From the IMG/VR virus record IMGVR_UViG_3300035703_000094, positions 1 to 62,646 of that record: 62,646 bases of DNA, one strand, 5' to 3'. Positions within the stretch are counted from its first letter, which is position 1, and the number at the start of each line of letters is the position of its first letter. This document shows, piece after piece, positions 1-62,646 of this stretch. Position numbers and translations under genes: made by a program. Below the pieces are notes generated by a model. That model was not told where the DNA came from. It did no database searches and saw nothing but the letters and a program-made list of their open reading frames with translations. This stretch comes from a virus.

Positions 1-90
1 AGATGATTATTGAGTTTCTCGAAGGAGAAGGAATGCAGCCGCCCAAAGTTGAAAAATGGGAAGAAATTTCTGGAACTTTCTTAGGGGAAG
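1..90. repeat. Terminal direct repeat (copy 1 of 2)
   Basis: These 90 bases are identical to the last 90 bases of the window (62557-62646). The reading frame of the small gene that starts at 62475 continues correctly through the join into position 1. This is what an assembler leaves when a circular or circularly permuted molecule closes on itself. A true short terminal repeat is less likely, because the repeat lies inside a gene and has no special sequence at its borders. Confidence 0.95.
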
Positions 91-146
91 GCTTTAAGGT
101 TATGAAGATAGTAAGCGAGTGGGAGCCAGAAGATGAAGCGCAGTGA
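1..146 (+). CDS. MKRSEM-family small protein, 3' part (continues from 62475)
   Basis: This is the C-terminal part of a small protein whose start lies at 62475, at the other end of the circular map. Codons begin at position 3, and the stop is TGA at 144-146. The joined protein is about 75 residues and shows the features of its four neighbours: a start MKRSEM, a helix ending in FLEGEGMQPP, and an acidic tail WEPEDEAQ. Its end overlaps the ATG of the next paralogue at 133. The function is unknown. It belongs to a tandem family probably made by repeated gene duplication. Confidence 0.85.
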   Translation, partial: MIIEFLEGEGMQPPKVEKWEEISGTFLGEGFKVMKIVSEWEPEDEAQ

Positions 147-372
147 GATGAAAGCAAGGCTGGCTCAGACTATCCATGACTATCAGTGGAGCAGTACCGC
201 CGACGAGTTTGCGGACCATCTGTTGAACTTCCTTGAGCAGCAGGGCATGCTTCCCCCGGAAACAATAGTCGTAGTAGACTGGTCCCGCTGGGACCCAGAG
301 AAGAAAGAATGGTATCCGAGCAAGGAAAGAATCCACTCAAACAAATGGGAGGCCGAAGATGAAACGCAGTGA
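133..372 (+). CDS. MKRSEM-family small protein
   Basis: A 79-residue protein of unknown function, the third member of the tandem MKRSEM family. It has the start MKRSEMK, an amphipathic helix with FADHLLNFLEQQGMLPP at about residues 25-41, and an acidic end WEAEDETQ. The start overlaps the stop of the previous paralogue, and its own end overlaps the next start at 359, so translation is probably coupled. No catalytic motif, membrane segment or cysteine cluster is visible. The conserved ends and variable middle suggest a binding surface that has diversified between copies (inference). Confidence 0.85.
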   Translation: MKRSEMKARLAQTIHDYQWSSTADEFADHLLNFLEQQGMLPPETIVVVDWSRWDPEKKEWYPSKERIHSNKWEAEDETQ

Positions 373-565
373 AATGATTAGACGCTTACAAAAGAAATTT
401 TATTTTGACTCGGAAGACATCGCAGACCTTGCCGACGAAATTATCGACTTTCTTGTTAGCCAAGGCATGCAGCCGCCGCCTTACACGTTCAAGCACGAGG
501 TCGTGAACCCCGATACAGTCAAAACAATAAGTGTCACCAATTACGAGTGGGAGGACGAGGAATGA
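359..565 (+). CDS. MKRSEM-family small protein
   Basis: A 68-residue protein of unknown function, the fourth member of the tandem family. It has MKRSEMIRRL at the start, IIDFLVSQGMQPPP in the middle and YEWEDEE at the end. The ending is the same as that of the copy at 62209, which suggests those two are the closest relatives. Its ATG overlaps the end of the preceding gene and its stop overlaps the next start at 562. The sequence shows no sign of secretion or of a known domain. Confidence 0.85.
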   Translation: MKRSEMIRRLQKKFYFDSEDIADLADEIIDFLVSQGMQPPPYTFKHEVVNPDTVKTISVTNYEWEDEE

Positions 566-798
566 AACGCAGTGAAATGATAGCAAAGTTAAGGGATTAC
601 TTTTTTGGTGAAGAAGTGAGACCTGAAAATTTTTGTGGATTTTCAAACAAATTCATTGAAGATTTTTCAGATTCAATTTTGACCTTTCTCGAAAGCCAAG
701 GCATGCGGCCACCATTGCCACAACCTGTAAAAATAATTGTAGAAAAAGACGAACCGCTCGGTATACAACCCACCGACATATGGGAACCAGAGGAGTGA
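562..798 (+). CDS. MKRSEM-family small protein
   Basis: A 78-residue protein of unknown function, the last of the five MKRSEM paralogues. The ATG at 562 was chosen over an upstream ATG at 547 because it gives the family start MKRSEMI and follows the purine-rich GGGAGGACGAGG. The protein contains ILTFLESQGMRPPLP and the acidic end WEPEE. The middle is more divergent than in the other copies. The overlapping arrangement with its neighbour points to a single polycistronic message. Confidence 0.83.
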   Translation: MKRSEMIAKLRDYFFGEEVRPENFCGFSNKFIEDFSDSILTFLESQGMRPPLPQPVKIIVEKDEPLGIQPTDIWEPEE

Positions 799-801
799 AA
801 T

Positions 802-1107
802 ATGAAACCCGAGTTATCCAAAGAAATGAGAGAACTGATAGAAGAGATAACCGACGAGTTTGACTTCGAGATAGTTCACCGCACCATGAAAGCACTCGAA
901 TGGACTTGGCATGGCTCAGTCGAGTCGCCGAGCATCGGTGACCTGCGCCGCATGGCAAGAGGACTGTTGCAGGAACTACTCAAGGATAACAACCAATGCG
1001 TTGGCACGGGTGGGCTGTATGCCTACAAGGAAGACGGTCTGGTGGGACTGCGCTTTGTGGTCACGCACTACGAGGTAGAGAAGGAGCCGGCATGCAAGTC
1101 TACATAG
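802..1107 (+). CDS. Hypothetical protein, 101 aa
   Basis: This protein is not recognised. It is acidic and mostly helical in its first half, with a hydrophobic C-terminal stretch that includes LVGLRFVVTHYEVEKE. The start at 802 follows the stop of the MKRSEM array by three bases, so it is in the same operon. The closing YEVEKE recalls the YEWEDEE tail of the MKRSEM proteins, but the rest does not match well enough to call it a sixth copy. Confidence 0.7.
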   Translation: MKPELSKEMRELIEEITDEFDFEIVHRTMKALEWTWHGSVESPSIGDLRRMARGLLQELLKDNNQCVGTGGLYAYKEDGLVGLRFVVTHYEVEKEPACKST

Positions 1108-1256
1108 TTACATTCGATGCGAAAGTTACAGACGACTACGTATTTACCGACTACGAGCAGGCAAGGCAGCGCCTCGAAGAGTTTCGAGCAGACGATAAGG
1201 AAGACGCAGACTTGTACGAGCTGGGGGTGTTCAAGCTAGTAGGAGAACCGCAATGA
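1092..1256 (+). CDS. Hypothetical protein, 54 aa
   Basis: A small unrecognised protein starting MQVYIVTFDAKVTDDYVF. The ATG at 1092 is preferred over an in-frame ATG at 996 because it follows GAAGGAG and the upstream part would lie wholly inside the preceding gene. It overlaps that gene by 16 bases and the next by four. The pattern of a beta strand, a helix and a short strand looks like a compact folded domain. Confidence 0.7.
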   Translation: MQVYIVTFDAKVTDDYVFTDYEQARQRLEEFRADDKEDADLYELGVFKLVGEPQ

Positions 1257-1591
1257 AAGCAGTTTACAAATTAAGTTACATGACTATAGACGGCATCGGT
1301 TACTTCGAGCCGGAAGATAAGATGACCTACGACGAGGCTGTGGAGTGGGCAAAGATACGCGGCTTGCGCCTCTTGACTCGTGGTGAGTGGTGCGACCTTT
1401 TTGACCACAAGGAAGAGTTTAGGGAAAGCTGCGAAGATAAACTCTATTGGACGGCCTCGCCACATCTTAATAAAGAAGATTTCGCGTGGTACTTTATTGG
1501 CAAACACGGAATCATGAACTATGATAGTAAGAAGTTTTTTGGTGTAATCCGCGCCGTACTAGCAGAGCCGGATGGTCATCATAATTACTGA
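1253..1591 (+). CDS. C-type-lectin-fold-like small protein (FGE/DUF1566-like)
   Basis: A 112-residue protein with the spacing of short C-type-lectin-fold domains of the formylglycine-generating-enzyme/DUF1566 type. It shows MTYDEAVEWAKIRGLRLLTR followed by GEWCDLF, then YWTASP and the closing GVIRAVL. In such domains this order is usual: a helix, then (R/P)L(L/P)T..EW, then W(T/S)xS, then V(R/C)xV. These domains often bind ligands or protein partners. Here it is a soluble single domain in an operon of small early genes, so a role in binding a host factor is possible but unproven. The family call rests on pattern similarity only. Confidence 0.5.
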   Translation: MKAVYKLSYMTIDGIGYFEPEDKMTYDEAVEWAKIRGLRLLTRGEWCDLFDHKEEFRESCEDKLYWTASPHLNKEDFAWYFIGKHGIMNYDSKKFFGVIRAVLAEPDGHHNY

Positions 1592-1638
1592 AACAAAATG
1601 TCGTCAGTCAGCAATAAGTACCTACAGAAAGGAACGTT

Positions 1639-1869
1639 ATGAATGTAAATTTTAGCATCGAATGTAGTCTAACAATCGGACATTACGACTTCGAGGCGAG
1701 CTTTTGGCTCAAGGATTGGCGACTCGCAGCAGAGACACACTCAGGCAATGCCTTCAGGGTTCTGCAGATAGGCCCGCTCGCTTTTAGTGTAATGAACCTG
1801 AAGAGACTCAAGGAACTATATGGCAGCAAGCCACAGCCAGCGTCTCTTGACGACCTTATTGACAAGTAA
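1639..1869 (+). CDS. Hypothetical protein, 76 aa
   Basis: An unrecognised, soluble protein starting MNVNFSIECSLTIGHYDFEA, with alternating hydrophobic residues that suggest a beta sheet followed by a C-terminal helix. It is preceded by AGAAAGGAACGTT, a good ribosome-binding site. The 47-base gap before it is longer than the usual overlaps in this arm but shows no clear promoter or hairpin. Confidence 0.65.
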   Translation: MNVNFSIECSLTIGHYDFEASFWLKDWRLAAETHSGNAFRVLQIGPLAFSVMNLKRLKELYGSKPQPASLDDLIDK

Positions 1870-1879
1870 GGAGCGTGGC

Positions 1880-2098
1880 ATGGATAAGAAAGCAGACACG
1901 GAAGACTGGTTAATGGTTGAGTATTACAGGAAAATAAGAAGTAAGTACGGTTGTAAGATGTGTGAGAAAACACACTTTACAAAGGATTGCAAATATCTTA
2001 AAGAAAGAGATGACCCAAAAAAGAAATCAGAAGAATTCAGTTACACAAAGATGTATTCAGCATACGAACAAGCGGAGGAAGAAACGTATGGCTGGTGA
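1880..2098 (+). CDS. Small protein with CCHC zinc-knuckle-like motif
   Basis: A 72-residue basic and acidic mixed protein. Residues 25-37 read CKMCEKTHFTKDC, spacing C-x2-C-x3-H-x4-C, which differs by one residue from the C-x2-C-x4-H-x4-C zinc knuckle of nucleic-acid-binding proteins. The start at 1880 follows AAGGAGCG and is preferred to an ATG 60 bases upstream. It lies three genes ahead of the replication module and overlaps the next start by 11 bases. A role in binding single-stranded nucleic acid is inference from the motif. Confidence 0.65.
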   Translation: MDKKADTEDWLMVEYYRKIRSKYGCKMCEKTHFTKDCKYLKERDDPKKKSEEFSYTKMYSAYEQAEEETYGW

Positions 2099-2318
2099 TA
2101 GACCGCATAAATTTGCTGGCTTTTGGATTTGGAAACAAGAAATGGACAGGCATGAACTGTGGCCGCGCATGAGTAAAACGATGGCCTCACGACATCTGGA
2201 GACACGTAATGAGACACACACTAGAGAACCCTCTGGCAATAATCAGAGCCAAGAATCTTCCGCCCCGAGGAGAGCCTTCGTTCCTTCCTCTCTCAGAACT
2301 GACCGACCTAGTAGTTGA
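2088..2318 (+). CDS. Hypothetical protein, 76 aa, overlapping the polymerase start
   Basis: An unrecognised protein starting MAGDRPHKFAGFWIWKQEM. The ATG at 2088 follows GGAGGAAGAAACGT. Its last 110 bases overlap the first codons of the DNA polymerase gene in another frame, and the overlapping tail is low-complexity (Ser, Arg, Pro, Thr). The N-terminal half has aromatic residues typical of a folded peptide. It may be a real small gene whose end is constrained only by the polymerase frame, or a translated leader that couples ribosomes to the polymerase start. Confidence 0.5.
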   Translation: MAGDRPHKFAGFWIWKQEMDRHELWPRMSKTMASRHLETRNETHTREPSGNNQSQESSAPRRAFVPSSLRTDRPSS

Positions 2319-4467
2319 CCACAAGGATTGTGAGCACATCATTGACCTTGAGACACGGGGCACTGACCCGCTTGCCCCGGAAGCGCAGGTCGTAGGCATC
2401 GGTGTCTCCTCGCATTGGGGTACCTTCTACGCAGAGACGCACGACAAGGATGCCTGGCATCACTTCCTCGTACGTACCCATCAGGAGCACGTACCGCTGC
2501 TTGCACACAACGTAGTCTTCGATGCTGCATGGATTGCGGCAGAGTTTGCCCGGTCACAGCAGAGGGCTGACGGCTGGATGTATGCACCCGATTTCCACAA
2601 CTGGCGCATGTGTACCTATGCTGCCTACCGTTGGCTTGCCTGTGAGGGATTCCTCGGCCAGAAGTATGGCCTCAAGCAAGCCATGGTTGAGTTGCTCGGC
2701 TGGGAAGAGAGTAACGAGGGTGAGCTAGACCAATGGCTCATCGACAACGGCTATGCCATGCCACATGGCGGGGCTGACAAGTCACAGATGTGGCGTGCCC
2801 CCTCGGAGATACTAGGCAAGTACTGCTGGTACGATGCCGAGGCTACCTACCTTATCTGGACTGAGATACTCAAGCCAAAGATGGACAAGTTCTCAATCTT
2901 CGAGAAGTACGCAGAAGCGTTCATGTGCCTTGTAGAGCACGTTATCTGGCAGAAGCTGCGCGGTATTCACATTGACCGTGACCAACTGCAGAACTATCAA
3001 CATCATTTAGTCAATACTTGTCAGTCACTTGCAGAGACGTTCATCGCAGCACCCAATGTTAATCAGTGTGTGACACAATTTAACCTAAAGGTTATAGAAG
3101 AACAGGCTGCCAAGGAACCCAACAAGTTCAAGAAAGTGCCTGAGCTGGGACAAGAACCGAAGAAGTACACCAAGGATGGTAAGCTGTCGAAATCGTGGGA
3201 GAAGTGGGATGAGAAACGTCAGCAGTTGGAAAATCATGTACCAGAAATTACCATTCCTTGGAAAAAATGGCACGAAAAATACACAACCCTGTCCGAAGTT
3301 GGCACCAAAGACCCACTTTCTCCAGACGCTAAAGACCTGGGTTTGTTTAATCTGGATTCGGCTAAGCATAAGCAGTGGCTTTTCTATGAGGGACTGAAGT
3401 ATGAAGCGACGATGTTCACTGACAATGAGGAAAACCCACAGCCTGCGGTCGATGAAGATGCCCTGCGTATGCTTGTCCCGCATGGCCCTATGCTCATCGA
3501 GTATAATGAAAGGAACAAGATACTCAGCATGGTGGAGGGCTGTCTCTCCAAGATGCGAGGTAACCTATTGCACGTGGGACTTAAATGTCCTGGCACGTAC
3601 ACGGGCAGGCTTGGGGGTGCGGATGGGCTGAACGTACAGAACGTGCCCAAGGATGCAGGATACCTTAGCTGCTGGAAACCCAGCCCGGGATACAAGCTGG
3701 TGACCTTTGATATAAGTGCACTGGAACCACACGTGCTTGCCCTTGCGTCCGGCGACCCTACACTCCTGCGTATCTACGGCCCGCAGTCTACCGGCTGGGA
3801 TGACATCTACCTGAGCGTAGGCTCGCAGCTGGGCGGGGAAGTGGAGGACCGCATTCGGTCGGCAGGCTATGACCCGTTTACCAACACTAAGGAATCAGTG
3901 GGCAAGGCTAAGAAGGAGGCTAAGCATGCTCGTCAAATTGCTAAGGTTATTCATCTGGCTGCAAGCTACGGGGCTTCTGCGAACAAGATTAGGCAGGCGC
4001 TTGGTCTGCAAGGAATTGAAGTCTCTTCTCAGCAAGCGAAAAGCATGCACGAAAAGTACTGGAAGCTGTTCGCCCAAGTCAAAGCCTACGAGCAATTCCT
4101 CGTCGCCCAATGGGAACGGACAGGCGGATGGTTCCTGAATCCATTCGGTCGGCCCATCTGTGTGGCTCAGGACTACGTGCGTGACATCATCAATCGCTCC
4201 ATACAGAGTGCAGGACACGATTGCTTCATCGTCTTTCTGGCTGTGATGGTTGAAGTCTTGCGCAAACGTGAGATTGAGTATGCACCTTACATCTGGGACA
4301 TCCATGACTGTGTTATGTTTGAAGTTCCTGAAAGACAGGCCGAACAAGTCAAGAAAATTCTTGACGCAGAAGTATTGGAAGAGGTAAATTTTTTACTAGA
4401 CGGACAGGTAAAACTAAAAGGAGCAGCCAATGTCGTCAACAATTGGTGGGAAGATAAGCAAGAGTGA
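2209..4467 (+). CDS. polA: Family A DNA polymerase with 3'-5' exonuclease domain
   Basis: This is the replicative DNA polymerase of the phage, 752 residues. The exonuclease domain is at the N-terminus with the first acidic motif IDLETRG (D46, E48). The polymerase domain follows: motif A TFDISALEPHVLA (D501), motif B RQIAKVIHLAASYG and motif C DIHDCV (H699, D700). The residue equivalent to Phe762 of E. coli Pol I is Leu583, a variant known in some viral polymerases. There is no 5'-3' exonuclease domain, as is usual in phages. The start at 2209 follows GGAGACACGTA and lies inside the preceding small gene. A RuvC-like nuclease, a helicase and another nuclease follow in the same operon. No primase or DnaB-type helicase was found in the window. 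Confidence 0.95.
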   Translation: MRHTLENPLAIIRAKNLPPRGEPSFLPLSELTDLVVDHKDCEHIIDLETRGTDPLAPEAQVVGIGVSSHWGTFYAETHDKDAWHHFLVRTHQEHVPLLAHNVVFDAAWIAAEFARSQQRADGWMYAPDFHNWRMCTYAAYRWLACEGFLGQKYGLKQAMVELLGWEESNEGELDQWLIDNGYAMPHGGADKSQMWRAPSEILGKYCWYDAEATYLIWTEILKPKMDKFSIFEKYAEAFMCLVEHVIWQKLRGIHIDRDQLQNYQHHLVNTCQSLAETFIAAPNVNQCVTQFNLKVIEEQAAKEPNKFKKVPELGQEPKKYTKDGKLSKSWEKWDEKRQQLENHVPEITIPWKKWHEKYTTLSEVGTKDPLSPDAKDLGLFNLDSAKHKQWLFYEGLKYEATMFTDNEENPQPAVDEDALRMLVPHGPMLIEYNERNKILSMVEGCLSKMRGNLLHVGLKCPGTYTGRLGGADGLNVQNVPKDAGYLSCWKPSPGYKLVTFDISALEPHVLALASGDPTLLRIYGPQSTGWDDIYLSVGSQLGGEVEDRIRSAGYDPFTNTKESVGKAKKEAKHARQIAKVIHLAASYGASANKIRQALGLQGIEVSSQQAKSMHEKYWKLFAQVKAYEQFLVAQWERTGGWFLNPFGRPICVAQDYVRDIINRSIQSAGHDCFIVFLAVMVEVLRKREIEYAPYIWDIHDCVMFEVPERQAEQVKKILDAEVLEEVNFLLDGQVKLKGAANVVNNWWEDKQE

Positions 4468-4783
4468 GAAGCAATTTAGTCACATTGTGCAGGCCGAACT
4501 GCGACTGACCTATGCCGTCCATTACAAAGGCAAAGAATACTTGGCGGAGATTGACCTGACCCGTTGGAAGATTACGACACGCCACCAACCGGAGATTGGC
4601 TTTTTTTGCTGGCTCTTTGGCCCGTTTAAGGTTGCCAAGATGGACCGCGCAGTCTACGATGCTTTCCTTGACCAAAAGATTGAAAAGATTTTTGGCAATA
4701 TCGGAGAGGCTCTGGATGACAGAATCGAAAAGATGGACCGAGTTGCACCGCAGGATGTGCCACCAGCAGACAAGTTGAACTGA
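4430..4783 (+). CDS. Hypothetical protein, 117 aa
   Basis: This protein is not recognised. It starts at 4430, inside the last codons of the polymerase gene, after AAAAGGAGCAGCCA, a strong ribosome-binding site. The protein has a basic N-terminus, a tryptophan- and phenylalanine-rich centre (IGFFCWLFGPF at about residues 56-66) and a charged C-terminal helix. The central aromatic stretch is too short for a clear membrane span. Its place between polymerase and RuvC-like nuclease suggests a replication accessory role, which is inference from context only. Confidence 0.75.
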   Translation: MSSTIGGKISKSEKQFSHIVQAELRLTYAVHYKGKEYLAEIDLTRWKITTRHQPEIGFFCWLFGPFKVAKMDRAVYDAFLDQKIEKIFGNIGEALDDRIEKMDRVAPQDVPPADKLN

Positions 4784-4791
4784 GGTGCAGT

Positions 4792-5340
4792 GTGCCAAGG
4801 AAGGACCGTAAGAGTAAGTTCTCCATCGAGGCAAAGCGGCTGGCTACTTCCATACGTGAGGGCCGGGTACTTTGTATCGACCCTGCCTCTGGCGGTAGCC
4901 TTCCTGGGTATGCGCTGTTCGAGAAGTCTGCTTGGATTGAGTCGGGCGAGATTCAGTTGAGCAAACGGAAACAGATGCCACATCACCGCTACAGGCAGAT
5001 ACTCTTTGAACTACAAAACAATCCAGACCTTTTTGCAAACATTGATGTGCTGTGCATAGAATTCATTCCGCCCTTCATGTCTGGCTTTGGTGGCGGAGGA
5101 TTCCGTACTCAGGGTGTGGTTAATCTGCACCGCTCGGTCGGTCTATTCATGGCGGGAATAGAATCGAAAAGTCTTATTGAAATACCCAGCACGACGTGGC
5201 ATGCTTGGGTACGCGAACACGTCAAAAACTACGAGAAGTCGGACATGAAAGATGCCACCGTCATGGGACTCACCTTGTTCCACCATGCCGGACAGAAGCT
5301 GCTGAATGAGAGCGAGGTACTTGAAATTGTTGGAGGGTAA
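4792..5340 (+). CDS. RuvC-like Holliday junction resolvase
   Basis: A 182-residue protein with the RNase H-fold layout of RuvC-type resolvases. The first catalytic Asp is in CIDPASGG (D30), Glu90 is in LCIEFIPPF, and two C-terminal acidic residues are D151 and D154 in KSDMKDA. The family resolves four-way or branched DNA, and phages use it to debranch DNA before packaging or during recombination. It starts with GTG at 4792 after GAGGTG. The spacing to the following helicase gene is three bases, so the two are co-translated. No basic signal sequence or fusion is seen. Confidence 0.82.
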   Translation: MPRKDRKSKFSIEAKRLATSIREGRVLCIDPASGGSLPGYALFEKSAWIESGEIQLSKRKQMPHHRYRQILFELQNNPDLFANIDVLCIEFIPPFMSGFGGGGFRTQGVVNLHRSVGLFMAGIESKSLIEIPSTTWHAWVREHVKNYEKSDMKDATVMGLTLFHHAGQKLLNESEVLEIVGG

Positions 5341-5343
5341 CAC

Positions 5344-6798
5344 ATGCGTATTCTTGAAGTATTTAGAGGAACCCCCAGAGATTGCCAGACGCAGGCTCTC
5401 CGAGAAATAGAATCCTCTTGGGACGAGGCCGACATCTTTGTCCTCTCTGCGCCTACTGCAGCAGGCAAGACGAAGATGATGACCACCATTGCACGTTGGG
5501 CTAACCAGCAATACAAAATGCAGGCCACCATACTCGTACCTAACAACGTGCTGCTCGACCAAGTGGTAGACACCGAAAAGATTTTTTCGCTACGTGGCAT
5601 GGACCACTACAAGTGCGAGGCCGGGCAACGCGAGGAACCAATGAGTTGTGCTGAGCGTAAGAGAATAATGGGAGAGACCTGTGGAAATTGCGTTTACCGA
5701 CAAAGGGTTCGGCAAGTCCACAAGGTCCCATATCGGGTAGCTAATTATTACACCTACTTGGCCCATCGACTCTACTCCCCTGTCGTGTTGGTCGATGAAG
5801 CGCATCTGCTCGTGAACATGGCCCGGGAATTGGCAGCCCGGCATATCTGGGTGGATGACATACTCCTGAAGAACGGTGACCAAGTCAGACTACCCCTGTC
5901 AGTCGATACCTACGAGAAGCTGCTCAACTGGATTTCAGGAAAAGAGTTCCGTAGCAAGGCGTGGCAGCAGCTGAGAGAGGAGCTGGCTACCGGACGTATG
6001 CGCTACCTCGTCGAACGCCGTGACAAGCCTTATAGGGGCCGATTCAGGGATTGCCTATCTTTGCTCCCTCTGGACACGTCTCACGAGGAAAAGGTCAGCG
6101 TTCTATGGCCTACCAAGAAGGTCAAGAAGGTGTTCCTGTTCAGCGGTACTATTAGCCGGCTGGAAGTGGAGCAGCTTGCACTTGCAGGCAAGCGTGTAAA
6201 GTTCATCACTGTACAAAGTCCCATCGAGGCGAAGCGTAGGCCCATCATCGCGGATGCTGCTTACAACATGACCTTCCCGGTAGCAGACAAGGAACTGGAC
6301 AGGATGGCTGAGCACATCACTACCATAGCCAACCGCAATGCACGCACCAAGATGCTCGTCCATATTCCCTATGCCCTGTCTACCCGCCTGATGCCCCTGC
6401 TTCAGGAGAGGCTAGGTGAGCGTGTAATAGGACACGCTAGGGAAAACAAACAGGAAGTGGTTGACTACTTCAAGGCTGCAGAAGAACCACTCGTGCTACT
6501 TGGTTCCGGCCTCTACGAGGGGCTGGACCTCTACGGGGATGATTACCAAGTTCAGGTTATCTGCAAGGTACCCTGGCCATTCTTAGGTGAGCCCGCGTGG
6601 AAGTTCATTGCCGACACGTTTCCAGAACGCTACGCATGGCAGGCCATACAGCAAGTCGTGCAGGCGGCAGGTCGTATCTGTCGTGGCCCGGATGACTATG
6701 GAGAAACATTTATTCTTGACCGGAGTTTTCGCAGGCTGTACACTCAGCACGAATCTCTATTCCCTAAATACTTTACCGATGCAGTGAGTTTCACATGA
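5344..6798 (+). CDS. DinG/XPD-like superfamily 2 helicase with four-cysteine cluster
   Basis: An ATP-dependent helicase of 484 residues. The Walker A motif is SAPTAAGKT (35-43), the DEAH box is VDEAH (D151-H154) and the motif VI region is QAAGRICRG (R444 and R447). Between Walker A and DEAH lie C91, C102, C113 and C116, which is the position of the iron-sulphur cluster in DinG and XPD helicases. This suggests the same 5'-3' DNA helicase class. It sits between a RuvC-like nuclease and a PD-(D/E)XK nuclease, consistent with recombination or fork processing. As no DnaB-type helicase is present, it may also serve replication (inference). Confidence 0.85.
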   Translation: MRILEVFRGTPRDCQTQALREIESSWDEADIFVLSAPTAAGKTKMMTTIARWANQQYKMQATILVPNNVLLDQVVDTEKIFSLRGMDHYKCEAGQREEPMSCAERKRIMGETCGNCVYRQRVRQVHKVPYRVANYYTYLAHRLYSPVVLVDEAHLLVNMARELAARHIWVDDILLKNGDQVRLPLSVDTYEKLLNWISGKEFRSKAWQQLREELATGRMRYLVERRDKPYRGRFRDCLSLLPLDTSHEEKVSVLWPTKKVKKVFLFSGTISRLEVEQLALAGKRVKFITVQSPIEAKRRPIIADAAYNMTFPVADKELDRMAEHITTIANRNARTKMLVHIPYALSTRLMPLLQERLGERVIGHARENKQEVVDYFKAAEEPLVLLGSGLYEGLDLYGDDYQVQVICKVPWPFLGEPAWKFIADTFPERYAWQAIQQVVQAAGRICRGPDDYGETFILDRSFRRLYTQHESLFPKYFTDAVSFT

Positions 6799-7271
6799 AA
6801 GTCTATGGATGGAAAGAACAACTCAAGATAGGCGAAGAAGGAGAGGAGCGTTTCAAAATGATGTGGTGGGCTATTCACAACGAACAGCTCATCAAAGCAC
6901 CAACACGTGACTTCGACTTTCTGACCCCTAACGGTGAAGCCCTCGAACTCAAGTCAGACAACTATGACCCAGCCAAGACGCCAAACTTTTTCTTCGAGCG
7001 TTTCTCTGTACTTGCTCAAAAGAAACCCGGTGGTCCTTGGCAATCCTGGGAGAAGGGTGCTCAAATATTTGTCTACCAATTCCTGCGCACAGACGAGGCA
7101 TACATCTTCAGGGATATACCGCAACTCATCGAACGCATTGACTACATCGTACACGAGCATGCACTCAAGCCACGTAAGGTAGCCAACCGCACATACTTCG
7201 CATCCGGCTATGCCATTGAGCGCGAGCTATTCAAAGACCTCTATGAGTACATCCGGCTGGAGGTGCCATGA
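6795..7271 (+). CDS. PD-(D/E)XK superfamily nuclease
   Basis: A 158-residue protein. Near the N-terminus it has IGEEGEERF (11-20) and then RDFDFLTPNGEALELKSD, giving D41, E51 and K53 as the probable metal-binding D-(x9)-E-x-K site, with Glu17 upstream. This is the core of the PD-(D/E)XK fold used by resolvases, repair and restriction-like nucleases. Its ATG overlaps the stop of the helicase gene and its stop overlaps the next gene. The likely role is cutting or trimming DNA together with the neighbouring helicase. The exact substrate cannot be deduced. Confidence 0.7.
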   Translation: MKVYGWKEQLKIGEEGEERFKMMWWAIHNEQLIKAPTRDFDFLTPNGEALELKSDNYDPAKTPNFFFERFSVLAQKKPGGPWQSWEKGAQIFVYQFLRTDEAYIFRDIPQLIERIDYIVHEHALKPRKVANRTYFASGYAIERELFKDLYEYIRLEVP

Positions 7272-7492
7272 GTTCAGAGAATCCGATTTGGACATTGCCC
7301 GAAGGTCGTGAATATGCAGTTGAAATGTGGATAGGAAATGAGTGGAAACGGCGTGAGGAATATTCCACAATTAAAGCAATGAAGGACATGGCACAAGCAA
7401 TTCAGCAAGTACCAATTCTGCGTGTTGTCAGAGTAAGTCGCTATCCACCACATCCAGCACAGGCAGTCGTTTACTATTTGGAGAGAGACTAA
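7268..7492 (+). CDS. Hypothetical protein, 74 aa
   Basis: An unrecognised soluble protein, starting MSSENPIWTLPEGREYAVEM. Strands with alternating hydrophobic residues are followed by a helix (MKDMAQAIQQV) and a strand rich in Val and Arg. The beta-helix-beta order could be a small RNA- or protein-binding domain, but no motif supports this. It overlaps both neighbours by one to four bases. Confidence 0.7.
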   Translation: MSSENPIWTLPEGREYAVEMWIGNEWKRREEYSTIKAMKDMAQAIQQVPILRVVRVSRYPPHPAQAVVYYLERD

Positions 7493-7986
7493 TGACTATT
7501 CTACTAAAGTTTTGGCGTGAGATACTTATTGCTATCCTTGGCTTGGCTGTCTACTTGCAGCACAAATACAAGCCTGTCTGCGAGCCACCAAAGACAGAGG
7601 TCGTAGTGCAAGAGAAAGTCGTCTATAAAGACAAGATTATTTACAAGGACAAAGTCATCTACAAAGACCGCGTCATCACAAAGCCGGACGGTACGAAGAT
7701 TGAGGAGCGCACCCGTACCGAGGAAACAAGTCAGACCGAGGAAAAGAAGCGCAAGGAAGATAAGAAAGTTGAAATTAAGATTCCTGTTAATCCACCTAAG
7801 AGCAAGCATATTAGCATTGCGCTTGACCCTTTGGCAAAGTTTAGGGACAATGAGTACGTGGCTATCCTGGGCGGTGGTCTGAGGCTAGGGAATACACCCT
7901 TCTTCTTGACCATCAATCCTAACATTAACTTGAGCAAACCGAGATTGGAGAACCTGTTCATCGGTATAACATGGGAGATTGAGTGA
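7492..7986 (+). CDS. Single-pass membrane protein, spanin-like
   Basis: A 164-residue protein with an N-terminal membrane segment at about residues 9-22 (EILIAILGLAVYLQ). A highly charged stalk follows, built on three copies of a six-residue repeat (VVYKDK, IIYKDK, VIYKDR) and a Glu/Lys/Thr-rich stretch. The last 55 residues look like beta strands rich in Gly and Asn. An N-terminal anchor with a long periplasmic stalk is the shape of an inner-membrane spanin. It stands two genes before the endolysin, which supports a lysis role. No partner lipoprotein lies next to it. It could also be a different envelope protein. Confidence 0.5.
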   Translation: MTILLKFWREILIAILGLAVYLQHKYKPVCEPPKTEVVVQEKVVYKDKIIYKDKVIYKDRVITKPDGTKIEERTRTEETSQTEEKKRKEDKKVEIKIPVNPPKSKHISIALDPLAKFRDNEYVAILGGGLRLGNTPFFLTINPNINLSKPRLENLFIGITWEIE

Positions 7987-8426
7987 TGCGTGTAACTTAT
8001 GCAAAGTGTTATGCAGGCGGAATTGAACGTGTGCATGGTCCCTTTCCATCCATGGAAAAGGCTACTGCGTATGTTTTGGAACATCACCAAACGCTACGCT
8101 GGGATTTCTACTACGTAACAGAATATGCAGAGACACCGCCTAAGCTGTCAGACTATCAGTGCTTGGCATGCGATGCGGTGACAGAGGCGTGGGACCTGCC
8201 TTCGGCTTGCTCGCAATGTAATCATCCTACGCTGATGAAGTTGATGCCCATGCCCGGACTGTGTGGTCTGGAAGGCTCAGCCTCTTTTCTCTCAGGCACA
8301 AAGCGTAAGGGCTTTGCCGAATTGAAGGAAGCCAACAAATTGGAGACAGCCTCATACGATATGCCTGCCGAGAAGCGTGGCCAAATACAGGCAGAAATTG
8401 ATAGACTCCGACGTAGTCCTACCTAA
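7986..8426 (+). CDS. Zinc-ribbon protein
   Basis: A 146-residue protein with a zinc ribbon in the middle: C59, C62, C75 and C78 in YQCLACDAVTEAWDLPSACSQC. The spacing is like that of rubredoxin or FmdB-type ribbons. The flanking parts are not recognised, and the C-terminus is a charged helix. The ATG at 7986 overlaps the stop of the spanin-like gene (TGATG). It is the last gene of the plus-strand early arm and converges, with a four-base overlap, on the endolysin gene. The role is unknown, possibly nucleic-acid or protein binding. Confidence 0.7.
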   Translation: MRVTYAKCYAGGIERVHGPFPSMEKATAYVLEHHQTLRWDFYYVTEYAETPPKLSDYQCLACDAVTEAWDLPSACSQCNHPTLMKLMPMPGLCGLEGSASFLSGTKRKGFAELKEANKLETASYDMPAEKRGQIQAEIDRLRRSPT

Positions 8427-8809
8427 TACGTCCACTCTTTACGTTGGCCAGGGCGTACGTCAACGTGAATGAATCCTTTCCTGCGGCCATCCCCCAGGCC
8501 AACTACGCCCGTCTCTTCCTTACAAAGTCTATACAATTCTTCCAGGTCTTCCTTATCGCCCGAAGCTGGGCGAATATCTGCTGCGGTTCCGAGCAGATGT
8601 TGACTAGCCACAGCACCACCAATAGTAGCATTGTGCTTTTTACACCGGAACCCAGATGTGACGACAATAGGTTTACCAAATTGTTCACGTAGTCGATTGA
8701 GTGCGTCAAGTAGTGCATCGTTTAGCCTCAAGTTAGGTACTTTACCAGGACATTTTTCCTTGCATTGACACTGAAATTCAGCTAACTTAAAAAAGCTACC
8801 CGTACTCAT
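8423..8809 (-). CDS. Endolysin, M15-family peptidase
   Basis: A 128-residue cell-wall peptidase of the VanY/M15 type (L-alanyl-D-glutamate or D-Ala-D-Ala endopeptidase), which cuts peptidoglycan peptides at lysis. The zinc-site motif SQHLLGTAADIRP gives His71 and Asp78, and GFIHVDVRP gives His115 with Asp117. The start at 8809 (MSTGSFF) is preferred to one 54 bases upstream because GGAG precedes it and the upstream codons overlap the divergent gene. There is no signal peptide, so a holin is needed for release. It is isolated from the late operon and read toward the early arm. Confidence 0.88.
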   Translation of the reverse strand: MSTGSFFKLAEFQCQCKEKCPGKVPNLRLNDALLDALNRLREQFGKPIVVTSGFRCKKHNATIGGAVASQHLLGTAADIRPASGDKEDLEELYRLCKEETGVVGLGDGRRKGFIHVDVRPGQRKEWTY

Positions 8810-8822
8810 ATTGGAGGTCTCC
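8810..8822. promoter_or_regulatory. Shared 13-base head-to-head start region
   Basis: The start codons of the endolysin (8809, minus) and of the next plus gene (8823) are separated by only 13 bases. The near-palindrome GGAGGTCTCC in this gap gives a GGAG ribosome-binding site on both strands. There is no room for a promoter, so each transcript must begin inside the coding region of the opposite gene, and the two 5' ends must overlap. Confidence 0.7.
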
Positions 8823-9230
8823 ATGTCTGTCACGTTCAAAGAATTGCATCTCGGAAGACGCAATCATGTTGCTCTCAATCTTCAACTAAAAGAGCAAGTT
8901 ACTGTAAAGAATAGCCCGAATGGTAAAGGTTTGCTACTGGGCAATCCTGAAGTTGTGCAAGCATCGGGAAAAGATGAAGGTTCTCTGCAGGTTGAAAGCA
9001 AATTGCCGCACGGTAGATTTGTACGCCTGAACTTTGGTACACTTCATGTGTCGGAAAAGGACGAGGTACTTGTCGCGTTGAATCCAAAACTCGCAAGTGC
9101 TTGTCTCCTTTCTGGTCCAATTATTCTCACCCCAAAAGAACTGCACGAAGTAAGTATCTCTCTTTACACAGTTAAGCAAATTGACCTAGCGGATTACGAG
9201 TGGGTTGTGGCATTGTACTCCTTGACGTGA
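8823..9230 (+). CDS. Hypothetical protein, 135 aa
   Basis: This protein is not recognised. It starts MSVTFKELHLGRRNHVALNL. It is rich in beta strands and lacks cysteine motifs and membrane segments. The ATG at 8823 follows GGAGGTCTCC, and a TTG start 12 bases upstream is less likely. It forms a two-gene plus-strand island with the next gene, between the endolysin and the end of the ejection-protein operon. The all-beta pattern with conserved Gly and Pro would fit a virion surface domain, but this is inference. Confidence 0.7.
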   Translation: MSVTFKELHLGRRNHVALNLQLKEQVTVKNSPNGKGLLLGNPEVVQASGKDEGSLQVESKLPHGRFVRLNFGTLHVSEKDEVLVALNPKLASACLLSGPIILTPKELHEVSISLYTVKQIDLADYEWVVALYSLT

Positions 9231-9258
9231 CTACTTCGCACGTCCAGGGAGTATAGCC

Positions 9259-9543
9259 ATGGATAACGTGATTGACATTACGAAGCGTTCTAAGAAGATG
9301 AAGGAATGGCAGAAACCCGCAGAGGAACCCAAGAATAAGCAGGTGCAATTAGTCGCAGTGGAAATGGCAACCCTTCTTTACAATCTGGTGCAAAGTAATC
9401 TGCAGCTCATCGAAAAGATTGAGGAGATGAGTGATATGATGGAGCACATGGAGTACCAGATTGACTGTCTACGTAAAGATGTAGACCAGGTCGCTGACCA
9501 CATCACTCGGTCACAGCCTCAAACAAAGTCTCCAAACTCCTAA
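9259..9543 (+). CDS. Coiled-coil small protein
   Basis: A 94-residue protein with a basic N-terminus (MDNVIDITKRSKKMKEW) followed by a long heptad-like helix (MATLLYNLVQSNLQLIEKIEEM onward, about residues 37-85) that suggests a coiled-coil oligomer. Its last 41 bases overlap the end of the convergent 1182-residue ejection-protein gene. No known family is recognised. It could be an assembly or regulatory factor. Confidence 0.65.
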   Translation: MDNVIDITKRSKKMKEWQKPAEEPKNKQVQLVAVEMATLLYNLVQSNLQLIEKIEEMSDMMEHMEYQIDCLRKDVDQVADHITRSQPQTKSPNS

Positions 9544-12500
9544 CCTCATTCTCATCTCCAGATGTCAGCTTCGTAGCATCATTCCATGTACGGAGTATGC
9601 CTGGCAGCATGGGAATGTAGGCATCACCAAGCGATGCCAGAGCAGAGCCTGCCTTATCAATGTCACCTTCTATAAGTGCTTTAGCGAATTTACCTGTACT
9701 CGTGACAATCGGTGGAGTACCGATGCCCTGTGTCAACGAGGCAAGCGGTGACAGACCAGTCAATCCCTTCTTACCACCAATGAGCGCCTGAATCTGCGGG
9801 TCTTCCTGACTGAAGAATGACTTGTCTTCACTCATGACCGCAGCATTGATTACACCGAGCATCATGAAAGGGGCCAAATAGCGCCCTCCTAGCTCTGCAG
9901 AGCCTGCGCCTATACCCTTCCTAGCATACGCATCAATAACGTCACCAGCGATTGCCGTAGGCCACTTAGAGAAGGTACTCAGGACAGGGCCTGCTGCGCG
10001 ACCGAAGGCACTCATGGACAGTTTGTTGTACTGGAAGACTGTCTTGTCCAAGAGGTTGTTAATCAGAAGACCTTCGAGTGCCTGGTCATCACCCTTTTCT
10101 ATAGCTTCCTTGACGGCCCGACGCATGCCTGGGTTGAGTTTCTGCACGTACAGTTTTGCAGCCTGATTACCGCTCAGTAAATCCTTGGTTAACTCCTTGC
10201 CCATCTGTACCACGATGACGCGGTTGGCACGCTCGGCTGTTTCATACAGAGCCATTGAGTATTTTGTATAAGTATCAATGAGAGCATCTGTCTTAGCGCC
10301 AATCCAACTACGTTTAATCTGCGACTCAAGCACGGACATTAGTTCAGTGTTCCATTGCGCGGCACGGAATTGTCCACCTTGCCTTACCGTATCCAAAGGA
10401 TTGAGAGCCACATTTTTAAGGGCACGCATGACGTAGCCCATACCTGCAGCACCCAACTCAGGAGCTGTAACCAATATAGGCTGCGACATATTTTGTAGAG
10501 CAGAGCGTATGTTAGCTCCGAGGAAGTTAGGATAAACGGCACCAAACATACGTGATGAGGTACTCTCACCTGCCTCAAGCATCCACTCGGCGATACGTCG
10601 AAGCTGAGAGTCGGCGCTACGGTTATCACGAATATCCAATAGTGCATTCGCAAATTGTTGAGTAGCCGCTCGCCATGTGTTGCTACGGACACCGCCTAGG
10701 TTATCTGTCAGAAGATTGCTTAGGTACTCGGCATCCTTATGGAAACCACGGCGGATTAGAATATCCCTTACATTTTCCATCTCTGCAAATGTATCACGCA
10801 TAAATGCGTGCTTGAATGTATTCGATGCCCAGCGTGCTGCCAGCTTGGTTACATTTGTTTCACGAATCATCTCAGGAACTTCTTCAACAGAACGACGGTA
10901 GACAGCTGCAGCATTTGATGTGTCACGAATGCCAGCTGTGCGTGGATTGATTTGTCGTGCAAGAACTTGTCTCATCGTATCGGCGTCCTGAATAGCTCCG
11001 CCATTCAAATACTCAAGCGAGTCCTTCAATCTACGATAGTTTACATCATTTCGCAAACCTGCCTCGGCTGCTTTCGTGTACGCTTCTTCGCCGTAATCCA
11101 TGAGGTTTATCCCAAAACGGTCACGAATATCGGCAATGCCATCACGCAGACGCTTGGCAATCTCAATACGGTCCAGGACAGCGTGTGGAACATAGCCACC
11201 ATATTTCTGTACAAAGTCTGCAATATTGAGTCCTTGTTCGTTAGCTTCTGTACGGGCTGAGGCAAACCACTTCCGGTATTCATTGACTACATCGGCTTTC
11301 TTCGGGTCAGGTATTTCAGTAATACCTTTGTCCAAAAATTTATAGAGGTCATCATCACTTAGATTTGCTGCCTGCTTCATCTTATCCAGACTTGCAAGTC
11401 CTTTAATCTTGGTGAGAACTCCGTCCGCGCCCATAACCTCACGGTCATTGACAACCTGTGCAAGCATTCTAGTAAAGGCATTGTATTGATTATTGCCTTT
11501 GTTCAGCGTCACTTCGAGGCGTGTGCCTGCGCGTCGGTCAATGCCACGCAAGACGAACTGAGCATCTGTAAAACCCTGAGCAATGTTCCGTAGTACCGGA
11601 CCTTCTGCTTCTCCAAGCCCAGCCCGGGCAATGATTCTGTCTGAGATAAGTTTGTTCGCTGCATTTTGTTGCAGCACTCGACGGAATTCGCCCTTCAAGA
11701 ATTCAGCGCCTTCACCCGCTCTGCTAAGAATATTGGTGAGACTGCCAGTCATTGACTGCGTCCCTTCCTGTACTTTGCCTGCAATCCTCGGCAAGTTTTC
11801 ATCCAAGTACTTCTGTACGATGACGGTCCTGCCCAGCTCGGATACTTTATTTTCGGCATCCAACAAACGGCCATCCTTGAGGTCAGTCAGTAACTTGCGT
11901 TGACCTTCGGTGCTAAGACCGTTGAAGATTTCTTCGGAGGCAGATTCGACTGCTTTTTTGCCAGCCTCTGTATCGCCTTTCCCGAGTAATTTGTATAGAC
12001 CTTCAGTGCTGTTTATCTCTTTACTCAATTTCTCAATATCTTCTTTGCCTTTGGCGGCGACTGCACGGTCAATAACGGTATCCATTGTCTGCTGAGCATT
12101 CTGTGTTTTGCTTACTTGTTCGTTAATCTGCCGAACCATATCAGGGCTTTCGGCCAATTCTGCTTCTGCAGCTTCTGCAGCACGTCGTGCCCTTACGTTA
12201 CGGATAAGGCCAAACACCTCAACGCCCGCAGCTACTGCCCCGCCCAGGCCGGCACCGAGCATGACTGCCTTGCTCTCGTAGTCCTTCTCTGCTCCGGCAT
12301 AGGTAGCTGCTGCAGCTTCACCCACACCTGTGGCAATGGTCGCTGCTTTGGCTGCCGTTTCACCTGCACCTGCAGCTTTCGCAGCAGTGCCTGCAACTTT
12401 TGCTAAACCGTAGCCTGTGGCCAAGGCACCACCAAGTTCTGCAGCCTGCAGCAATCCTGATTTCTTGGCGAGTGCAATGGTACGCAGGTCATCGAGTGCA

Positions 12501-13051
12501 GCCTCCATCTTGGGGTCACTCTGGAATTTGATGGCCAGTTTCTGGGGCAGGCCCATAGCCACGGCCTCGGAAAGAGAACCAAGCAAACCTTCTGAGACTT
12601 GCGCCAATTCGCCGCCGATACCGCCGGTAGCCATAGGCGCACCGAAGAATGCGGCCCAGTCAAAGGAAGTTAGATTGCTTACGGGAATATTGTGCTTACG
12701 TGCGATGCCTTCCAGCTCGGAAGGAAGAATGCGCATCTCTTCGACTTTACCACTGATGACAGGTGTCTTGAGTGCCTCTTCGTCCAGCTTCTTACGTTCC
12801 TCTGGACTTACCCTAGATTGAATATCTGCAGTCAATTCCTTTGGGTCAGTACGGATTTGCAATGCTGCCAAGGCTTTACCAAAGAAGCCAGGTTCTTCTT
12901 TTTCTTGTTCTTGCGGCTCAACCTTGTACTTTGCAAACGGGTCTTCCTCTGGCACCTTGTATTTCTCAAAAGGGTCAGCCTCAGCTTCTTTGACTTTGTA
13001 CTTCTCGAAGGGGTCTTCCTGCGAGTTTACGAGTGGTTGTGTTTCAGCCAT
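9503..13051 (-). CDS. Large internal virion/ejection-type protein, 1182 aa
   Basis: A very large protein and the last gene of the late operon. The N-terminus carries three copies of an eight-residue repeat (DPFEKYKV, DPFEKYKV, DPFAKYKV) within the first 45 residues. An alanine/glycine-rich stretch with possible membrane-active helices follows (about residues 200-290, with runs such as GAGLGGAVAAGVEV), then long charged helices. Podoviruses commonly place three or more giant helical proteins after the tail genes. These are stored in the capsid and ejected to form a channel through the envelope. Size, position and composition fit that role. No lysozyme motif was recognised, so this is a contextual call. 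Confidence 0.6.
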   Translation of the reverse strand: MAETQPLVNSQEDPFEKYKVKEAEADPFEKYKVPEEDPFAKYKVEPQEQEKEEPGFFGKALAALQIRTDPKELTADIQSRVSPEERKKLDEEALKTPVISGKVEEMRILPSELEGIARKHNIPVSNLTSFDWAAFFGAPMATGGIGGELAQVSEGLLGSLSEAVAMGLPQKLAIKFQSDPKMEAALDDLRTIALAKKSGLLQAAELGGALATGYGLAKVAGTAAKAAGAGETAAKAATIATGVGEAAAATYAGAEKDYESKAVMLGAGLGGAVAAGVEVFGLIRNVRARRAAEAAEAELAESPDMVRQINEQVSKTQNAQQTMDTVIDRAVAAKGKEDIEKLSKEINSTEGLYKLLGKGDTEAGKKAVESASEEIFNGLSTEGQRKLLTDLKDGRLLDAENKVSELGRTVIVQKYLDENLPRIAGKVQEGTQSMTGSLTNILSRAGEGAEFLKGEFRRVLQQNAANKLISDRIIARAGLGEAEGPVLRNIAQGFTDAQFVLRGIDRRAGTRLEVTLNKGNNQYNAFTRMLAQVVNDREVMGADGVLTKIKGLASLDKMKQAANLSDDDLYKFLDKGITEIPDPKKADVVNEYRKWFASARTEANEQGLNIADFVQKYGGYVPHAVLDRIEIAKRLRDGIADIRDRFGINLMDYGEEAYTKAAEAGLRNDVNYRRLKDSLEYLNGGAIQDADTMRQVLARQINPRTAGIRDTSNAAAVYRRSVEEVPEMIRETNVTKLAARWASNTFKHAFMRDTFAEMENVRDILIRRGFHKDAEYLSNLLTDNLGGVRSNTWRAATQQFANALLDIRDNRSADSQLRRIAEWMLEAGESTSSRMFGAVYPNFLGANIRSALQNMSQPILVTAPELGAAGMGYVMRALKNVALNPLDTVRQGGQFRAAQWNTELMSVLESQIKRSWIGAKTDALIDTYTKYSMALYETAERANRVIVVQMGKELTKDLLSGNQAAKLYVQKLNPGMRRAVKEAIEKGDDQALEGLLINNLLDKTVFQYNKLSMSAFGRAAGPVLSTFSKWPTAIAGDVIDAYARKGIGAGSAELGGRYLAPFMMLGVINAAVMSEDKSFFSQEDPQIQALIGGKKGLTGLSPLASLTQGIGTPPIVTSTGKFAKALIEGDIDKAGSALASLGDAYIPMLPGILRTWNDATKLTSGDENEVRSLETLFEAVTE

Positions 13052-15525
13052 TACTGTCTCCGTGCGCCTTTTGCTTCAAGAGCTTTAACTTCGGAAGCGG
13101 GTACACGTAATTTATCACCTTTCGGAGAGACCATGTCAACCATTTGTTCAACTTCTGCAGGAGCCTCTTCTTCTCCTAAATATGACTTAACTTTACGACT
13201 ATAAGCCTCTTGGAGAATGCCTCTGGCTGTTGCTTTGTTTTCCTTGGAACTAAAGAAACCAGGACCTTCCGACAGGCGGGAGAGTTCTGCAGTTTCTTCG
13301 GGTGTAAGACCGAGACCTGCAGAAGCATTGGCAAATTCTTTCTGTCTCAGTTCCTTATTCTTTGACTTAGCATCATACCAGTTATCGAACAAGAGACTTG
13401 ACTTAGAGTAAGATTGTTCTGCTGTTTCAAGTTTCTTTTTGTCGGTTGTCGATGCTTTTGTTTTGGCTGCAGTGACGCGGGCATCCAAATCCATCTGCTT
13501 CAGCTTGAGTGCGTTGGCCATCTCTGCAGCGTTTTGTTGCTGCTTAAAGGCACGTTCCTCTGCATTCATCTTCGCCCGGGCAGCCTCTGTCTGAGCACGT
13601 TCACGCTCATCCAAGGATGCTTTCAGGAACATATCTGCTCGCTTGTATGCACGCTCCTGCAATCCCTCGCGCTCTTTCGAGAGAGCCTTACGTCCCGCTT
13701 CCACCTCTTCTCTGGCGATGCCGAACTTCTCTTTTGCCTGAGCCATATCTACTTCAAGTTTCTTCATGCTGCGATTAAGGTCACTAGACCAGTCATATTT
13801 CTCAAGCTGAAGATTGGAGCCGATACGCTGGCCAAGTCGTTTACCTTCACGTGCAGCGAAGTATTTGATGGCAGCCTGTCCAAGTGTCTCGAAGATTTGT
13901 CCCCAGGATGCAATGGCTTCACGACGTGCAGCTTCATCCTTGGCAGTCTTAATTGATTCATTGTAAGAAGCTGTGGCATCTTTGATTGCAGCAGTCAAGG
14001 AATCCTCTTGTCCCTTGAAGCGTTCCTGTGTTGCCTGGTCTAGCTCTGCCATAGGCTCTACAGCTTTCTGAATATTTGTCCAGAACGTATTCAAGTCTTC
14101 TGGTTTATCTACCTTAATACCGGCCTGTTTGGTAGTTGGGGCAGCTGGTTTACCTGGTGCTACGGGTGCTTTAGGCGCAGACGGAACTGCCGGTGCCGTA
14201 GGTTCGGTTGGTGCAGGTGTTGGCGGAGTAACTTTCTGTGGCTCTACCTTCTGTACCGCTTCTTCTGTAGGCTTCAGGAATTGACTTCCTACGCCGAGAA
14301 GTATTCCACCGGCAGCTAATCCCTTAGCGTACTTGGCAATACCAGCAGAGCCTTCTTTCTGCGCTGCGACGATACCTTTCTTGAGTTCGACAACTTGCTC
14401 AGGAGGAAGTGCTTCACCGCTTTCCTTAACGAACTTAACATTATAGAGACCTTCATTGAGTTTTGTCTCAAAGCCTGTCTGTTTGTTGAACGTGGCGTAG
14501 TCAGTGTCGGCACGTTTGAAATTGCCTGCAGCTCCTTTGATAAGTGTTTCCTTGTAGGTAGGTCCGGGCGGCAGCGGCGAGGACGTAGGCTCCTCTCCTG
14601 CTTTCGGTGGACCGACGAAGTCACTGTTTTGTTTAGCTGTTTGTTGAAGTTTCGAGAGTGCTTCTGGACTTGTCTTACTTGCCACCTCTTCTTTTTGTCC
14701 AGAGAGGTTAGACTTTTGTTCTTTTAGTTTGGCTAACTCAGTATCATTCTGTGCTTTTTCACGTTTAAGGTTAGCCTCTTCTTGTCTGAATTGTGGTTTC
14801 TTTTTGGACAAGCGTTCTGCTTTGGCACTTCTTTCTGCAATCTGCTTATCTACATCGGTAATTTTTGTGTCAGATTCTTTGATGTTTTTGACATTATAGG
14901 CATCATCCATCTGTACTTGACCAGGAGAACGACGCGCCTTGACGAGTGCATCAAAGTCTTCACTGGTTCCTCCCATGCCGGTAAACTCAGCTCGTGTTAA
15001 TTTTCTGCCATTTTCTAACTCAACTGAGTCGGTAGGAGAACCAGCCTTGGAGGTCAGTTCTTTTACTTTGGCAGGGACGGCGGGAGCGTTGGTAATAGTT
15101 TCAGCTTTTGGTACTTCGGTCGTAGCTTTTACTTGTTGTTTCAAATTTGATAGCTTCTGTGATTCTGTCTTAGGTACAACATCCTCAGCAGGCGTCTCAA
15201 GTCCTTGCCGTTTTTTGATGGTCTCCATCAGACCTTCGCCGCCGCCTGTCTTATAACTCTTCTTGAGTTCATCAATCGTCTCTGGGCTAGTCTTAGCCTC
15301 AGCTACCGATTCTTTTTTGACAGGAGCTTTCTTCTCTACCTTTGCCGCAACTTGTTCGACAGGAAGTTCTTCGCCAGCATTATGTGCATCAATGCGTTTG
15401 ACAGCATTGGTAAAGCCCATACTCTCTGCCATATCGCGGAGATTTTTTGGTATCTTTTCTCCGGCCTTGATAAGGTCACTAATTTCATCCAAAAATTTTG
15501 TAGATGCACCTGCTAGACTTGCCAT
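13051..15525 (-). CDS. Large internal virion/ejection-type protein, 824 aa
   Basis: A long, low-complexity helical protein. It starts MASLAGASTKFLDEISDLIK and carries a Pro/Ala/Thr-rich hinge (PAPTEPTAPAVPSAPKAPV, about residue 440). A long charged coiled-coil region rich in Ala, Glu, Lys and Arg follows. A hydrophobic glycine-rich segment before the hinge (LAAGGILLGVG) could enter a membrane. The gene abuts its neighbours on both sides with overlaps or gaps of one or two bases. These traits match ejected inner-core proteins of podovirus-type particles. No enzymatic motif is seen. Confidence 0.55.
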   Translation of the reverse strand: MASLAGASTKFLDEISDLIKAGEKIPKNLRDMAESMGFTNAVKRIDAHNAGEELPVEQVAAKVEKKAPVKKESVAEAKTSPETIDELKKSYKTGGGEGLMETIKKRQGLETPAEDVVPKTESQKLSNLKQQVKATTEVPKAETITNAPAVPAKVKELTSKAGSPTDSVELENGRKLTRAEFTGMGGTSEDFDALVKARRSPGQVQMDDAYNVKNIKESDTKITDVDKQIAERSAKAERLSKKKPQFRQEEANLKREKAQNDTELAKLKEQKSNLSGQKEEVASKTSPEALSKLQQTAKQNSDFVGPPKAGEEPTSSPLPPGPTYKETLIKGAAGNFKRADTDYATFNKQTGFETKLNEGLYNVKFVKESGEALPPEQVVELKKGIVAAQKEGSAGIAKYAKGLAAGGILLGVGSQFLKPTEEAVQKVEPQKVTPPTPAPTEPTAPAVPSAPKAPVAPGKPAAPTTKQAGIKVDKPEDLNTFWTNIQKAVEPMAELDQATQERFKGQEDSLTAAIKDATASYNESIKTAKDEAARREAIASWGQIFETLGQAAIKYFAAREGKRLGQRIGSNLQLEKYDWSSDLNRSMKKLEVDMAQAKEKFGIAREEVEAGRKALSKEREGLQERAYKRADMFLKASLDERERAQTEAARAKMNAEERAFKQQQNAAEMANALKLKQMDLDARVTAAKTKASTTDKKKLETAEQSYSKSSLLFDNWYDAKSKNKELRQKEFANASAGLGLTPEETAELSRLSEGPGFFSSKENKATARGILQEAYSRKVKSYLGEEEAPAEVEQMVDMVSPKGDKLRVPASEVKALEAKGARRQ

Positions 15526-15526
15526 C

Positions 15527-16465
15527 TCATTTTCTCCTTATCATTCCACGAATTTCTTCACGACTAGGTTGATAGCCTTTACTGCCCGGCTTTGTTGCTC
15601 CAGCAACTCCACTACCAATAGCAGAGCCAGCGGTCGCTCCAAGGGCTGCTCCTTGTGCGATTGCAGCTGCTCCTACTGCAGCGCCTGCACCGGCTGTGCC
15701 GACAGTAATTGCAATACCAGCTGCAATACCCAGACCTGCACCAATAAGACTTCCCATAGAACTCCATTGAGCCGATTCTTCTGCAGCTTTTGCTTCTGCT
15801 TCTGCAATCTTACGTTTAATCTCAGCCTGTGCTTTAGTCAATCTATCTTGTAATTCTCTATCTGCTGCAGCTTCACTTTTTGCAAACTCTTGCTGCAAGG
15901 TCTGCTGAATCTTAGCTTGAGCAGTTTTAAGTAGGGTCATACGTCGTTTTTGTACCTGCGCTACCTGCAATTCTGTATTCCTGTAATCCTGCCAGCGTTG
16001 TGCTTTCTTTGCTGCATAATCCATAAGTTGTGTCTGAGACCAGATGGTCCTGCCCAGCTCATCCTTCTGGAATTGCATGGCTTTATCATACAGCTTATTC
16101 TTAACATCCCCGCCAAGCTGGGTCAAGATTTGTTCATTCTTTCTTACTTGCTGTTGTAAGCCAAGCTGTCTGTCTGCCAGGATTTGTTGTTTCTCCAAGC
16201 CTTGGCGTTGAAGTTCCATCTGACCTACCTGCATGGCCCCGCGCTGAACTTTCTGTTGTGCTTCCCGTGCAGCCGCTGCCTGGGCAGTGTAAAGCTGTGC
16301 ACCCATATCTGCAGCCGAGACACGTTGGCCGGTAGCTGCCTGCTTTGCGACGGCTTGCTGAGCTGCAAAGGAAGCTGCACTTTGTTGCATCTGCTGTCCT
16401 TGCTGTGCCATCGAAGGAAACTGCGAAGCTAGATTGGCTAGTTGTGAAGTCTTAGGTGTTGCCAT
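15527..16465 (-). CDS. Ejection-type protein with glycine-zipper end, 312 aa
   Basis: The N-terminal third is dominated by Gln and Ala (QQGQQMQQSAASFAAQQAVA), and the middle is a long charged coiled coil. Residues from about 235 to 290 form a Gly/Ala-rich hydrophobic stretch with GxxxG spacing (SLIGAGLGIAAGIAITVG). This looks like a membrane-inserting glycine zipper. Such tails occur in phage proteins delivered into the host envelope with the DNA. It is one of five consecutive genes with this character. Function is inferred from composition and position. Confidence 0.55.
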   Translation of the reverse strand: MATPKTSQLANLASQFPSMAQQGQQMQQSAASFAAQQAVAKQAATGQRVSAADMGAQLYTAQAAAAREAQQKVQRGAMQVGQMELQRQGLEKQQILADRQLGLQQQVRKNEQILTQLGGDVKNKLYDKAMQFQKDELGRTIWSQTQLMDYAAKKAQRWQDYRNTELQVAQVQKRRMTLLKTAQAKIQQTLQQEFAKSEAAADRELQDRLTKAQAEIKRKIAEAEAKAAEESAQWSSMGSLIGAGLGIAAGIAITVGTAGAGAAVGAAAIAQGAALGATAGSAIGSGVAGATKPGSKGYQPSREEIRGMIRRK

Positions 16466-17463
16466 TAGATGTCTAGCTCCGAATTGGGTGTTTTAGTAGT
16501 TAATCCAAATTTCGGTTTACCGCCTTGGGAATAGTCAGGTATATCGTTTGGAGGAGCAAAACCTCCACGAGAGATTCCTGGCATAGGAATGACGGTAGTC
16601 TGAGTATTAAGTGTACGCGGAGCTGCTTGTGGACCACCGCTTGTGCTGAGCAAGGTATTGGGTCTTTCTATTGTTTCAGTAGTTTCGGTAGTTTTTAGAT
16701 TTGCTGCATTCTTTTCCATTCTACCAGCAACCATTGAACCCGCCTGTAATGTACCTTGCAGAATTTGACCATAGGCTTGATACTGTGCCTGTGTTTCTGC
16801 AGCTTCCGATTCAATTGCTGCAAGTTGTATAGCTTGGTCAATATTGAATTCTGCAATATACTCCTTAAACTCTCGGTCTTCGGCATTCATTGCGGCCTTA
16901 AAAGAGAGGTCATTCTTGAACATTTCCATCTCATCAGCCATGAGGGTTTGTGTCAACTCCCACTCAAAAGCATTCTGGTCTTCGAGACGGGAACGCGCCC
17001 CCTCTGCTTCTAGCTTATCCAAGTAGTCGTCATTACTCAAGCGCATAGATGCAAGCGCATATTGTACTCTGGCACTATTTGCTTTGAAGTCCAATTCATC
17101 ACGGCGTTGTACAAAGTCCTGCAATATTTCCTGAGTCTTATTTTGCATTTGCTGACGTACGTTGAGTACTTGTTCATCGAGCTGTGCAGTCTTTTGTTGG
17201 AATTGCTGTTCTTGTTCTTTCTCTTGTTGCTCTAGTCCAGCAGCTGCTACCTGGCCTTGCAGTATGTCTTCTTGCTGTTGTTGCTGAGCTGCAGCTGCGG
17301 CGACAGTCTCCGCCAGGGAACCTTGCTGCGGTCCACCTTCTCCGCCCGCCACTTCACGCCCGGCTGCACCTGCCTGCAATTCACGGATACGCTCGGACTG
17401 TCCGAACTGCGGAAGTTGGAACCCGGAGGTAAGACTTTTCTTAACTTGGTCTAGCAGTGCCAT
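16465..17463 (-). CDS. Gln-rich coiled-coil virion protein, 332 aa
   Basis: The protein starts MALLDQVKKSLTSGFQLPQF and contains AAAAQQQQQEDILQGQVAA and long Glu/Gln helices, followed by a more ordered region with SFKAAMNAEDREF and a Pro/Gly-rich C-terminus. It shares its last base with the next gene and its start with the stop of the preceding one, so expression is tightly coupled. A similar mixture is found in inner-core proteins of podoviruses. No family motif is recognised. Confidence 0.55.
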   Translation of the reverse strand: MALLDQVKKSLTSGFQLPQFGQSERIRELQAGAAGREVAGGEGGPQQGSLAETVAAAAAQQQQQEDILQGQVAAAGLEQQEKEQEQQFQQKTAQLDEQVLNVRQQMQNKTQEILQDFVQRRDELDFKANSARVQYALASMRLSNDDYLDKLEAEGARSRLEDQNAFEWELTQTLMADEMEMFKNDLSFKAAMNAEDREFKEYIAEFNIDQAIQLAAIESEAAETQAQYQAYGQILQGTLQAGSMVAGRMEKNAANLKTTETTETIERPNTLLSTSGGPQAAPRTLNTQTTVIPMPGISRGGFAPPNDIPDYSQGGKPKFGLTTKTPNSELDI

Positions 17464-19946
17464 TAAGCAAGCCCTCCAATAATGTCACTGAGTTTAGTAT
17501 ATCTTGCTCTGACTTTTTGATTTCTGTCATCCATGCCGGATTGTTTATTGTCTACCCAAGTTTTAATTGCATCGCGTTGGTCTTTTTCATATTGATAGCG
17601 ATTATTTTCAAAGGCAATACGGTCATTTTTGACATTCCAAAATTCAGCTTCTGATTTTTTGTGTGCTGCCTGTGCATTCCGCCAGTTATCGTATATTTCT
17701 TTATAACGTCTGTATTTATCCATCCGTTTTTCATAATAACTTAAACGTGCCTGATAATCTTTTTCTGATTCTATGTACTCAGAATCATCGTTTTCTCCCT
17801 TACGTGGACGGTCCGGTACTCGCGGGTAACCACCACGGTCATCGCTTACATCATCATACTCATCGGAACTTCTTGCATCGTAGAATGCTCGCTGAGTAGC
17901 TTTTTCATTGAGCATATTCTGATGATTGATTCCGCCCAGCCGTCCTTCTTCTCCCATCTTTTCATTAAATGCTTGTTGATAGGATTTATTGCCGGTCTCT
18001 TTGTAATATAATTCATCACGGGCCTGCGATGAAGATGGAAGTGATTCTTGTGGAGGATTAGCTGTAGCTTTTCTTAACTTACCCAAAGTTGTAGAGAAAT
18101 ATTCCCGCATTGCTTTAAGATTGGAGCCATCCAGAATCGAAGCTGAAGGTTTAGTTTCTCCGGTCAAACCAAGTTGTTTAACTTTATCTTTAAGTCCTTG
18201 AATATTAAATTGCCCGCCTGCGACTAAGTCACCCAGACCAGCCTGATTAAAGATGTCCTGGAATTCGCCGAGATTCTGATTAGATGCAAGTCTCGAAAAA
18301 CTGCTACCTGTATCTGGGATACCAATAAATTCGAGGAATTGTCTAACTTCACTACCTGCCGTTTCAATATTAGCGGGCTGAGCCACAAAGTCCTTAGCTC
18401 GTTTCTGCGCAATGACATTCTGAATAAATGGCTGTACACCTGTCTTAGCGATTTGCTGCAGGTCAGCTGCCGTAAGATTCTTGTAAATGTCTGGACCTTT
18501 AAGGCCAGTACCACTAAGTGCAAATGAATTCTTGGATAGTGTGGCCAGCAACTCACTCATTGCAGGGCCTGTATTTGCATCCTGCAGTAGTTTGAACTTA
18601 GCTTGGTCATCTGCCGAGAGTGTGGAGAACTTATTATCCAAGCTAGGCTTTGTAAGGTCGCCAAAGAATTCTTCCATAATCTGGTCAGCTGGTTTCCAAT
18701 TTTCATCAATGGCAACATTCTTGAGATTTGCCTCAACTTTATTTGAAAGGTCCTGCAGGTCTGGAGACAATTCATTGACTTTGTTTTGGATAGCATCTCG
18801 GTTAGCTTCAATCCAACCTTTGAGACTAGCCGGAGCAGTATCTGGTTTATCAAGCCAGCCCTTCAATTGAGCCAGTGCTTCAGGTTTCTCGAAGAACTCA
18901 CTAATCTCGAAAGACTGGTCACCAAGCATGACCGTATCGCCATCCTGCATCTGGGCGTCGAGGTCGCCTACCTTTTGGTCCAGAGCAAGTACGCCAACCT
19001 TACCAAGCCTGCGAAGATTTTCCAGAGCCAACTGACGTTGTGCAGGAGATGCGGTCGGGTCAGCAAGGGTTTGCTGGTAGGTTGTAACATCTTTGAATTC
19101 TTCTTGCTTCCATTGCTGAATAGCTGCAGTAACATCGCCCAGACGCATATTGGAAAGGTCAGAACCTTTTGGCAAAATACTTTTGAGCAATGCCGTCAAT
19201 TCATCCGAATCTGCAAGTCCTTCAGCCTGTGCAAGAGTATCCGCTGAATCAGTAGCAAGGAATTTATCGAGAGTTGTATTTGTGTTTGCTTCAGTTACGG
19301 CTTTACCAAAGGCTTGAGACATTTGGTCAGGAGTCATATTATCGTAGAGATTTGAAGCAATAAGCTGAGCATTTATTTGGGCAGATGTATCTTTGGTCAA
19401 CTTAATTGCACCAGCCCCTACACTTGCCAAGGCATCGTTAACTACTTTGATGTCTGCATCTGTGACAGGTTTATCTGTTGTGTTTGCAATAATCTTTCCG
19501 ATAGCAGCACTCAGAGCATCACGTTTTTCTTTGTCATCTTTGTACACACCCTCTTTAAGCGTAGCCCCTGCGGGAACTAGCCGGTTAGTAAACTCTTTTT
19601 CTAATTGTTTATTGATATAGGTAGCCATTGTCTCATCGAGGCGACCCAGGACAGACGCCTTTTGACGTATGCCCGTGACACGTTGGTCAGCTTCAATATC
19701 TTGTTTTGCTATATCACGAATAGCGCCAAGTCTGCGGGAACCTACGTCCTGCATGGCTACACGCAGTGCATTGACTTTGGCAGGAGGTGTGCCTGCCATC
19801 TTAGCTGAATCTGGTCCACGCCCTTGTTCCATAGCTCCGGCAGGAGTTGTCGCCAATTGAGCACCAGTCTGCTCAGCAGCAGTCGTGGTTGTCTCGACAA
19901 GTCCTCGGCCCTGGATACGGGCTAATGTACTAGAGCCATTGGCCAT
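17463..19946 (-). CDS. Large internal virion/ejection-type protein, 827 aa
   Basis: This protein is not recognised by motif. It is long and mainly helical, with many short Asn/Asp/Ala-rich repeats in its first 600 residues and a strongly charged Tyr/Arg/Asp-rich C-terminal part (residues about 690-800, such as YEKRMDKYRRYKEIYDNW). It is the first of the five consecutive large proteins after the tail hub gene and is preceded by a GAGGTGAAAC ribosome-binding site. Position and size suggest a virion protein, probably of the inner core. A non-enzymatic tail role cannot be excluded. Confidence 0.55.
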   Translation of the reverse strand: MANGSSTLARIQGRGLVETTTTAAEQTGAQLATTPAGAMEQGRGPDSAKMAGTPPAKVNALRVAMQDVGSRRLGAIRDIAKQDIEADQRVTGIRQKASVLGRLDETMATYINKQLEKEFTNRLVPAGATLKEGVYKDDKEKRDALSAAIGKIIANTTDKPVTDADIKVVNDALASVGAGAIKLTKDTSAQINAQLIASNLYDNMTPDQMSQAFGKAVTEANTNTTLDKFLATDSADTLAQAEGLADSDELTALLKSILPKGSDLSNMRLGDVTAAIQQWKQEEFKDVTTYQQTLADPTASPAQRQLALENLRRLGKVGVLALDQKVGDLDAQMQDGDTVMLGDQSFEISEFFEKPEALAQLKGWLDKPDTAPASLKGWIEANRDAIQNKVNELSPDLQDLSNKVEANLKNVAIDENWKPADQIMEEFFGDLTKPSLDNKFSTLSADDQAKFKLLQDANTGPAMSELLATLSKNSFALSGTGLKGPDIYKNLTAADLQQIAKTGVQPFIQNVIAQKRAKDFVAQPANIETAGSEVRQFLEFIGIPDTGSSFSRLASNQNLGEFQDIFNQAGLGDLVAGGQFNIQGLKDKVKQLGLTGETKPSASILDGSNLKAMREYFSTTLGKLRKATANPPQESLPSSSQARDELYYKETGNKSYQQAFNEKMGEEGRLGGINHQNMLNEKATQRAFYDARSSDEYDDVSDDRGGYPRVPDRPRKGENDDSEYIESEKDYQARLSYYEKRMDKYRRYKEIYDNWRNAQAAHKKSEAEFWNVKNDRIAFENNRYQYEKDQRDAIKTWVDNKQSGMDDRNQKVRARYTKLSDIIGGLA

Positions 19947-20003
19947 GTTTCACCTCGCAGTGGACAGCTTAGCGTTAACTCAAACAAAATGCAAGTGCAT
20001 TCC

Positions 20004-23000
20004 TTACTTACGGGTATCGTCAGCTTCCTTGGTACCCTTTGTACTCATGGCTGCAATACGGAATGTAACTCCCGAGAATTGCAGTGTCTCATAGATGCCG
20101 GCATTATCAATCTTGGTCTGGAACTGAATAGCCTTACTTGTTGGTACACTAAAGCGAATAGTCTCTCCCTTTAACAAGCCCAAGTCAGACAAGCCAGTAC
20201 GTGAATACAGACCCTGTGACTCATACTTGTCGCACTCGTAGTAATCCTCATGCAAGTCAGTAGCCATGGAGACTACCGTGTTTTCCTGACTGATGTTGAG
20301 ATTCTCTTCCTGTGGATTGCGGAAGTGAACGCTAACATGCAGCAATCTCTTACGAATGTTAGGGATACCCAGGTCATTGGGACGCAGGGCTACGGTAGCC
20401 ACAATAGCTGACCCACGGTCAGAGTAGTCCCATTTAGTCGCGGAGTTACGGCGAGTACAGACACGTGCATGCGTAGTTGCAAAGAATTCATCAGCAAAGA
20501 GGTTAGCCCAGCCGGTTGCGACGTGATTATCGTAGCGTGTCCACGAGCCGGGTTGTCCACGTGATTCACGGGTATGTTCATAGACAAGCACATCCGAGTT
20601 ACTGGTAGCGTCCTGCAGTGGAACGCTTAGCTTGTATTGTCGTCCTACGCCAAAATGGTGTCCCTGCGCCAAGTCAAGCTGATTAAGGTCAACTTCCTCG
20701 CGCCAAATGCGGTCTACGAATTGGCCAATCGGTTCGACAGTCAACTGCCTGGTCAGCTTGTAAATGCCCGACTCGTTGGCAAACATGATGCCATCCTTGG
20801 TAGGAGCAATCGAGTAAGGAGCCGTGCAGCCCAATCCTTGTGATTCAATCTTCTGTACTTCCCCAGCGACACGTCCGTCATTACCGACACGCAAGTCAAC
20901 CAGGTAAACAGAGTTTGTCTTGAAGACGACAAGCAAAGATTCGCGTGTAGCCTGACCGAAGGCCGACTCACCGAAGAATGGGATTATGCCAGTAATTTCC
21001 TGACCATCGGCGGCATTCACATCGACAGGCAGTACTCCATCATCGTCGGCCAATGTAATCAGTCGCTGGTCTACTTTATTAAATAGTTCAGGATAGTTTT
21101 GGTAAGAATAGATGACACGGCTTGGGAAGATGGGAGCCTCACTTTCGAGCAGCACCACACCTGCCTTGTACTGCAAACCTGTGTAGATAATCTGCAGAGA
21201 ACTATTAGTTAAGTCCATCTTGAATGCAAAGCTGGCTCCATCTTTTGGCTTACGCAGTCTCAACGTACCCAGGTCAAACTCACCACCTGAATCGGCCATA
21301 ATCCAAGGCTTGAAAGAGGACTGTCCATTGAGATTTGTATTGACTTGACGCATAGCTGAGTTGATTGCTGCAGCCGTACGATTCATGATAGTCAACACGT
21401 TATTGTCATTACCGCCATTTTGCTGAAAACATTTATCAGCATGGGCTGCATTTATGAAAATAGGAACAGTTCCTGCCGGGCTAGTCGAAGAACGAATAAC
21501 AGCAGAATCACAAGAAATATTTGCATTAACTGTACCTTCACCGGGAGCATAGACAGTTAAAGATGTTGTCGTGGGATTACTTGCAGCGCCTTGTGCGGTA
21601 CCAATAATTTGAAACCAGCCTACACCTTTCGTTTCTCCACTACTGCTTACGTCATTGGTGACGTGGTGCAAATAGACCCAATCTCCGACTAATGGTGCGT
21701 AAGGAAATGCGTCAGCACTTTTGAGAGTAATTGATAGTCGGCCTGAAGCAATTGTTGCCACGTCTATCTCGTGATATTCTGAAACATATTCACAAGTTAT
21801 CCGACTAGAAATACCTATAGAAACTTGGTCATCTTCATCGTTATAGACAGTAAAGGTCTTTCCTACAAAATCATCAAAAGTAATGGCTGCACTAGCTTTG
21901 ACAAAGCGAAGACTCATAGCCTGATAGCCGCGCAGATTACCGAGAACAATGCGGTTATTAAGCGAGGTAATATATTTTGCACGTAGCGGTTCACTAAGTG
22001 TTACGGCTGATAATTGGTCTCCCGCAGTAGAAACAATCTCTCGGTCCTGTGGCAAGCTGACTATGGTTGAATTTGATTCCGTATCTACAAAATCAATGTA
22101 TCCTGCGCCCATGGTCTGAGGCATCTCCACTTCACCAACAAGGTAGAAAGGAGGTACCGGAGTACCGCTTGCGACAAGTTGAGTGCGGTAAATTTGGATG
22201 GTTAATTTCTCAAAATCATAGTTATCCCAGACAGGCAGTCCTACCAACCGGAGATGAATACTTGTTCCGTTGTCAATAGTTACTTTATAGTCTTGTACAC
22301 CTGTCGTAGCACCGACGACAAAGTTTCCATTAGCATCGCGTCCGCCAATACGGAAGTAATACCAACAAGTTCCGCCTGTCGCAATTGCACCAGAAGTCTG
22401 TCTCCGTACAAACAACTGAGGATTCCAGCGAGGTACACCTGCTCGATATATGTTAAAGCCGTCAAACTTCTGTATTGGGTCATAGCCGTTGGTCAGATAG
22501 AGGTTGTTCTGACTCATGGTTGAGCGTACCGGAACCTGTGTACCGTACTCGTTTGCATGAAAATGTTCAGTCATTCTTTTGTCTACGGCATTGTAGAGAG
22601 TCAGGTTGGCTGTATCAATCTGAGGTTTCTCGACAGCTTCCCAGCGACCTTCTATTGTAAATGTACCTCGGTTGAATGAGTCATCTGCAATACTTGTAAT
22701 CTCACTTAGTTGCATTTGTGCAAGAATAATACAACCAGTCAATGCTGGCATATTCAGGACACCAGGAGCGGCAAGGGTGAGCGTACTATTGTCAATACCT
22801 ATTTCAGAAACCTCGAACTCTGCAGCATCATAGCCTAAATCGTGTACAAGCACCCTCTGTCCGACTGAGAACTGGCGGGCATTCGAGACACCTGTTAGCG
22901 TCAAAATTTCGTTATTGACAACCGCTGTGACGTTAGATAAGTTTGAACTCAGAACGTACGCCACCTCTACCGGCTCCGCTCTCCCAGCTATAGCTAAGCT

Positions 23001-25073
23001 ATCACCTCTCAGCACAGCCCTATCTAAGCTAAACGACCTATCCTGACCACTAGCTGACCTCGGACCATAGCAATACTTATCTGTCCTGCTCAGATTGATA
23101 AGCTGACCATTCGCTACCTGAATCTCCTCCACCACGCCAGATACATACATGTAAGGCTCAGCTGAACGGTCTGTTCCGATATAGCCAAGTTGTGTTCCTT
23201 GAGGGAAGGACTGTGCAGAGATGAGGTCTCCACGTGTCAGCAAAGGACGGTGGTCAATCGAGAAGCGGTCAGTGAATACTCCTGCTTCACCAGAATCGAG
23301 GCAATTGTAATCTTGTGAAGTGAATCCTGGTTTAATCAGGAAGCTACAACTTTCGCTGGCTGTAGTCTGCAGGCTCCAAATTGGCCATTCGCCATCAAAG
23401 GATTTCAGTTCTGCTCCGCGCAGGGAAAGCAGGTCACCGTAACGTGTGGTATCCGTGAAGGGTACAACAAGTGGTTCTGCTCCTTTGAGAACATTCTGTC
23501 TATCGGGAGTACTGAGTGTAACCCAGTAACCCTGGTCTGTCTCTGACCACTCGATGGACAGGATACGTGCCCAGCCAGATGCTCCACCCTCAAATGTGAT
23601 AGCTCCCCTGGTTCTCACGATGAAAGCTGGGTCTTCTACCAGCTCGTGAAAAAGAGGCGCTAAGAGGGCCGTGGCACGTGCTCTGGCACGCAGGGAGGGG
23701 TAGAGTACTGAAGCCTTGAGGTAAGGGGCTGCATCGGCCTGTTTGGTGGCTTGGAAGAGATTCCAGCCTAAACCAGCCACAACTGTGTTGTAGCCTTCCG
23801 ATTTGTAGGTGTCGATGTGCTGTACCCAGCCACTGCGAGGAGCTTCCTTGGTTGGAAACAATTCTTCTGCTACGAGACCGTAGACAGATAGCTCTGGCTG
23901 TGCATCGAAGGCATTTGCGGTAACTGTATTGATAGGGGTTACTGTTATGGTTGTACTTTTAACTTGAGCATATTCCCAAACAAAGACGATGTTTTGCGAG
24001 ACAGGGAAAGGGTTATCGAAGCTGACAGTAGCTGTCCCTGCAACCGCATCTACGGTTAGTTCGTTTGGCATTACCCGGGCAAGATTTCCGGTAGCTGCAT
24101 CGCGCAGAAAACAATCCAGAAAAAGAAAATCTCCTTCCAGATTTGGTATTACAAATTCGGCATTGGCAACATTTCCGCCTACCGAGTCAATCAATTGTTG
24201 CGCCACAGGGACAGAGTAGAGCATGACTCTGTACACACCTGATTCGCTGAAAGTAACATCTACCTGGCCTGTGTTCTCGTTTACAATTAGTTCAGTCGGG
24301 AGGACTTCCTTGTAGAAGCCTCCACTTACTTCGTAGGTTCTGCACAAGATATTGAAAGTGTTTAGGTTGTGGACAGCCGCCGTAATTGTGACGCTGTTTA
24401 CTGGAACAAGGTCAGTTCCGTATGTCGCACTATAACTTACGCCTGCAATGCTAGGCAATTCCAGGGCGTAGACAAAAGTAGTTATCTCGCCGTCCGTATT
24501 GTCGTAGGGCAGTGTTACATCGTATGTAGTTGTATCAATCTCAATGCCGTTGAGAAATAAGAACTTGTTATTCTTGTTTGTTTGACTTAGGCTTTCTACA
24601 CAAGCGATAAATAGGTTTGATGTATTGTTGCCGTGTTCTGACTGAGGAAAACTTAGACTGCCTGAATGGCTGGCTAAAATAACTTTACGTGGATTGGATT
24701 CGAAGGTCGGGTAGTACTGTGAGGTGTACGTTTCACCGAAGTCATTTATTCCATCGGCTGTACGTCCTACGACGAGGATTGGGCCGGGCGGTACGTTGGA
24801 CAGGTCGATGTCTAGATTGGGATGCTCATTGCTTGTCATCTGGAACACCAGCTTATCGGGTGTACCGTTCTCTTGCTTTACTGCTGCAACGCGGATGGGT
24901 AGATTGCCGAGGTAGTTGCGAAAGCCTGCACGTTTCTCGACGAGACCTTCTGAATTGAAGTCTACGTTGAGGGCATGCTCGACAAAACCTGCTGGGATTG
25001 AATCTTCGGGTGCTTGCTGGTTGATACCGGAGGCAAGGTCTTTTTCAGGTACGGAAGCATAATTCTGTGCCAT
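20004..25073 (-). CDS. Tail tube/hub-like protein with beta-propeller traits, 1689 aa
   Basis: This is the largest gene in the window. The N-terminus (SGINQQAPEDSIPAGFVEHA, then ALNVDFNSEGLVEKRAGF) matches the pattern at the start of T7 gp12-like nozzle and P22 gp10-like stabiliser proteins. The C-terminal half has the typical propeller segments TNSVYLVDLRVGND, GCTAPYSIAPTKDGIMFAN and SGIYKLTR. The long middle is all-beta with repeated Gly/Asn turns and is probably an insertion of receptor-binding or surface domains, because typical homologues are about 500-800 residues. It would form the tail nozzle or stabiliser below the connector. The gene has a leader of about 80 bases without an obvious terminator. 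Confidence 0.7.
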   Translation of the reverse strand: MAQNYASVPEKDLASGINQQAPEDSIPAGFVEHALNVDFNSEGLVEKRAGFRNYLGNLPIRVAAVKQENGTPDKLVFQMTSNEHPNLDIDLSNVPPGPILVVGRTADGINDFGETYTSQYYPTFESNPRKVILASHSGSLSFPQSEHGNNTSNLFIACVESLSQTNKNNKFLFLNGIEIDTTTYDVTLPYDNTDGEITTFVYALELPSIAGVSYSATYGTDLVPVNSVTITAAVHNLNTFNILCRTYEVSGGFYKEVLPTELIVNENTGQVDVTFSESGVYRVMLYSVPVAQQLIDSVGGNVANAEFVIPNLEGDFLFLDCFLRDAATGNLARVMPNELTVDAVAGTATVSFDNPFPVSQNIVFVWEYAQVKSTTITVTPINTVTANAFDAQPELSVYGLVAEELFPTKEAPRSGWVQHIDTYKSEGYNTVVAGLGWNLFQATKQADAAPYLKASVLYPSLRARARATALLAPLFHELVEDPAFIVRTRGAITFEGGASGWARILSIEWSETDQGYWVTLSTPDRQNVLKGAEPLVVPFTDTTRYGDLLSLRGAELKSFDGEWPIWSLQTTASESCSFLIKPGFTSQDYNCLDSGEAGVFTDRFSIDHRPLLTRGDLISAQSFPQGTQLGYIGTDRSAEPYMYVSGVVEEIQVANGQLINLSRTDKYCYGPRSASGQDRSFSLDRAVLRGDSLAIAGRAEPVEVAYVLSSNLSNVTAVVNNEILTLTGVSNARQFSVGQRVLVHDLGYDAAEFEVSEIGIDNSTLTLAAPGVLNMPALTGCIILAQMQLSEITSIADDSFNRGTFTIEGRWEAVEKPQIDTANLTLYNAVDKRMTEHFHANEYGTQVPVRSTMSQNNLYLTNGYDPIQKFDGFNIYRAGVPRWNPQLFVRRQTSGAIATGGTCWYYFRIGGRDANGNFVVGATTGVQDYKVTIDNGTSIHLRLVGLPVWDNYDFEKLTIQIYRTQLVASGTPVPPFYLVGEVEMPQTMGAGYIDFVDTESNSTIVSLPQDREIVSTAGDQLSAVTLSEPLRAKYITSLNNRIVLGNLRGYQAMSLRFVKASAAITFDDFVGKTFTVYNDEDDQVSIGISSRITCEYVSEYHEIDVATIASGRLSITLKSADAFPYAPLVGDWVYLHHVTNDVSSSGETKGVGWFQIIGTAQGAASNPTTTSLTVYAPGEGTVNANISCDSAVIRSSTSPAGTVPIFINAAHADKCFQQNGGNDNNVLTIMNRTAAAINSAMRQVNTNLNGQSSFKPWIMADSGGEFDLGTLRLRKPKDGASFAFKMDLTNSSLQIIYTGLQYKAGVVLLESEAPIFPSRVIYSYQNYPELFNKVDQRLITLADDDGVLPVDVNAADGQEITGIIPFFGESAFGQATRESLLVVFKTNSVYLVDLRVGNDGRVAGEVQKIESQGLGCTAPYSIAPTKDGIMFANESGIYKLTRQLTVEPIGQFVDRIWREEVDLNQLDLAQGHHFGVGRQYKLSVPLQDATSNSDVLVYEHTRESRGQPGSWTRYDNHVATGWANLFADEFFATTHARVCTRRNSATKWDYSDRGSAIVATVALRPNDLGIPNIRKRLLHVSVHFRNPQEENLNISQENTVVSMATDLHEDYYECDKYESQGLYSRTGLSDLGLLKGETIRFSVPTSKAIQFQTKIDNAGIYETLQFSGVTFRIAAMSTKGTKEADDTRK

Positions 25074-25156
25074 CTGTGGTCTCCCAAAATATGTAGCACT
25101 TGCGTAGAGATTCGCGCCATGCTATAAGGAAGCTACCACCGAGAGACCCAATTAGG

Positions 25157-25339
25157 CTATTCCTTCTTGGGTTTCTTTTCTTCTTTCTTGGGCATTTTCC
25201 CTTTGAGATTCTGATACTTGCTTTTCCCGGCCTTGCTCAGTGCAATTGCTACTGCCTGTTTCTGCGGTTTCCCTGCAGCTATTTCGGCCTTTATGTTCTC
25301 GCTGATTACCTTGTCTGACTTTCCTGATTTGAGTGGCAT
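25157..25339 (-). CDS. Small basic conserved phage protein, 60 aa
   Basis: A lysine-rich protein starting [20 protein letters not shown], with [20 protein letters not shown] in the middle and an end of Lys, Glu and Pro repeats. Short proteins of exactly this pattern recur among virion genes of many tailed phages. The function is unknown, and the highly basic, helical character suggests binding to DNA or to an acidic capsid protein. A longer overlapping frame (25152-25367) was rejected because it loses this conserved sequence. Confidence 0.75.
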
Positions 25340-25360
25340 AGTTGTTTCTCCTATTATTCT

Positions 25361-25612
25361 TCACCAAGCCGGCTTCCTGCAGGCCCAGTATCCTGGGGTA
25401 AACTTATCATTCTTCTCGTCGCAGTTATGTCTGTCCCGGAATGCTTTTCGGCGGCCCGGTTCATCTGGTCTATTCGGCATTGAGGCGTCCCCGTAACGAA
25501 TCAGCTTCTCCTTGCCATCTTTGCATGCCTTGACTTTGTAGTCGTGCTTGCCGTCATTGGCTCGGGTCGGTTTGTTGCAGGGCATTTTGTCTTTAAGTGA
25601 TTTTACTGACAT
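25361..25612 (-). CDS. Small conserved phage protein, 83 aa
   Basis: A basic protein with the segments KEKLIRYGDASMPNRPDEPG, then RRKAFRDRHNCDEKNDKFTP and GYWACRKPAW. The set RYGD...RRK.F..RHNC...YW recurs in short proteins near head or connector genes of many phages. Its function is not established. The cysteines and histidine could bind a metal. It lies between the small Lys-rich gene and the connector-like gene, with spacings of one and about twenty bases. Confidence 0.75.
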   Translation of the reverse strand: MSVKSLKDKMPCNKPTRANDGKHDYKVKACKDGKEKLIRYGDASMPNRPDEPGRRKAFRDRHNCDEKNDKFTPGYWACRKPAW

Positions 25613-25613
25613 A

Positions 25614-26579
25614 TTAGCTATTCCAAGTAACGCGCCATCTTGAAGCGCGGTTCATCCAGTTTTTGCTTGTGTTCCTGACTCGGCTGGTGTTCTCGCGGCC
25701 CGACCATTGACGCTCTACATCCTTCTCCATCTGGTCAAGGACACGCATCTCCATGTCTGTCTCGCCACCTAGCTTCCTGGTAAGTTCCGCAATAGCAAAC
25801 TGAATAACATAATTTGCAAGCGGATTGCGTAGGGGTGAAATACAAGTATCTGTGACCAGGCAGATGTAATCATCCAACTGCACAGTCTCAGGTATAGTCC
25901 GGCTAATAGTCTGTCCATATACTTCTTCACGGCTTGGGATGGCACGGAAGAGGAGACGGTTACCGACAATGTTCTGAATCTGATGAGAACTCTTGACGAC
26001 GCCTGTGTCCTTATCAATTACATTAACATAAGCATTGTTAGAGTCAATAGCTGATTCCAAACTTTCTCCGGCAACATCGACAGTTACGTAGTTTGCTGTC
26101 ACGTTGACGCCCGTGATACGTCCCTGCTCAAGTCCTAGCTTTGGCGGTTCCTTGAGATACCAGATGCGGAATTGGTAATTGCCAGTAGGCTTAGGAGCTA
26201 CACGGTAAGTACGGCCAATGGATGCCCACGCAAGTGGCGAGTTGGCTGAACCTTGTGTCTCGAAATAAAGCAGGTCACGGAAGTCTACGCGGCGTACAGG
26301 AAAGACTGAACCATTCTGGATAGTCTCAATCTTTTCGATACGGTCCTCGAAGGCGTCTTCGGGTATGTCGTAGTCTGCTTTATCTGCAGTAGGGGAGAAG
26401 GTAATGGAGGTCAGCAATGGGTCTGGATAACGACGAGCCAGCACCGAATAGGCTTTCGAGAAGCCACGATTCAGCGCCGGTATTACGTCACGGTCATCAT
26501 CAATGCTGGCTGTGTTGTCTTCGTCAAGCTGACTACGGACAGCCATGATTAGGTCTTTGGTTGTAAGTGCCTTAGCCAT
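25614..26579 (-). CDS. Head-tail connector (adaptor-like) protein, 321 aa
   Basis: The protein starts MAKALTTKDLIMAVRSQLDE, followed by DDRDVIPALNRGFSKAYSVL and ARRYPDPLL. This is the helical opening of podovirus gatekeeper or adaptor proteins, which stack under the portal ring. The middle is beta-rich with YDIPEDAFEDRIEKIE and FRIWYLKEPPKL, and the C-terminus is helical again with ELTRKLGGETDMEMRVL. It lies just upstream of the hub gene in the same operon, as in T7-like phages (gp11 before gp12). Homologues are often shorter (about 200 residues), so an inserted domain may be present. Confidence 0.65.
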   Translation of the reverse strand: MAKALTTKDLIMAVRSQLDEDNTASIDDDRDVIPALNRGFSKAYSVLARRYPDPLLTSITFSPTADKADYDIPEDAFEDRIEKIETIQNGSVFPVRRVDFRDLLYFETQGSANSPLAWASIGRTYRVAPKPTGNYQFRIWYLKEPPKLGLEQGRITGVNVTANYVTVDVAGESLESAIDSNNAYVNVIDKDTGVVKSSHQIQNIVGNRLLFRAIPSREEVYGQTISRTIPETVQLDDYICLVTDTCISPLRNPLANYVIQFAIAELTRKLGGETDMEMRVLDQMEKDVERQWSGRENTSRVRNTSKNWMNRASRWRVTWNS

Positions 26580-26605
26580 CGTCCTGAGCCTCCAGTATAT
26601 GAGGC

Positions 26606-26875
26606 TTATACTTTAAGCCCGCGCTTCTTAATTTCTTCGAGCAGTTCTTCGTCACTGGCATCTGCGAGCATCGAAGGTGCTTCTTCCATTCCTGCTTCGC
26701 CTTCAGCTTCTCCGCCGAGGTCGCCCAGGTTGATTTCGACTTCGCTCTCAGGTGCTTCACCTTCAGCGCCTTCTGCTTCCATACCAGGCATTGGTGCTTC
26801 CGATGGTTTCTTTTTCTTAGGCATTCCCATACCTTTAAGCATGCTCATCATTTTCGCGTTCTCCTTCTTTGACAA
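26606..26875 (-). CDS. Acidic small protein, 89 aa
   Basis: The N-terminus is basic and Met-rich (MSKKENAKMMSMLKGMGMPK), and the middle is almost entirely Glu, Gly, Ala and Pro (EAEGAEGEAPESEVEINLGD). It ends with DEELLEEIKKRGLKV, a short helix. It overlaps the preceding membrane-protein gene by 41 bases. Low complexity and charge suggest a disordered linker or assembly helper. No family is recognised. Confidence 0.65.
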   Translation of the reverse strand: MSKKENAKMMSMLKGMGMPKKKKPSEAPMPGMEAEGAEGEAPESEVEINLGDLGGEAEGEAGMEEAPSMLADASDEELLEEIKKRGLKV

Positions 26876-27122
26876 TGCGAAGTTTACGATTAGCAGAGTT
26901 AACTCCCCGCTGTACCTCGTCTATTGATTCTTTTACCTCAAAAAGACGCTCTTGTACAGCGCCAGTTAATACATCAAATTTTTCTTCAATCTTGGTAAGA
27001 TGGGTATGAACTATATCGAGTGCTTTGGTGGCCAACTTCCAGGCCATCCAGAGGACAAGAGCCAGCAGAACCATAGCTCCGCCGGGGCCGGCCAAGAGTG
27101 TTGCAATGCTGCTAACTTCCAT
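26835..27122 (-). CDS. Single-span membrane protein with coiled coil, holin candidate
   Basis: A 95-residue protein with one membrane helix at about residues 13-31 (GGAMVLLALVLWMAWKLAT), followed by a charged coiled-coil tail with IEEKFDVLTGAVQERLFEVK. One transmembrane span plus a charged cytoplasmic tail fits small holins or other phage membrane proteins. It is in the late operon between the adhesin genes and the connector, where lysis genes often reside in podoviruses. The endolysin is elsewhere, so this is one of three candidates for the holin (others at 41963 and 50720). Confidence 0.6.
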   Translation of the reverse strand: MEVSSIATLLAGPGGAMVLLALVLWMAWKLATKALDIVHTHLTKIEEKFDVLTGAVQERLFEVKESIDEVQRGVNSANRKLRIVKEGERENDEHA

Positions 27123-27954
27123 TGTTTGTCTCCCTGAGTAACAAGTTACACAGAAAGACTATATCCCATCCCATCGAATCTTTCCACGCCTTCTCAGCGC
27201 TATCTCTTTCCCAGCTCCACTGGCTTCCCTTGCCGGGCTGGATATTCAGGCTAAGCAGAGTCAGGGCTGCCTTATCGTCCTGCCCGTCAAGCCAGAGGAA
27301 CCACGGGTTTCCAGAGTCACGCCGGGCAAGAATGCTAGGCACGGAGGAAGAGTGGCCGAGGAGTTGCATGACAAGGGCTTTGACCGACAAAAGATGGCAC
27401 TGGTATCCAAGTGGGGTCGCGATAGCTGACGCTATTTCGAGGGTTGTAAACAACCACGAGGGGAGCCAGTCGTTCTTTAATTTAGCCTTGCAGCCCACAG
27501 CCTTCGCTACTTTGTTTGTCAGGTAAGTCATCTGGGGAGTCAGGGTGCAGCGTCTATCCGACGCCTTCGGGCAGAGGCAGCCAGTGCGATTGACGTACCC
27601 TATGAGTCTTTCGAGGGGTGCAGGGTCACGCGAGACCAGGGTCCACAGCAGAACCCCGAGGAGCATGTCCTTACTGAAGCCGTCCAGCTCGCTAGGCTCG
27701 CTGAGGAGGTCTGGCGACCTTACGGGTCTTCCATTCTCAGCGATGCAGGCCGGGACATATCCGAGTGCTTCTTCCACGCCTGCGTAGCTCAGGAGGCCGT
27801 TAAAGAGGACGCAATCGCCTTGCGACGAGCGGCTTGCCGCGAGGTCGCCTTCCGAATCGCTAGATGAGGGACCGACTTTTGCAGGAAAGCCCAGCCTGGT
27901 ATTGCACCAGGGCCGAGCCTTGTCTGCTAAGTGTTTGAGTTGTAGCGAATACAT
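27112..27954 (-). CDS. Tail-region protein of unknown function, 280 aa
   Basis: A 280-residue protein with CVLFNGLLSYAGVEEALGYV, RPVRSPDLLSEPSELDGFSK followed by DMLLGVLLWTL, and later RRDSGNPWFLWLDG. As recalled, proteins with an NGLL...G, RSP...FS(R/K)DM.LGVLL and NP(F/W)F pattern occur beside tail-fibre genes in other phages. The helical repeat with conserved Trp, Asp and Arg resembles alpha/alpha-barrel carbohydrate-active proteins, so a role in processing host surface sugars is possible but unproven. It starts directly after the S74 fibre gene and overlaps the membrane protein gene by 11 bases. Confidence 0.6.
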   Translation of the reverse strand: MYSLQLKHLADKARPWCNTRLGFPAKVGPSSSDSEGDLAASRSSQGDCVLFNGLLSYAGVEEALGYVPACIAENGRPVRSPDLLSEPSELDGFSKDMLLGVLLWTLVSRDPAPLERLIGYVNRTGCLCPKASDRRCTLTPQMTYLTNKVAKAVGCKAKLKNDWLPSWLFTTLEIASAIATPLGYQCHLLSVKALVMQLLGHSSSVPSILARRDSGNPWFLWLDGQDDKAALTLLSLNIQPGKGSQWSWERDSAEKAWKDSMGWDIVFLCNLLLRETNNGS

Positions 27955-28898
27955 TATTTAGATTCCAGGGCAGCGAGGCGGGCTTCAAGTGCGTCGTTCT
28001 TTTCTTTAAGCTCCTTGACTGCATTTACTAATACCGGCAAGAGATAGTCAGGAATGATAGTCAAGTAGTCGCTACCATCTTCTGCCTTTTCACCATTCGG
28101 AATAGCCATTTCAGGAATAGCAGTTGCGATATTTTGTGCAGTAAAACCAAGACGTTTTGGTCTTTCAGTATCGTCTGTTATGTAGCGATATTTTACTGGT
28201 TCAATCTTGAGAATTGTTTCAAGACCTTGCGTTGGTTCAAAATCTTTCTTTTTACGTTCATCAGATGAAAGTGGTGACCATTGATTATTTCCGTTAGTAA
28301 GCACGACGCCACTTACTCCACCGGAAGACATTGCTATTGTGTAGCCTGGAGCTGATTCGCAACGAAGCTGTGAACCGGCTGGATATGTGTACCAAAATCC
28401 TTTTTGTACACCAGATGCTCCGAAGGTAATTCCGGGATTTGTACCTAAATTGAGGTCTAAGCCAGTAATTCCTCCACCCATTTTACTTGTTATACCTACC
28501 AGCAAGTTCCCGCTGGCGTCGAGGCGCATGCGTTCTGTGGAGTTTGTATATATCACTAAAGGGTGATTACTTTCAGTCCCTACCCAACCATCTGTCGTAG
28601 TGGCTCCAATAGTAGTATTGACGTTATCAGTACTGTTTCTAATTGTAGCGTATACAGACCCAGAAGCGCCTACGTGTAGTTTTCTAGCAGGACTCGCCGT
28701 CCCAATCCCGACATTCCCGCTGGCGTCCACCACGACGCGCTGCACGCCTGCCGTGCTGAGGCCCAGCACGCCTGCCGAAACCAGGTACACGCCCGTGCCC
28801 GTCGAGTCGTTGAAGGCGAAGGACGGTGCCGCTGCGGTGCCTGCTGGGGCGCGTCTTACGTCGGATAGGATTGGGCCTGTTATTGCGCTGCTTGCCAT
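27954..28898 (-). CDS. Tail fibre with C-terminal S74 intramolecular chaperone
   Basis: A 314-residue fibre tip protein. The first part has fibre motifs such as RVVVDASGNVGIGTASPARK. The C-terminus is a peptidase S74 chaperone domain: LSSDERKKKDF (211-220) with the Ser and Lys of the self-cleavage dyad, then ILKIEPVKYRY, RLGFTAQNIATAIPEM, and a final coiled coil. In this family the domain trimerises the fibre, then cuts itself off. The gene is the last of the adhesin block and overlaps the next gene by one base. It probably determines receptor binding. Confidence 0.87.
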   Translation of the reverse strand: MASSAITGPILSDVRRAPAGTAAAPSFAFNDSTGTGVYLVSAGVLGLSTAGVQRVVVDASGNVGIGTASPARKLHVGASGSVYATIRNSTDNVNTTIGATTTDGWVGTESNHPLVIYTNSTERMRLDASGNLLVGITSKMGGGITGLDLNLGTNPGITFGASGVQKGFWYTYPAGSQLRCESAPGYTIAMSSGGVSGVVLTNGNNQWSPLSSDERKKKDFEPTQGLETILKIEPVKYRYITDDTERPKRLGFTAQNIATAIPEMAIPNGEKAEDGSDYLTIIPDYLLPVLVNAVKELKEKNDALEARLAALESK

Positions 28899-28919
28899 GT
28901 TTTAGTTCCTTTCAAGTTC

Positions 28920-29939
28920 TTATAGTTCTGCAGATATGATTCCAACAAAAGTTATACCAATCGGTACCCAATTCACCGACCCTTTACTTCTATTTACATA
29001 AAATCTAAATCCGGTTGTGTCAGCAGCCATTATTGTATAATTTTCATTAGTTAAACCAACCTCTCCTGTACTGTCAAAAAGATACGAAACCCCAGTTGGA
29101 GAAAGAGTAGGGGCGGCTCTCATACTTTTTTGAATACTAAAATAAGACCGTGTATTAGAGACATCAACCTGTCCAACTAAATACATTGGTGCATTGGTCG
29201 TAGTTACTAAGCAATACCTCTGACACAACGCAAGTTCAAGCGCGTACGGTCTTCTTTCAAATGGTGTCGCAGTATTTCCGACTTCGAGCTGTACTTGGGC
29301 GATGTCAATATATCGTCCAGCATTTCCTGCTACCAATGGGAATATAGAGATTTGCAGATAAGAACTGTTTGCGTCTGTGCCTAAACTTTTACCAGATACT
29401 GAAGGCACTGTAAACGTATATGTATATTTAGTCCAAGTAGTTGTGATTGCTTGAGATTGTTGTACAATCGTATTGACCGCAGTAGAGGGACTTCCGCCAG
29501 TACCAAAGTTTTGATTAATTGTAATTGCGCCCTGATTTGTACCAGCTGCCGGATTGATTGTAAGTGCCTGGTCTGCCCTTGCCCAGAAAGAAAGAGTCAA
29601 AGTTTGTCCAGAAGTGCGCGTAACATCTTCTATACGCTGTGAAGTTGCGACAAATTCAACGGCAGTTCCGATAGCATTTAATCTTAGTCTATGAAAATAT
29701 CTTGGATTATTTGGTACATCGGTTTGTCCAATACCAAACACACCCAGGTCTACACTGAAGTTTACCGTATCATTCTTTGTTATACGCCAACGGTCTGCAA
29801 CATACGCATCTGCAGTAAACGGCCCTAAGCTGCCCCCGCGCTGCCAAATATCGAAGTTACCGTTAATCAGCAAATTTCTGAAATTTAGGCCGGAGTTAGC
29901 CAGGTCTCCGTATGCCCCTAGTAGTGCTGTGTTGCTCAT
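28920..29939 (-). CDS. Tail fibre/adhesin with carbohydrate-binding-type domain, 339 aa
   Basis: The protein begins with a short collar, then NLLINGNFDIWQRGGSLGPF, ADAYVADRW and later TLTLSFWARAD and QLEVGNTATPFERRPYALEL. This string is the pattern of jelly-roll carbohydrate-binding domains found in many phage fibres. The C-terminal 80 residues form another beta domain. It is the third adhesin gene in the block and is transcribed toward the S74 fibre. It is likely to bind host surface sugar. Confidence 0.75.
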   Translation of the reverse strand: MSNTALLGAYGDLANSGLNFRNLLINGNFDIWQRGGSLGPFTADAYVADRWRITKNDTVNFSVDLGVFGIGQTDVPNNPRYFHRLRLNAIGTAVEFVATSQRIEDVTRTSGQTLTLSFWARADQALTINPAAGTNQGAITINQNFGTGGSPSTAVNTIVQQSQAITTTWTKYTYTFTVPSVSGKSLGTDANSSYLQISIFPLVAGNAGRYIDIAQVQLEVGNTATPFERRPYALELALCQRYCLVTTTNAPMYLVGQVDVSNTRSYFSIQKSMRAAPTLSPTGVSYLFDSTGEVGLTNENYTIMAADTTGFRFYVNRSKGSVNWVPIGITFVGIISAEL

Positions 29940-29989
29940 GTTCGATTATCTCCTCATCTGCGGCCTTCCGGCCTTGCTTCGTCGTAGCT

Positions 29990-32623
29990 TTATGTCAATT
30001 GGTACGTGAAGTTAAAAGTATCCGAAGGAATGTTGTTAAAGTTCCAACCAGATGGATAGCCAGCTCCGGCAGCGGTATAATAAGATTGTATTGACGCATT
30101 GTTAAAGTAAAACAAACCAGCACCCAAAACTAATCCACCATTACCAGAATATCTAATAGCCACATTAGCCATGGTAACTCCGGCTCCTATTGCGTATCGC
30201 GTAGGAACTGAACCAAAATCCATTGCTGCTGTTGCATTTGTTATGGTTGCACCAGTATTAATATTTGGAATACGTATATTGGCTAATTTATTTCTACGAG
30301 ATAGCGTTAAATTGTAACTTCCACTAGCATTAGCAAGAGTCCACGTTCTTGCGAGCCAGAACACCTCGCTGACATCTAACACTTTCCAGTTTGCCGCTGT
30401 GCTAGGATTGTCTATTAATGCCATAAGCTCTACAAATCCAGTACCATTAATTTGAGCTTCGGCGATTGACGGAGAAGTAAAGAAACAGTTTGTTTCTGTA
30501 CTGCCAGTCAGCTCAACTTCAATTCGTACTCTGTATCCCGCTTTTACGTTAGTGGGCAGAACTGCTGTAATAGGGGCCGCAGGAGAAGCTACAACAACTC
30601 GATACAAACTGGGGCCGGTAGAGGTTATGTTAAAGTTTCCGGTTGATGTAACATTTGCAAAACCAAGTGGCGATATTGCAGAACCGTCTGGAACAATAGA
30701 ACCTACACTAATACTCAAGGGCAGCGTTGCTCCCACTGCCGGGGCATTCAGGGCGTAGTTAATGTATGCCGACGTAAATCCTGCCACGTTTGGCAATGTG
30801 ACTTGAATCATCCCTGCGGCAGTTATGCTCACACTGAAGCCTGTCGGAGGTGTATCGCCGGTTGTCTGGTAGGACAGATTGAAGTCTGTCGCGTTGCCAT
30901 TCTTTGCGAACTGTGCCTGCACATAGAAGCGTGTATTGACGGTGCCGTCGATGAAGACAGTACCAGCCAATGAACCAGCTTCGTAGTTGGCTGCATCTTG
31001 TACAGAGGTGGTTGTATTATTAGCAAGCGAGATAGTTGTGCGGGCATTGGCTGCACCTACGACTGTCCCGCGCATATTGTAGAAGAACATCTTGGCTGGG
31101 CTAGAGGAGAAGATGATACCGAGTGGCTTGCTGACTTGCCCGACTACGCTAGGCTCCGTCGCGGTCATCTTGCCTGCTTCACTAGCCGAGAGGAAGACTG
31201 CCTCGCCTACGCCGGGAACTGAGCCGCCCTCGAAGTCATCTGCCGAGATAACCTCGATTGCGCCGCCTGTAGCCAGCTCGAATGTATCTGCGTCAATGAC
31301 GTTGGCCAGGATACCTACAACCTCAGCTGTATTGGCTGCGGTAGCTATTGCAGAGGTATAGGTAGTGCCGTTGAGATAGAGGACCTTGCCTTTGTCTGCA
31401 GCATTTGTAAAGCCGTGAGGTGCGGGTGTGGTGACCTGAGTTACTGTACCGCCTGCTCCACCGCCTGTACCACCTACCACTGTCCATTTGTTGACGGTGC
31501 CAGTGCGGTAGACGAGGAAGAGGGCAGCCTTATCTGCCAGACTGACTGGGCCACCTGTGCCTGTAATAATTTGACGACTTGCGTTAGAGCCTGATTCATT
31601 GTCAATAAGAACAGAGCCGCCAGAGCGGTTCAGGATGACCAGATGTTGGCCTTCACTATTCTGCACATTTATTTGGTTGACAATGTACGAACCAGCCACA
31701 CTTGCAGTCAGGGTGATAAGACCCGTGCGATTCGTAGCAAAGACTTCGTTTGTTCCAGGAGACAAGTTAGTCAGAGCGGAATCTGCAACCTGGGTCACGA
31801 GACCATCGAAGGTTTTCAATTTGACGTTACTGTTAGCTCCATCCTGAGTCAGGATTGCCGTGTTATCCGGGATGCTGTTACCGCTGACGATTACGCCTGT
31901 ACCGTCTCTACGGATAACCTTGTTGGCATCTGCAAGGACTGTGGAAAGTTTGCCGATGGAGACCGATGTGTCGGCCAACTTGCTACCTGCAATGTTTGCA
32001 GTAGCAGAAACATCTGCGTCAACGATGAGAGAGGTAGAGAGTGCACCTGCAACGCTGTTGTGGACAACGCCTGCAGTATTGAGGCCAGTTACGGTTGCAT
32101 TGGTTACGCTCAAGTCACCTGTGGTAGTTATGGTCTGTGCACCGAAGTTAGGACTAACCTTGGTTCCTGCGATAGCTGCCGTTGCACTGACATCGCCGTC
32201 CACGATAGTTCCATCAGCAATCATTGCCGAAGTAATTGTACCGCTGTCACTACGTGTGACCAAGATACCGCTTGTATCTGGCAGCGTGAATGTGCGTCCG
32301 TTTGTGAGGCTCTCTGTGGAGATGGTGGCTGCGCTACCATTCTCGCCTGTAACCAACAACTTATTGGCAGCCGATGCTACATTTACTTTGCCAGCTGCAG
32401 GAGTTGCAGCCGTGCCGTCAATAACGGGCGAAGTGAGTGTTTTCTTTTCGAGTGTCTGTGTCTGCTTGTCGAGGACGAGTGTCTGGGCAGCATCAGCTCC
32501 CATGTCAGGGATATTAATAGTTTTATCTGAAGCGCCGGACTGTGTTGCCGGCTCTACCGTAATCTCTTTTCCGTCAAAGAATTTGATTCTAGTCAGGCGT
32601 TCCCAAAGACCAAATACTTTCAT
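29990..32623 (-). CDS. Tail fibre protein, 877 aa
   Basis: A long repetitive fibre protein. The N-terminal part has LEKKTLTSPVIDGTAATPAA, and further repeats of the type SATANIAGSKLADTS and ATAAIAGTKVSPNFG, which are typical of fibre shafts (TxxxIxxSKL repeats). The C-terminal 300 residues are beta-rich with Gly, Asn, Ser and Thr and end in a probable receptor-binding domain. It starts three bases after the end of the preceding, even longer fibre gene, with which it shares shaft motifs, suggesting an old duplication. It lacks a chaperone domain of its own. Confidence 0.8.
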   Translation of the reverse strand: MKVFGLWERLTRIKFFDGKEITVEPATQSGASDKTINIPDMGADAAQTLVLDKQTQTLEKKTLTSPVIDGTAATPAAGKVNVASAANKLLVTGENGSAATISTESLTNGRTFTLPDTSGILVTRSDSGTITSAMIADGTIVDGDVSATAAIAGTKVSPNFGAQTITTTGDLSVTNATVTGLNTAGVVHNSVAGALSTSLIVDADVSATANIAGSKLADTSVSIGKLSTVLADANKVIRRDGTGVIVSGNSIPDNTAILTQDGANSNVKLKTFDGLVTQVADSALTNLSPGTNEVFATNRTGLITLTASVAGSYIVNQINVQNSEGQHLVILNRSGGSVLIDNESGSNASRQIITGTGGPVSLADKAALFLVYRTGTVNKWTVVGGTGGGAGGTVTQVTTPAPHGFTNAADKGKVLYLNGTTYTSAIATAANTAEVVGILANVIDADTFELATGGAIEVISADDFEGGSVPGVGEAVFLSASEAGKMTATEPSVVGQVSKPLGIIFSSSPAKMFFYNMRGTVVGAANARTTISLANNTTTSVQDAANYEAGSLAGTVFIDGTVNTRFYVQAQFAKNGNATDFNLSYQTTGDTPPTGFSVSITAAGMIQVTLPNVAGFTSAYINYALNAPAVGATLPLSISVGSIVPDGSAISPLGFANVTSTGNFNITSTGPSLYRVVVASPAAPITAVLPTNVKAGYRVRIEVELTGSTETNCFFTSPSIAEAQINGTGFVELMALIDNPSTAANWKVLDVSEVFWLARTWTLANASGSYNLTLSRRNKLANIRIPNINTGATITNATAAMDFGSVPTRYAIGAGVTMANVAIRYSGNGGLVLGAGLFYFNNASIQSYYTAAGAGYPSGWNFNNIPSDTFNFTYQLT

Positions 32624-32625
32624 TA

Positions 32626-35289
32626 TTAGATTCTCCTTATTAGAACTTTCCAGCCAGAACCAGTGGGTACCTCAGACGCAGTCAATGTCACTGTGTTTAC
32701 ATCAGTACGCACGACGGAGTCTACCAAAATATCCTCAAAGGTGTCCAGTGAATAGATTTGAATGAGTACATCACGGCTTGCTAGATTATGTGTGATAACT
32801 TTACTTGTGCCATCTGCTGTTGCCCAGGTCGCGGTGAAGTTGGCACCGGACAGATTGGCGATAGCCTGCAGGCTAACCTTCTTGAGGTTATCCGAGTCGG
32901 AAGCATCTGAAATAAGTAGATAATCTTCTGCTGCAGGGCTGACTTGTGTTTTGCTTGTGATAGCCTCTTTCTTGAGCGTGAGGGTCAAGGCATTGGAGGC
33001 ATCATCGTAGGTAGCTTGCAGGTCATTCGAGGAGCCTACGAGGTTAGCTCCTACGACATCCTGTACAGCCTCGGTAAAGTCAGTAATCTGTGCAGCTGGG
33101 ATAGCAATGCTTTGTTCTGCTGCAGAGGTCAGGCGACCCTTATTGTCTACAGCGATTGTAACAGTTTTGGAAGCACTACCGTAGCTGCCGTTAGTAACGC
33201 CGGTAACTTTAAGAGCAAAGCTAAGCTGGTTACCAGTATCGTCATAAGTTTTAGCAATCTCAGTAGAGTCGATAAGTAGTGCATTGATGGCATCCTGAGC
33301 CAGCTCATCGCTGAAGAATTTGTTTGTTGAGCCTTCAGTAATATTGTCTGTATTGATGGTTGCTTGACGTAGGCTGAATGTAATCGAATCAGGGCCTGAG
33401 CCGTGGGCGATGGTGACACCAGAGGTGACGCCATCATTGACGGCAATCATTCCCTTGACCTTGGTATTGACGCGAGCATCCGTGTAGTAGAGACGTGCGC
33501 CTTCAGGCAAGTCTGTGGTACTGAATGCACCGATATTCAAGGTCGGAGTCAGTGTACGGTTGACTGAATTGTAACTCCAAGTCAATCCTGTGGCTGCTTG
33601 AATAGTCGCATTCACTTGGTCCGAAATCATCTGGTTACGGTTAGCTGAACTATTCAAAGGAGATGGCAGGTCTGTTTCTTGCAGCTGACGGAAGTCCGGC
33701 GTACCTGTAGAACCGATAGGAGAAGCAAAGACCTTGTTGGCTGTCTGATTAGCCAGGACTATGTCAAATTGTCCTGTAGCTGTAATGAATGGAATAGAGT
33801 CGCCAGGCTCGACAGGGATTACTGCACCAGAGCCGTCGCGGGTTGTCACACTAAAGATGTTTGGTGCGGTCAAGCCTACCTTGGATACAGAACCACCTGC
33901 CTGTGAAACAGACCAGCTTGTATTGCCCAGACCGTCCGTGACAAGCACATAGTTCTGACCACCGGCGTTGGATGGAAACTTGAAGTTGAGGTCCTGTGTC
34001 TGGCTCTGGATTCCGAGTGTAGTCTTGAAGGTTTGTCCAATCTTGAAGCCTGATTCAGATTCGGCAAACTGAATACCAAACTTGGCATCCACCTTCTCGC
34101 CGGAAAGCCTGTCACCGGATTGCGAAGACCAGTCAGTATTCTTGAGACTGCCGGTCAATTGCAGCTTTCCGTAGACGATGTCGGCATTGGATGCAATATC
34201 TGCATTGACAATGCTATTGCTCATGCTGAGTGCAGAGTAGGGAATGGCGGAGAAGGTGTTCTCCTGACCGCTCATGCTCTTGTTCTGTAGTGTCTGAGAG
34301 AGGGTACGCCGCTCCTCGTCTGAGCGGTTGTCTACATTGCCCAGGCCCACATCTGCCTTGGTAATCCCGGTAGGTGTAGTGATGTGTGGAGATTGCAGAG
34401 TTTTGTTGGTCAATACCTGTGCATCCGAGACGCCTACGATTGCACTGGCTGTGCCATGTGCTGCCGTGGCTCCCGTGTGTGCATCGAAGTCTGCAGTCTT
34501 TGCACGTGTGTCAATGTCCTGCTGAAGTTCCGAAAGGGCTGACTGCAAGTCTGTGGCAGAAATGTTTGCAATGGCAGCTACGGCAATCTTTGTTGCCGCG
34601 ATTGCTGCGCTGCTGGATATATCTGCGTTATTTACTTGCCCTGCAAGATTGAGTTTAGAGTAGGCAATGGCTGCCGTAGAAGCAATGGATGCGTTGACGA
34701 TGCCGGTAATCTCATTGACTCCCGGGGTAGCATCTATTGTCTTATTGGTCAGCGTCTCTTCGCCAGCAAGTGTAGCTACTGTACCTGTGACTGGCAACGT
34801 AATTTCTGTAGCTGCGGTTGTGTTAAACTTTGTACTAAATCCGCCTGCAAGTTCCAGGTCTTGTGCAAGGACAAGTGCGCGGTTACCGTTTTGAATATCG
34901 AGCAAAAGTTCACGGTTGGCTGCAGTATCTGCTGCACCTTGTTTAGTTGAGTCATAGCGGATGGTAAGATATTTGCGGGTAGCAAGTGGTACTAGGTAGT
35001 CAGGCAAACGGAGTGAACCATTTAGTTCAAAGACACTTGCATAGACTTTGAATTCTGCTACGGGTGTAGCTTCTGAGCCGACGTAAAGGCTGCTGGTTCC
35101 ATTACCGCCTGCCGAGGGGTCGCCAGGAAGAAGACGGATGTCTGTTTTACTACGGATATTAACTGCTTCTGAATTGTCAACTTGATATACGCCGCCGAGA
35201 CGGTCCAAAATTTCCAAGTTGGCTTTGGCCTCTGTACTCAGGCCCGAGGACAGGAAGAGGCGTAGATTTCGGGTACGACTGGTGGCCAC
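32626..35289 (-). CDS. Tail fibre protein, first in the block, 887 aa
   Basis: A large shaft-like fibre protein. GTG at 35289 is proposed as the start because GGAGGACTCACAA precedes it, and the upstream codons would run into a strong terminator. The N-terminal region may attach to the tail (SRTRNLRLFLSSGLSTEA). The middle contains repeats of the type STAAIAYSKLNLAGQVNNAD, ITKADVGLGNVDNRSDEERR and NTFSAIPYSALSMSNS, which are common in fibre shafts. The C-terminus is a beta-sandwich ending in SEVPTGSGWKVLIRRI. It lies directly after the capsid terminator and so needs its own promoter or readthrough. Confidence 0.8.
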   Translation of the reverse strand: MATSRTRNLRLFLSSGLSTEAKANLEILDRLGGVYQVDNSEAVNIRSKTDIRLLPGDPSAGGNGTSSLYVGSEATPVAEFKVYASVFELNGSLRLPDYLVPLATRKYLTIRYDSTKQGAADTAANRELLLDIQNGNRALVLAQDLELAGGFSTKFNTTAATEITLPVTGTVATLAGEETLTNKTIDATPGVNEITGIVNASIASTAAIAYSKLNLAGQVNNADISSSAAIAATKIAVAAIANISATDLQSALSELQQDIDTRAKTADFDAHTGATAAHGTASAIVGVSDAQVLTNKTLQSPHITTPTGITKADVGLGNVDNRSDEERRTLSQTLQNKSMSGQENTFSAIPYSALSMSNSIVNADIASNADIVYGKLQLTGSLKNTDWSSQSGDRLSGEKVDAKFGIQFAESESGFKIGQTFKTTLGIQSQTQDLNFKFPSNAGGQNYVLVTDGLGNTSWSVSQAGGSVSKVGLTAPNIFSVTTRDGSGAVIPVEPGDSIPFITATGQFDIVLANQTANKVFASPIGSTGTPDFRQLQETDLPSPLNSSANRNQMISDQVNATIQAATGLTWSYNSVNRTLTPTLNIGAFSTTDLPEGARLYYTDARVNTKVKGMIAVNDGVTSGVTIAHGSGPDSITFSLRQATINTDNITEGSTNKFFSDELAQDAINALLIDSTEIAKTYDDTGNQLSFALKVTGVTNGSYGSASKTVTIAVDNKGRLTSAAEQSIAIPAAQITDFTEAVQDVVGANLVGSSNDLQATYDDASNALTLTLKKEAITSKTQVSPAAEDYLLISDASDSDNLKKVSLQAIANLSGANFTATWATADGTSKVITHNLASRDVLIQIYSLDTFEDILVDSVVRTDVNTVTLTASEVPTGSGWKVLIRRI

Positions 35290-35306
35290 TTGTGAGTCCT
35301 CCACTT

Positions 35307-35322
35307 CAGGGCGACAGCCCTG
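35307..35322. promoter_or_regulatory. Inverted repeat before the first fibre gene
   Basis: CAGGGC and GCCCTG are separated by four bases. On the minus-strand message the hairpin would sit about 18-30 bases before the GTG of the fibre gene, just upstream of the GGAGG ribosome-binding site. There is no T-run, so it is not a terminator. It could stabilise the message or act as an RNA-processing site after readthrough of the terminator beyond the capsid gene. Confidence 0.45.
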
Positions 35323-35350
35323 CGGTCTGTCAGGTCTTGGGAAGTGTAGC

Positions 35351-35395
35351 AAAAGAAAAGGCCCTACGCAAGTGCCAGGCACGGACGTAGGACCT
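35351..35395 (-). terminator. Rho-independent terminator after the capsid gene
   Basis: On the minus strand an eleven-pair stem (AAGGTCCTACG with CGTAGGGCCTT, one G-T pair) holds an inner hairpin (GTGCCTGGCAC), followed by TTTTCTTTT. It begins about 20 bases after the capsid stop. It separates highly expressed head genes from the fibre block. Confidence 0.9.
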
Positions 35396-35415
35396 TAATC
35401 TAGGACTTCACAGCA

Positions 35416-36795
35416 TTAGATGGTGAAGTTTTCCAGGACCACGCCTGCTGCAGGGTGAGTGCAGAGGAGGGCAATCTGGCCTTCCATGTAGGAAGCGATA
35501 CGGCGCTCATGGCCTCCGCCAGAAGCTGGCTTGAGGTGGAGCTTGCCGGAACCAACGTCCACAGGAGTCATTTCGGTGAAGTACAGCTGCATCATTGCAG
35601 ACTGACCAGCCGATTGCTTAGGCAGAGCGTATGCACGTTTCTGCTTAATGTACTCGGAGCTGATAACTTCGAGCGTGTCGTTCTCGTGCTGGAACACGAA
35701 TGCTTTCGCACCCTGAACGCGCTGGCTGTCAGTTACAGTCAAGCGGCGCTTATCTTCATCAGCTTCCACGAGCGAGTCGCGTGCTTCAGGAGACATAGCG
35801 AGCATATCCCATTTGTACAAGCCTTGGCCGACTGCGACCTTAGCTTCGCTCAGTGCTTCCTGCACATACTTGAGGGCAATCAACTGAGCCGAGCAGTCGA
35901 TACGAGTACCGGCTGTGATTCCGCTCATCTGGATTCCGTGAACGATACGTCCGTCGTTAGCCAAGAGTGACTCGAAACCAGCAAACACGTTCGAGACAGT
36001 TCCGTAATCAGCGACTGCGCCGGAGAGGTCAGGAACATCCGACTGGCCTGCACGGTAAACCAAGTCACCTGCAGAAACATCACCGACAGTTGCAACGGTC
36101 AAAACTGACTCATCAGAGTTAACAGCTTCAAGAGTTACAGTGTTGGTCTTACGGCTGCGGCTCACAACGCGGAGAGCTACAATCGAACCAGCAGAAACAG
36201 TAGGCTGTTGAGCTGCACCAGCAGCGGTACGGCAAATTACGAGGTCTCCATACTCAAAGAGACCGACGTGGCCGCGAGCTGCGTTTGCTGTGTCGAGGAC
36301 AACAACAAGTCTTCCGCCCGAGACAGAAGCCGAAGCAACGGTACCGATAACGCCTGTTCCGTCGCCGTAGAGGTCTGCAGCGATACGACGCTTGGTAGCG
36401 ATAGCTTTAGATTGCATTTCGAGAGCGAGAGGCTCTGCATACTTGAGGGGGCTGTTCAGTGCTTTCTTGTACAGGTTGTACTCGATTTCCACAGTAGCGT
36501 CGAGTTCCTTGGAGACAGCAATCTTCTCGCTGATACCAATGCGCTGAGCCTTTGGAAAGTTTGCGCTGAAGTTGGGGTTGGCATACTGAACTGCCGATGG
36601 CCCGAGGGAGGTCTGGAGAAGGAAGCGTTGCTCGCGCCAGTTGGGGTCGCCAACGCGGAACTTCTTAACCATCTCAAAGTCTGGGAAGGTGCGGTTCAAC
36701 TGATTGAACACACCGGATGTGAAGGCAATCTGGAGGAACTTACCGAGGGGAAGTCCACCGACGCCGTTTACGCCTGCAATTGGGTCGAATGCCAT
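35416..36795 (-). CDS. Major capsid protein
   Basis: A 459-residue protein that follows a scaffold-like gene by 13 bases and is followed by a strong terminator, the usual position of the main coat protein. It starts MAFDPIAGVNGVGGLPLGKF. It has a pattern of mixed helices and strands with RRIAADLYGDGTGVIGTVAS, AFVFQHENDTLEVISSEYIK and a beta-rich end, consistent with an HK97-fold coat with an inserted surface domain (residues about 150-270, many Val, Ser and Thr). No protease gene is seen nearby, so assembly probably uses a separate scaffold, as in P22- or T7-like phages. The ribosome-binding site is AAGGAGTAAATTCTC. Confidence 0.85.
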   Translation of the reverse strand: MAFDPIAGVNGVGGLPLGKFLQIAFTSGVFNQLNRTFPDFEMVKKFRVGDPNWREQRFLLQTSLGPSAVQYANPNFSANFPKAQRIGISEKIAVSKELDATVEIEYNLYKKALNSPLKYAEPLALEMQSKAIATKRRIAADLYGDGTGVIGTVASASVSGGRLVVVLDTANAARGHVGLFEYGDLVICRTAAGAAQQPTVSAGSIVALRVVSRSRKTNTVTLEAVNSDESVLTVATVGDVSAGDLVYRAGQSDVPDLSGAVADYGTVSNVFAGFESLLANDGRIVHGIQMSGITAGTRIDCSAQLIALKYVQEALSEAKVAVGQGLYKWDMLAMSPEARDSLVEADEDKRRLTVTDSQRVQGAKAFVFQHENDTLEVISSEYIKQKRAYALPKQSAGQSAMMQLYFTEMTPVDVGSGKLHLKPASGGGHERRIASYMEGQIALLCTHPAAGVVLENFTI

Positions 36796-36808
36796 GAGAA
36801 TTTACTCC

Positions 36809-37900
36809 TTATTTTACGCGGCCAGTTAACATACTGGAAAGGGCAGCTGCCCAGTTATTATCCGCAATATGTTTATTAAAAGATTCCTTGTCTGTCTGTC
36901 TACTCCCTTGTACTGTCTGGGCTTTTGCTGCAACCTTGGTTGCGACATTAGCTTTGCGGGCCTCAGCTGCGACTGCTGCCTCTTCTTTCGCTTTGATATT
37001 CATACCTTGTCTAAGACTGTTGGCAACTTCTTCAAACACGCGGCGAGTCATGGCGGGAGTAATTGCCTGCTTACCTTGTTGTTCTTCGATGTTGGAAAGA
37101 ATGTCGATAGCTTCGGACCAGACCGTACGGTCGAGCCTGTCTTCGAGCTGTTCATTACCCAACGTGCCAGCGAATCGGACACGGTCAAACGAAGGGTTGA
37201 CAACGGATTGGAGAGCCGCTTCTTCAGCCGCCGCACGTTCCTTGGCGATAGCTTCCTCTCGTTCCTTGAGACGCTTCGACTCAATGCTGCGTTCTCTCTC
37301 AATCCGGTCAAGCCGTTCGCGGAGTTGAATTTTCTCAAGTTCGTCAGGAGTTGCATCGCGCTTTGCAAGTTCCTTATCAACTTGTTTTTGTAGCCATTCA
37401 GTGTAAGCACCCTGCTTGTTGGCCAGCAAATCTACCAGACCTTCAAGACCTTGAGAAGTATAGGCTTGCTCCACAGCATCCCATGCCGTCTGCACATCCT
37501 TGTATTGTGCTTCCCTTTCTTCCAGGTTCTTGCGAAGTTGGTCTCGCTCGTTTTGCCACTTGCGGGCACCAGCTGCCATCGAGATGGCTTTCTTGATTGC
37601 ATCCTTATTTGCCCAATCAATCTTGATGCGTTTGCGTCCAGTCTCGTCAGTCAAATCGAGGTATTCCACCTCTCCCTGCGCTTCCGGCTGTCCTGCGGAG
37701 CCAGCCACTTGGCCTGACTGCGTCTCGGAGTCAATATCAACTGGCTGGGCACCGCCCTCAGAGTCAATATCGACAGGTGGTACATACGAGTCAGCACTGA
37801 CTGACCCACCATCTGCAGCAGGTTCCGCACCTACGGTGGCTATATCTTCTCCGCCGCCGCCCCACAAGTTTGGAAAAAGATTCTCACTATTACCGGACAT
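36809..37900 (-). CDS. Scaffolding protein
   Basis: A 363-residue acidic and helical protein. The N-terminus is disordered and contains VDIDSE repeats; the middle is a long charged coiled coil (DELEKIQLRERLDRIERERS and following); the C-terminal 60 residues are basic with FNKHIADNNWAAALSSMLTG. Scaffold proteins have this shape, with a helical C-terminus that binds the coat. It is placed directly before the capsid gene. The start follows AAGGAGCAAAGC. Confidence 0.82.
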   Translation of the reverse strand: MSGNSENLFPNLWGGGGEDIATVGAEPAADGGSVSADSYVPPVDIDSEGGAQPVDIDSETQSGQVAGSAGQPEAQGEVEYLDLTDETGRKRIKIDWANKDAIKKAISMAAGARKWQNERDQLRKNLEEREAQYKDVQTAWDAVEQAYTSQGLEGLVDLLANKQGAYTEWLQKQVDKELAKRDATPDELEKIQLRERLDRIERERSIESKRLKEREEAIAKERAAAEEAALQSVVNPSFDRVRFAGTLGNEQLEDRLDRTVWSEAIDILSNIEEQQGKQAITPAMTRRVFEEVANSLRQGMNIKAKEEAAVAAEARKANVATKVAAKAQTVQGSRQTDKESFNKHIADNNWAAALSSMLTGRVK

Positions 37901-37960
37901 TGCTTTGCTCCTTCTACGTCCTATTGGGAGGATAGTAGACTTTGTCCCTTTCGGGTTTAG

Positions 37961-37990
37961 CGTACGTCCCAGACCACCTGGGATAGTACG
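37961..37990. promoter_or_regulatory. Large inverted repeat before the scaffold gene
   Basis: CGTAC-g-TCCCAG-accac-CTGGGA-ta-GTACG forms an 11-pair hairpin with small interior bulges. On the minus-strand message it precedes a second small hairpin, CCC-GAAA-GGG, about ten bases further on. No T-run follows. The element stands between the 72-residue gene and the scaffold start, in one of the few gaps of this operon. It could be an RNase III-type processing site that adjusts scaffold and capsid dosage, or an operator. Confidence 0.5.
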
Positions 37991-38007
37991 AATGTGGAAA
38001 TATTAGA

Positions 38008-38226
38008 TTATTTTTTAGGAGGTGTCAACTGATTCTGTTGTTTCTTTTTCAATTCTTCGCTTACCTTCTCTCCAAAAGAAGGTCCAGAGAATTGTGACTC
38101 AATCCATCTTTTCACTTTAGTCATCAGCCCTTCTGACTCTTCTTCATTATTAGTCGGGCCACCAAAAGCGGAAGATATTGATTCTGCTGCTTTCTGTTGT
38201 TCTTCAGTATTCCATTGCTTTGGCAT
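38008..38226 (-). CDS. Hypothetical protein between portal and scaffold, 72 aa
   Basis: A small, hydrophilic protein starting MPKQWNTEEQQKAAESISSA, with GLMTKVKRWIESQFSGPSFG in the middle and a Lys/Gln-rich end. The ATG shares a base with the stop of the portal gene. No motif is recognised. Its position suggests a head assembly factor. Confidence 0.7.
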   Translation of the reverse strand: MPKQWNTEEQQKAAESISSAFGGPTNNEEESEGLMTKVKRWIESQFSGPSFGEKVSEELKKKQQNQLTPPKK

Positions 38227-40169
38227 TAGGCTGGTCCTCCGGGTGGTGGTGGCATGCCTGGCATACCGGGTGGCGGTGCTGCTGCGGCTGTTTTTGTTGC
38301 TTGCATTTCTTCACGGGCTTTGATGTGTTTCTTAATCAACTCTTTATGAATAGGATTCAGGTACTTAAATTCTGCGGTCATGATATAGATATAAGCAAAT
38401 GCAAGCATATTGATGTGGTCATCCAATTCCTCTGGCTCAATGTAGACACCTTTGATACGCATTTCTTCAAAGATTTCACGTTGACGAGTTTCTGCCAGTT
38501 CAATATGGTCGTAGGCGTTTTCCAATTCATTCAGTTTTAGTAATTGTAGCATCTTGCGTGGCTGCACACCTGCCTGCTGAAAGAGGGGCATCATCTGCAG
38601 AATCTCTTCACGGCGAGTCATTGGGTCAAGCGAGAGGGATGCACCATATTCGACAACCAGGTCAAATCCCGATGCAATGTCGGCACCGGAGATGTTCATT
38701 GACTCAAAGGCTTTCTCTTTACCAAGCACTTTAATGGTACGAGTCTCTTTCCAATTCTCTGCGACAATCTGTAGATAGGTCTTATAGACCCACTCAACGA
38801 CGGCAATATCCTTATTAAAGAGACGCTTACGAATCATGTTAGATTGCTGTGTTGCGTACTGCAGAGAGAAGCCTGAAGTCTCACGCTGCATGTTACCCAT
38901 CACGGCATCATTGATACCGAACACGTCGTCGATACCGCGCTCCATCCGGTCGCCGATGTTAGGCAAAGCCGATGGCATAGGTACGGGTTCCATGAAGCTG
39001 GGAGGAATGGAGCCTGTATATTTGATAACATCCCAGGTCGAGTTTGTGATGGATTCATCTGCAATCTCTGCTGACTCTGGCATAATGATACGTGCAACAC
39101 CGTGAGCTTGCAAGATGTCGAGCATTACGGTATCCACGCGGTTCTTTGCATCCTGCATTGCAGAAGCATAGGCGACAACACTCATGCCCCAGTAAGTGCC
39201 GGGAACGTCAATATCTGTAAGAATCTTGTAGGGAAGATAGGCACGTGTAGGTCCTGGCTTACCGCCCTTCAGCTTCTGTGTAAAGCGGTGCGGGCTAACT
39301 GTCAATGCTGTGAGCTGTGTCCCGTCTTCGAGGCACCAGCAATAACGTCCCTGCATACCATTCATTGGTGTGCCTGTTTCCCAGTACTGATAGCATTTGA
39401 CTGAATCGTAGCGATACTTGTTGGCTACAGCTGAGGAGGTACTCTGGTATTCTTCGATGTCTGTCTCGTATCCCTTTTGTCTTACGCGCTCAAGTACTTC
39501 CAGTTTGTCCGGGAATAGGTAAACTGCTTCCTCATAACGTAGGTCGATTTCTTCAAAGACATAGGAGACTTCTTCCCAGGTCGTAGCGTCTGCGTCAGGA
39601 TAGATTTTCCAGACAGAAGGTACGGTAAATTCAAAGTCACCGCTCATGACGACTTCTTCTGTTTCCGGGTCGTAATCTGAAATTTCGCCCTTCATTGTAT
39701 TGAAGAAACACTTGGCAAATCCTGAACCATAAATGAGAGTTTCAAGGTTAAGTTGGTCTTTACGTTCAGCCATCTGGTAATGCCGGATACCATAGCGCAC
39801 AAGTCTGTCCGCTGCATCGGCTGCATAGCGGTCATTGGGGTCTGCACTTGTTGGTTTAGGAATAACAGTAGGCGGGTTAGCTGACATCTGGCTATGGATG
39901 AAACGTAGATTCTTCATCGTGCGATTGATGGAGATGTCTGCCTGCGTCATATCTTGTTGATAAGCGGCAGCTTCGCCATCGGTACTAAAGGAAAGCGATA
40001 CGTCTGAATTCTGGATACCAGAGGAACGAGTGGCGTAAACTGTACGCTCATTCTCTTCCCACTGCTTTTCGTAACGAGCACGTGCTTGCCTAGAGAACTG
40101 CAATCTCTTGGCTAGTTCTTTCTTTATCTGGTCCTCGTTGGTCCACCACTGCAAGCGAACTTTACTCAT
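38226..40169 (-). CDS. Portal protein
   Basis: A 647-residue protein that forms the head entry ring for DNA. Between the terminase and scaffold genes, a protein of this size is expected to be the portal. The sequence supports this: a helical N-terminus (LQFSRQARARYEKQWEENER), a beta-rich centre with FEFTVPSVWKIYPDADATTW, GTYWGMSVVAYASAMQDAKN and DDVFGINDAVMGN, and a helical wing-like C-terminus ending in a Pro/Gly/Met-rich tail. The pattern resembles podovirus portals of the P22/T7 superfamily. It overlaps its neighbours by one to four bases. Confidence 0.85.
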   Translation of the reverse strand: MSKVRLQWWTNEDQIKKELAKRLQFSRQARARYEKQWEENERTVYATRSSGIQNSDVSLSFSTDGEAAAYQQDMTQADISINRTMKNLRFIHSQMSANPPTVIPKPTSADPNDRYAADAADRLVRYGIRHYQMAERKDQLNLETLIYGSGFAKCFFNTMKGEISDYDPETEEVVMSGDFEFTVPSVWKIYPDADATTWEEVSYVFEEIDLRYEEAVYLFPDKLEVLERVRQKGYETDIEEYQSTSSAVANKYRYDSVKCYQYWETGTPMNGMQGRYCWCLEDGTQLTALTVSPHRFTQKLKGGKPGPTRAYLPYKILTDIDVPGTYWGMSVVAYASAMQDAKNRVDTVMLDILQAHGVARIIMPESAEIADESITNSTWDVIKYTGSIPPSFMEPVPMPSALPNIGDRMERGIDDVFGINDAVMGNMQRETSGFSLQYATQQSNMIRKRLFNKDIAVVEWVYKTYLQIVAENWKETRTIKVLGKEKAFESMNISGADIASGFDLVVEYGASLSLDPMTRREEILQMMPLFQQAGVQPRKMLQLLKLNELENAYDHIELAETRQREIFEEMRIKGVYIEPEELDDHINMLAFAYIYIMTAEFKYLNPIHKELIKKHIKAREEMQATKTAAAAPPPGMPGMPPPPGGPA

Positions 40170-40507
40170 TTACGGCCTCCATTATAGGCTCTTAGTAAGG
40201 CTTCTCTTCTTTTTCTGTAGGCTTGCTGGATTTCTTCGATGCGCCCTTTTTGGCCGGCATTGGGAGGCGACGGACGGAAGCGATTGTCACCATCACGCCT
40301 TTGCCACCCTCTTTGCGTTTCTTTTTGCAGGTCTCGCAACCGCATCCGTTGTCCATCTCGTGACCCCTTGCTTATTTTTAGATTACGTTTTGCTCGCTCT
40401 ACGAAGGCGCGTGATGAACGCTCAATACGTAGAGCCTTTAACCATAAAGCACCCGCAAGGCACAGTATCATAAGAGAAAAGATGTAGCAAGCTACCAACG
40501 TCCCCAT
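40166..40507 (-). CDS. Membrane-anchored basic protein, spanin- or Rz-like candidate
   Basis: A 113-residue protein with an N-terminal membrane segment (TLVACYIFSLMILCLAGALW, residues 3-22), followed by a strongly basic and charged helix (many Arg, Lys, Gln). This resembles inner-membrane spanins, except that the tail is unusually Arg-rich. It overlaps the end of the large terminase gene by 16 bases and the start of the portal gene by four. The alternative is a membrane factor involved in DNA packaging. Confidence 0.5.
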   Translation of the reverse strand: MGTLVACYIFSLMILCLAGALWLKALRIERSSRAFVERAKRNLKISKGSRDGQRMRLRDLQKETQRGWQRRDGDNRFRPSPPNAGQKGRIEEIQQAYRKRREALLRAYNGGRK

Positions 40508-41970
40508 GGTTTACCCCATACTCCCTTGCGAGTTTTAACTCCGCGAAATCCTCGTACTTTGTTTTGACTAGATTGTTTCGCTTCGTATGCCTGCTCTTTG
40601 CGGGCATGGTGAGCTTGACGCATATCGGTCCAATAGTCAACAGGACTTGTGTATCCCTCGTACTTTGGTTTCATTTCGTTGAAGTAAACTGCAGAGTCGT
40701 GCAAGTGGTACTTGGAACTCTTGGCAATTTTCTGGTCTTCTGAGTTTGACCATTGCATGGTGGTAAGTTCGGCTATCAGCTCGTGGCACCAGGGTGCGAT
40801 AAATAGAGTCTGCCCTAGACAAAGCTGAAGATTCTTCATCATCTCAAGTTTGCGATTCGATTTATGCACAATAGGCATGTAGCGCATACCCAACTTAGCA
40901 GCTGCACCCTCATACCAAGGAGCCGCTGAGTCATAGATTCTTCGTACTATGTTGTAACCCATAGTCTTTTGCTTTACGACCGCTGCGTAATCTGCCGTAT
41001 CACGCAGGCCAGACAAGTACTCTGCCTTGACGCAGTACCAATGTCCTGTATTCGGGTCTTCAGCCCAGACAGTCATGCCGTGGGCAGTGGTGATGGCAGG
41101 GTCAGAGGACTCTACGTGACGCCAGCCTGGACTATAGTTATCCGGGGCTGCGACCATGACTTGTGGGTCGAAGAAGTAGACAGCACTCTCGGCGCTCATC
41201 CACTCACCTTCGAGACGACAACGTCGAATATGCTCAGGGTAGAGATTCATTTCCTGCAGAATCAATGCCTGCTTATCGGGCGTATAGACCGGATTGTCGA
41301 ACATGTGAATCTTGAACATCTGTCCTTGTGCTTCTGGCAAGTTGTCGCAGAAGGAACGTATCTCATTATTGACAATGAGGGGAGTAAAGGTAGCCCAGAA
41401 GTAGCCTTGGTTCTTTTGGATACGACGCAAGGATTCGTTGAAAAGGTCAATAGAGTTAGGCATTTCATCAATCCATACAGCATGTGCTGTATATGACTGG
41501 ATGCGTTCACGCGCCTGGTTGACGTTCTCGTAGGATTGAAACAGGAGCGTATTGCCTGTAGGCTTATGTATTACTTTCTGTAGAATATTACCTGCCCGAA
41601 ACTCGTGTAGCTCAGATGGGTCAAGGTAGCTTTTGATACGGTAGTAGAGCGATTCCTCGATAATCTTTCCAGTCTTACCGAGTACAAGAATTTGTAAACG
41701 CTCTGTGCCCCACTCTGCAGGACGGGTCCAGGTTGGGTGTGTCTCGCTGAGCATCCAGCTGAAAGTACGAGCACCGAGGGTAGTCTTCGAGGACTGATTA
41801 CCTCCGCGTACTACAGTAATCTTGTTATGACCAAAGGAGTCAAGAATAGCTTGTTGTTTTGGAGAAGGCTTGGCTGCAAGATTATTTGGGTCAATGGCAG
41901 CTGCCTGCTCCAGCCTATTCAGCCGGCGCAGGGCAAGTGCCATCTTCTTCAAATGCAAATCATTACTCAT
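40492..41970 (-). CDS. terL: Terminase large subunit
   Basis: The DNA-packaging motor, 492 residues. The ATPase domain has Walker A VVRGGNQSSKTT (about 53-64) and Walker B HAVWIDEMP (D168, E169). The nuclease domain is C-terminal, with candidate metal-binding acidic residues in SSDPAITTAHGM, RIYDSAAPWYEG and YHLHDSAVYFN. It pumps DNA into the procapsid and cuts concatemers. The N-terminal 30 residues are helical and may bind the small subunit. It lies far from the small subunit (about 6.5 kb), separated by surface proteins and ribonucleotide reductase, which is unusual. Confidence 0.93.
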   Translation of the reverse strand: MSNDLHLKKMALALRRLNRLEQAAAIDPNNLAAKPSPKQQAILDSFGHNKITVVRGGNQSSKTTLGARTFSWMLSETHPTWTRPAEWGTERLQILVLGKTGKIIEESLYYRIKSYLDPSELHEFRAGNILQKVIHKPTGNTLLFQSYENVNQARERIQSYTAHAVWIDEMPNSIDLFNESLRRIQKNQGYFWATFTPLIVNNEIRSFCDNLPEAQGQMFKIHMFDNPVYTPDKQALILQEMNLYPEHIRRCRLEGEWMSAESAVYFFDPQVMVAAPDNYSPGWRHVESSDPAITTAHGMTVWAEDPNTGHWYCVKAEYLSGLRDTADYAAVVKQKTMGYNIVRRIYDSAAPWYEGAAAKLGMRYMPIVHKSNRKLEMMKNLQLCLGQTLFIAPWCHELIAELTTMQWSNSEDQKIAKSSKYHLHDSAVYFNEMKPKYEGYTSPVDYWTDMRQAHHARKEQAYEAKQSSQNKVRGFRGVKTRKGVWGKPWGRW

Positions 41971-42169
41971 CTTTGTCTAACTCGCTAGAGTTAACTACTC
42001 GTACTATCGGTGGCAAAATCAATAAGCATAGAACTACGAGAGCCAGAATAACAGGAGCAGAAAAAGACACAACGGAATGAATATATCCCAGGGTAACACC
42101 TGCGCCAATCCAATGAATGATGGAGGTAAGATAGATAAGCACATGTCTTTGTTCAGGTTCTTTGCTCAT
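41963..42169 (-). CDS. Two-span membrane protein, holin candidate
   Basis: A 68-residue protein with two hydrophobic segments, about residues 11-30 (IYLTSIIHWIGAGVTLGYI) and 35-56 (PVILALVVLCLLILPPIV). A short charged N-terminus and the acidic C-terminus LDKDE complete it. Two spans with charged ends is the topology of class II holins. It sits between ribonucleotide reductase and terminase and overlaps the terminase start by eight bases. If it is the holin, the lysis genes of this phage are dispersed. Confidence 0.6.
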   Translation of the reverse strand: MSKEPEQRHVLIYLTSIIHWIGAGVTLGYIHSVVSFSAPVILALVVLCLLILPPIVRVVNSSELDKDE

Positions 42170-42185
42170 CTATCTGTCCTCGTGG

Positions 42186-44033
42186 TTAAAGAATAGAGCA
42201 CTTGTCTCCTTCGCATCCAGAAGTTTGTGCGCGAAGGTCATGTTTCTGCTCATACTGTACTTCACTTAGGTCCAGTTCGCAACTCAATACTTTGCCAAGC
42301 AATTCTTCGTAACGCTCCTTGCTGATAGCTTCGTAAGGTGCCTGAACGTAGGTGTTCTCATCGAGCGGAAGTAAAGAGATACCTGCGTATGAGTCGCGGT
42401 TATTCCACATCCATACGTCCAAATCCTTCTGGTCTTGCTCACCACGATAGTAACAGGTTAAGGACACATTGTGCATATTAGGTCCACGGTCATGCCCTGG
42501 TTTAATCCAGTTTTCCTGAATATATTTAGCACGTTCAAGCTGCTCAATACATGATTCTTTACTGGCGACGATACCTGGCATTTGAATAGGTAAAGCGATG
42601 CAATTGAGACTTGGTTGAAATTCGTCCGTTTCGACTAATTCGCTGGGCAGTGAATTTGAAAGATAGACTGCGAGTGGGTCATCCTTGGCAATACGCACGC
42701 GACGCAGGTAATAAGGCGCGTAGGCACCGTGAATGCCTGCGGTGGTACCCAACACTGTCGAGGTAGTTCCAGAGGGCTTGGTAGTCGTAATACGGGCTGC
42801 GTGATTGATGCCTAGTTCGTGAGCCAATTCTTTGTTCCACAGACGAGTCATGTCAGCAATCTCTGCAAGGTCCCATCTTTTGAGATTCTCCCAGTTCTGT
42901 GCCTGTCCTGTGATGGATACACCGAGCAAAGCATCTTGTTCTGCAATCTGTTTCCAGCGTGGTTTGACGTAGTTGAAGTTGGTCAGAGCTGCCTGGAAGG
43001 TACCAAGCACAGTGGCATAATAAGCGGCCTGAGCAAAGTCAAATTCATTCTCGCAGACGGCTGCATTGATTTCTGTCAGGTTGCAAAGTCCCTGAGATTG
43101 CAGACTAATCTCAGCGCAAGGGTTGGTTCCGTAGTCTGGGTCATTGGTCCAGAAGACTCCTGGCTCTCCTGCCTTGGATTCGAGGCATGCACGCAGTGTA
43201 TCTCTGAAGTGTATGTAGTTTGACTTGCCGCGAATAAGAACTGCTGAGTTATTTGCGCGAGCACGTTGTGGAGCGCGTTGCCACCATGCCCCGCTCTTGG
43301 AAAGAAGCATCTCCTCCTCATCTTGGTCAAAGAGGGAAATAAGAGCTGCGCGACGTACACCGCCTACAACGACTACGTCTGCAATGTAGCAGACCACATC
43401 GTGGACTTCGATGGGGCGGAGTTTACGTCCCTCTGCACCGCGAAGGATGCGGCGAATATTCTCGTGCGCAGTACGCAGTGACTCAGGACCGCTGGCTGTA
43501 CCTCCGGTAGAGAGGCGGGTACCGGCTGCACGAATCTGCGAGTAGTCAAATTTAATATTTGGATTTTCCAGCAGAACTTGTACTGACTCAGCCCAAGCCT
43601 CACGCGAGTCGCCTACTAGAGCGAAGGCAAGTTCCTCGGACTCCTGCTTTGCGATTGTAGGAAGTTGACTAATATGAGAGCGTTGCACAGAGAAGCCAAC
43701 ACCCGTACCATTCATAAGAATGTAAAAAATATCCGAAATGTCTTTAAAGTCTTTTATAGCGACAAAAGAACAATTGTAAGCACGCATATTTTCACGGGAA
43801 AGTCCCTCACCTGCAAATTGCAGCATACGCATACTGGGTACAATCATTCGGCTTTTTACGTAGGAACAAGCACGGCCAATAAGGTCGTGATGTTGTGAAG
43901 AAAACTGGTCAATCATGAATTGCTCGTAGCGTTCAACAACTTGATTCCAGCTTTCTTTTTTTCCTGAAGGGAGAACTTGGCTGTAGGTTCTGTAGAAGGC
44001 CAAGTCGGAAAGAATCTGTGCGGTCCTTTGCAT
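42186..44033 (-). CDS. nrdJ: Adenosylcobalamin-dependent (class II) ribonucleotide reductase
   Basis: A 615-residue enzyme that reduces ribonucleotides to deoxyribonucleotides, using vitamin B12 to start the radical and no oxygen. The radical-cysteine motif TNPCAEISLQ gives N304, C306 and E308. The other half of the active-site pair is C88 (AYNCSF), and the C-terminal redox pair is C607 and C612 (SGCEGDKCSIL). It aligns best with monomeric RTPR-type enzymes (Lactobacillus-like, about 740 residues) but is shorter. The host must make or import cobalamin. It has its own promoter and operator-like repeat upstream and is embedded among structural genes. Confidence 0.93.
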   Translation of the reverse strand: MQRTAQILSDLAFYRTYSQVLPSGKKESWNQVVERYEQFMIDQFSSQHHDLIGRACSYVKSRMIVPSMRMLQFAGEGLSRENMRAYNCSFVAIKDFKDISDIFYILMNGTGVGFSVQRSHISQLPTIAKQESEELAFALVGDSREAWAESVQVLLENPNIKFDYSQIRAAGTRLSTGGTASGPESLRTAHENIRRILRGAEGRKLRPIEVHDVVCYIADVVVVGGVRRAALISLFDQDEEEMLLSKSGAWWQRAPQRARANNSAVLIRGKSNYIHFRDTLRACLESKAGEPGVFWTNDPDYGTNPCAEISLQSQGLCNLTEINAAVCENEFDFAQAAYYATVLGTFQAALTNFNYVKPRWKQIAEQDALLGVSITGQAQNWENLKRWDLAEIADMTRLWNKELAHELGINHAARITTTKPSGTTSTVLGTTAGIHGAYAPYYLRRVRIAKDDPLAVYLSNSLPSELVETDEFQPSLNCIALPIQMPGIVASKESCIEQLERAKYIQENWIKPGHDRGPNMHNVSLTCYYRGEQDQKDLDVWMWNNRDSYAGISLLPLDENTYVQAPYEAISKERYEELLGKVLSCELDLSEVQYEQKHDLRAQTSGCEGDKCSIL

Positions 44034-44076
44034 GGGTATCCTCCGTCCAACTCCGTGAAATCAGAGTGGTTTTAGG

Positions 44077-44105
44077 AGTATATCACCTGCTGACCAGGTG
44101 GTCAA
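44077..44105 (-). promoter_or_regulatory. Promoter of nrdJ with operator-like repeat in the spacer
   Basis: On the minus strand TTGACC (44105-44100), 17 bases, then TATACT (44082-44077) forms a sigma70-type promoter with five of six matches in each box. The 17-base spacer is filled exactly by the inverted repeat CACCTG-N5-CAGGTG (44084-44100). A protein bound there would block RNA polymerase. The expected start of transcription is near 44070, leaving a leader of about 37 bases before the ATG, with GGAGG as ribosome-binding site. Confidence 0.8.
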
Positions 44106-44116
44106 GTCCGCTTTCT

Positions 44117-44149
44117 GAAAAAAGAAAAAGCCCTGCATTTCTGCAGGGC
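44117..44149 (-). terminator. Rho-independent terminator upstream of the nrdJ promoter
   Basis: On the minus strand GCCCTGCA-GAAA-TGCAGGGC is followed by TTTTTCTTTTTTC. The eight-pair stem with a GAAA loop and long T-run is very strong. It lies 22 bases after the stop of the preceding gene and 12 bases before the -35 box, so nrdJ is transcriptionally separate from the surface-protein operon. Confidence 0.93.
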
Positions 44150-44170
44150 CACGCTTTCGGAAGTAACGAA

Positions 44171-45538
44171 TTACTTCACAAGGTATTGAACTCTCAATAC
44201 ATCATCAGCCTCAAGTGCCAATGTACCGCCGGGCAACAAGTCTCCTGCAAAGGTCAACACAGGGTAACCAGAGCCGTTTGTGCTAATTGTAAAGTCTTCG
44301 CCTGCGAACAGACCAAGGCGTCCAATGTGTGCAACAACCGAGCCAGGCATAAGTGTTTTGTGAGCAAGAGTCACAGAACCAGCCGAGATAATTCCGGAAG
44401 TAATCGTGAACTTCTCTTGCTTAGAAGCCAATGCCTCAAAAGAAGCCTGAGAGAGTTTGCGAACCTTCAACGAAACTTTGCGTTTGATGCTAGGGCTATA
44501 GACACCGACAGCTTCGGCAACAAACTGACAGTTACCAATTGCTGTACCAGAATCAGAACCAAACACTGCTGTCAAGATTCTTTCATCTTCAGCCAAAGGA
44601 CCGACAGGTGCGCTAGGAGCACCTGCAGTTACCATCGCCAAACGAGGCAACTCAGGGTGAACTTTAGGGTCAGTACCGAAGTATATCAAATACTTCTTAC
44701 CAGCAACAACTGAAGCACTTGGGTCTACGATGAAGACTTTACGTGAACGATACCAGCTTGCAGCGTTTCCAGAAGCGCCAGGCACTGTATAGAGACCCAG
44801 GTGAGGTTTACTAACCAAGCTGTCAAAAGTGACAATGGCATAGGCGCTGAAGTTGCCTAGAGTAATATTCTCTGCGGCACCATCAAAGAAGTACCAGTTC
44901 ACTTTGTTTGCGGCTGTATTTACTGGTCCAGCATTCTTGAAATACCAACCTTCACGATGGCTAGGGTCTTGGCTAGGAGCAGAAGCATCCGCATAGACGG
45001 CTGCGTTGTTCTCGAACACAGTAGTCTGTTCGGTGCTGTCGATGATGTCCATAACATCGAGGCGAGACTCGTGAGCGGCTACATCAATTTCAACTGCATC
45101 AACTTCACCCTGAACTACGGCAATGTTATTTGCTACAGTTGTGGCAAAGTTTGGGTCAGAGCCAAGTGCGTCAGAAAGTTCCTTGAGCGTGTCAAGTACT
45201 GCAGGAGCAGAGTTGACAAGGTCAGCAATCTTCTGGTCAGCATAGGATTGTGCCGAGGACAAAGTCGCGGCGTCACCAGCTGCACGTGCGGATTCTTCGG
45301 CATCAATCTCAGCCTGGAGAGCTGCTTCTGCTGCCTGTGCTCTTGTTTGCTCTGCTGTAACATCGGACTTAAAGGCGGCCTCAGAACCTTTGAGGAGAAC
45401 CTTATCGTCGCCATCCAACTTAATAAGCTCTACAGAACTACCGTCCTGCTTGGTGCCACGCAGGGCTTCGTCCTTCTTTAGTTTAATCTTGGAACCATCT
45501 ACTGCATCTGATGCAATAAATTTACTCTTAATCTGCAT
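44171..45538 (-). CDS. Head fibre or surface protein, 455 aa
   Basis: The protein starts MQIKSKFIASDAVDGSKIKL and then has a long Ala/Glu/Asp coiled coil (QTRAQAAEAALQAEIDAEES and following), which suggests a trimeric stalk. Later parts are beta-rich. The last 75 residues, ending with GRLGLFAGEDFTISTNGSGY, form a domain shared with the next protein in the operon. A coiled-coil stalk plus beta heads is the design of phage head fibres or decoration proteins. It is the last gene before the terminator ahead of nrdJ. Confidence 0.65.
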   Translation of the reverse strand: MQIKSKFIASDAVDGSKIKLKKDEALRGTKQDGSSVELIKLDGDDKVLLKGSEAAFKSDVTAEQTRAQAAEAALQAEIDAEESARAAGDAATLSSAQSYADQKIADLVNSAPAVLDTLKELSDALGSDPNFATTVANNIAVVQGEVDAVEIDVAAHESRLDVMDIIDSTEQTTVFENNAAVYADASAPSQDPSHREGWYFKNAGPVNTAANKVNWYFFDGAAENITLGNFSAYAIVTFDSLVSKPHLGLYTVPGASGNAASWYRSRKVFIVDPSASVVAGKKYLIYFGTDPKVHPELPRLAMVTAGAPSAPVGPLAEDERILTAVFGSDSGTAIGNCQFVAEAVGVYSPSIKRKVSLKVRKLSQASFEALASKQEKFTITSGIISAGSVTLAHKTLMPGSVVAHIGRLGLFAGEDFTISTNGSGYPVLTFAGDLLPGGTLALEADDVLRVQYLVK

Positions 45539-45594
45539 ACTAGGTATCTCCTATTGCCGGCGAATTCCGGCACAGGGAATTTACTACGGAAGGA

Positions 45595-45957
45595 TTAGAC
45601 TGTCCAGTACAGTACGTGAATGTTGTCGCCATTTGACGGCGCTTCTGGCTGGTTTGTCGCAAAGTTGCCAGCAAATGTGATGCGTACTTTTCCAGCTACA
45701 GTGCTGATTGTGTAGTCTAGGTCAGGGAAGAGTGCAAGCCTGTCAACAAAGACGCTGGTCGCGTTCGGAACAACCTCAGAGACGGGCAATTCTATGTAGC
45801 CATTAGTCACATCTTGTGTGGTCAAAACAAAGTTAAGGCGGTTAGCTTGAAGGCTAAGACCGGCCTGGAGGATGGCATCACGTACATTCTTGGCAGTAAA
45901 GCGAGTACCGCTAGGGTCGAACGGAATACTGCGAGCTGTAGGAGAGATTCTAAGCAT
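45595..45957 (-). CDS. Small virion surface protein, 120 aa
   Basis: A beta-rich protein. Its C-terminal 75 residues match the C-terminal domain of the preceding gene product: RLALFPDLDYTISTVAGKVR here against GRLGLFAGEDFTISTNGSGY there, both ending in a similar hydrophobic strand (HVLYWTV and RVQYLVK). This indicates a duplicated domain, once attached to a stalk and once free. It shares one base with the next gene. The role is probably as a capsid decoration protein (inference). Confidence 0.65.
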   Translation of the reverse strand: MLRISPTARSIPFDPSGTRFTAKNVRDAILQAGLSLQANRLNFVLTTQDVTNGYIELPVSEVVPNATSVFVDRLALFPDLDYTISTVAGKVRITFAGNFATNQPEAPSNGDNIHVLYWTV

Positions 45958-46265
45958 CAGCCTAACTCCTGTACTACCACTACATTGTTTGCCTGTGCAG
46001 CCACAATGTAGACACCTAAATTACCGAGTGGAATGTCGATGCTTTGGTCTACAAACAAAGGTCTGCCATTAGCTGTAGTGACTCCATCCGGGCCTACGTA
46101 GACTGTGTTTGGTCCGTAGTTATGTATGCTCACGAATTGTCTATTAGCAAGGCGTTCTACACCTACCTTAGCTTCGACAAGAGATGTGCCGACAGTCACA
46201 GTACCTGTAACGTATACGGATTCGTTTACGTCAATACGGTCAGATGATTCGATGATGCCACTCAT
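45957..46265 (-). CDS. Small virion surface protein, 102 aa
   Basis: The C-terminal half has the pattern RQFVSIHNYGPNTVYVGPDG, then G-rich strand segments ending in VVVVQELG. It is also found in the proteins at 46536 and 47522 (RRLLIQNLGANAIFLGG; RSAILLRNTDENGTLYIGF). The common module is a short beta sandwich that occurs in phage capsid-associated proteins. It lies in the gene group between the small terminase and ribonucleotide reductase, so it is most likely on the head surface. Confidence 0.65.
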   Translation of the reverse strand: MSGIIESSDRIDVNESVYVTGTVTVGTSLVEAKVGVERLANRQFVSIHNYGPNTVYVGPDGVTTANGRPLFVDQSIDIPLGNLGVYIVAAQANNVVVVQELG

Positions 46266-46459
46266 TTAGCCACCTTCTTTTGTTGTTGTGGCAACTCTTC
46301 GGCGTTCTTAATGCGTTCTGCCAACTTAGAAAGACCTGTCAAAATCTGTGCTGCACCGACTACCTCTTGGCCGTCTAATTGAAAAGTTGCTTTATTGATA
46401 AGGGTAGCAACGGAGGAAAGCAGCTTTTGGTCTTGTTCATCGACGACAATGTAACGCAT
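46262..46459 (-). CDS. Hypothetical protein, 65 aa
   Basis: A short helical protein starting MRYIVVDEQDQKLLSSVATL and ending in a Gln/Lys-rich tail. There is no recognisable motif. It overlaps the next gene by four bases. It is possibly a chaperone or assembly factor of the surface-protein group. Confidence 0.6.
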   Translation of the reverse strand: MRYIVVDEQDQKLLSSVATLINKATFQLDGQEVVGAAQILTGLSKLAERIKNAEELPQQQKKVAK

Positions 46460-46482
46460 TTGTCAGCCTCCTATATGGTTAC

Positions 46483-46505
46483 GGAGCCTAGCTTAGCTAG
46501 ACTCC
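46483..46505. promoter_or_regulatory. Inverted repeat between surface-protein genes
   Basis: GGAGcCTAGC-tta-GCTAGaCTCC is an imperfect palindrome of 23 bases in a 76-base gap. On the minus strand it lies just after a weak promoter-like pair, TTGACT and TAAGCT, spaced by 17 bases. The core shares CTAGCTAAGC (minus strand) with the repeats at 55077-55132. It may be an operator or an RNA-processing hairpin. Confidence 0.45.
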
Positions 46506-46535
46506 GCGCCATAGTCAAGGACTTTTAGGTGCTAA

Positions 46536-47156
46536 TTATGCCATTTCGAGAATGCGCACATCAGCCGAGCCACTTGCACAGAGAGCATGCAGGTTTACAC
46601 CGGCACCGATTTCCAACTCGACGTTAGCTCCGGCAGGAATACGGATTCCTGTAGAGGTCGTAACAGAAGCTCCGCCCAAGAAGATGGCATTAGCGCCAAG
46701 ATTCTGGATGAGCAAACGACGACGGTTAGAAAGAGCTGAAGCAACAAGCGCGGCTGCCGTGGTTCCGACTGAAGCTGCAGAGGTAGCAATCGACGAAGCG
46801 TCCATACGTGCATCGACTTTGTCAGAAGAAGCAGTAAGGTTGCGAATGTCGAAGTCGGTAGCTTCAACTACGATGTTGACAGTCTGGCTGTCGAGACGCA
46901 CATGGAGAGCGCCTGAAGTCGAGCTAAGCGAGTTTCCTGAGCCGTCTTTCAACCAAGCTGCAATAGAGTCGTCGCCTGCATCGAGGCTTACGTCAATCTC
47001 AAGAGGGTTTGTAATGAACACGTCAAGGGCTTGTTTTCCACCGTTGAGTGTTGAGGTCAGTTTGGTACCTTCACCATCGCGGAGGAAGGATGCTACAGAG
47101 TCGCCCTCAATGGGGGTATCCACTTCCGCAATAAGTTTTTCTTTACTAATAGCCAT
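46536..47156 (-). CDS. Virion surface protein, 206 aa
   Basis: Beta-rich, with an N-terminal region resembling a repeat (FLRDGEGTKLTSTLNG; AAWLKDGSGNSLSSTSG) and a C-terminal module RRRLLIQNLGANAIFLGGAS, ending in ADVRILEMA. This module is shared with the proteins at 45957 and 47522. It starts after AAGGAGACATTATC. The overall design is typical of capsid decoration proteins. The function is inferred from the family resemblance and gene position. Confidence 0.65.
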   Translation of the reverse strand: MAISKEKLIAEVDTPIEGDSVASFLRDGEGTKLTSTLNGGKQALDVFITNPLEIDVSLDAGDDSIAAWLKDGSGNSLSSTSGALHVRLDSQTVNIVVEATDFDIRNLTASSDKVDARMDASSIATSAASVGTTAAALVASALSNRRRLLIQNLGANAIFLGGASVTTSTGIRIPAGANVELEIGAGVNLHALCASGSADVRILEMA

Positions 47157-47168
47157 GATAATGTCTCC

Positions 47169-47525
47169 TTAAACCCAGGCAACTAGCTCCACCACGGCAC
47201 CAGGCTGGGGCGACTGTACGTATAGCACATAATTGAGGTCTGCCGCTAGTGACTCCTCGGTCAAAGAACACCCGGGAAATACGGATAAGTAGTTACTTCC
47301 TGATGTTCCTGTAGCATAGGAAATCTTTAGGATGCCATTACTGCGCAGTTTTACTGTAAATCGCCTAGAGCCAGTAGGCAGAGCTATCGTATATTCTTGA
47401 TTGGCGTTGGTCAGAGTGAGGTTTACGATGTTGGCCTGACTGACCGTATCAGTCGCAAAATTGAGTGAGTTAGCATTTAGGGCTAGATTAAATTTGGACG
47501 CTGCCCCACCTGTACTAATTGTCAT
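47169..47525 (-). CDS. Virion surface protein, 118 aa
   Basis: A beta-rich protein starting MTISTGGAASKFNLALNANS, with TGSRRFTVKLRSNGILKISY, later LYVQSPQPGAVVELVAWV. Sequences of the type RRFTVKLRSNG..LKISYATGTSGSNYL are common in small head proteins of tailed phages. It is part of the decoration group. It starts four bases within the end of the next upstream gene, consistent with coupled translation. Confidence 0.65.
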   Translation of the reverse strand: MTISTGGAASKFNLALNANSLNFATDTVSQANIVNLTLTNANQEYTIALPTGSRRFTVKLRSNGILKISYATGTSGSNYLSVFPGCSLTEESLAADLNYVLYVQSPQPGAVVELVAWV

Positions 47526-48184
47526 GAATTTATAGCCTCCACGTAGCGAATGTCCATCGGTGATACAGTCCCGATTCCGTACAGAGCCTGGCCACCAGAG
47601 ATATTAAGCATAAAGTTTTCTCCTGGCAATACAGGGAATCCATTTGCAAAGGATGCCTGTGCTTCAGTGAATCCGATGTACAGAGTACCATTCTCATCTG
47701 TATTACGCAAGAGAATTGCTGAACGATTAGAGGTAGAAGCAGGCAGAATCAGGGTAGGTACCGTACTGACCAGTACTCGGCCTGTTTTAGCGGAGGCAGG
47801 ACTGACTACCTTGGCTGCAACTTCACCGGAAGCCACGCCTCTAGCATGCACTTCGTAGGTAACATCTCCGTTATAGGTAGCTTCAATCTTAATATTGCTC
47901 ATCGTAGGAGCGGCTGTTTTAAGGGTCAGAAAGTTGGTTGGAGCAGTCACTGTAGGAAAGGTAAATAGCTCATAGCTCTTACCATCACTGGTCTCTGTCA
48001 AGACACGGATAGTCAAATTACCTGTAATAGAACTTACGTAGAGAGAAAGTAAAGCACCATCAGAGATGGATGATATAGTTTTAGTGGTTACGCCGGAACC
48101 TTGAACAGTCTCCGAGATAACTGTGAGTGTTCGTCCTTGCTCAAGAACATTTATCGCGCCATCGTAACCGCGTGTTCTAGTCAT
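47522..48184 (-). CDS. Virion surface protein, 220 aa
   Basis: A beta-sandwich-like protein starting MTRTRGYDGAINVLEQGRTL. The C-terminal module SNRSAILLRNTDENGTLYIG, continuing to ALYGIGTVSPMDIRYVEAIN, matches the module in the proteins at 45957 and 46536. It overlaps both neighbours by four bases. It is likely to be a capsid or adhesion surface protein. No enzymatic motif. Confidence 0.65.
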   Translation of the reverse strand: MTRTRGYDGAINVLEQGRTLTVISETVQGSGVTTKTISSISDGALLSLYVSSITGNLTIRVLTETSDGKSYELFTFPTVTAPTNFLTLKTAAPTMSNIKIEATYNGDVTYEVHARGVASGEVAAKVVSPASAKTGRVLVSTVPTLILPASTSNRSAILLRNTDENGTLYIGFTEAQASFANGFPVLPGENFMLNISGGQALYGIGTVSPMDIRYVEAINS

Positions 48185-48429
48185 TGTTCTCTCCGTGCGC
48201 GTCTCTTTTTGGCAGGCGCAAATTGTACCCGCTCATCTAGTGCTCTTACTTCATGTGCATCAAAAATGACAAGAATGCAAGTATTTTTATCATAGACATG
48301 CACTGCCGTATTATCCTCTTCGGTAATGATGTCTGTTCCTTCTACCGTGTAGATGTCGCCTTTTTGATTAGTAACTTGCCAACGCATCTTCTTTGGAGTT
48401 TTTGGGGGAGGCAAAGTAAGGAGTTTCAT
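48181..48429 (-). CDS. Hypothetical protein, 82 aa
   Basis: A small beta-barrel-like protein with MRWQVTNQKGDIYTVEGTDI and CILVIFDAHEVRALDE, ending in a very basic tail (KKRRARREQ). It has four-base overlaps with the terminase small subunit gene and the next gene. The charged tail could bind DNA. No family is recognised. Confidence 0.65.
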   Translation of the reverse strand: MKLLTLPPPKTPKKMRWQVTNQKGDIYTVEGTDIITEEDNTAVHVYDKNTCILVIFDAHEVRALDERVQFAPAKKRRARREQ

Positions 48430-48938
48430 TCATCTTCCCCTTTTGGTAAAAGGACTGGAGCTTGTTTTTCGATGTATGCACGTAGTTGTTCGGGAGTCAT
48501 GCTGTTAATACTAGCATCAGCGACCTTCTCCGAGCGTCTCTTATTGGCCAAATCAGCCAAAATTTTAATCATAGTAACTCTGGCAGACTGTGCTTTCGGG
48601 TCTTCGTTCTGAAGAATCTGCTCAGCCGCATCCAAAGCTAAGTCAAAGAGATATTCGATGCGTTGAAGATGCTCGTGACGGTTGGAAAACCAGGTACGAA
48701 AGGCTGTGTGTTCCCACCAATTAGGCAAAGAAGGACACTGCAAGGTCTTACCTAGCTCGTATGGGTCAATGCCTTCTGTGTCATCCGCAATAGCTTGCTC
48801 AGAGACGAGCGCCCAATAGCGTGTTTTAGCCTGACGCTGTGCGGGATTGGGTCTGAATGCCTGTCCTACCAGGATATTCTGGGCTTCTTTAGAGCTAATA
48901 CTAGCTTTGGCCTTACGTTTTGGTTCTTCGGCTGTCAT
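48426..48938 (-). CDS. terS: Terminase small subunit (putative)
   Basis: A 170-residue helical protein with a basic, disordered N-terminus (EEPKRKAKASISSKEA), then a central helical domain with PSLPNWWEHTAFRTWFSNRH and EHLQRIEYLFDLALDAAEQI. It begins the late operon and directly follows the control region, where the small subunit is commonly encoded. In this role it binds the packaging site and recruits the large subunit. The start at 48938 was chosen because GAGG precedes it at a good distance; an ATG 12 bases upstream lacks one. No DNA-binding motif is clear enough for certainty. Confidence 0.6.
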   Translation of the reverse strand: MTAEEPKRKAKASISSKEAQNILVGQAFRPNPAQRQAKTRYWALVSEQAIADDTEGIDPYELGKTLQCPSLPNWWEHTAFRTWFSNRHEHLQRIEYLFDLALDAAEQILQNEDPKAQSARVTMIKILADLANKRRSEKVADASINSMTPEQLRAYIEKQAPVLLPKGEDE

Positions 48939-49007
48939 GGAAAACCTCATATTCTTCTAAAAAGAGAGTTTATCAAACTATTTAACAATGACAAGCCCAA
49001 AATGGAC

Positions 49008-49036
49008 TTGACAGAAAGTGGTGGCTCAGCTATACA
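49008..49036 (+). promoter_or_regulatory. Near-consensus sigma70 promoter
   Basis: TTGACA (49008-49013), a 17-base spacer, then TATACA (49031-49036). The -35 matches perfectly and the -10 in five of six bases. An inverted repeat ATACC-tctgtca-GGTAT (49036-49052) begins at the end of the -10 box and covers the expected start of transcription near 49043. The repeat is a possible operator. The promoter faces away from the terminase gene and toward the early arm. Confidence 0.83.
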
Positions 49037-49042
49037 TACCTC

Positions 49043-49109
49043 TGTCAGGTATCAGCAGCTTGACACCCTCCTGTAGCCCGATGGTTTATTCTGAACTATC
49101 GGGTTTTTC
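49043..49109 (+). ncRNA. Predicted small RNA of about 67 nt
   Basis: The promoter at 49008-49036 starts a transcript that meets a strong terminator only about 65 bases later. No reading frame with a ribosome-binding site fits in between. The RNA would contain TGTCA (49043-49047) pairing with TGACA (49061-49065) and end in the terminator hairpin. Possible roles are a regulatory RNA, an antitermination site, or a leader that prevents readthrough into the opposite-strand genes. Confidence 0.6.
49077..49109 (+). terminator. Rho-independent terminator downstream of the small-RNA promoter
   Basis: CCCGATGGTT and AACTATCGGG form a ten-pair stem with one G-T pair and the loop TATTCTG, followed by TTTTTCTT. 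It is about 65 bases from the predicted start of transcription. Confidence 0.88.
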
Positions 49110-49267
49110 TTGTTATTCAGGCCCAAACTACGACTACTGCGGCCCGATTCCTTCAACGGCAGCACTTATCGGTCCCTCAGCCCGTCTGGACGACAGGACA
49201 GCCCGACTGAGTCCCGAAGTGAACGACGGTGAACGTAGAGACGAGGGAGGGCGGGGGATAACAGGTG

Positions 49268-49720
49268 CTAATCAGCCCAGCCCTGATGCTTAGCTATGGC
49301 CTTAACTAGCCGGAGAAACTCAAGATGTGAGGTTTTTTGCCTGAGCTGCCTGCATTTACCACAGACAGTGACTAGAGTGGTAGGGCCGGGACCTTCTCCC
49401 AGGCCATTATTGAAGAGTAGACCGCAATATTCGCATGGCTCCTTAATCTTAGTACGTAATTCTTCCTCGGATGCCAGGTCTGTGAGACGATGCCTAATTG
49501 GTAACCTATTCCCGCCGAATTGAAGTGCTCGCAGATAGGGACATTTCTTCTTATCTCCGCAAGTTATATGACCTTTCTGAGTCAGCAACTTCGACTTCTT
49601 GAGCACAATCTTACCGCAATCGCACTGACATTGCCAATCTCTTACATGCCCACGCTTGACTAATCCAATAACGATAAGGTGCCCGAATCTTTGTCCTGTA
49701 ATATCAACAAGTTTAGCCAT
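49268..49720 (-). CDS. HNH-like zinc protein, possibly a decayed homing endonuclease
   Basis: A 150-residue protein. The N-terminus MAKLVDITGQRFGHLIVIGL, then WQCQCDCGKIVLKKSKLLTQ, is the zinc-binding domain commonly fused to phage HNH homing endonucleases. The C-terminal part has CEYC and later VTVCGKCRQLRQKTSHLEFL, with the CxxC-CxxC ligands of HNH domains, but the usual His/Asp/Asn catalytic residues before the second CxxC are not evident. It may be inactive as a nuclease. The start at 49720 follows GGGAACTTGATGTT. It lies as a free-standing unit beside the terminase small subunit gene, a common place for such genes. Confidence 0.7.
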   Translation of the reverse strand: MAKLVDITGQRFGHLIVIGLVKRGHVRDWQCQCDCGKIVLKKSKLLTQKGHITCGDKKKCPYLRALQFGGNRLPIRHRLTDLASEEELRTKIKEPCEYCGLLFNNGLGEGPGPTTLVTVCGKCRQLRQKTSHLEFLRLVKAIAKHQGWAD

Positions 49721-49818
49721 AACATCAAGTTCCCGAGTAAAAACACAGAGTTCTAGGGGGCAGTCTACAGTAAAACCCGCCGAGTGTAAAGGGGGAACTT
49801 CCGATTGACGGTCGCGCC

Positions 49819-49848
49819 AAAACCCACTTACCGTGCTTGGCAAGTGGG
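49819..49848 (-). terminator. Probable terminator after the 46-aa gene
   Basis: On the minus strand CCCACTTGCC and GGTAAGTGGG form a ten-pair stem (one G-T) with loop AAGCAC, followed by TTTT. The T-run is short, so it may be weak or partial. It would end the transcript of the small gene at 49880-50020 before the HNH-like gene. Confidence 0.55.
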
Positions 49849-49879
49849 CCGGATGATTGGGGTTTTTTGTTTGGGTGAC

Positions 49880-50020
49880 TCACGCGGCTTGCACCCGAGC
49901 CTTCAGGGTTAGGGGTCTTACTTCGAAAGACTCCCAATCGTATTGGTCAAGAGTTGCTTCGACTGCATTAGTGTAGATGATAACAAGGCTTCCATCAGTA
50001 AGAGTAATTCTGAGTTCCAT
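49880..50020 (-). CDS. Small protein, 46 aa, first gene of the late arm
   Basis: A short protein starting MELRITLTDGSLVIIYTNAV, then LDQYDWESFEVRPL, ending basic. The ATG at 50020 follows AGGAGAATCAAG, a much better ribosome-binding site than any for the upstream in-frame ATGs. It is beta-rich and unrecognised. A terminator-like hairpin follows 30 bases after its stop. Being the first minus-strand gene beside the control region, it could be a regulator, but nothing in the sequence proves it. Confidence 0.6.
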   Translation of the reverse strand: MELRITLTDGSLVIIYTNAVEATLDQYDWESFEVRPLTLKARVQAA

Positions 50021-50120
50021 CTTGATTCTCCTGTAAGAGCCGGTTGCTTGGCTCACCCTACTCATCGACACTTTGCCGATTTGCTTTAGTTCCCAATCAT
50101 TTCAACAAGTTAGCCAATAC

Positions 50121-50154
50121 TACACATTGTATCTATAGAGATGTGTAACGCACA
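50121..50154 (-). promoter_or_regulatory. Inverted repeat with overlapping minus-strand promoter-like sequence
   Basis: TACACAT (50121-50127) and ATGTGTA (50141-50147) form a seven-base inverted repeat with a 13-base spacer. On the minus strand TACAAT lies in this repeat, with TTGTGC about 18 bases upstream, a weak promoter for the 46-residue gene. The repeat would overlap the -10 box and could be a repressor site. Confidence 0.4.
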
Positions 50155-50164
50155 ATTTGGCGCG

Positions 50165-50226
50165 GCGGGGGATGGGCGTCGGGGGAACGTCGTGCAGCGG
50201 GGGATGGGCGCAGCGGGGGATGGGTG
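50165..50226. repeat. G-rich tandem repeats in the control region
   Basis: GCGGGGGATGGGCG occurs at 50165-50178 and 50197-50210, and GCGGGGGATGGGTG at 50213-50226. A degenerate copy (TCGGGGGAACG) at 50179-50189 lies between them. The nine-base core GCGGGGGAT also occurs at 49251-49259, in the same orientation, near the terminase small subunit gene. Candidate roles are terminase recognition, a replication origin, or a regulator site. The G runs could also form a quadruplex. Confidence 0.75.
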
Positions 50227-50339
50227 GCTGCAGCTGCGGAGAGGTGACGCGAGTGCTACTCGTGAGGCTTCAACTTGCCGAGATTGCTGGCTTTTCCAAC
50301 TTTCCGTTAAAGTATTTTTTGCCGTTTGCCGTAAAGAAG

Positions 50340-50656
50340 GTGTCGGGTCGCTCAGCTTGACTCCTTGTGTCGGACGATACACGGTCAACGGGCTTCCCTA
50401 CCGCTCCCCGTGCTGCGGCACTACGGAGACGCGCCTTGCGGAGCATGTAGTCCTCGGACAGTGCCTACCGTGTACGAATCGGCTAACTACCGACGGCGAG
50501 CGAAAGCAGTTAGGAATCACTGCGTGTATCCGAGGATACACAGACGTGTGAACGAAGCTGTGATTAGCAACAAGAACTCTGGAGACCGCCTCGCGTGTTC
50601 GTGTCGAGATGATACCAAACACAAGAGAGACCGCCCAGAGGTGCAGGATGCACGAA
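50340..50656 (+). other. Gene-free structured leader region
   Basis: The stretch 50021-50719 has no convincing gene. Its second half is dense in inverted repeats that would form hairpins in a plus-strand RNA: CTAACT/AGTTAG (50483-50488 with 50508-50513), the near-perfect GTGTATCC-GA-GGATACAC (50524-50541) and GTGCA-gga-TGCAC (50641-50653), which stands four bases before the hammerhead ribozyme. The density suggests a long structured leader or non-coding RNA. The 50524-50541 repeat could also be a protein-binding operator. No family was recognised. Confidence 0.55.
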
Positions 50657-50711
50657 CCCTATACACGTCTGCTTCGACGTGCTGACGAGTCCCAGAAAGG
50701 ACGAAATAGGG
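50657..50711 (+). ncRNA. Type III hammerhead ribozyme
   Basis: A complete self-cleaving RNA motif. Stem III is CCCUAU (50657-50662) with AUAGGG (50706-50711). Next come A50663 as the cleavage-site residue and stem I, CACGUC (50664-50669) with GACGUG (50676-50681), loop UGCUUC. Then the core CUGACGA (50682-50688) and stem II, GUCC (50689-50692) with GGAC (50699-50702), loop CAGAAA. The core GAA (50703-50705) follows, and A50706 pairs with U50662. Every conserved core base of the hammerhead is present. Cleavage is expected after A50663. Both ends are in stem III, which defines type III. The 3' strand of stem III merges with the GGGAG ribosome-binding site of the next gene. Confidence 0.93.
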
Positions 50712-50719
50712 AGTATCTT

Positions 50720-50833
50720 ATGTTTTTCTTCACACCCTTGGAATTATTTATAATTCTCGTTGTTGGCTTTGCCTTTCTCACGCTGTCCGACATTGTAATC
50801 AATGTCGTGAAGGATGTCCTCTCAAAAGAGTGA
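50720..50833 (+). CDS. Very small membrane protein, 37 aa, behind the ribozyme
   Basis: The protein starts MFFFTPLELFIILVVGFAFL, a single membrane helix, and ends with DIVINVVKDVLSKE. ATG at 50720 has GGGAG at 50709-50713, and this Shine-Dalgarno sequence includes the last bases of the hammerhead ribozyme. It is the first plus-strand gene of the early arm. A longer in-frame start at 50609 would translate through the ribozyme and is rejected. Possible roles are a holin-like or host-membrane-acting peptide. Confidence 0.75.
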   Translation: MFFFTPLELFIILVVGFAFLTLSDIVINVVKDVLSKE

Positions 50834-50841
50834 GGTGACCT

Positions 50842-51525
50842 ATGCCTACGTTGCTTGCACAAAACAGCAAGATTGCCAAGAGCGCAACTGCTGAATACGT
50901 TGTATTCAACTTCGGGATACCTGCATGGAAGTCCAAGACTGGCATGATTACATGCCCTGCGGCTGGCATCTGCGGAAAACAAGGCGGATGCTACGCATTG
51001 CAGGGGCCGTATCGGTTCAGCAATGTGGCCAGCGTGTACGAGTGGAGATTGACGCAAGCCGAGACAGAAACATTCCCGATTCTGATGCAATCAGAATTAG
51101 ACGAGGCAAAACGCAAGGCTACCAAACGTGGCCGCAAGGTTGTCATCCGCATACACGATAGCGGTGACTTCTATTCGGTTCCTTACTTGCGGAAATGGTT
51201 GGCAATTATTGTAGCCAACGAAGATGTTTACTTCTATGCCTACACGAAACAAGTTCGCTTGTTCAGTAAGTTACTGGACAAGTTACCTAGTAACTTCCGT
51301 GTCATCTTCTCCGAGGGTGGCATCTTCGATGACGAGATTGACACAGCTACTCAATTCCACAGTCGAGTCTTCCCTTCTAGGGAAGCATTGCTTGCCGCTG
51401 GCTATGCTGACGCAAGCGAGAACGATTTGGTGGCAGGCATGGGCGACAATATCCGCATCGGCCTTATCTATCACGGTGCTGACAGCAAGCAATGGACAAC
51501 TGACGAACAGGAGAAAGTGTCATGA
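50842..51525 (+). CDS. GP88-family protein
   Basis: A 227-residue protein resembling the mycobacteriophage gene 88 family. It has KTGMITCPAAGICGKQGGCY near the N-terminus (C38, C44, C50), then a charged central region with VVIRIHDSGDFYSVPYLRKW and VYFYAYTKQVRLF. The three clustered cysteines suggest a metal or Fe-S site, and the later parts have the strand/helix alternation of a barrel. The biochemical function of the family is not established. The start follows GAGGTGACCT, and its stop overlaps the next start. Confidence 0.8.
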   Translation: MPTLLAQNSKIAKSATAEYVVFNFGIPAWKSKTGMITCPAAGICGKQGGCYALQGPYRFSNVASVYEWRLTQAETETFPILMQSELDEAKRKATKRGRKVVIRIHDSGDFYSVPYLRKWLAIIVANEDVYFYAYTKQVRLFSKLLDKLPSNFRVIFSEGGIFDDEIDTATQFHSRVFPSREALLAAGYADASENDLVAGMGDNIRIGLIYHGADSKQWTTDEQEKVS

Positions 51526-51695
51526 CAATAGCACGTTACAGAGAATTGCTGGGCCATCCATACTATAAGTATGAGGTTGAATTGATTGTGCTTTCCAATG
51601 GAAAGCGCATCAAGATTGCTGCAATAAATTGCAGAGACGATGACGAGTTGGCTCAAGCCACAGAGTGGGTTGAGTTTGTACTGAAGGGAGAATGA
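51522..51695 (+). CDS. Hypothetical protein, 57 aa
   Basis: A short reading frame starting MTIARYRELLGHPYYKYEVE, then LIVLSNGKRIKIAAINCRDD, ending LKGE. It overlaps the GP88 stop by four bases (ATGA), the usual coupling in this arm. The composition is that of a folded alpha/beta domain. Not recognised. Confidence 0.65.
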   Translation: MTIARYRELLGHPYYKYEVELIVLSNGKRIKIAAINCRDDDELAQATEWVEFVLKGE

Positions 51696-51697
51696 AC

Positions 51698-51892
51698 ATG
51701 GAAAACACGATGGCTGCAACGTACAAGGCATTCCTTGAGGAATGCACCACGAAGGAAGAGTGGAACACGCTCATTGACCTTGCTTTGCAAGACTGTTACT
51801 CGGCAGGCAATTCATTCTACGCTGACCTGTGGCTGTACTTCCACGATGGCAGCGACTGCGATGTGAAATACAACGTGTGCGAGGAGGTATAA
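51698..51892 (+). CDS. Hypothetical acidic protein, 64 aa
   Basis: The protein starts MENTMAATYKAFLEECTTKE and ends CDVKYNVCEEV. The ATG at 51698 is preferred to one at 51692 because AAGGGAG lies directly before the latter, too close to serve it. The order ribosome-binding site, ATGAAC, ATG recurs before several genes of this arm. The protein is acidic and helical, with scattered Cys, and is not recognised. Confidence 0.65.
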   Translation: MENTMAATYKAFLEECTTKEEWNTLIDLALQDCYSAGNSFYADLWLYFHDGSDCDVKYNVCEEV

Positions 51893-51893
51893 A

Positions 51894-52253
51894 ATGCGAG
51901 TGTTTGTCTACCGCAATCTTCGGAAAAAGTGCTTTAGCATCAAGGCTTTGGAGGGGCCGAACAAGGGACGCGTCATTGCGAGGCGTCACTTCGTTGACCT
52001 GACCGACGTGACCTTCAAGGTCAGCGAGGCAGGCAGGCAGCGTGTGCTCCGGACTGGACAGAAGAACGTACACGCTGGGCTGGTAGGTCAGTGGAATGAC
52101 AGGCTACTACCGCTCTCACCTGTGGCAGAGGAGAAGGAAGTCAAGTATAACCCGCGAGAATCGGGAGAGTTTCGGCTGATGGACAACACGCCAATCAAGG
52201 TGGCCAAGTGTGCGAAATTGTTTGGCGGTAAATACATTTTGGTGGAGGTGTAA
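51894..52253 (+). CDS. Hypothetical protein, 119 aa
   Basis: A basic protein rich in beta strands: MRVFVYRNLRKKCFSIKALE, then GRVIARRHFVDLTDVTFKVS, later KVAKCAKLFGGKYILVEV. Several Arg and Lys lie on the strands, which suggests nucleic-acid binding. No family was recognised. It follows GAGGAGGTATAAA, a strong ribosome-binding site. Confidence 0.7.
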   Translation: MRVFVYRNLRKKCFSIKALEGPNKGRVIARRHFVDLTDVTFKVSEAGRQRVLRTGQKNVHAGLVGQWNDRLLPLSPVAEEKEVKYNPRESGEFRLMDNTPIKVAKCAKLFGGKYILVEV

Positions 52254-52254
52254 C

Positions 52255-52611
52255 ATGGTGAAATTAGATGGTTACAAGAGGGTTTCAATTAACGAAGTAG
52301 ATGGGTCGAGCCTGAAGACACACATCGAAGCGACCTACGGAGAGCTAGTCACCCTACTGGGTGAACCGGAGGAGTGCGATGGATACAAGGTATCCGGTGA
52401 GTGGGCAGTCAAAGACAAGGACGGCAACGTGTGTACAGTCTACGACTGGAAGCGGACACGCCTCTATGACTTCGCTCTACCGAGTGTCGAAGTCTTTCGT
52501 GCAATGAAGTATCCTACCACATTCAACATAGGAGGACACAGTGGCTACGCTGCGGAGAACTTCCGTCACCAACTAGAGCTGCAATTACTGGCACTTAGAA
52601 ATAAACGCTAA
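52255..52611 (+). CDS. Hypothetical protein, 118 aa
   Basis: The protein starts MVKLDGYKRVSINEVDGSSL. The middle has a pattern seen in many small phage proteins that act on a ligand or partner, LVTLLGEPEECDGYKVSGEW, then WAVKDKDGNVCTVYDWKRTR. The C-terminus is helical. ATG at 52255 follows GGTGGAGGTG. It ends before a 68-base gap. The function is unknown. Confidence 0.7.
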   Translation: MVKLDGYKRVSINEVDGSSLKTHIEATYGELVTLLGEPEECDGYKVSGEWAVKDKDGNVCTVYDWKRTRLYDFALPSVEVFRAMKYPTTFNIGGHSGYAAENFRHQLELQLLALRNKR

Positions 52612-52623
52612 ACTTATTACAAC

Positions 52624-52636
52624 TTGTTCCGAACAA
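52624..52636. promoter_or_regulatory. Short palindrome TTGTTC-C-GAACAA
   Basis: A 13-base inverted repeat lies in the 68-base gap before the DUF932 gene. A second small repeat, GGCC-AATTCC-GGCC, follows (52645-52658). Either could be a regulator site or a message hairpin. A good -10/-35 pair is not apparent beside them, so the assignment is weak. Confidence 0.35.
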
Positions 52637-52679
52637 TAATTCATGGCCAATTCCGGCCTTACTTCACAGGAGATTCCAC

Positions 52680-53459
52680 ATGACGAACATTATCACACTC
52701 GCAAAGAACGCTACCGCTGCTGCAAACTGCGTGTCCGAGAACTACAAGTTCCTGAGTACACAGCAAGCACACGAGGTACTGGCTGACTTCGGCTTCATGG
52801 AGTCACGCTACCGTCAGAGCAAGGGAGCAGGCGAGAGACAAGGATTCCAGAAACATATCAGCATCTTCGAGAGAGACACAGACAAGGACGAAGATGGACG
52901 CTTCAACCTGCTCATGCTCAACTCACACGATGGAACATCCTCGCTCCGGCTTGAGGCTGGATACTTCAGGATTCTCTGTGAGAATCAGCTTGGCTCTGGC
53001 GATGTGGGTGTGCGAATCATTCACCGTGGCGAGGCACTGACTCGCTTCGCTGACTCGATTCCATTGGTCATCCATCAGATGCAAATGTTCAAGGAAGTCA
53101 AGTCCTTGCTCCGTGACAAAGTGCTCAACACAGATGCTCAGATGGAGCTTGCCCGCCTTGCACTGCAACTGCGCGAGGTTAAGTTCGAGACACTCGACGC
53201 TTACCAGACCGAGCGTAACCTGCTCAACATGCTGGTGCGTAGACGCTACGAGGATACAGGCAACAACGCATGGAAGGTATTCAATGCAGTGCAGGAGAAC
53301 GTAGTCAAGGGCGGTGTGCGCCTGTACCAGAATGCAGGTACCGTGGAAGCACCGAAGGATGTGCTCCGCAAGATTCGGCCACTGACTTCGGCAGAGCGGC
53401 TGCTCGACGTGAACAATGCACTGACCGAGTGTGCAATCCAACTGGCCCGCGCTGCATAA
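52680..53459 (+). CDS. DUF932-family phage/plasmid protein
   Basis: A 259-residue protein whose core is NLLMLNSHDGTSSLRLEAGY and FRILCENQL, the signature of DUF932 proteins, widespread on plasmids and in phages. The biochemical role of the family is not established. The C-terminal half is helical and charged (RDKVLNTDAQMELARLALQL and following). It starts at 52680 after CAGGAGATTCCAC. It is the largest gene of the early small-gene cluster. Confidence 0.82.
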   Translation: MTNIITLAKNATAAANCVSENYKFLSTQQAHEVLADFGFMESRYRQSKGAGERQGFQKHISIFERDTDKDEDGRFNLLMLNSHDGTSSLRLEAGYFRILCENQLGSGDVGVRIIHRGEALTRFADSIPLVIHQMQMFKEVKSLLRDKVLNTDAQMELARLALQLREVKFETLDAYQTERNLLNMLVRRRYEDTGNNAWKVFNAVQENVVKGGVRLYQNAGTVEAPKDVLRKIRPLTSAERLLDVNNALTECAIQLARAA

Positions 53460-53488
53460 CAAGCAGCGCATCACGAAGGAGAATGAAC

Positions 53489-53854
53489 ATGGATACACAG
53501 CAAGCATTTGAAATGGCAGTCAAACATCTCCGCAAACAAGGCTGCCACTCGCAACGCGTTGGTCGCTTTGAGTTAGAGGGTACAGCAATTTGCATGTACC
53601 GCATGAACGGCCTAAAATGTGCAGTCGGTGCGTTAATACCCGACGAAGTCTATCAGGAATCCTTTGAAGGTATAGGTATTGGTGCGTTAATTAACGATTT
53701 TGCTGACCTGAACAATCTGTTTAAGAAGGTGGACTTAAAGCTACTTGAAGACCTGCAACATGTGCATGACAATTGCGGAGTCACGGATTGGGAAAAGGAA
53801 TGGAAAGAACTTTCAGAAGTTTACGGGTTGACAATGCCGAGCAAAGGAGAATGA
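53489..53854 (+). CDS. Hypothetical protein, 121 aa
   Basis: The protein starts MDTQQAFEMAVKHLRKQGCH and has LKCAVGALIPDEVYQESFEG and, later, LLEDLQHVHDNCGVTDWEKE. The segment NGLKCAVGALIPDE recurs in many small phage proteins, but no biochemical role is assigned. ATG at 53489 follows the recurring AAGGAGAATGAACATG context; an upstream start at 53270 would overlap the DUF932 gene for 190 bases and was rejected. Confidence 0.72.
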   Translation: MDTQQAFEMAVKHLRKQGCHSQRVGRFELEGTAICMYRMNGLKCAVGALIPDEVYQESFEGIGIGALINDFADLNNLFKKVDLKLLEDLQHVHDNCGVTDWEKEWKELSEVYGLTMPSKGE

Positions 53855-53856
53855 GT

Positions 53857-54024
53857 ATGAGCAAGTTTGTAGTTGTGATTAATGTAACTGTCGAATATGA
53901 GGAAGACTTTGAGGAGCTTGACCGTATGCTGCAACGTGCCTCGTGCATCTCGGACTACGAGTACATGCACACCTTTGACCTTGTCGATGAAGGTGAACCA
54001 CTCAATGCAAATGAAGGAAACTAA
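53857..54024 (+). CDS. Hypothetical protein, 55 aa
   Basis: An acidic protein starting MSKFVVVINVTVEYEEDFEE. ATG at 53857 follows AAAGGAGAATGAGT at the proper distance. The in-frame ATG at 53851 is too close to the Shine-Dalgarno sequence. A beta strand followed by a helix is predicted. Unknown function. The gene is followed by an 86-base structured leader. Confidence 0.65.
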   Translation: MSKFVVVINVTVEYEEDFEELDRMLQRASCISDYEYMHTFDLVDEGEPLNANEGN

Positions 54025-54026
54025 GA

Positions 54027-54110
54027 CACGGTGTTCCTGCAGGTGCGGAGCACCGGAAGGTTTCGTAGGGCGCAGTCCTACGGACTTCGAGCGACCGAAG
54101 GGAGTGACGA
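54027..54110 (+). promoter_or_regulatory. Structured RNA leader, switch-like
   Basis: The leader of the gene at 54111 can form three hairpins: GGTGC-gga-GCACC (54042-54054), CGTAGG-N7-CCTACG (54064-54082) and CTTCG-N6-CGAAG (54085-54100). The last covers part of the GAAGGGAG ribosome-binding site. GAAG at 54056-54059 can instead pair with CTTC at 54085-54088 to extend the middle stem and free the site. Two mutually exclusive folds is the design of a riboswitch or attenuator. No known class was recognised. Confidence 0.55.
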
Positions 54111-54407
54111 ATGAAGATTGAACTGAGACCACAGGATGGTGCGCGGTACAAAAAGACACGTGTCTATGTGTGGCGCGATGACGAGACCATCACAGAGAAC
54201 ATAATCAATCGACGCTTCAGACCCCACAGGCAGTGGAGGAAGGACGTGCTGCCCAAAGTTTTCAGTGAGTTAGGTTTGGCTGAAGGTACAAGGGCACGTT
54301 GGAGTCAGTACGCAGGCTGTACCTGCGGCTGCTCACCTGCCTTCATCTTGGACATCAATCTTGCGAACCGTGATGTGCACGTGAAACTGGGAGGAGAACA
54401 GGCATGA
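54111..54407 (+). CDS. Hypothetical protein, 98 aa, under a structured leader
   Basis: The protein starts MKIELRPQDGARYKKTRVYV and has a cysteine group YAGCTCGCSPAFIL near residues 69-82, where C71, C73 and C75 lie with spacing C-x-C-x-C. The C-terminus has alternating hydrophobic and charged residues. It may bind a metal. The leader with alternate folds suggests its expression is controlled at translation. Overlaps the next gene by four bases. Confidence 0.7.
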   Translation: MKIELRPQDGARYKKTRVYVWRDDETITENIINRRFRPHRQWRKDVLPKVFSELGLAEGTRARWSQYAGCTCGCSPAFILDINLANRDVHVKLGGEQA

Positions 54408-54601
54408 ATGTATCTGAATTGATTGAGATTCTCAAGACACTCGACGGAGATGCCGATGTGGGTATCTTCGTTGACCGGCTGAACGGCGACGAGTGGGAGA
54501 GTGAACTGGTTGTAATGAATGCAGATGACCTAGTCATTGCCAACAGTTACGCTGCCTTCCAAGTACCAAGCGAAAGGAGTTTCGACGATGACGAAGAGTG
54601 A
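54404..54601 (+). CDS. Hypothetical acidic protein, 65 aa
   Basis: The protein starts MNVSELIEILKTLDGDADVG, then IFVDRLNGDEWESELVVMNA. The start NVSELIEILK.LDGDA.V recurs in small phage proteins of unknown role. It is acidic, with no catalytic motif. The start overlaps the preceding gene and the end overlaps the next by 14 bases. Confidence 0.72.
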   Translation: MNVSELIEILKTLDGDADVGIFVDRLNGDEWESELVVMNADDLVIANSYAAFQVPSERSFDDDEE

Positions 54602-54794
54602 AGTACCTGTATACGTAGTTTGGTGGAGCGACGGTGAGCAGGACTTCGAGCCTGTGTACGCTGCGGCACTAGAGTGTGACGCGACAGACTACATTCTCGA
54701 CCGCGAAGATGACAACGGAAATGTATATGTTATGACGAAGACTTACAGTCAACAGCCAACACTGGAGACAATGCCAGAGGAGGACGAGCAGTGA
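54588..54794 (+). CDS. Hypothetical acidic protein, 68 aa
   Basis: The protein starts MTKSEVPVYVVWWSDGEQDF, then CDATDYILDREDDNGNVYVM. ATG at 54588 follows GAAAGGAGTTTCGACG and is preferred to an upstream ATG at 54537. It is strongly acidic and beta-rich, resembling DNA-mimic-like small phage proteins in charge, but this is speculation. Overlaps the next start by four bases. Confidence 0.68.
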   Translation: MTKSEVPVYVVWWSDGEQDFEPVYAAALECDATDYILDREDDNGNVYVMTKTYSQQPTLETMPEEDEQ

Positions 54795-55093
54795 AAACAA
54801 AACATTACTCCAAAGACCCTGCAATCTTAACAGTGACGCGAAGTGACGGAGAAGTGTTATTCCATAGCAAGGGAAAATTGTGGCGTTGTTTGGGCAATCC
54901 AAACTGGATAGAACAAGCGACCCGATTCAAAACACTGCCCCATGCAATAAAGGTAGCGCGAAAGAAATACAGCCGGATGTTAGGTGGATACCTGTCTAGC
55001 TGGACTGTGACTACTGCGATACCGAAGGTATTGACAGAGGAGATGCCTTCCTATCGGGCCGAGGATAGCGAGTCTAAGCTAAGCATAGACTAG
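54791..55093 (+). CDS. Hypothetical basic protein, 100 aa
   Basis: The protein starts with GTG (54791) overlapping the previous stop. It begins MKTKHYSKDPAILTVTRSDG and is basic, with LWRCLGNPNWIEQATRFKTL in the middle and a Ser/Asp-rich end. The last codons run into the repeat cluster at 55077. The function is unknown. Confidence 0.68.
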   Translation: MKTKHYSKDPAILTVTRSDGEVLFHSKGKLWRCLGNPNWIEQATRFKTLPHAIKVARKKYSRMLGGYLSSWTVTTAIPKVLTEEMPSYRAEDSESKLSID

Positions 55094-55151
55094 CTACGCT
55101 GCGTAGCTATGACTAGCTAAGCATAGACTAGCGTAGCTATAAACTAGCTAC
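55077..55151. repeat. Cluster of nested repeats built on TAGCTA
   Basis: AGCTAAGCATAGACTAGC occurs twice (55077-55094 and 55115-55132). Between and beyond the copies are the inverted repeats TAGCTACGC-t-GCGTAGCTA (55091-55109) and GTAGCTA-taaac-TAGCTAC (55133-55151). The cluster spans the end of the preceding gene and the gap before the next one. It could be a set of sites for one dimeric regulator or an origin-like element. The core CTAGCTAAGC recurs at 46490 on the minus strand. Confidence 0.7.
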
Positions 55152-55247
55152 CCTTGGCAGTAATGAATAACGTAGGAAGGATAGCCCCATTATACCAAGC
55201 CTCTCAATTCTGTCAAGTCCAACTTAACAATAGGAGAACAACCTGTT

Positions 55248-55565
55248 ATGACTGTCGTTTCATCTATCGAAAAAGATACCCTGTTCGGCTGCCCTGTGCA
55301 AATCTACACCAGCGTCACTGCCCCCTACGGGGATGGCCTGCTCATGATTAGTCTCGAAGTGCCCAACCATTCGAGCATCCTACTCTACTCGCAGAGTCAA
55401 CGCTCTGCGGTGGAACTGGGCAAGGACAAGAACCTCTACGGCCTGTCAGAGGAAGACAAAAAGATATTGATTAGTTCTGCTCAACACAACATGAAACTGG
55501 AGGAGGTCAAACGTGAAACGTACAACAAAATCAGAAGCATCAGCGAACTGTTCAACCGTGACTGA
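55248..55565 (+). CDS. Hypothetical protein, 105 aa
   Basis: The protein starts MTVVSSIEKDTLFGCPVQIY, then DGLLMISLEVPNHSSILLYS. The C-terminus is a charged helix. The gene follows the TAGCTA repeat cluster and a further gap of about 95 bases that may hold its promoter, since TATAAA occurs at 55138. No motif is recognised. It ends inside the next overlapping gene. Confidence 0.68.
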   Translation: MTVVSSIEKDTLFGCPVQIYTSVTAPYGDGLLMISLEVPNHSSILLYSQSQRSAVELGKDKNLYGLSEEDKKILISSAQHNMKLEEVKRETYNKIRSISELFNRD

Positions 55566-55761
55566 GGAGACTAACGTCATCCAACTGAACGTCAATGAAT
55601 CAGGCAGGCGTGGCCACATCCGCAGCAAAGCGGGCTTCCTGTGGGAATACCGTGGCAACGGCCCAGTCTGTACCGAGCGTGGCAAGGCAAGCAAATACAC
55701 CAAGGAGAAACGCAATGAAGACAATGAACGAGTCAAGCGTAGCTACCGACTCACGACCTGA
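55513..55761 (+). CDS. Hypothetical basic protein, 82 aa
   Basis: It starts with GTG at 55513 behind GGAGGAGGTCAAAC, an excellent ribosome-binding site. The sequence contains GRRGHIRSKAGFLWEYRGNG and TERGKASKYTKEKRNEDNER, a basic and possibly nucleic-acid-binding composition. It overlaps the previous gene by 53 bases and the next by 47. The function is unknown. Confidence 0.62.
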   Translation: MKRTTKSEASANCSTVTEETNVIQLNVNESGRRGHIRSKAGFLWEYRGNGPVCTERGKASKYTKEKRNEDNERVKRSYRLTT

Positions 55762-55921
55762 TGCTCAGGTCATTCCGTTTCCGACGTGGGCAATCCGCCG
55801 CACTCCACCGCAAGCTATCCCATACGAGCAGACCAAGGAGTACGAGGAACGGATGGCCCGCATCCGCGACAAGATTCATCACATCAACCGCATGATACGG
55901 GAAAGGAGCGAGAATGGCTGA
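55715..55921 (+). CDS. Hypothetical protein, 68 aa
   Basis: The protein starts MKTMNESSVATDSRPDAQVI, with PFPTWAIRRTPPQAIPYEQT and a charged helix IRDKIHHINRMIRERSENG. ATG at 55715 follows AAGGAGAAACGCA, within the preceding gene. The Pro-rich start and helical end suggest a short binding peptide. Not recognised. Confidence 0.62.
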   Translation: MKTMNESSVATDSRPDAQVIPFPTWAIRRTPPQAIPYEQTKEYEERMARIRDKIHHINRMIRERSENG

Positions 55922-56198
55922 GCTGTACTTCATGAGCAAGCCTAATAACTTACATCGTGGTTGTATTCGGATGAACTACAAGGGACGCCTAGCTTGGGCG
56001 TTCCTTGAGCGGTGCGAGGATGGCTTTACCTTTCTGTCCAAGCCTGCCGTACTGGTGGTAAGACTGCAAGACAACAATGGAATTACACAGAAGATACGAG
56101 TACTACGTTTCCGCAAACAAGAGAACCTTAACGAATGGGTTTCACAACATCTTCAAGGACTACGAGAGGAAGGATACGATGTCTCATACATGGACTGA
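55914..56198 (+). CDS. Hypothetical protein, 94 aa
   Basis: The protein starts MAELYFMSKPNNLHRGCIRM, with beta strands CEDGFTFLSKPAVLVVRLQD and a C-terminal helix LNEWVSQHLQGLREEGYD. The ATG overlaps the preceding stop. It is unrecognised. A compact alpha/beta domain is likely. Confidence 0.68.
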   Translation: MAELYFMSKPNNLHRGCIRMNYKGRLAWAFLERCEDGFTFLSKPAVLVVRLQDNNGITQKIRVLRFRKQENLNEWVSQHLQGLREEGYDVSYMD

Positions 56199-56418
56199 AA
56201 TACTCGCTGCATTAACAGACTCAGAACTTCTCGACCTGCTTACAGAAACGGACGGCTATAAAGATGAGATGCTGACCGTCATGGCCGAGCAAGAACTGGA
56301 ACTCAGGAGCATACAACATGGAACTGCTGATTACGACTGCCTTATCCCTGACTGCGACGACCTATGGCTGGGGGGAGAAGATGTGTGGAGACATAGGAAG
56401 ACCACGTTCCTGCACTGA
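56179..56418 (+). CDS. Hypothetical acidic protein, 79 aa
   Basis: The protein starts MSHTWTEILAALTDSELLDL, then LTETDGYKDEMLTVMAEQEL. It follows GAGGAAGGATACG and is preferred to an upstream in-frame start. It has two acidic helices followed by a Cys- and Trp-containing end that overlaps the next gene for about 100 bases. The function is unknown. Confidence 0.6.
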   Translation: MSHTWTEILAALTDSELLDLLTETDGYKDEMLTVMAEQELELRSIQHGTADYDCLIPDCDDLWLGGEDVWRHRKTTFLH

Positions 56419-56692
56419 CGGTGCGGTGACCGCATCCGGCCAGCCCTTCAAACCATCCATTCCCAGCGCCGCTGTGCCCGCCCCAACCAACCGGAGGATA
56501 CAACCTACCATCCTGTACCTGAAACTCAAGGGCGTGCCCAATGCGCCATGCGTAGCCGTCATCCTGAATGACAAGGCGAACCCGCGCTGGATAGGCCAGC
56601 GTGGATTAGACCTCAGCCCTGCCGCAGTGCAGGCCCTGACAGGCAAGATGCCCACACCCTATTGGCAAGGAGAAGTTGAACAATGCCAGTGA
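56318..56692 (+). CDS. Hypothetical protein with hydrophobic N-terminus, 124 aa
   Basis: The protein starts MELLITTALSLTATTYGWGE, a short hydrophobic stretch that may be a weak signal, followed by a Pro/Ala-rich linker. A C-terminal domain with ILYLKLKGVPNAPCVAVILN and PRWIGQRGLDLSPAAVQALT follows. A second start at 56381, directly after GGGGGGAG, would remove the hydrophobic part and the long overlap with the preceding gene, and either is possible. Unknown function. Confidence 0.55.
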   Translation: MELLITTALSLTATTYGWGEKMCGDIGRPRSCTDGAVTASGQPFKPSIPSAAVPAPTNRRIQPTILYLKLKGVPNAPCVAVILNDKANPRWIGQRGLDLSPAAVQALTGKMPTPYWQGEVEQCQ

Positions 56693-56970
56693 ACAAAACA
56701 CGCTTTACATACAGAGCCGAATACGATACACACGGCAATCTGATAGGCACCACACTCGTAGACACAGGCGGTTACTTTGCCAATTGGAAACCCGAAGACT
56801 TAGCAAAGATTGCCGAGCATCTCACACCAAAGTACAGCGGTGGAAACATGAGTGAAACATTCTCGGACATCTACTTCAACCACTGTCTCAGAAGGGAGTT
56901 AGAAGCATGCGAGAAGGGCTTGGAATCTTTGTCTGTTCAGTTGTCCTCGGAGCCTGCGGGAGTACGCTGA
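56683..56970 (+). CDS. Hypothetical protein, 95 aa
   Basis: The protein starts MPVNKTRFTYRAEYDTHGNL, then a helix CLRRELEACEKGLESLSVQL. The first half is strand-rich and the second helical. It overlaps the following lipoprotein gene by 64 bases, which is one of the longer overlaps of this arm. No motif is recognised. Confidence 0.65.
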   Translation: MPVNKTRFTYRAEYDTHGNLIGTTLVDTGGYFANWKPEDLAKIAEHLTPKYSGGNMSETFSDIYFNHCLRRELEACEKGLESLSVQLSSEPAGVR

Positions 56971-57425
56971 TAAGTTGCGGAACTATTGAGGAATTACAAC
57001 CGGAACCAGTCCGACCTGTACCTGTGCTTATTGCCGAAGGGGAGCTGCGTGAGGTGGCTACGCAATTCATTGCTGACTGCAAGAAACATCTTATTGCACA
57101 ACGATGCCAACTGCCGTACCGCATTACTATGAGTTATTACCCAGAACAAAAACAACCGATGACAAGAGGTTATGCAGAGCAGTGGGGCCGAGGTTCAGTC
57201 ATTACGGAGGTGAAGATTGGCATTGTAGATTACTTGCAAACATGGAAGGATAGCCTGAAAGTTGTTGCCTATCACGAACTATTCCACGCCTTCTTTAACC
57301 TTGACCACGACGATACTTCATTCGGTATCATGAACACTTCAGGCAATTTTATTGACGATAAATACTTGTTGGAAGACTTTGATTACTTTGTAAAAAAGGA
57401 GTTTAACCGTGTCAAACACAAATAA
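56907..57425 (+). CDS. Exported lipoprotein with metzincin-like metalloprotease motif
   Basis: A 172-residue protein. Residues 1-24 form a lipoprotein signal with two possible lipobox cysteines (LGAC, C17; LISC, C24). The core motif HELFHAFFNLDH has H123, E124 and H127, with D133 at the position of the third zinc ligand and H134 next to it. FGIMN (M142) follows as a candidate Met-turn. HExxHxxGxxH/D plus Met-turn is the metzincin signature. The conserved Gly is replaced by Phe130, so it is an atypical member. It probably acts in the periplasm or on the outer surface of the cell, perhaps on host envelope proteins. It overlaps the next gene by 17 bases. Confidence 0.7.
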   Translation: MREGLGIFVCSVVLGACGSTLISCGTIEELQPEPVRPVPVLIAEGELREVATQFIADCKKHLIAQRCQLPYRITMSYYPEQKQPMTRGYAEQWGRGSVITEVKIGIVDYLQTWKDSLKVVAYHELFHAFFNLDHDDTSFGIMNTSGNFIDDKYLLEDFDYFVKKEFNRVKHK

Positions 57426-57717
57426 TCTTACCGTTGTCAGCCTTGGTTCTCTCTGTTCACAACTGCCCGTCGGAACACTTGTTACGTTAGGCACTGGTAG
57501 TCAGTGGAGACTGCAAAAAAGTTTCGAAGAAAGCGGCCCGCTCTATCTTATTTCCTTGACAAAAGATACACCGACACTTACTCTCGAACAAGCCCAACAA
57601 TTCTTTATTAATGGGGAGAACCTCAATGTCACGTTACCTGATACGCCAAGGGGAAAACGGGTGGACACTCACGACAACTCATCCGTGGGAGGAGGAACAC
57701 CTGCGGGTCAAGGTTGA
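57409..57717 (+). CDS. Hypothetical protein, 102 aa
   Basis: It starts with GTG behind AAAAAAGGAGTTTAACC. The protein is MSNTNNLTVVSLGSLCSQLP onward, beta-rich with GTLVTLGTGSQWRLQKSFEE. The last 30 residues overlap the next gene and are low complexity (Gly, Ser, Pro), suggesting the functional part ends before. Not recognised. Confidence 0.6.
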   Translation: MSNTNNLTVVSLGSLCSQLPVGTLVTLGTGSQWRLQKSFEESGPLYLISLTKDTPTLTLEQAQQFFINGENLNVTLPDTPRGKRVDTHDNSSVGGGTPAGQG

Positions 57718-57904
57718 AGTCTATGAACAAGGCCCAACACGGAAGGAGGAATGTGAGGCCCTGCAACGTATGCTCTGGTCGCTTGTTGATGCGCTGCTGC
57801 CCTACGATAAGTGGGCACAGCACAATGTAATGATTAGGATTGAGGCCGGTCATAAACTGGAAAAAGAAACCGAAGAAGATAATGAGGAAAGTACACATGC
57901 GTAA
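57626..57904 (+). CDS. Hypothetical protein, 92 aa
   Basis: The protein starts MSRYLIRQGENGWTLTTTHP, then a helix CEALQRMLWSLVDALLPYDK and an acidic end. ATG at 57626 follows GGGGAGAACCTCA. It overlaps the upstream gene by 92 bases and ends at the start of the ClpP-like gene. The pattern RYLIRQGENGWT...T.HPWEE looks like a small domain, but no family was assigned. Confidence 0.65.
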   Translation: MSRYLIRQGENGWTLTTTHPWEEEHLRVKVEVYEQGPTRKEECEALQRMLWSLVDALLPYDKWAQHNVMIRIEAGHKLEKETEEDNEESTHA

Positions 57905-58628
57905 GATTCTTTTGGCACTCTCGGCTTTGTTCATGGTTGCTGCTGCACCGAAGCATCAGCCCATCGTACTCGACACACACAATACACTCACACTCTTTGG
58001 AGAAGTCAATGAAGGGATGGTTGAGCATGTGGCTAACACCTTGCCTAAACTCGGCCCGACAATCTACGTCAACCTCGTGTCGCCCGGAGGTAGTATCATC
58101 GCAGGAAAGCGAATCATCGACCAACTTACCGCTGCCAGTAATGCTGGAAAGAAAGTTGTCTGCATTCCCCACTTTGCAATCTCTATGGCTTTCGTTATAT
58201 TGCAGAGTTCTGCCTGCCCTGTCCGGCTTGGCCTACCGTCTTCTGTGCTGATGCAACATCAGCCCTCACTTGTCATCGAAGGCCCTTTCCACAATGCAGT
58301 CAATCAGTTGGAAGCATTCCGTGTCGAGGTGGTCGAGCTGGAAAAGATGCAGGCTGAGCGTCTCAAGATGCCTTTGCACGAGTTTGTGGCACGGACAGCT
58401 TTCGATATGTGGCTAAACTCTGGTCAGCAAGCACTCGCATTCAAGGCTATCGACTCTGTCGGTACTGTCATCTGCTCGCCTGCTCTGCTCAAACGCAAAC
58501 GTGTTGACGAAGTGCAAGGCCCATTCGGTATGACCTTCAAGATAGAGAGCAATGACTGTCCGTATGTTCTTCGGCAGAAACTTGTTTTGCCTGAGAAAAA
58601 AGATAGTAAATTTGAAGTTAGATTCTGA
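57897..58628 (+). CDS. Exported ClpP-like serine protease
   Basis: A 243-residue protein. A signal peptide MRKILLALSALFMVAAAPK (residues 1-19) precedes a ClpP/crotonase-fold core: LVSPGGSIIAGKRI with the oxyanion-loop SPGGS (62-66), the nucleophile Ser96 in HFAISMAF, His121 in VLMQHQPS and a likely Asp170. This is the catalytic order of ClpP-type proteases, but the signal sequence indicates export. It may therefore act in the periplasm, unlike cytoplasmic ClpP. ATG at 57897 was chosen because it begins the signal peptide; further upstream ATGs add a basic tail. Confidence 0.78.
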   Translation: MRKILLALSALFMVAAAPKHQPIVLDTHNTLTLFGEVNEGMVEHVANTLPKLGPTIYVNLVSPGGSIIAGKRIIDQLTAASNAGKKVVCIPHFAISMAFVILQSSACPVRLGLPSSVLMQHQPSLVIEGPFHNAVNQLEAFRVEVVELEKMQAERLKMPLHEFVARTAFDMWLNSGQQALAFKAIDSVGTVICSPALLKRKRVDEVQGPFGMTFKIESNDCPYVLRQKLVLPEKKDSKFEVRF

Positions 58629-58653
58629 GAATAAACCTACAGGAGGGTATCTC

Positions 58654-58902
58654 ATGACTACACGTAAGCCGTCTGGATTCATTGCAAAACAGAATCAGAA
58701 GGGATGTGCGAGCACAAAGAACGTCGGGGCAATTAATATGCGACTGGAGCAAAATGAGGCCCGTGTAAAGAACGGACTGGCACCTGTCGTTTCTAAGAAG
58801 CGCCGGTGTCTACGTTGTGACACTACCTTCCTTTCAACCAATGAGCAAAGGTGCTGCGATGGCTGCCGTATTACGAATGCTCGTCAGTCCTATTTTAGCT
58901 AG
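58654..58902 (+). CDS. Zinc-finger-like small protein, 82 aa
   Basis: A basic protein with CLRCDTTFLSTNEQRCCDGC near the C-terminus (C52, C55, C67, C68, C71), a zinc-ribbon spacing. The pattern of a basic N-terminus plus C-terminal ribbon is common for phage nucleic-acid-binding regulators. It starts after AGGAGGGTATCTC. It overlaps the next possible gene by 44 bases. Confidence 0.72.
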   Translation: MTTRKPSGFIAKQNQKGCASTKNVGAINMRLEQNEARVKNGLAPVVSKKRRCLRCDTTFLSTNEQRCCDGCRITNARQSYFS

Positions 58903-59269
58903 TCTTTATTTGTTGTTGACTCCTGTGCTGCTTCTTGTCATGATGTTCGTCAAGGATGACGAGGAACCCAAGTATGACCGCAACTCCAAGAAAGAAGCGA
59001 GTGAGAAGCAGACCGAGCCACTGGAAAGTGCTCGTGGAGTGGAACTTCACCGAAGACGACCTAACGAATCAGTGGCAACTATTCCTGTTCACCGAAGCAC
59101 AGAAGAGGAGCGACATCGAATGTTGGTTTCCGCATCTGCAAAAGAAAAAGATACCGTATCTGATGGCATCGTACGGACGCATGGACCCCGAAGGCAGGAC
59201 GAAGGACTTGAAACGGGTCTTCGGCGTGTTCGTTCCAAGTCAGTACGTCACTGGCAGACTGGAGGATGA
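58859..59269 (+). CDS. Possible membrane protein, overlapping another gene (doubtful)
   Basis: This frame would give a protein with a long hydrophobic segment (LVSPILASLYLLLTPVLLLV, residues 8-27) followed by a charged, low-complexity tail. A weak ribosome-binding site (AAGGTG) precedes the start. From 58974 on it overlaps another gene in a different frame almost completely. The hydrophobic segment before the overlap may be real, while the charged tail is probably a shadow. The protein may also simply be a short membrane peptide with an unconstrained tail. Confidence 0.35.
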   Translation: MAAVLRMLVSPILASLYLLLTPVLLLVMMFVKDDEEPKYDRNSKKEASEKQTEPLESARGVELHRRRPNESVATIPVHRSTEEERHRMLVSASAKEKDTVSDGIVRTHGPRRQDEGLETGLRRVRSKSVRHWQTGG

Positions 59270-59276
59270 ATCATGA
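58974..59276 (+). CDS. Hypothetical protein, 100 aa
   Basis: The protein starts MTATPRKKRVRSRPSHWKVL, then VEWNFTEDDLTNQWQLFLFT and a Lys/Arg/Trp-rich core ending GRLEDES. ATG at 58974 follows GAGGAACCCAAGT. It is basic with a Trp-rich centre, and unrecognised. The ordered composition suggests it is the real gene where two frames overlap. Its end overlaps the Cas4-like gene start by four bases. Confidence 0.68.
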   Translation: MTATPRKKRVRSRPSHWKVLVEWNFTEDDLTNQWQLFLFTEAQKRSDIECWFPHLQKKKIPYLMASYGRMDPEGRTKDLKRVFGVFVPSQYVTGRLEDES

Positions 59277-60265
59277 CTACGCTCAAACTCCTGTCCACAG
59301 CTAGTCTTCTCGAAGAAGGAGCAAGGCTGCTCTCTGACAAATCACGCATAGAAGAAAAGACCAAGGTAGGTACACTGCGTGGCGGGAGTATTGGGTTGGC
59401 AGAAGGTGCAGAAATTTCTGGCACCTGTGCAAGACAGGCAATGCTGCGGTTTATGGGAATTGATGTAAAAGGAATGGAGGAAGCAAGTACACGCGACCTC
59501 ATGTTCGCTGCAGGACGCACGAACGAGGACAGCTGGTTGGAAGTGCTGGCCCCTGCGTGGCCGGGTAAAATCTTCAGGGAAGAAGAAGTGCCAATCAAAT
59601 GGACAACTAAGTCTAGTGTTGATGTAACAGGACGGCCCGATATGGTTCTGGCTGATGCGGAAGGAACCTTCTTCATCCGTGGCTTGGAACTCAAACTTGT
59701 CTCGTCGCTATGGACAGCACGTACGGTACTCAAGGGAGAGCCGAAGACAGGACATCTCATTCAGGCTGCACATTACATGTGGAAACTCAGTGAGCAGGAA
59801 GGTTACGAGATTCCATTTGAATTGTGGTACACATCTCGCGTTGATTGGCATGTGATGGGCTGGGCACAGAAGCATTTTCCGAAGCATGGAGAGCTGAACT
59901 CCGAGTACTGCGAGTACTCAACCAACAAGGATGGACAATCGGAAATAAAGAAGGTGCTTCCATTCACGAAAGGTTTTCAACTTCGCTTTCTCCCAAGTGG
60001 ACAACTTCAGTTTAAAGATACAGGAGGAAAAAAATGGGTTGACACCATAATCACAAAAGGTAGAATAGCAGCATACTACGAGCATGTAGCAGAGATGGCA
60101 CAGAGTAAGACGCTCAGTCCTCGCCCCGTCAATCTTGACTATAGTGGGCAAAAGGAAAACTGGAAACAATGCGACTTCTGTCCACTCATTAAAACATGCG
60201 AAGAGTATGAGGACAAAGGTTTTGAGGTATGGCTCGCTAACGTCAAAGAAAGGACAAACTCATGA
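59273..60265 (+). CDS. Cas4-like PD-(D/E)XK nuclease with Fe-S cysteines
   Basis: A 330-residue nuclease. The catalytic core is D123 (TGRPDMVLADA) followed by RGLELKLVSS with E139 and K141. C52 (GTCARQAM) and C300, C303 and C309 (QCDFCPLIKTC) form the one-plus-three cysteine pattern that binds a 4Fe-4S cluster in Cas4 and AddB nucleases. Such phage enzymes act as 5'-3' or 3'-5' exonucleases in recombination. No CRISPR array or other cas gene is near, so it is not a CRISPR component here. The next gene is co-translated (ATGA overlap). Confidence 0.85.
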   Translation: MTTLKLLSTASLLEEGARLLSDKSRIEEKTKVGTLRGGSIGLAEGAEISGTCARQAMLRFMGIDVKGMEEASTRDLMFAAGRTNEDSWLEVLAPAWPGKIFREEEVPIKWTTKSSVDVTGRPDMVLADAEGTFFIRGLELKLVSSLWTARTVLKGEPKTGHLIQAAHYMWKLSEQEGYEIPFELWYTSRVDWHVMGWAQKHFPKHGELNSEYCEYSTNKDGQSEIKKVLPFTKGFQLRFLPSGQLQFKDTGGKKWVDTIITKGRIAAYYEHVAEMAQSKTLSPRPVNLDYSGQKENWKQCDFCPLIKTCEEYEDKGFEVWLANVKERTNS

Positions 60266-60675
60266 GCATGACCCGCAACGCACCAACTAACATCCGTGGT
60301 TCCGCAGTCTCTAACTCCAAGCCAGTTGCTAAGGCAGGAGGAGTACGCAAGTCTGCTGACTTCTCTCTCTATGTAACAGTCGAGGAGAACGGTGAGAAGG
60401 CAAACAAACGCCTGACCGGAATGTTCTTCGACAAGGCTGGCCCCAAGGGTAAGCAGTACTCAGGCTCGGACAAGGAGAGCGGTGTGAAATACAAGCTGTT
60501 CGCCAACGAGGATGGTACATTCGCTCTCTACGCACGTCAAGGCGGCGAAGAGAAGGGAACAAAGATTTGCATGCTGTCTGAGCGTGAAGCAAAGAACAGC
60601 GGCCTGAAGTATCACTCAGGCAAGAGCGAGGGTGGTGAGTACTACTCACTGTTCCGCAATACACCGAATAGGTGA
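60262..60675 (+). CDS. Hypothetical protein, 137 aa, coupled to the nuclease
   Basis: The protein starts MSMTRNAPTNIRGSAVSNSK. It has a disordered, basic N-terminus, then beta-rich ADFSLYVTVEENGEKANKRL, FFDKAGPKGKQYSGSDKESG and a repeated strand pattern ending LFRNTPNR. Its start overlaps the stop of the Cas4-like gene and a strong terminator follows, so it is the last gene of that transcription unit. A partner of the nuclease, such as a single-strand DNA-binding or annealing protein, would be reasonable but nothing in the sequence proves it. Confidence 0.72.
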   Translation: MSMTRNAPTNIRGSAVSNSKPVAKAGGVRKSADFSLYVTVEENGEKANKRLTGMFFDKAGPKGKQYSGSDKESGVKYKLFANEDGTFALYARQGGEEKGTKICMLSEREAKNSGLKYHSGKSEGGEYYSLFRNTPNR

Positions 60676-60683
60676 CACCTGTC

Positions 60684-60710
60684 GGGCAGCTTCGGCTGCC
60701 CTTTCTTTTT
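60684..60710 (+). terminator. Rho-independent terminator after the nuclease pair
   Basis: GGGCAGC-TTCG-GCTGCCC is followed by TTTCTTTTT. The seven-pair stem with a UUCG loop is very stable. It ends the unit with the Cas4-like nuclease. The next gene starts 18 bases after the T-run. Confidence 0.93.
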
Positions 60711-60727
60711 GATTCAAGGAGATGAAC

Positions 60728-60958
60728 ATGAATAGTGGACTCGTAATTCTACTTGCACTCATTGCGATTGTTACTTCTGTCAGTGGATTGGCTCTTAGCA
60801 GATTGGCAGAGACACCCGAAGTTCCGCCCGGAGATATTTGCGAAGCACTCAAGGGGCCACATCCCAAGAAGGATGTAGAGATTCAGCCCTACTGCCCAGA
60901 CGAAACGCCTACACCCGAGCCTACACCTGCATCACCTGTTAAGAAGGTAGAGAAGTGA
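60728..60958 (+). CDS. Small membrane or exported protein, 76 aa
   Basis: The protein starts MNSGLVILLALIAIVTSVSG, a membrane or signal segment, followed by GDICEALKGPHPKKDVEIQP and a Pro/Thr-rich C-terminus. ATG at 60728 follows AAGGAGATGAAC, the recurrent start context of this arm. Two Cys may form a disulphide outside the cytoplasm. The function is unknown. It is the first gene after a strong terminator and needs a promoter not obvious in the 17-base gap. Confidence 0.62.
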   Translation: MNSGLVILLALIAIVTSVSGLALSRLAETPEVPPGDICEALKGPHPKKDVEIQPYCPDETPTPEPTPASPVKKVEK

Positions 60959-61281
60959 TGACAGTCAAACATGACCAAGATAAGCCAGACTATGCGCTAC
61001 TGACAAGCGGAATGCTGGAACCCATGGTCAGAGCGTTGATGTTCGGAGAGAAGAAATACAGCCGGTTCAATTACAAGACCGGCTTCAAGAATGTACGACT
61101 CACGGCGGCGGCCATGCGCCATATCATGGCCTACAATGGCGGCGAGGACAATGACCCAGAGAGTGGCATCTCTCATCTCGCTCACGCCATGGTTGCACTT
61201 GGAATGCTGCTCGACAACCAAGCAAACGGAGTAATGGAGGAGGGACGCTATGTACCAGACGAGACAATCAGCAGGACTTGA
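60958..61281 (+). CDS. DUF5664-family protein (dATP/dGTP diphosphohydrolase N-terminal domain type)
   Basis: A 107-residue protein with KYSRFNYKTGFKNVRLTAAA, MRHIMAYNGGEDNDPESGIS and HLAHAMVALGMLLD. This order of a lysine/tyrosine start, RH..AY..GE..DPESG and HLAHA is the DUF5664 signature, a domain with an annotated link to deoxynucleotide diphosphohydrolases. H19-type metal ligands are not individually assigned. It stands next to dUTPase, in keeping with nucleotide clean-up. Its start overlaps the previous stop (TGATG). Confidence 0.75.
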   Translation: MTVKHDQDKPDYALLTSGMLEPMVRALMFGEKKYSRFNYKTGFKNVRLTAAAMRHIMAYNGGEDNDPESGISHLAHAMVALGMLLDNQANGVMEEGRYVPDETISRT

Positions 61282-61654
61282 CCTTGCATCTATTGAAGAT
61301 TGCACTATCCGGCCTAATCAAAGAGTTCTTATCGACACAGGAGTTTATCTTAGGGACGTTCTTCCTGATGCAGTTAATTACATGATTAACCCGCATGTGA
61401 TTATTTGCGGAATGGTCTGTCCACGCTCAGGACTGGCAGCCAAGTATGGTCTCACCGTACTCAATGCACCCGGCATCATTGACCTCGACTATCCGCACAC
61501 AATTAAGGTATGCCTCGTGAACCACGGCGAGGAGACTGTCTGCCTCGACGCAGGTACACGCATCGCCCAGCTAGTCTTCTCTGCATCCTACCGTCGCTCC
61601 GAGTTGGTCAAGGATGTGGAACGGACCGGTGGGTTTGGTTCCACTTCCACGTAG
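61250..61654 (+). CDS. dut: dUTP diphosphatase
   Basis: A 134-residue trimeric dUTPase, which splits dUTP to dUMP and pyrophosphate. All five motifs are visible: SAGLDL (7-12), IDTGV (28-32), PRSGLAAKYG (58-67), GIIDLDYP (75-82) and RIAQLVF with the C-terminal RTGGFGSTST. It keeps uracil out of the new DNA and supplies dUMP. The N-terminus is shorter than usual by about fifteen residues, because ATG at 61250 follows GGAGGAGGGACGCT and lies inside the preceding gene. It belongs to the nucleotide-metabolism genes with nrdJ and the DUF5664 protein. Confidence 0.93.
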   Translation: MYQTRQSAGLDLASIEDCTIRPNQRVLIDTGVYLRDVLPDAVNYMINPHVIICGMVCPRSGLAAKYGLTVLNAPGIIDLDYPHTIKVCLVNHGEETVCLDAGTRIAQLVFSASYRRSELVKDVERTGGFGSTST

Positions 61655-61677
61655 TCTATATTTCAGGAGGGTGAAAC

Positions 61678-61932
61678 ATGGACGTAAGCATCAAAACTTG
61701 GCAGACACTTTTTCCTGAGCTTCGGACAAACGACCTCATCTGCGCATGCGGAAAGCCAAGTCACGGCTGGAAGCCATTCTTAGACCATGATTTGGCAGGC
61801 TTAGAAGCCGCGAGTTGCGACTGCGGAAGGGGCGGGATTACCGTCCTGCAGCCACGCAATGCTGAGGCGAGTGCCCGCTGGATGCAAATTATAAATCTGC
61901 TACTCAGTAAAACAGGGAGTACAGGAAAATGA
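61678..61932 (+). CDS. Cysteine-pair small protein, 84 aa
   Basis: The protein starts MDVSIKTWQTLFPELRTNDL and has ICACGKPSHGWKPF, then SCDCGRGGITVLQPRNAEAS. C22, C24, C47 and C49 form two CxC pairs, probably a metal site. No known family is recognised. It starts after AGGAGGGTGAAAC. The next gene overlaps by four bases. Confidence 0.65.
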   Translation: MDVSIKTWQTLFPELRTNDLICACGKPSHGWKPFLDHDLAGLEAASCDCGRGGITVLQPRNAEASARWMQIINLLLSKTGSTGK

Positions 61933-62192
61933 TACAAGGACTATTGGGATTCTTTCTTTGCTGGGGTATAGTTATTGGATTGCTTCTCACTGCTATGGAT
62001 TTCGTTCTTCGTGCGCAACAAGCTAGACACGAAGCCACATGCGTCAAAGGGAAGATTATTTCGATTGGCGGTTGTAACAAAGAAGGAAGTTGCGGAGTTA
62101 GTGTCCAAGCAAAAGGCGAGGTAATCGCAGGTGTTTGGGCCTTTCCAACTCTAGGTCAAACCGTATGTATTCGGCGGCGGGTTAATCTGTAA
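61929..62192 (+). CDS. Small membrane protein, 87 aa
   Basis: The protein starts MIQGLLGFFLCWGIVIGLLL, one membrane span (residues 3-25). An extramembrane domain with GKIISIGGCNKEGSCGVSVQ follows. Two or three Cys (C38, C49, C55) may form a disulphide if exported. The function is unknown. It lies directly before the MKRSEM array. Confidence 0.65.
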   Translation: MIQGLLGFFLCWGIVIGLLLTAMDFVLRAQQARHEATCVKGKIISIGGCNKEGSCGVSVQAKGEVIAGVWAFPTLGQTVCIRRRVNL

Positions 62193-62208
62193 GTAAGGGA
62201 GACAAAGC

Positions 62209-62427
62209 ATGAAACGCAGTGAGATGATAAAAGAGATTAAGCTAGAGCTAGAACAATGGCATCAACCTATGCCGTCCGATACAGTGCTCAGCCTTATTTT
62301 AAATGCTGTAGAAAACGCAGGCATGCTTCCGCCCGACTATGAAAGAGTTGAGTATGTCAGACCGCCGCAAGCTAAAGGTGTGGCAAGGATTAGGGTTAGA
62401 GTGTACGAATGGGAGGACGAAGAATGA
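62209..62427 (+). CDS. MKRSEM-family small protein, first copy
   Basis: A 72-residue member of the tandem family: MKRSEMIKEIKLELEQWHQP, then ILNAVENAGMLPPDYERVEY, ending VYEWEDEE. The ending is identical to that of the copy at 359. It is the first gene of the array, which continues across the contig ends. It follows GGGAGACAAAGC. Unknown function. Confidence 0.85.
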   Translation: MKRSEMIKEIKLELEQWHQPMPSDTVLSLILNAVENAGMLPPDYERVEYVRPPQAKGVARIRVRVYEWEDEE

Positions 62428-62474
62428 ACAACGAAATTTGCCGCTGCAATGGCTGCACAATGGGGGAAAGAAGA

Positions 62475-62646
62475 ATGAAACGGTCGGAGATGATTGAACG
62501 CCTAGCATGCTTTCTCAGCGAAGAGCAGGGATGCCGAAAAGTCAGCTCATACGCAGAGATGATTATTGAGTTTCTCGAAGGAGAAGGAATGCAGCCGCCC
62601 AAAGTTGAAAAATGGGAAGAAATTTCTGGAACTTTCTTAGGGGAAG
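62475..62646 (+). CDS. MKRSEM-family small protein, 5' part (continues at 1)
   Basis: The N-terminal part of the second paralogue: MKRSEMIERLACFLSEEQGC, then SYAEMIIEFLEGEGMQPPKV. It continues through the 90-base overlap to position 146. An alternative in-frame start at 62424 would add 17 residues, MNNEICRCNGCTMGERR, including a C-x-C-x2-C group, and has a GGGAGGACGAAGA Shine-Dalgarno sequence. Either start is possible, or both may be used. The added cysteines are not shared with the other copies. Confidence 0.8.
   Translation, partial: MKRSEMIERLACFLSEEQGCRKVSSYAEMIIEFLEGEGMQPPKVEKWEEISGTFLGE
62557..62646. repeat. Terminal direct repeat (copy 2 of 2)
   Basis: Identical to 1-90. It marks the closing point of a circular map (unique unit 62,556 bp). 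The true physical ends of the packaged DNA cannot be read from the contig. Confidence 0.95.

Follow-up and report, generated by a model that had tools for sequence, protein, structure and literature searches.

The put RNAs of phage HK022 are structured RNAs beside an early promoter, and antitermination RNAs of the put type carry RNA polymerase past terminators with no need of a phage protein. RNAs of the GOLLD and ROOL families often lie near phage tRNA genes. PMC12286853 describes them as large and structured, phage-borne and of unknown function. Hammerhead ribozymes are also found in phages: Perreault et al. 2011 (PMC3088659) places them in phage and prophage DNA near genes, often flanking genes in groups, proposes that they process long phage transcripts, reports a variant hammerhead in PaP3 and leaves the role of hammerheads in phage genomes open. 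A search of open-access papers, PMC8040213 among those consulted, turned up no account of a hammerhead-released phage RNA.

The DNA analysed here (the window) is a virus record from IMG/VR, 62,646 b long. Its two ends share a perfect 90-b repeat, so the map is probably complete and circular. The rightward arm runs from 50.7 kb over the record ends to 9.2 kb and encodes a GP88 family protein, DUF932, Clp protease, DNA polymerase and helicase; the leftward arm runs from 50.0 to 9.5 kb and encodes ribonucleotide reductase, terminase, portal and tail fibre. The arms diverge at a gap of 699 nt (50021-50719), bordered by the ATG of a leftward ORF at 50020 and that of a rightward ORF at 50720. The right part of this gap, about 50307-50656, appears to encode a structured non-coding RNA of roughly 340 bases, which would head the arm carrying DNA polymerase and helicase. 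Two related contigs, L122 and L123, carry the same RNA; together with the window they are called family 1. The features are as follows.

49880-50020, minus strand: leftward 46-aa ORF bordering the gap, 77% identical in L122
50021-50300, no strand: intergenic DNA that separates the leftward arm from the rightward RNA where they diverge, a candidate promoter/operator region
50165, 50197 and 50213 (50165-50226), plus strand: three G-rich repeats GCGGGGGATGGGYG, candidate protein-binding sites
50307-50317, plus strand: TTAAAGTATTT, candidate promoter element at the 5′ border of the RNA
50338-50497, plus strand: left domain of the RNA, with a long helix, hairpins and a UCGG/CCGA hairpin
50352-50355 with 50389-50392, plus strand: long helix of the left domain, with a UUGAC/GUCAA stem above
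50410-50421 and 50450-50459, plus strand: hairpins of the left domain
50498-50574, plus strand: fast-evolving hairpin insert, shorter in L122
50524-50541, plus strand: 18-nt inverted repeat GTGTATCC-GA-GGATACAC within the insert
50575-50653, plus strand: right domain of the RNA, with helix 50577-50582/50635-50640
50589-50598/50619-50629 and 50601-50605/50611-50615, plus strand: inner helices of the right domain
50641-50653, plus strand: 3′ hairpin GTGCAGGATGCAC in the right domain
50657-50711, plus strand: predicted type III hammerhead ribozyme (Rfam RF00008, 24 bits; our own detector)
50708-50713, plus strand: Shine-Dalgarno-like AGGGAG, its AGGG within the 3′ strand of hammerhead stem III
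50720-50833, plus strand: first rightward ORF, 37 aa, hydrophobic, matching nothing in Pfam or PHROG; similar small ORFs in L122 (38 aa) and L123 (30 aa)
50842-51525, plus strand: GP88-family gene (PF17338, 123 bits), 95% identical in L122 and 33% over 111 aa in L123

No Rfam family other than the hammerhead matches. An earlier note on this DNA had suggested a search with GOLLD and ROOL models; neither matches in the window at gathering score, nor up to E 5 over 49800-51000, and the same holds for the OLE covariance model. The RNA resembles GOLLD and ROOL in being structured and phage-borne, but is about half the length given for them in PMC12286853, and the window has no tRNA genes. With the HK022 put RNAs it shares a folded structure and a place beside a presumed early promoter, but it is far larger and, unlike them, would be cut off by a predicted ribozyme. 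Compared with the phage hammerheads described in PMC3088659, a single hammerhead here ends a conserved structured RNA.

The earlier note had described some 640 gene-free, highly structured bases. The gap is real, but only its right-hand ~350 nt, starting near 50307-50338 and not at 50021, can be called highly structured. ORFs 50141-50551 and 50365-50685 inside it are chance ORFs, not conserved in relatives. That genes otherwise overlap everywhere was checked only roughly: stretches free of arm-strand ORFs (≥35 aa) measured at most 120 b, a count into which chance ORFs enter too.

Relatives came from several searches. GP88 led to L002/L122 (protein 95% identical) and a 17-base piece of the RNA to L123. 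A profile of protein 48426-48950, labelled TerS by genomic place only because no family matched it, yielded four further contigs, L126-L129; of these only L129 covers the hammerhead, L127 breaks off within the leader, and L126 and L128 stop before it. The same six contigs and no more were returned by a wider protein profile, L122 and L123 and no others by a 20-mer search, and L127 and L129 alone by a pattern from their own leader. Genome contigs gave no match with a 21-mer or with the protein profile, and blastn with the leader found L001 and L002 only among 121 loci. GenBank phages contained no DNA relative of the window; their terminase matches were all below 60% identity. Two patterns were discarded as relative finders: the GAGACCGCC pair was too common (at least 119 stretches), and TTGACTCCTT-ACACGGTC led to five further contigs, none similar to the leader.

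Conservation is far higher in the RNA core than in the flanking DNA. In 40-nt bins across the three family-1 phages, the fraction of invariant columns is 0.12-0.33 over 50080-50279, 0.60 at 50280 and 0.78-0.85 over 50320-50479; it is 0.15 at 50520, in the hairpin insert, and 0.50-0.65 from 50560 up to the hammerhead. The small ORF scores 0.20-0.38, and bin 50040, beside the leftward gene, 0.55. No reading frame is open across the core in all three phages, which rules out a coding reading. That the letters of the left domain are so strongly conserved suggests a binding partner.

Structure is visible chiefly by comparison. Folding energy of the single sequence is unremarkable (z -1.41, 9/100 shuffles equally stable), and the description 'highly structured' rests on comparison with relatives, not on energy alone. 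Alifold scored the three family-1 sequences, hammerhead included, at -111.6 against -76.6 ± 5.3 in column shuffles (z -6.6, 0/200); only three related sequences carry the RNA, so that this and the following shuffle counts are not probabilities. Removing the hammerhead gave z -4.5 (0/200) and the right half z -4.2 (0/200). The left half alone was weak (z -1.63, 9/200), hardly above an antisense coding control in TerS (z -1.51, 11/200; sense control z -0.38, 67/200).

Covariation in related genomes, which had been named beforehand as the test of a functional RNA, is strong in the right domain and can be seen in the left one too. In the right domain plus hammerhead, 15 of the 41 pairs are changed on both sides, a number reached in 0/500 shuffles, and 121/122 cells are paired against 31-49% in slid controls, a comparison that favours the predicted structures because these came from the very alignments counted. 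The left domain has 7/52 pairs changed on both sides (1/500 shuffles) and 154/156 cells paired; few of its pairs can vary, because its letters are so highly conserved. A count over hand-picked helices (63 pairs, 19 changed on both sides) is not relied on, its arms having been chosen. The individual elements pointed out at the start are all present in the letters. The 18-base inverted repeat is present, and L123 has GTCACATCC-GA-GGGTGTGAC in its place, with different letters and the pairing retained; the perfect small hairpin at 50641-50653 is likewise present. The letters of CTAACT (50483-50488) and AGTTAG (50508-50513) are there too, but their pairing is kept in neither L122 nor L123.

These paired changes, spread over many helices, argue against conservation of the stretch as DNA (an origin or promoter array) rather than as RNA. 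The repeats and the divergent layout would suit such an element, but the repeats lie outside the conserved core, and we regard this reading as extremely improbable. The G-rich repeats had been remarked on before and do occur: GCGGGGGATGGGYG has three matches in the gap against 0.38 expected, and 0/100 shuffles reach 3. L122 has different repeats, GCAGCGCAGGCTCGG, at this position. The left part of the gap has no RNA-structure signal (alifold on the 250 nt upstream of the RNA, z +0.22, 117/200 shuffles).

A border motif, TTAAAG-TTT, stands at the 5′ border of the RNA in 5/5 leaders (window, L122, L123, L127 and L129). Its pattern has 2 sites on both strands of the whole 62,646-b window, a rarity that is only a hint because the pattern was built from these same leaders; the other site is at 7504, plus strand, just inside the start of ORF 7492-7986. 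A sigma-70 scan found no plus-strand promoter within 48900-52000. In L127 and L129, long alternating CA/CG runs (e.g. GCACGCACGCACG) lie just upstream of the leader, ahead of the motif.

At the other border, the hammerhead is a perfect one and has the invariant type III core CUGANGA ... GAA with A15.1-U16.1 and H17, and stems I, II and III of 6, 4 and 6 pairs. The predicted cut lies between A50663 and C50664, after ACCCTATA and before CACGTC. Core, three stems, NUH cut site and open stem III are those of RF00008; the Rfam scores in the four phages (24 in the window, then 27.0, 34.3 and 38.3 bits) are all below the gathering score of 48.5, which is a curator's cut-off and not a structural feature. 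Within family 1 the three stems are kept by paired changes (5/6 pairs of stem I changed on both sides), and in L129 the letters of every stem are different. The ribozyme is present in 4/4 contigs spanning the site (window, L122, L123 and L129), at the 3′ border of the RNA in all three family-1 phages and kept in the fourth. Our detector gave 11 hits in 137 sequences (1,421,626 b, repeated contigs counted), every one of them at this site, in 4 contigs. With one core mismatch allowed it found one hammerhead only in the window, where Rfam at gathering score found no other ribozyme family. A circular RNA is therefore unlikely, there being no second ribozyme on the other side. No hammerhead was found by Rfam in the GP88-bearing loci L144, L145 and L147 (L146 was left out). 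PaP3, reported to hold a variant, gave none by our detector, nor by Rfam up to E 1, so both methods can miss variants.

In 3/4 phages a Shine-Dalgarno-like sequence overlaps stem III on its 3′ strand, and the hammerhead could act as a translation switch, stem III hiding the Shine-Dalgarno sequence until the cut. Predicted openness on cutting rises from 0.02 to 0.45 in L122, but changes little in the window (0.18 to 0.27) and L123 (0.14 to 0.23) and not at all in L129 (0.19 to 0.19), where the site is outside stem III. Such a switch would also leave the conserved upstream RNA unexplained, and we consider it very unlikely.

A hammerhead that releases the RNA is the reading that best suits the anatomy and conservation of the locus. 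Conservation, predicted structure, position and hammerhead core come from comparison of the relatives; transcription, cleavage, early timing and a role in trans we infer. As a whole, the following account is in our judgement rather probable. A promoter near 50307 would start the rightward, presumably early, transcript, whose first ~340 nt would fold into the conserved two-domain non-coding RNA. The hammerhead at 50657-50711 would cut at A50663/C50664 and free it, leaving a 2′,3′-cyclic phosphate a few bases past the 3′ hairpin. The remaining mRNA, with the small ORF and GP88, would begin with a 5′-OH and a structured 5′ end. Once released, the RNA would act independently in early infection, probably as a binding partner of a protein or of the host transcription or translation machinery. 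The note's central proposal, a functional RNA whose 3′ end the hammerhead would make, is supported by the conserved, non-coding core with the ribozyme at its 3′ border, except that the leftmost ~280 nt of the gap fall outside the RNA.

The main rival is a role in cis: the RNA would affect the transcript that contains it or the polymerase making that transcript, by antitermination or sensing as put RNAs or riboswitches do, and the hammerhead would only trim the 5′ end of the mRNA. All four phages have the leader immediately at the start of the rightward arm, and three keep the order RNA, hammerhead, small ORF, GP88; both points favour a cis role. Against this, the hammerhead would sever the leader from what it controls, and no cis-regulator in Rfam matches the plus strand of 49800-51000. 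We judge a cis role rather unlikely.

A model of the left domain (R1), run against 23 sources, matched only the three family-1 phages (188-194 bits), with no copy in the sister leaders of L127 and L129; a second model (R2) found only the hammerhead in the sister leaders (20 bits) and, in L070, a single weak match that looks like chance (9.5 bits, E 3). The sister leaders are 69% identical to each other over the ~125 nt common to both and unlike that of family 1; their structure signal is weaker (z -2.65, 5/300). They keep the hammerhead (L129) and the border motif (L127 and L129), and the RNA between is unlike that of family 1. Because this leader is unrelated and shorter, not every phage of the group needs the family-1 RNA, a point against the account given above. 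In L129 the first ORF after the hammerhead, cut by the contig end, starts MSLYTISLNG and differs from that of family 1. It is possible that the RNA represents a new type of regulatory RNA in phages. More tentatively, and at somewhat below even chances, it may stand for a class of hammerhead-released, early, trans-acting phage RNAs in which the ribozyme is a fixed maker of 3′ ends and the upstream RNA is exchanged between lineages. The position of the hammerhead would give phage hammerheads a concrete job, making the 3′ end of an RNA; if true, this would be an RNA class absent from Rfam 15 and a new use for a known ribozyme.

Elsewhere in the genome, the rightward arm opens with GP88, an L5 gp82-like protein and DUF932 (50842-53459). 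Mycobacterium phages account for 241 of 250 tblastn records of GP88 relatives, and an actinobacterium is a possible host. Six large leftward proteins (824-1689 aa; 9506-25073 and 29993-35382) match nothing in Pfam; five of them have no PHROGs match either, in a scan that left out the 1689-aa protein (20004-25073). Between the TerS-like and HNH-like genes, at 49090-49260, lies a G-rich element, GCCCGACTGAGTCCCGAAG...GAGGGAGGGCGG, that may be a packaging site or another RNA; the corresponding position in L127, L128 and L129 has look-alike letters.

Follow-up and report, generated by a model that had tools for sequence, protein, structure and literature searches.

The window analysed here, the whole 62,646-nucleotide stretch of the IMG/VR virus record IMGVR_UViG_3300035703_000094, carries a complete type III hammerhead ribozyme at positions 50657–50711 (+ strand), and one strand of it runs into the Shine-Dalgarno (SD) sequence of the gene that follows. 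Judged by sequence, the element belongs to the hammerhead class (Rfam clan CL00010) with type III topology, and self-cleavage is predicted. Since the region upstream appears to be structured and noncoding, the ribozyme marks the exact boundary of a structured noncoding RNA with an mRNA.

Architecture of the Ribozyme and Its Genomic Setting

All core residues and three stems are present. Stem III pairs CCCUAU (50657–50662), which faces the SD region, with AUAGGG (50706–50711), and the cleavable base is A50663, with the predicted cut between A50663 and C50664. Stem I is a hairpin of CACGUC (50664–50669) and GACGUG (50676–50681) with the loop UGCUUC. The catalytic core CUGACGA (50682–50688), stem II (GUCC, 50689–50692, and GGAC, 50699–50702, with the loop CAGAAA) and the GAA of the core (50703–50705) together span 50682–50705. 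The U50662–A50706 pair corresponds to the A15.1–U16.1 pair of the class, and the cleavage base is not a G. In the predicted fold three helices surround the core, with stems I and II closed and stem III open, and the minimum-free-energy fold of 50650–50740 was exactly the hammerhead structure. The stability of this segment was not above that of shuffled sequences (z −0.78). The window contains 7 copies of the bare CTGANGA...GAAA pattern, where 5 would be expected by chance, so the core pattern alone means little.

The 3′ strand of stem III continues into the SD sequence GGGAG (50709–50713; combined feature 50706–50713, + strand), which lies 6 nt before the ATG at 50720. The overlap that had been claimed in the preliminary description is real, but only GGG (50709–50711) of the five SD bases is inside stem III, and A50712 and G50713 are outside. 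Three of the five bases are thus predicted to be paired in the ribozyme stem before cleavage. The gene at 50720–50833 (+) encodes a predicted small membrane protein of 37 amino acids, and it is followed by a gene of the GP88 family at 50842–51525 (+; Pfam PF17338, E 1.8e-35). The placement of the ribozyme before the first gene of a rightward cluster of small genes was borne out. A strict scan of the + strand for sigma-70 promoters passed no candidate. Between the divergent gene clusters, G-rich imperfect repeats (GCGGGGGATGGGCG) occupy 50160–50225. Elsewhere in the window, a ribonucleotide reductase gene (42186–44033; PHROG 367, E 2e-126) lies beside the terminase gene.

Conservation in Relatives and Covariance-Model Evidence

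The same region was found on two IMG/VR contigs, L122 (identical with L002) and L123. The GP88 gene of L122 is 95% identical to that of the window, and the proteins shared with L123 are 31–91% identical. Searches for further relatives of the leader, by pattern or by protein, returned only these two and a near-identical fragment (L125) without the leader. No named phage was related to the window by DNA, and the matches of TerL and the polymerase to named phages were distant. L122 has a different repeat placed similarly to that at 50160–50225 of the window.

A hammerhead occupies the same position in both relatives, and its CUGANGA and GAA have not changed. In the three-relative alignment, seven base pairs were compensated, and these fell in all three stems: five of the six pairs of stem I differ between relatives, each on both sides, while stems II and III have one two-sided change each. 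Stem III reads CCCTAT/ATAGGG in the window, CCTTAT/ATAAGG in L122 (a C-G to U-A change) and CCCAT/ATGGG in L123. Compensated stems around a fixed core are the signature of selection for the fold. The loops are also alike (UGCUUC, UACUUC and UUCUUG in stem I; CAGAAA and CAGACA in stem II), which is only suggestive of the contact between loops I and II known from the hammerhead class. From the 3′ strand of stem III through the SD to the start codon, the RNA reads AUAGGGAG-6-AUG in the window, AUAAGGGG-5-AUG in L122 and AUGGGGG-5-AUG in L123; in DNA letters the overlap is ATAAGGGG in L122 and ATGGGGG in L123, each 5 nt before the ATG. The gene after the ribozyme is a short hydrophobic ORF in all three; that of L122 encodes a homologue of the 37-aa protein (52% identical over 33 residues), and that of L123 has the corresponding position.

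The search with Rfam hammerhead covariance models that had been proposed as a check gave a divided outcome. RF00008 (Hammerhead_3) matched the window hammerhead with 24.0 bits (E 2.6e-4 for the record and 0.014 over 811 bases), below its gathering cut-off of 48.5 bits, and the ribozyme is therefore not filed under RF00008 as curated. The relatives, the tested type III phage hammerheads with a fused SD and Pseudomonas phage PaP3 likewise scored below the cut-off, and no Rfam family matched anywhere in the window at its gathering score. An independent model, R1, was built from eight hammerheads of other viral contigs, with the window and its relatives left out; it gave 47 bits and an E of 1.5e-11, as the sole match in the record. 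By the same model the record has no second hammerhead, which would permit a circular RNA. Weak Rfam matches to MIR2629 and rli117 were judged to be chance, and a search with a longer hammerhead pattern gave no matches.

An inactive sequence that resembles a hammerhead by chance or after decay would fit the sub-threshold Rfam score, the commonness of bare core patterns and the unexceptional fold energy. The E of the independent model, together with the invariant core and compensatory evolution in the relatives, makes this reading extremely improbable. The complete type III hammerhead of the preliminary description is thus upheld by the core, the stems, the fold, the independent model and the compensated relatives.

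A Conserved Structured Leader

The ribozyme is preceded by a conserved noncoding leader RNA of about 330 nt (50328–50656, +), the presumed 5′ cleavage product, which was aligned with L122:11936–12233 and L123:7784–8113 (−). This structured leader is the point that the preliminary description overlooked. The consensus fold of the alignment reached −86.9, compared with −67.2 (sd 4.8) in shuffled columns, and none of 200 shuffles was as low. Moreover, 18 two-sided compensatory pairs were counted against 6.7 (sd 2.0) in shuffles and 0–2 when the partners were slid. This covariation is strong evidence that a structure exists and weak evidence for its details, because only three sequences were available and the structure was derived from the same three. 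A coding function was rejected, as frame-breaking indels of 29 and 2 nt separate the relatives. The leader matched no Rfam family, riboswitch families included. A CsrA-type sponge of GGA motifs was dropped, as about eight GGA in 330 nt, counted by eye, is close to chance. Within the leader, one internal loop has AGACCGCC on each of its two sides, and the hairpin adjoining the ribozyme, GUGCA-GGA-UGCAC, is invariant.

An Equivalent Arrangement in PaP3-Like Phages

The R1 model detected a hammerhead in Pseudomonas phage PaP3 at 54 bits, which a regular-expression scan had overlooked. A single nucleotide separates it from the following start codon, that of ORF.71, the head gene of a leftward cluster, and 71 Pseudomonas phage records contain the region. 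Five diverged relatives (L396–L400) have a type III hammerhead at 51–58 bits in which stems I and III covary. PaP3 was listed among active hammerheads and called intergenic by Perreault et al. (2011, PMC3088659), which may refer to either of two sites in PaP3. A second, weaker hammerhead-like match (17.8–19.6 bits) was present in all PaP3-like phages examined; in L393 it lies at 44072–44123 (−), and in L396–L400 it follows the first hammerhead by about 1.3 kb.

In two PaP3-like records, sigma-70-type promoters are annotated about 550 nt upstream of the hammerhead, and the intervening noncoding leader of about 550 nt (545–1088 in L396, with equivalents in L397–L400) is nearly invariant over much of its length. 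It has no Rfam family and is a candidate for a new phage RNA family. The order in these phages (Bruynoghevirus) is promoter, leader, hammerhead and first early gene; as in the window, a long conserved noncoding leader ends in a type III hammerhead that merges with the translation start of the first early gene. They differ from the window in the way of fusion: in L396–L400 the SD, AAGGA, forms one strand of stem II, and stem III shares bases with the start codon (ACG-AUG) or, in PaP3, abuts it. The leader region of the window had no PaP3-like match by DNA.

Recurrence of the Fusion Among Viral Hammerheads

Pattern searches showed that hammerheads are very common in viral contigs. Among sampled matches, 98 of 134 cores folded as type I and 30 of 134 as type III. 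An ATG-initiated ORF of at least 40 codons began within 60 nt of 75% of phage hammerheads, compared with 33% of random positions, and the median gap between hammerhead and ORF was 23–25 nt. Most of the sampled type III hammerheads of phages do not include the SD, and masking it is therefore not a general role of phage hammerheads.

A directed search then required AGGAG immediately behind the core of a type III hammerhead, and bacterial and archaeal genomes served as a chance control. Among the matches listed, 14 of 146 viral ones were well-formed type III ribozymes and none of 119 control ones. In 13 of these 14, stem III takes in all or part of the SD, and an ATG comes 5–8 nt after the SD. 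They represent about six lineages (L137/L158/L162/L164/L173, L146, L156, L235/L254, L136/L175 and L144/L160), and in the L137, L156, L146 and L235 lineages the whole of AGGAG is predicted to lie within stem III. Since the search demanded AGGAG, some rows are near-identical copies and both scans cover only the matches listed, the predicted structures show recurrence of the arrangement and not its frequency. The overlap of stem III and SD is accordingly conserved in two relatives and recurrent in unrelated phages, and in this respect the preliminary description is supported. In L136, a different phage, the order is the same: the ribozyme follows a noncoding stretch of a few hundred bases and precedes a membrane ORF of 27 aa. 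No named phage matched any of the SD-fused loci by DNA at the ribozyme.

Other arrangements were also seen. In L137 (4451–5624), a type III hammerhead with the SD in stem III is followed by type II ribozymes at 4777–4843, 5088–5149 and 5560–5624, before successive genes. L146 (220–555) has one type II hammerhead after the type III, again with successive hammerheads before successive genes. In L106, L017, L053 and L101, type III hammerheads end at or overlap the start codon, and the GGAC strand of stem II is the only apparent SD.

SD Accessibility and Proposed Mechanism

The computed cost of opening the SD of the window fell from 6.1 to 3.3 kcal/mol on cleavage, whereas its mean unpaired probability rose only from 0.23 to 0.28. 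The gain in access is modest because the cleavage product can pair the SD again; the two measures speak only modestly for a release of the SD by cleavage, as first proposed. The six base pairs of stem III amount to −6.5 kcal/mol, and on this calculation the two pieces should part easily, in agreement with the earlier argument that only six pairs would hold them together. In all cases of SD overlap for which it was computed, the opening cost was lower after cleavage; the change was barely perceptible in L123, L144 and L160. In lineages with a stem III of 8–11 bp it fell by 4–9 kcal/mol, from 6.3–11.6 to 1.0–2.5 kcal/mol (8.0 to 1.2 kcal/mol in L156). Such stems have −10 to −15 kcal/mol, and their fragments would therefore part slowly unaided.

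We consider processing combined with SD release to be the best explanation, and a rather probable one. Transcription would pass through the leader from a promoter presumably located upstream of about 50328, and the hammerhead at the 3′ end of the leader, which is probably constitutive, would cut the first early transcript during its synthesis. The ribozyme would be complete only once the SD has left RNA polymerase, and the SD would thus be born paired in stem III. Cleavage after A50663 would yield a noncoding RNA of about 330 nt with a 2′,3′-cyclic phosphate end and an mRNA with a 5′-hydroxyl and a base-paired 5′ hairpin (stem I), which would be expected to resist 5′-end-dependent decay. The fragments, held by only 6 bp, would then part and the SD would become available, and translation would be tied to completed processing. 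The parts of this proposal are not equally secure. Transcript processing by the ribozyme is, from the sequence evidence, highly probable. Translational gating in the window phage is plausible, modestly supported by the computed access, and about evenly balanced between true and false.

Alternative Explanations

The ribozyme might mainly trim the structured leader and release it as a noncoding RNA, or detach it from the mRNA, the overlap with the SD being an economy of space with no translational role. The strong conservation and covariation of the leader, the nearly invariant PaP3-like leader beside an equally placed ribozyme and the small gain in SD access in the window all favour this reading, and we give it only slightly less than an even chance. 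What it does not account for is the SD within stem III in several lineages with correct SD-ATG spacing, some of which pair the whole SD in 8–11 bp, beyond what catalysis should require. A further possibility, less probable than leader release and less likely than not, concerns mRNA stability: a 5′-hydroxyl and two 5′ hairpins would protect the early mRNA against RNase E-type decay and pyrophosphohydrolase. After cleavage of a type III hammerhead the mRNA would begin with stems I and II, stem I is paired from its first base, and phage hammerheads typically lie just before genes. Most sampled phage hammerheads are nevertheless type I, which leaves the core on the upstream fragment, and stability cannot therefore be the general reason.

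The preliminary description had also spoken of a switch, for which nothing indicates regulated cleavage. Under such a model, cleavage, and with it the timing of early genes, would be controlled by a ligand that the leader binds or by a factor from the phage or its host. The conserved structured leader directly abuts the ribozyme, and engineered SD-masked ribozymes work in this way in E. coli (PMC5052635). Nevertheless, the Rfam search of the leader found no known aptamer or riboswitch family, which leaves room for an aptamer of a new type, no ligand or trigger for cleavage is indicated, the core and loops look like those of an ordinary hammerhead, and nothing connects the leader helices to the ribozyme stems; regulated switching is accordingly unlikely. 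The preferred reading and its rivals overlap, and their probabilities do not sum to one.

Relation to Known Systems and Implications

The claim that the arrangement is a new kind of control was too strong, since a hammerhead before an early gene is known from HF1/HF2 (PMC3088659) and SD masking by ribozymes has been engineered (PMC5052635). In the haloviruses HF1 and HF2, a polycistronic early transcript has a hammerhead variant 13 nt before its first ORF, and the 5′ end of this transcript was mapped to no more than 3 nt from the cut (2011, PMC3088659). That HHphage ribozyme differs from the window in belonging to an archaeal virus and in its variant core, whereas the window core is the consensus, and an overlap with the SD is undescribed for it. 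The phage and prophage hammerheads of Perreault et al. (2011, PMC3088659) are, like the window element, of the same class and next to genes, and the processing of long phage transcripts was suggested as their role. A word search of the paper found no mention of ribosome binding, Shine-Dalgarno or translation, and no structured leader is described in it.

Engineered hammerhead and twister switches in E. coli resemble the window in having the SD in a ribozyme stem from which self-cleavage frees it, and the difference between active and inactive constructs ranges from 5-fold to about 100-fold (PMC5052635). They are synthetic and, in the switch versions, ligand-gated, whereas the window element is natural and shows no sign of a ligand. 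The natural ligand-dependent ribozymes named in the same paper also lie in 5′ leaders and affect expression of the downstream gene; unlike the window hammerhead they have other folds and depend on ligands, and glmS cleavage lowers expression. We found no report of a natural hammerhead overlapping an SD in a search of mainly open-access literature without preprints, which is weak evidence of absence, nor any report in open-access literature of natural hammerhead strands serving as a ribosome-binding site or of these leaders.

From the sequences compared, the arrangement seems to be a natural device that has recurred, and not a curiosity. A broader proposal, which we put forward tentatively and at somewhat less than even confidence, is that phages have repeatedly evolved a natural ribozyme-gated ribosome-binding site after a conserved structured leader, in which strands of a type III hammerhead themselves make up the SD or the start region and by which one early transcript would divide itself into a functional noncoding RNA and an mRNA open to translation only once cut; the leaders of the window family and of the PaP3-like phages would then be two new families of hammerhead-matured RNAs. 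The recurrent fusion with the ribosome-binding site suggests a direct and testable function for phage hammerheads, a question that has been open since their discovery, and the SD-fused hammerhead would be the natural counterpart of a design from synthetic biology. Since ordinary laboratory hosts of the genus Pseudomonas support growth of the PaP3-like phages, the question of function could be answered quickly. The conserved leaders are candidates for new phage noncoding RNAs made early in infection.
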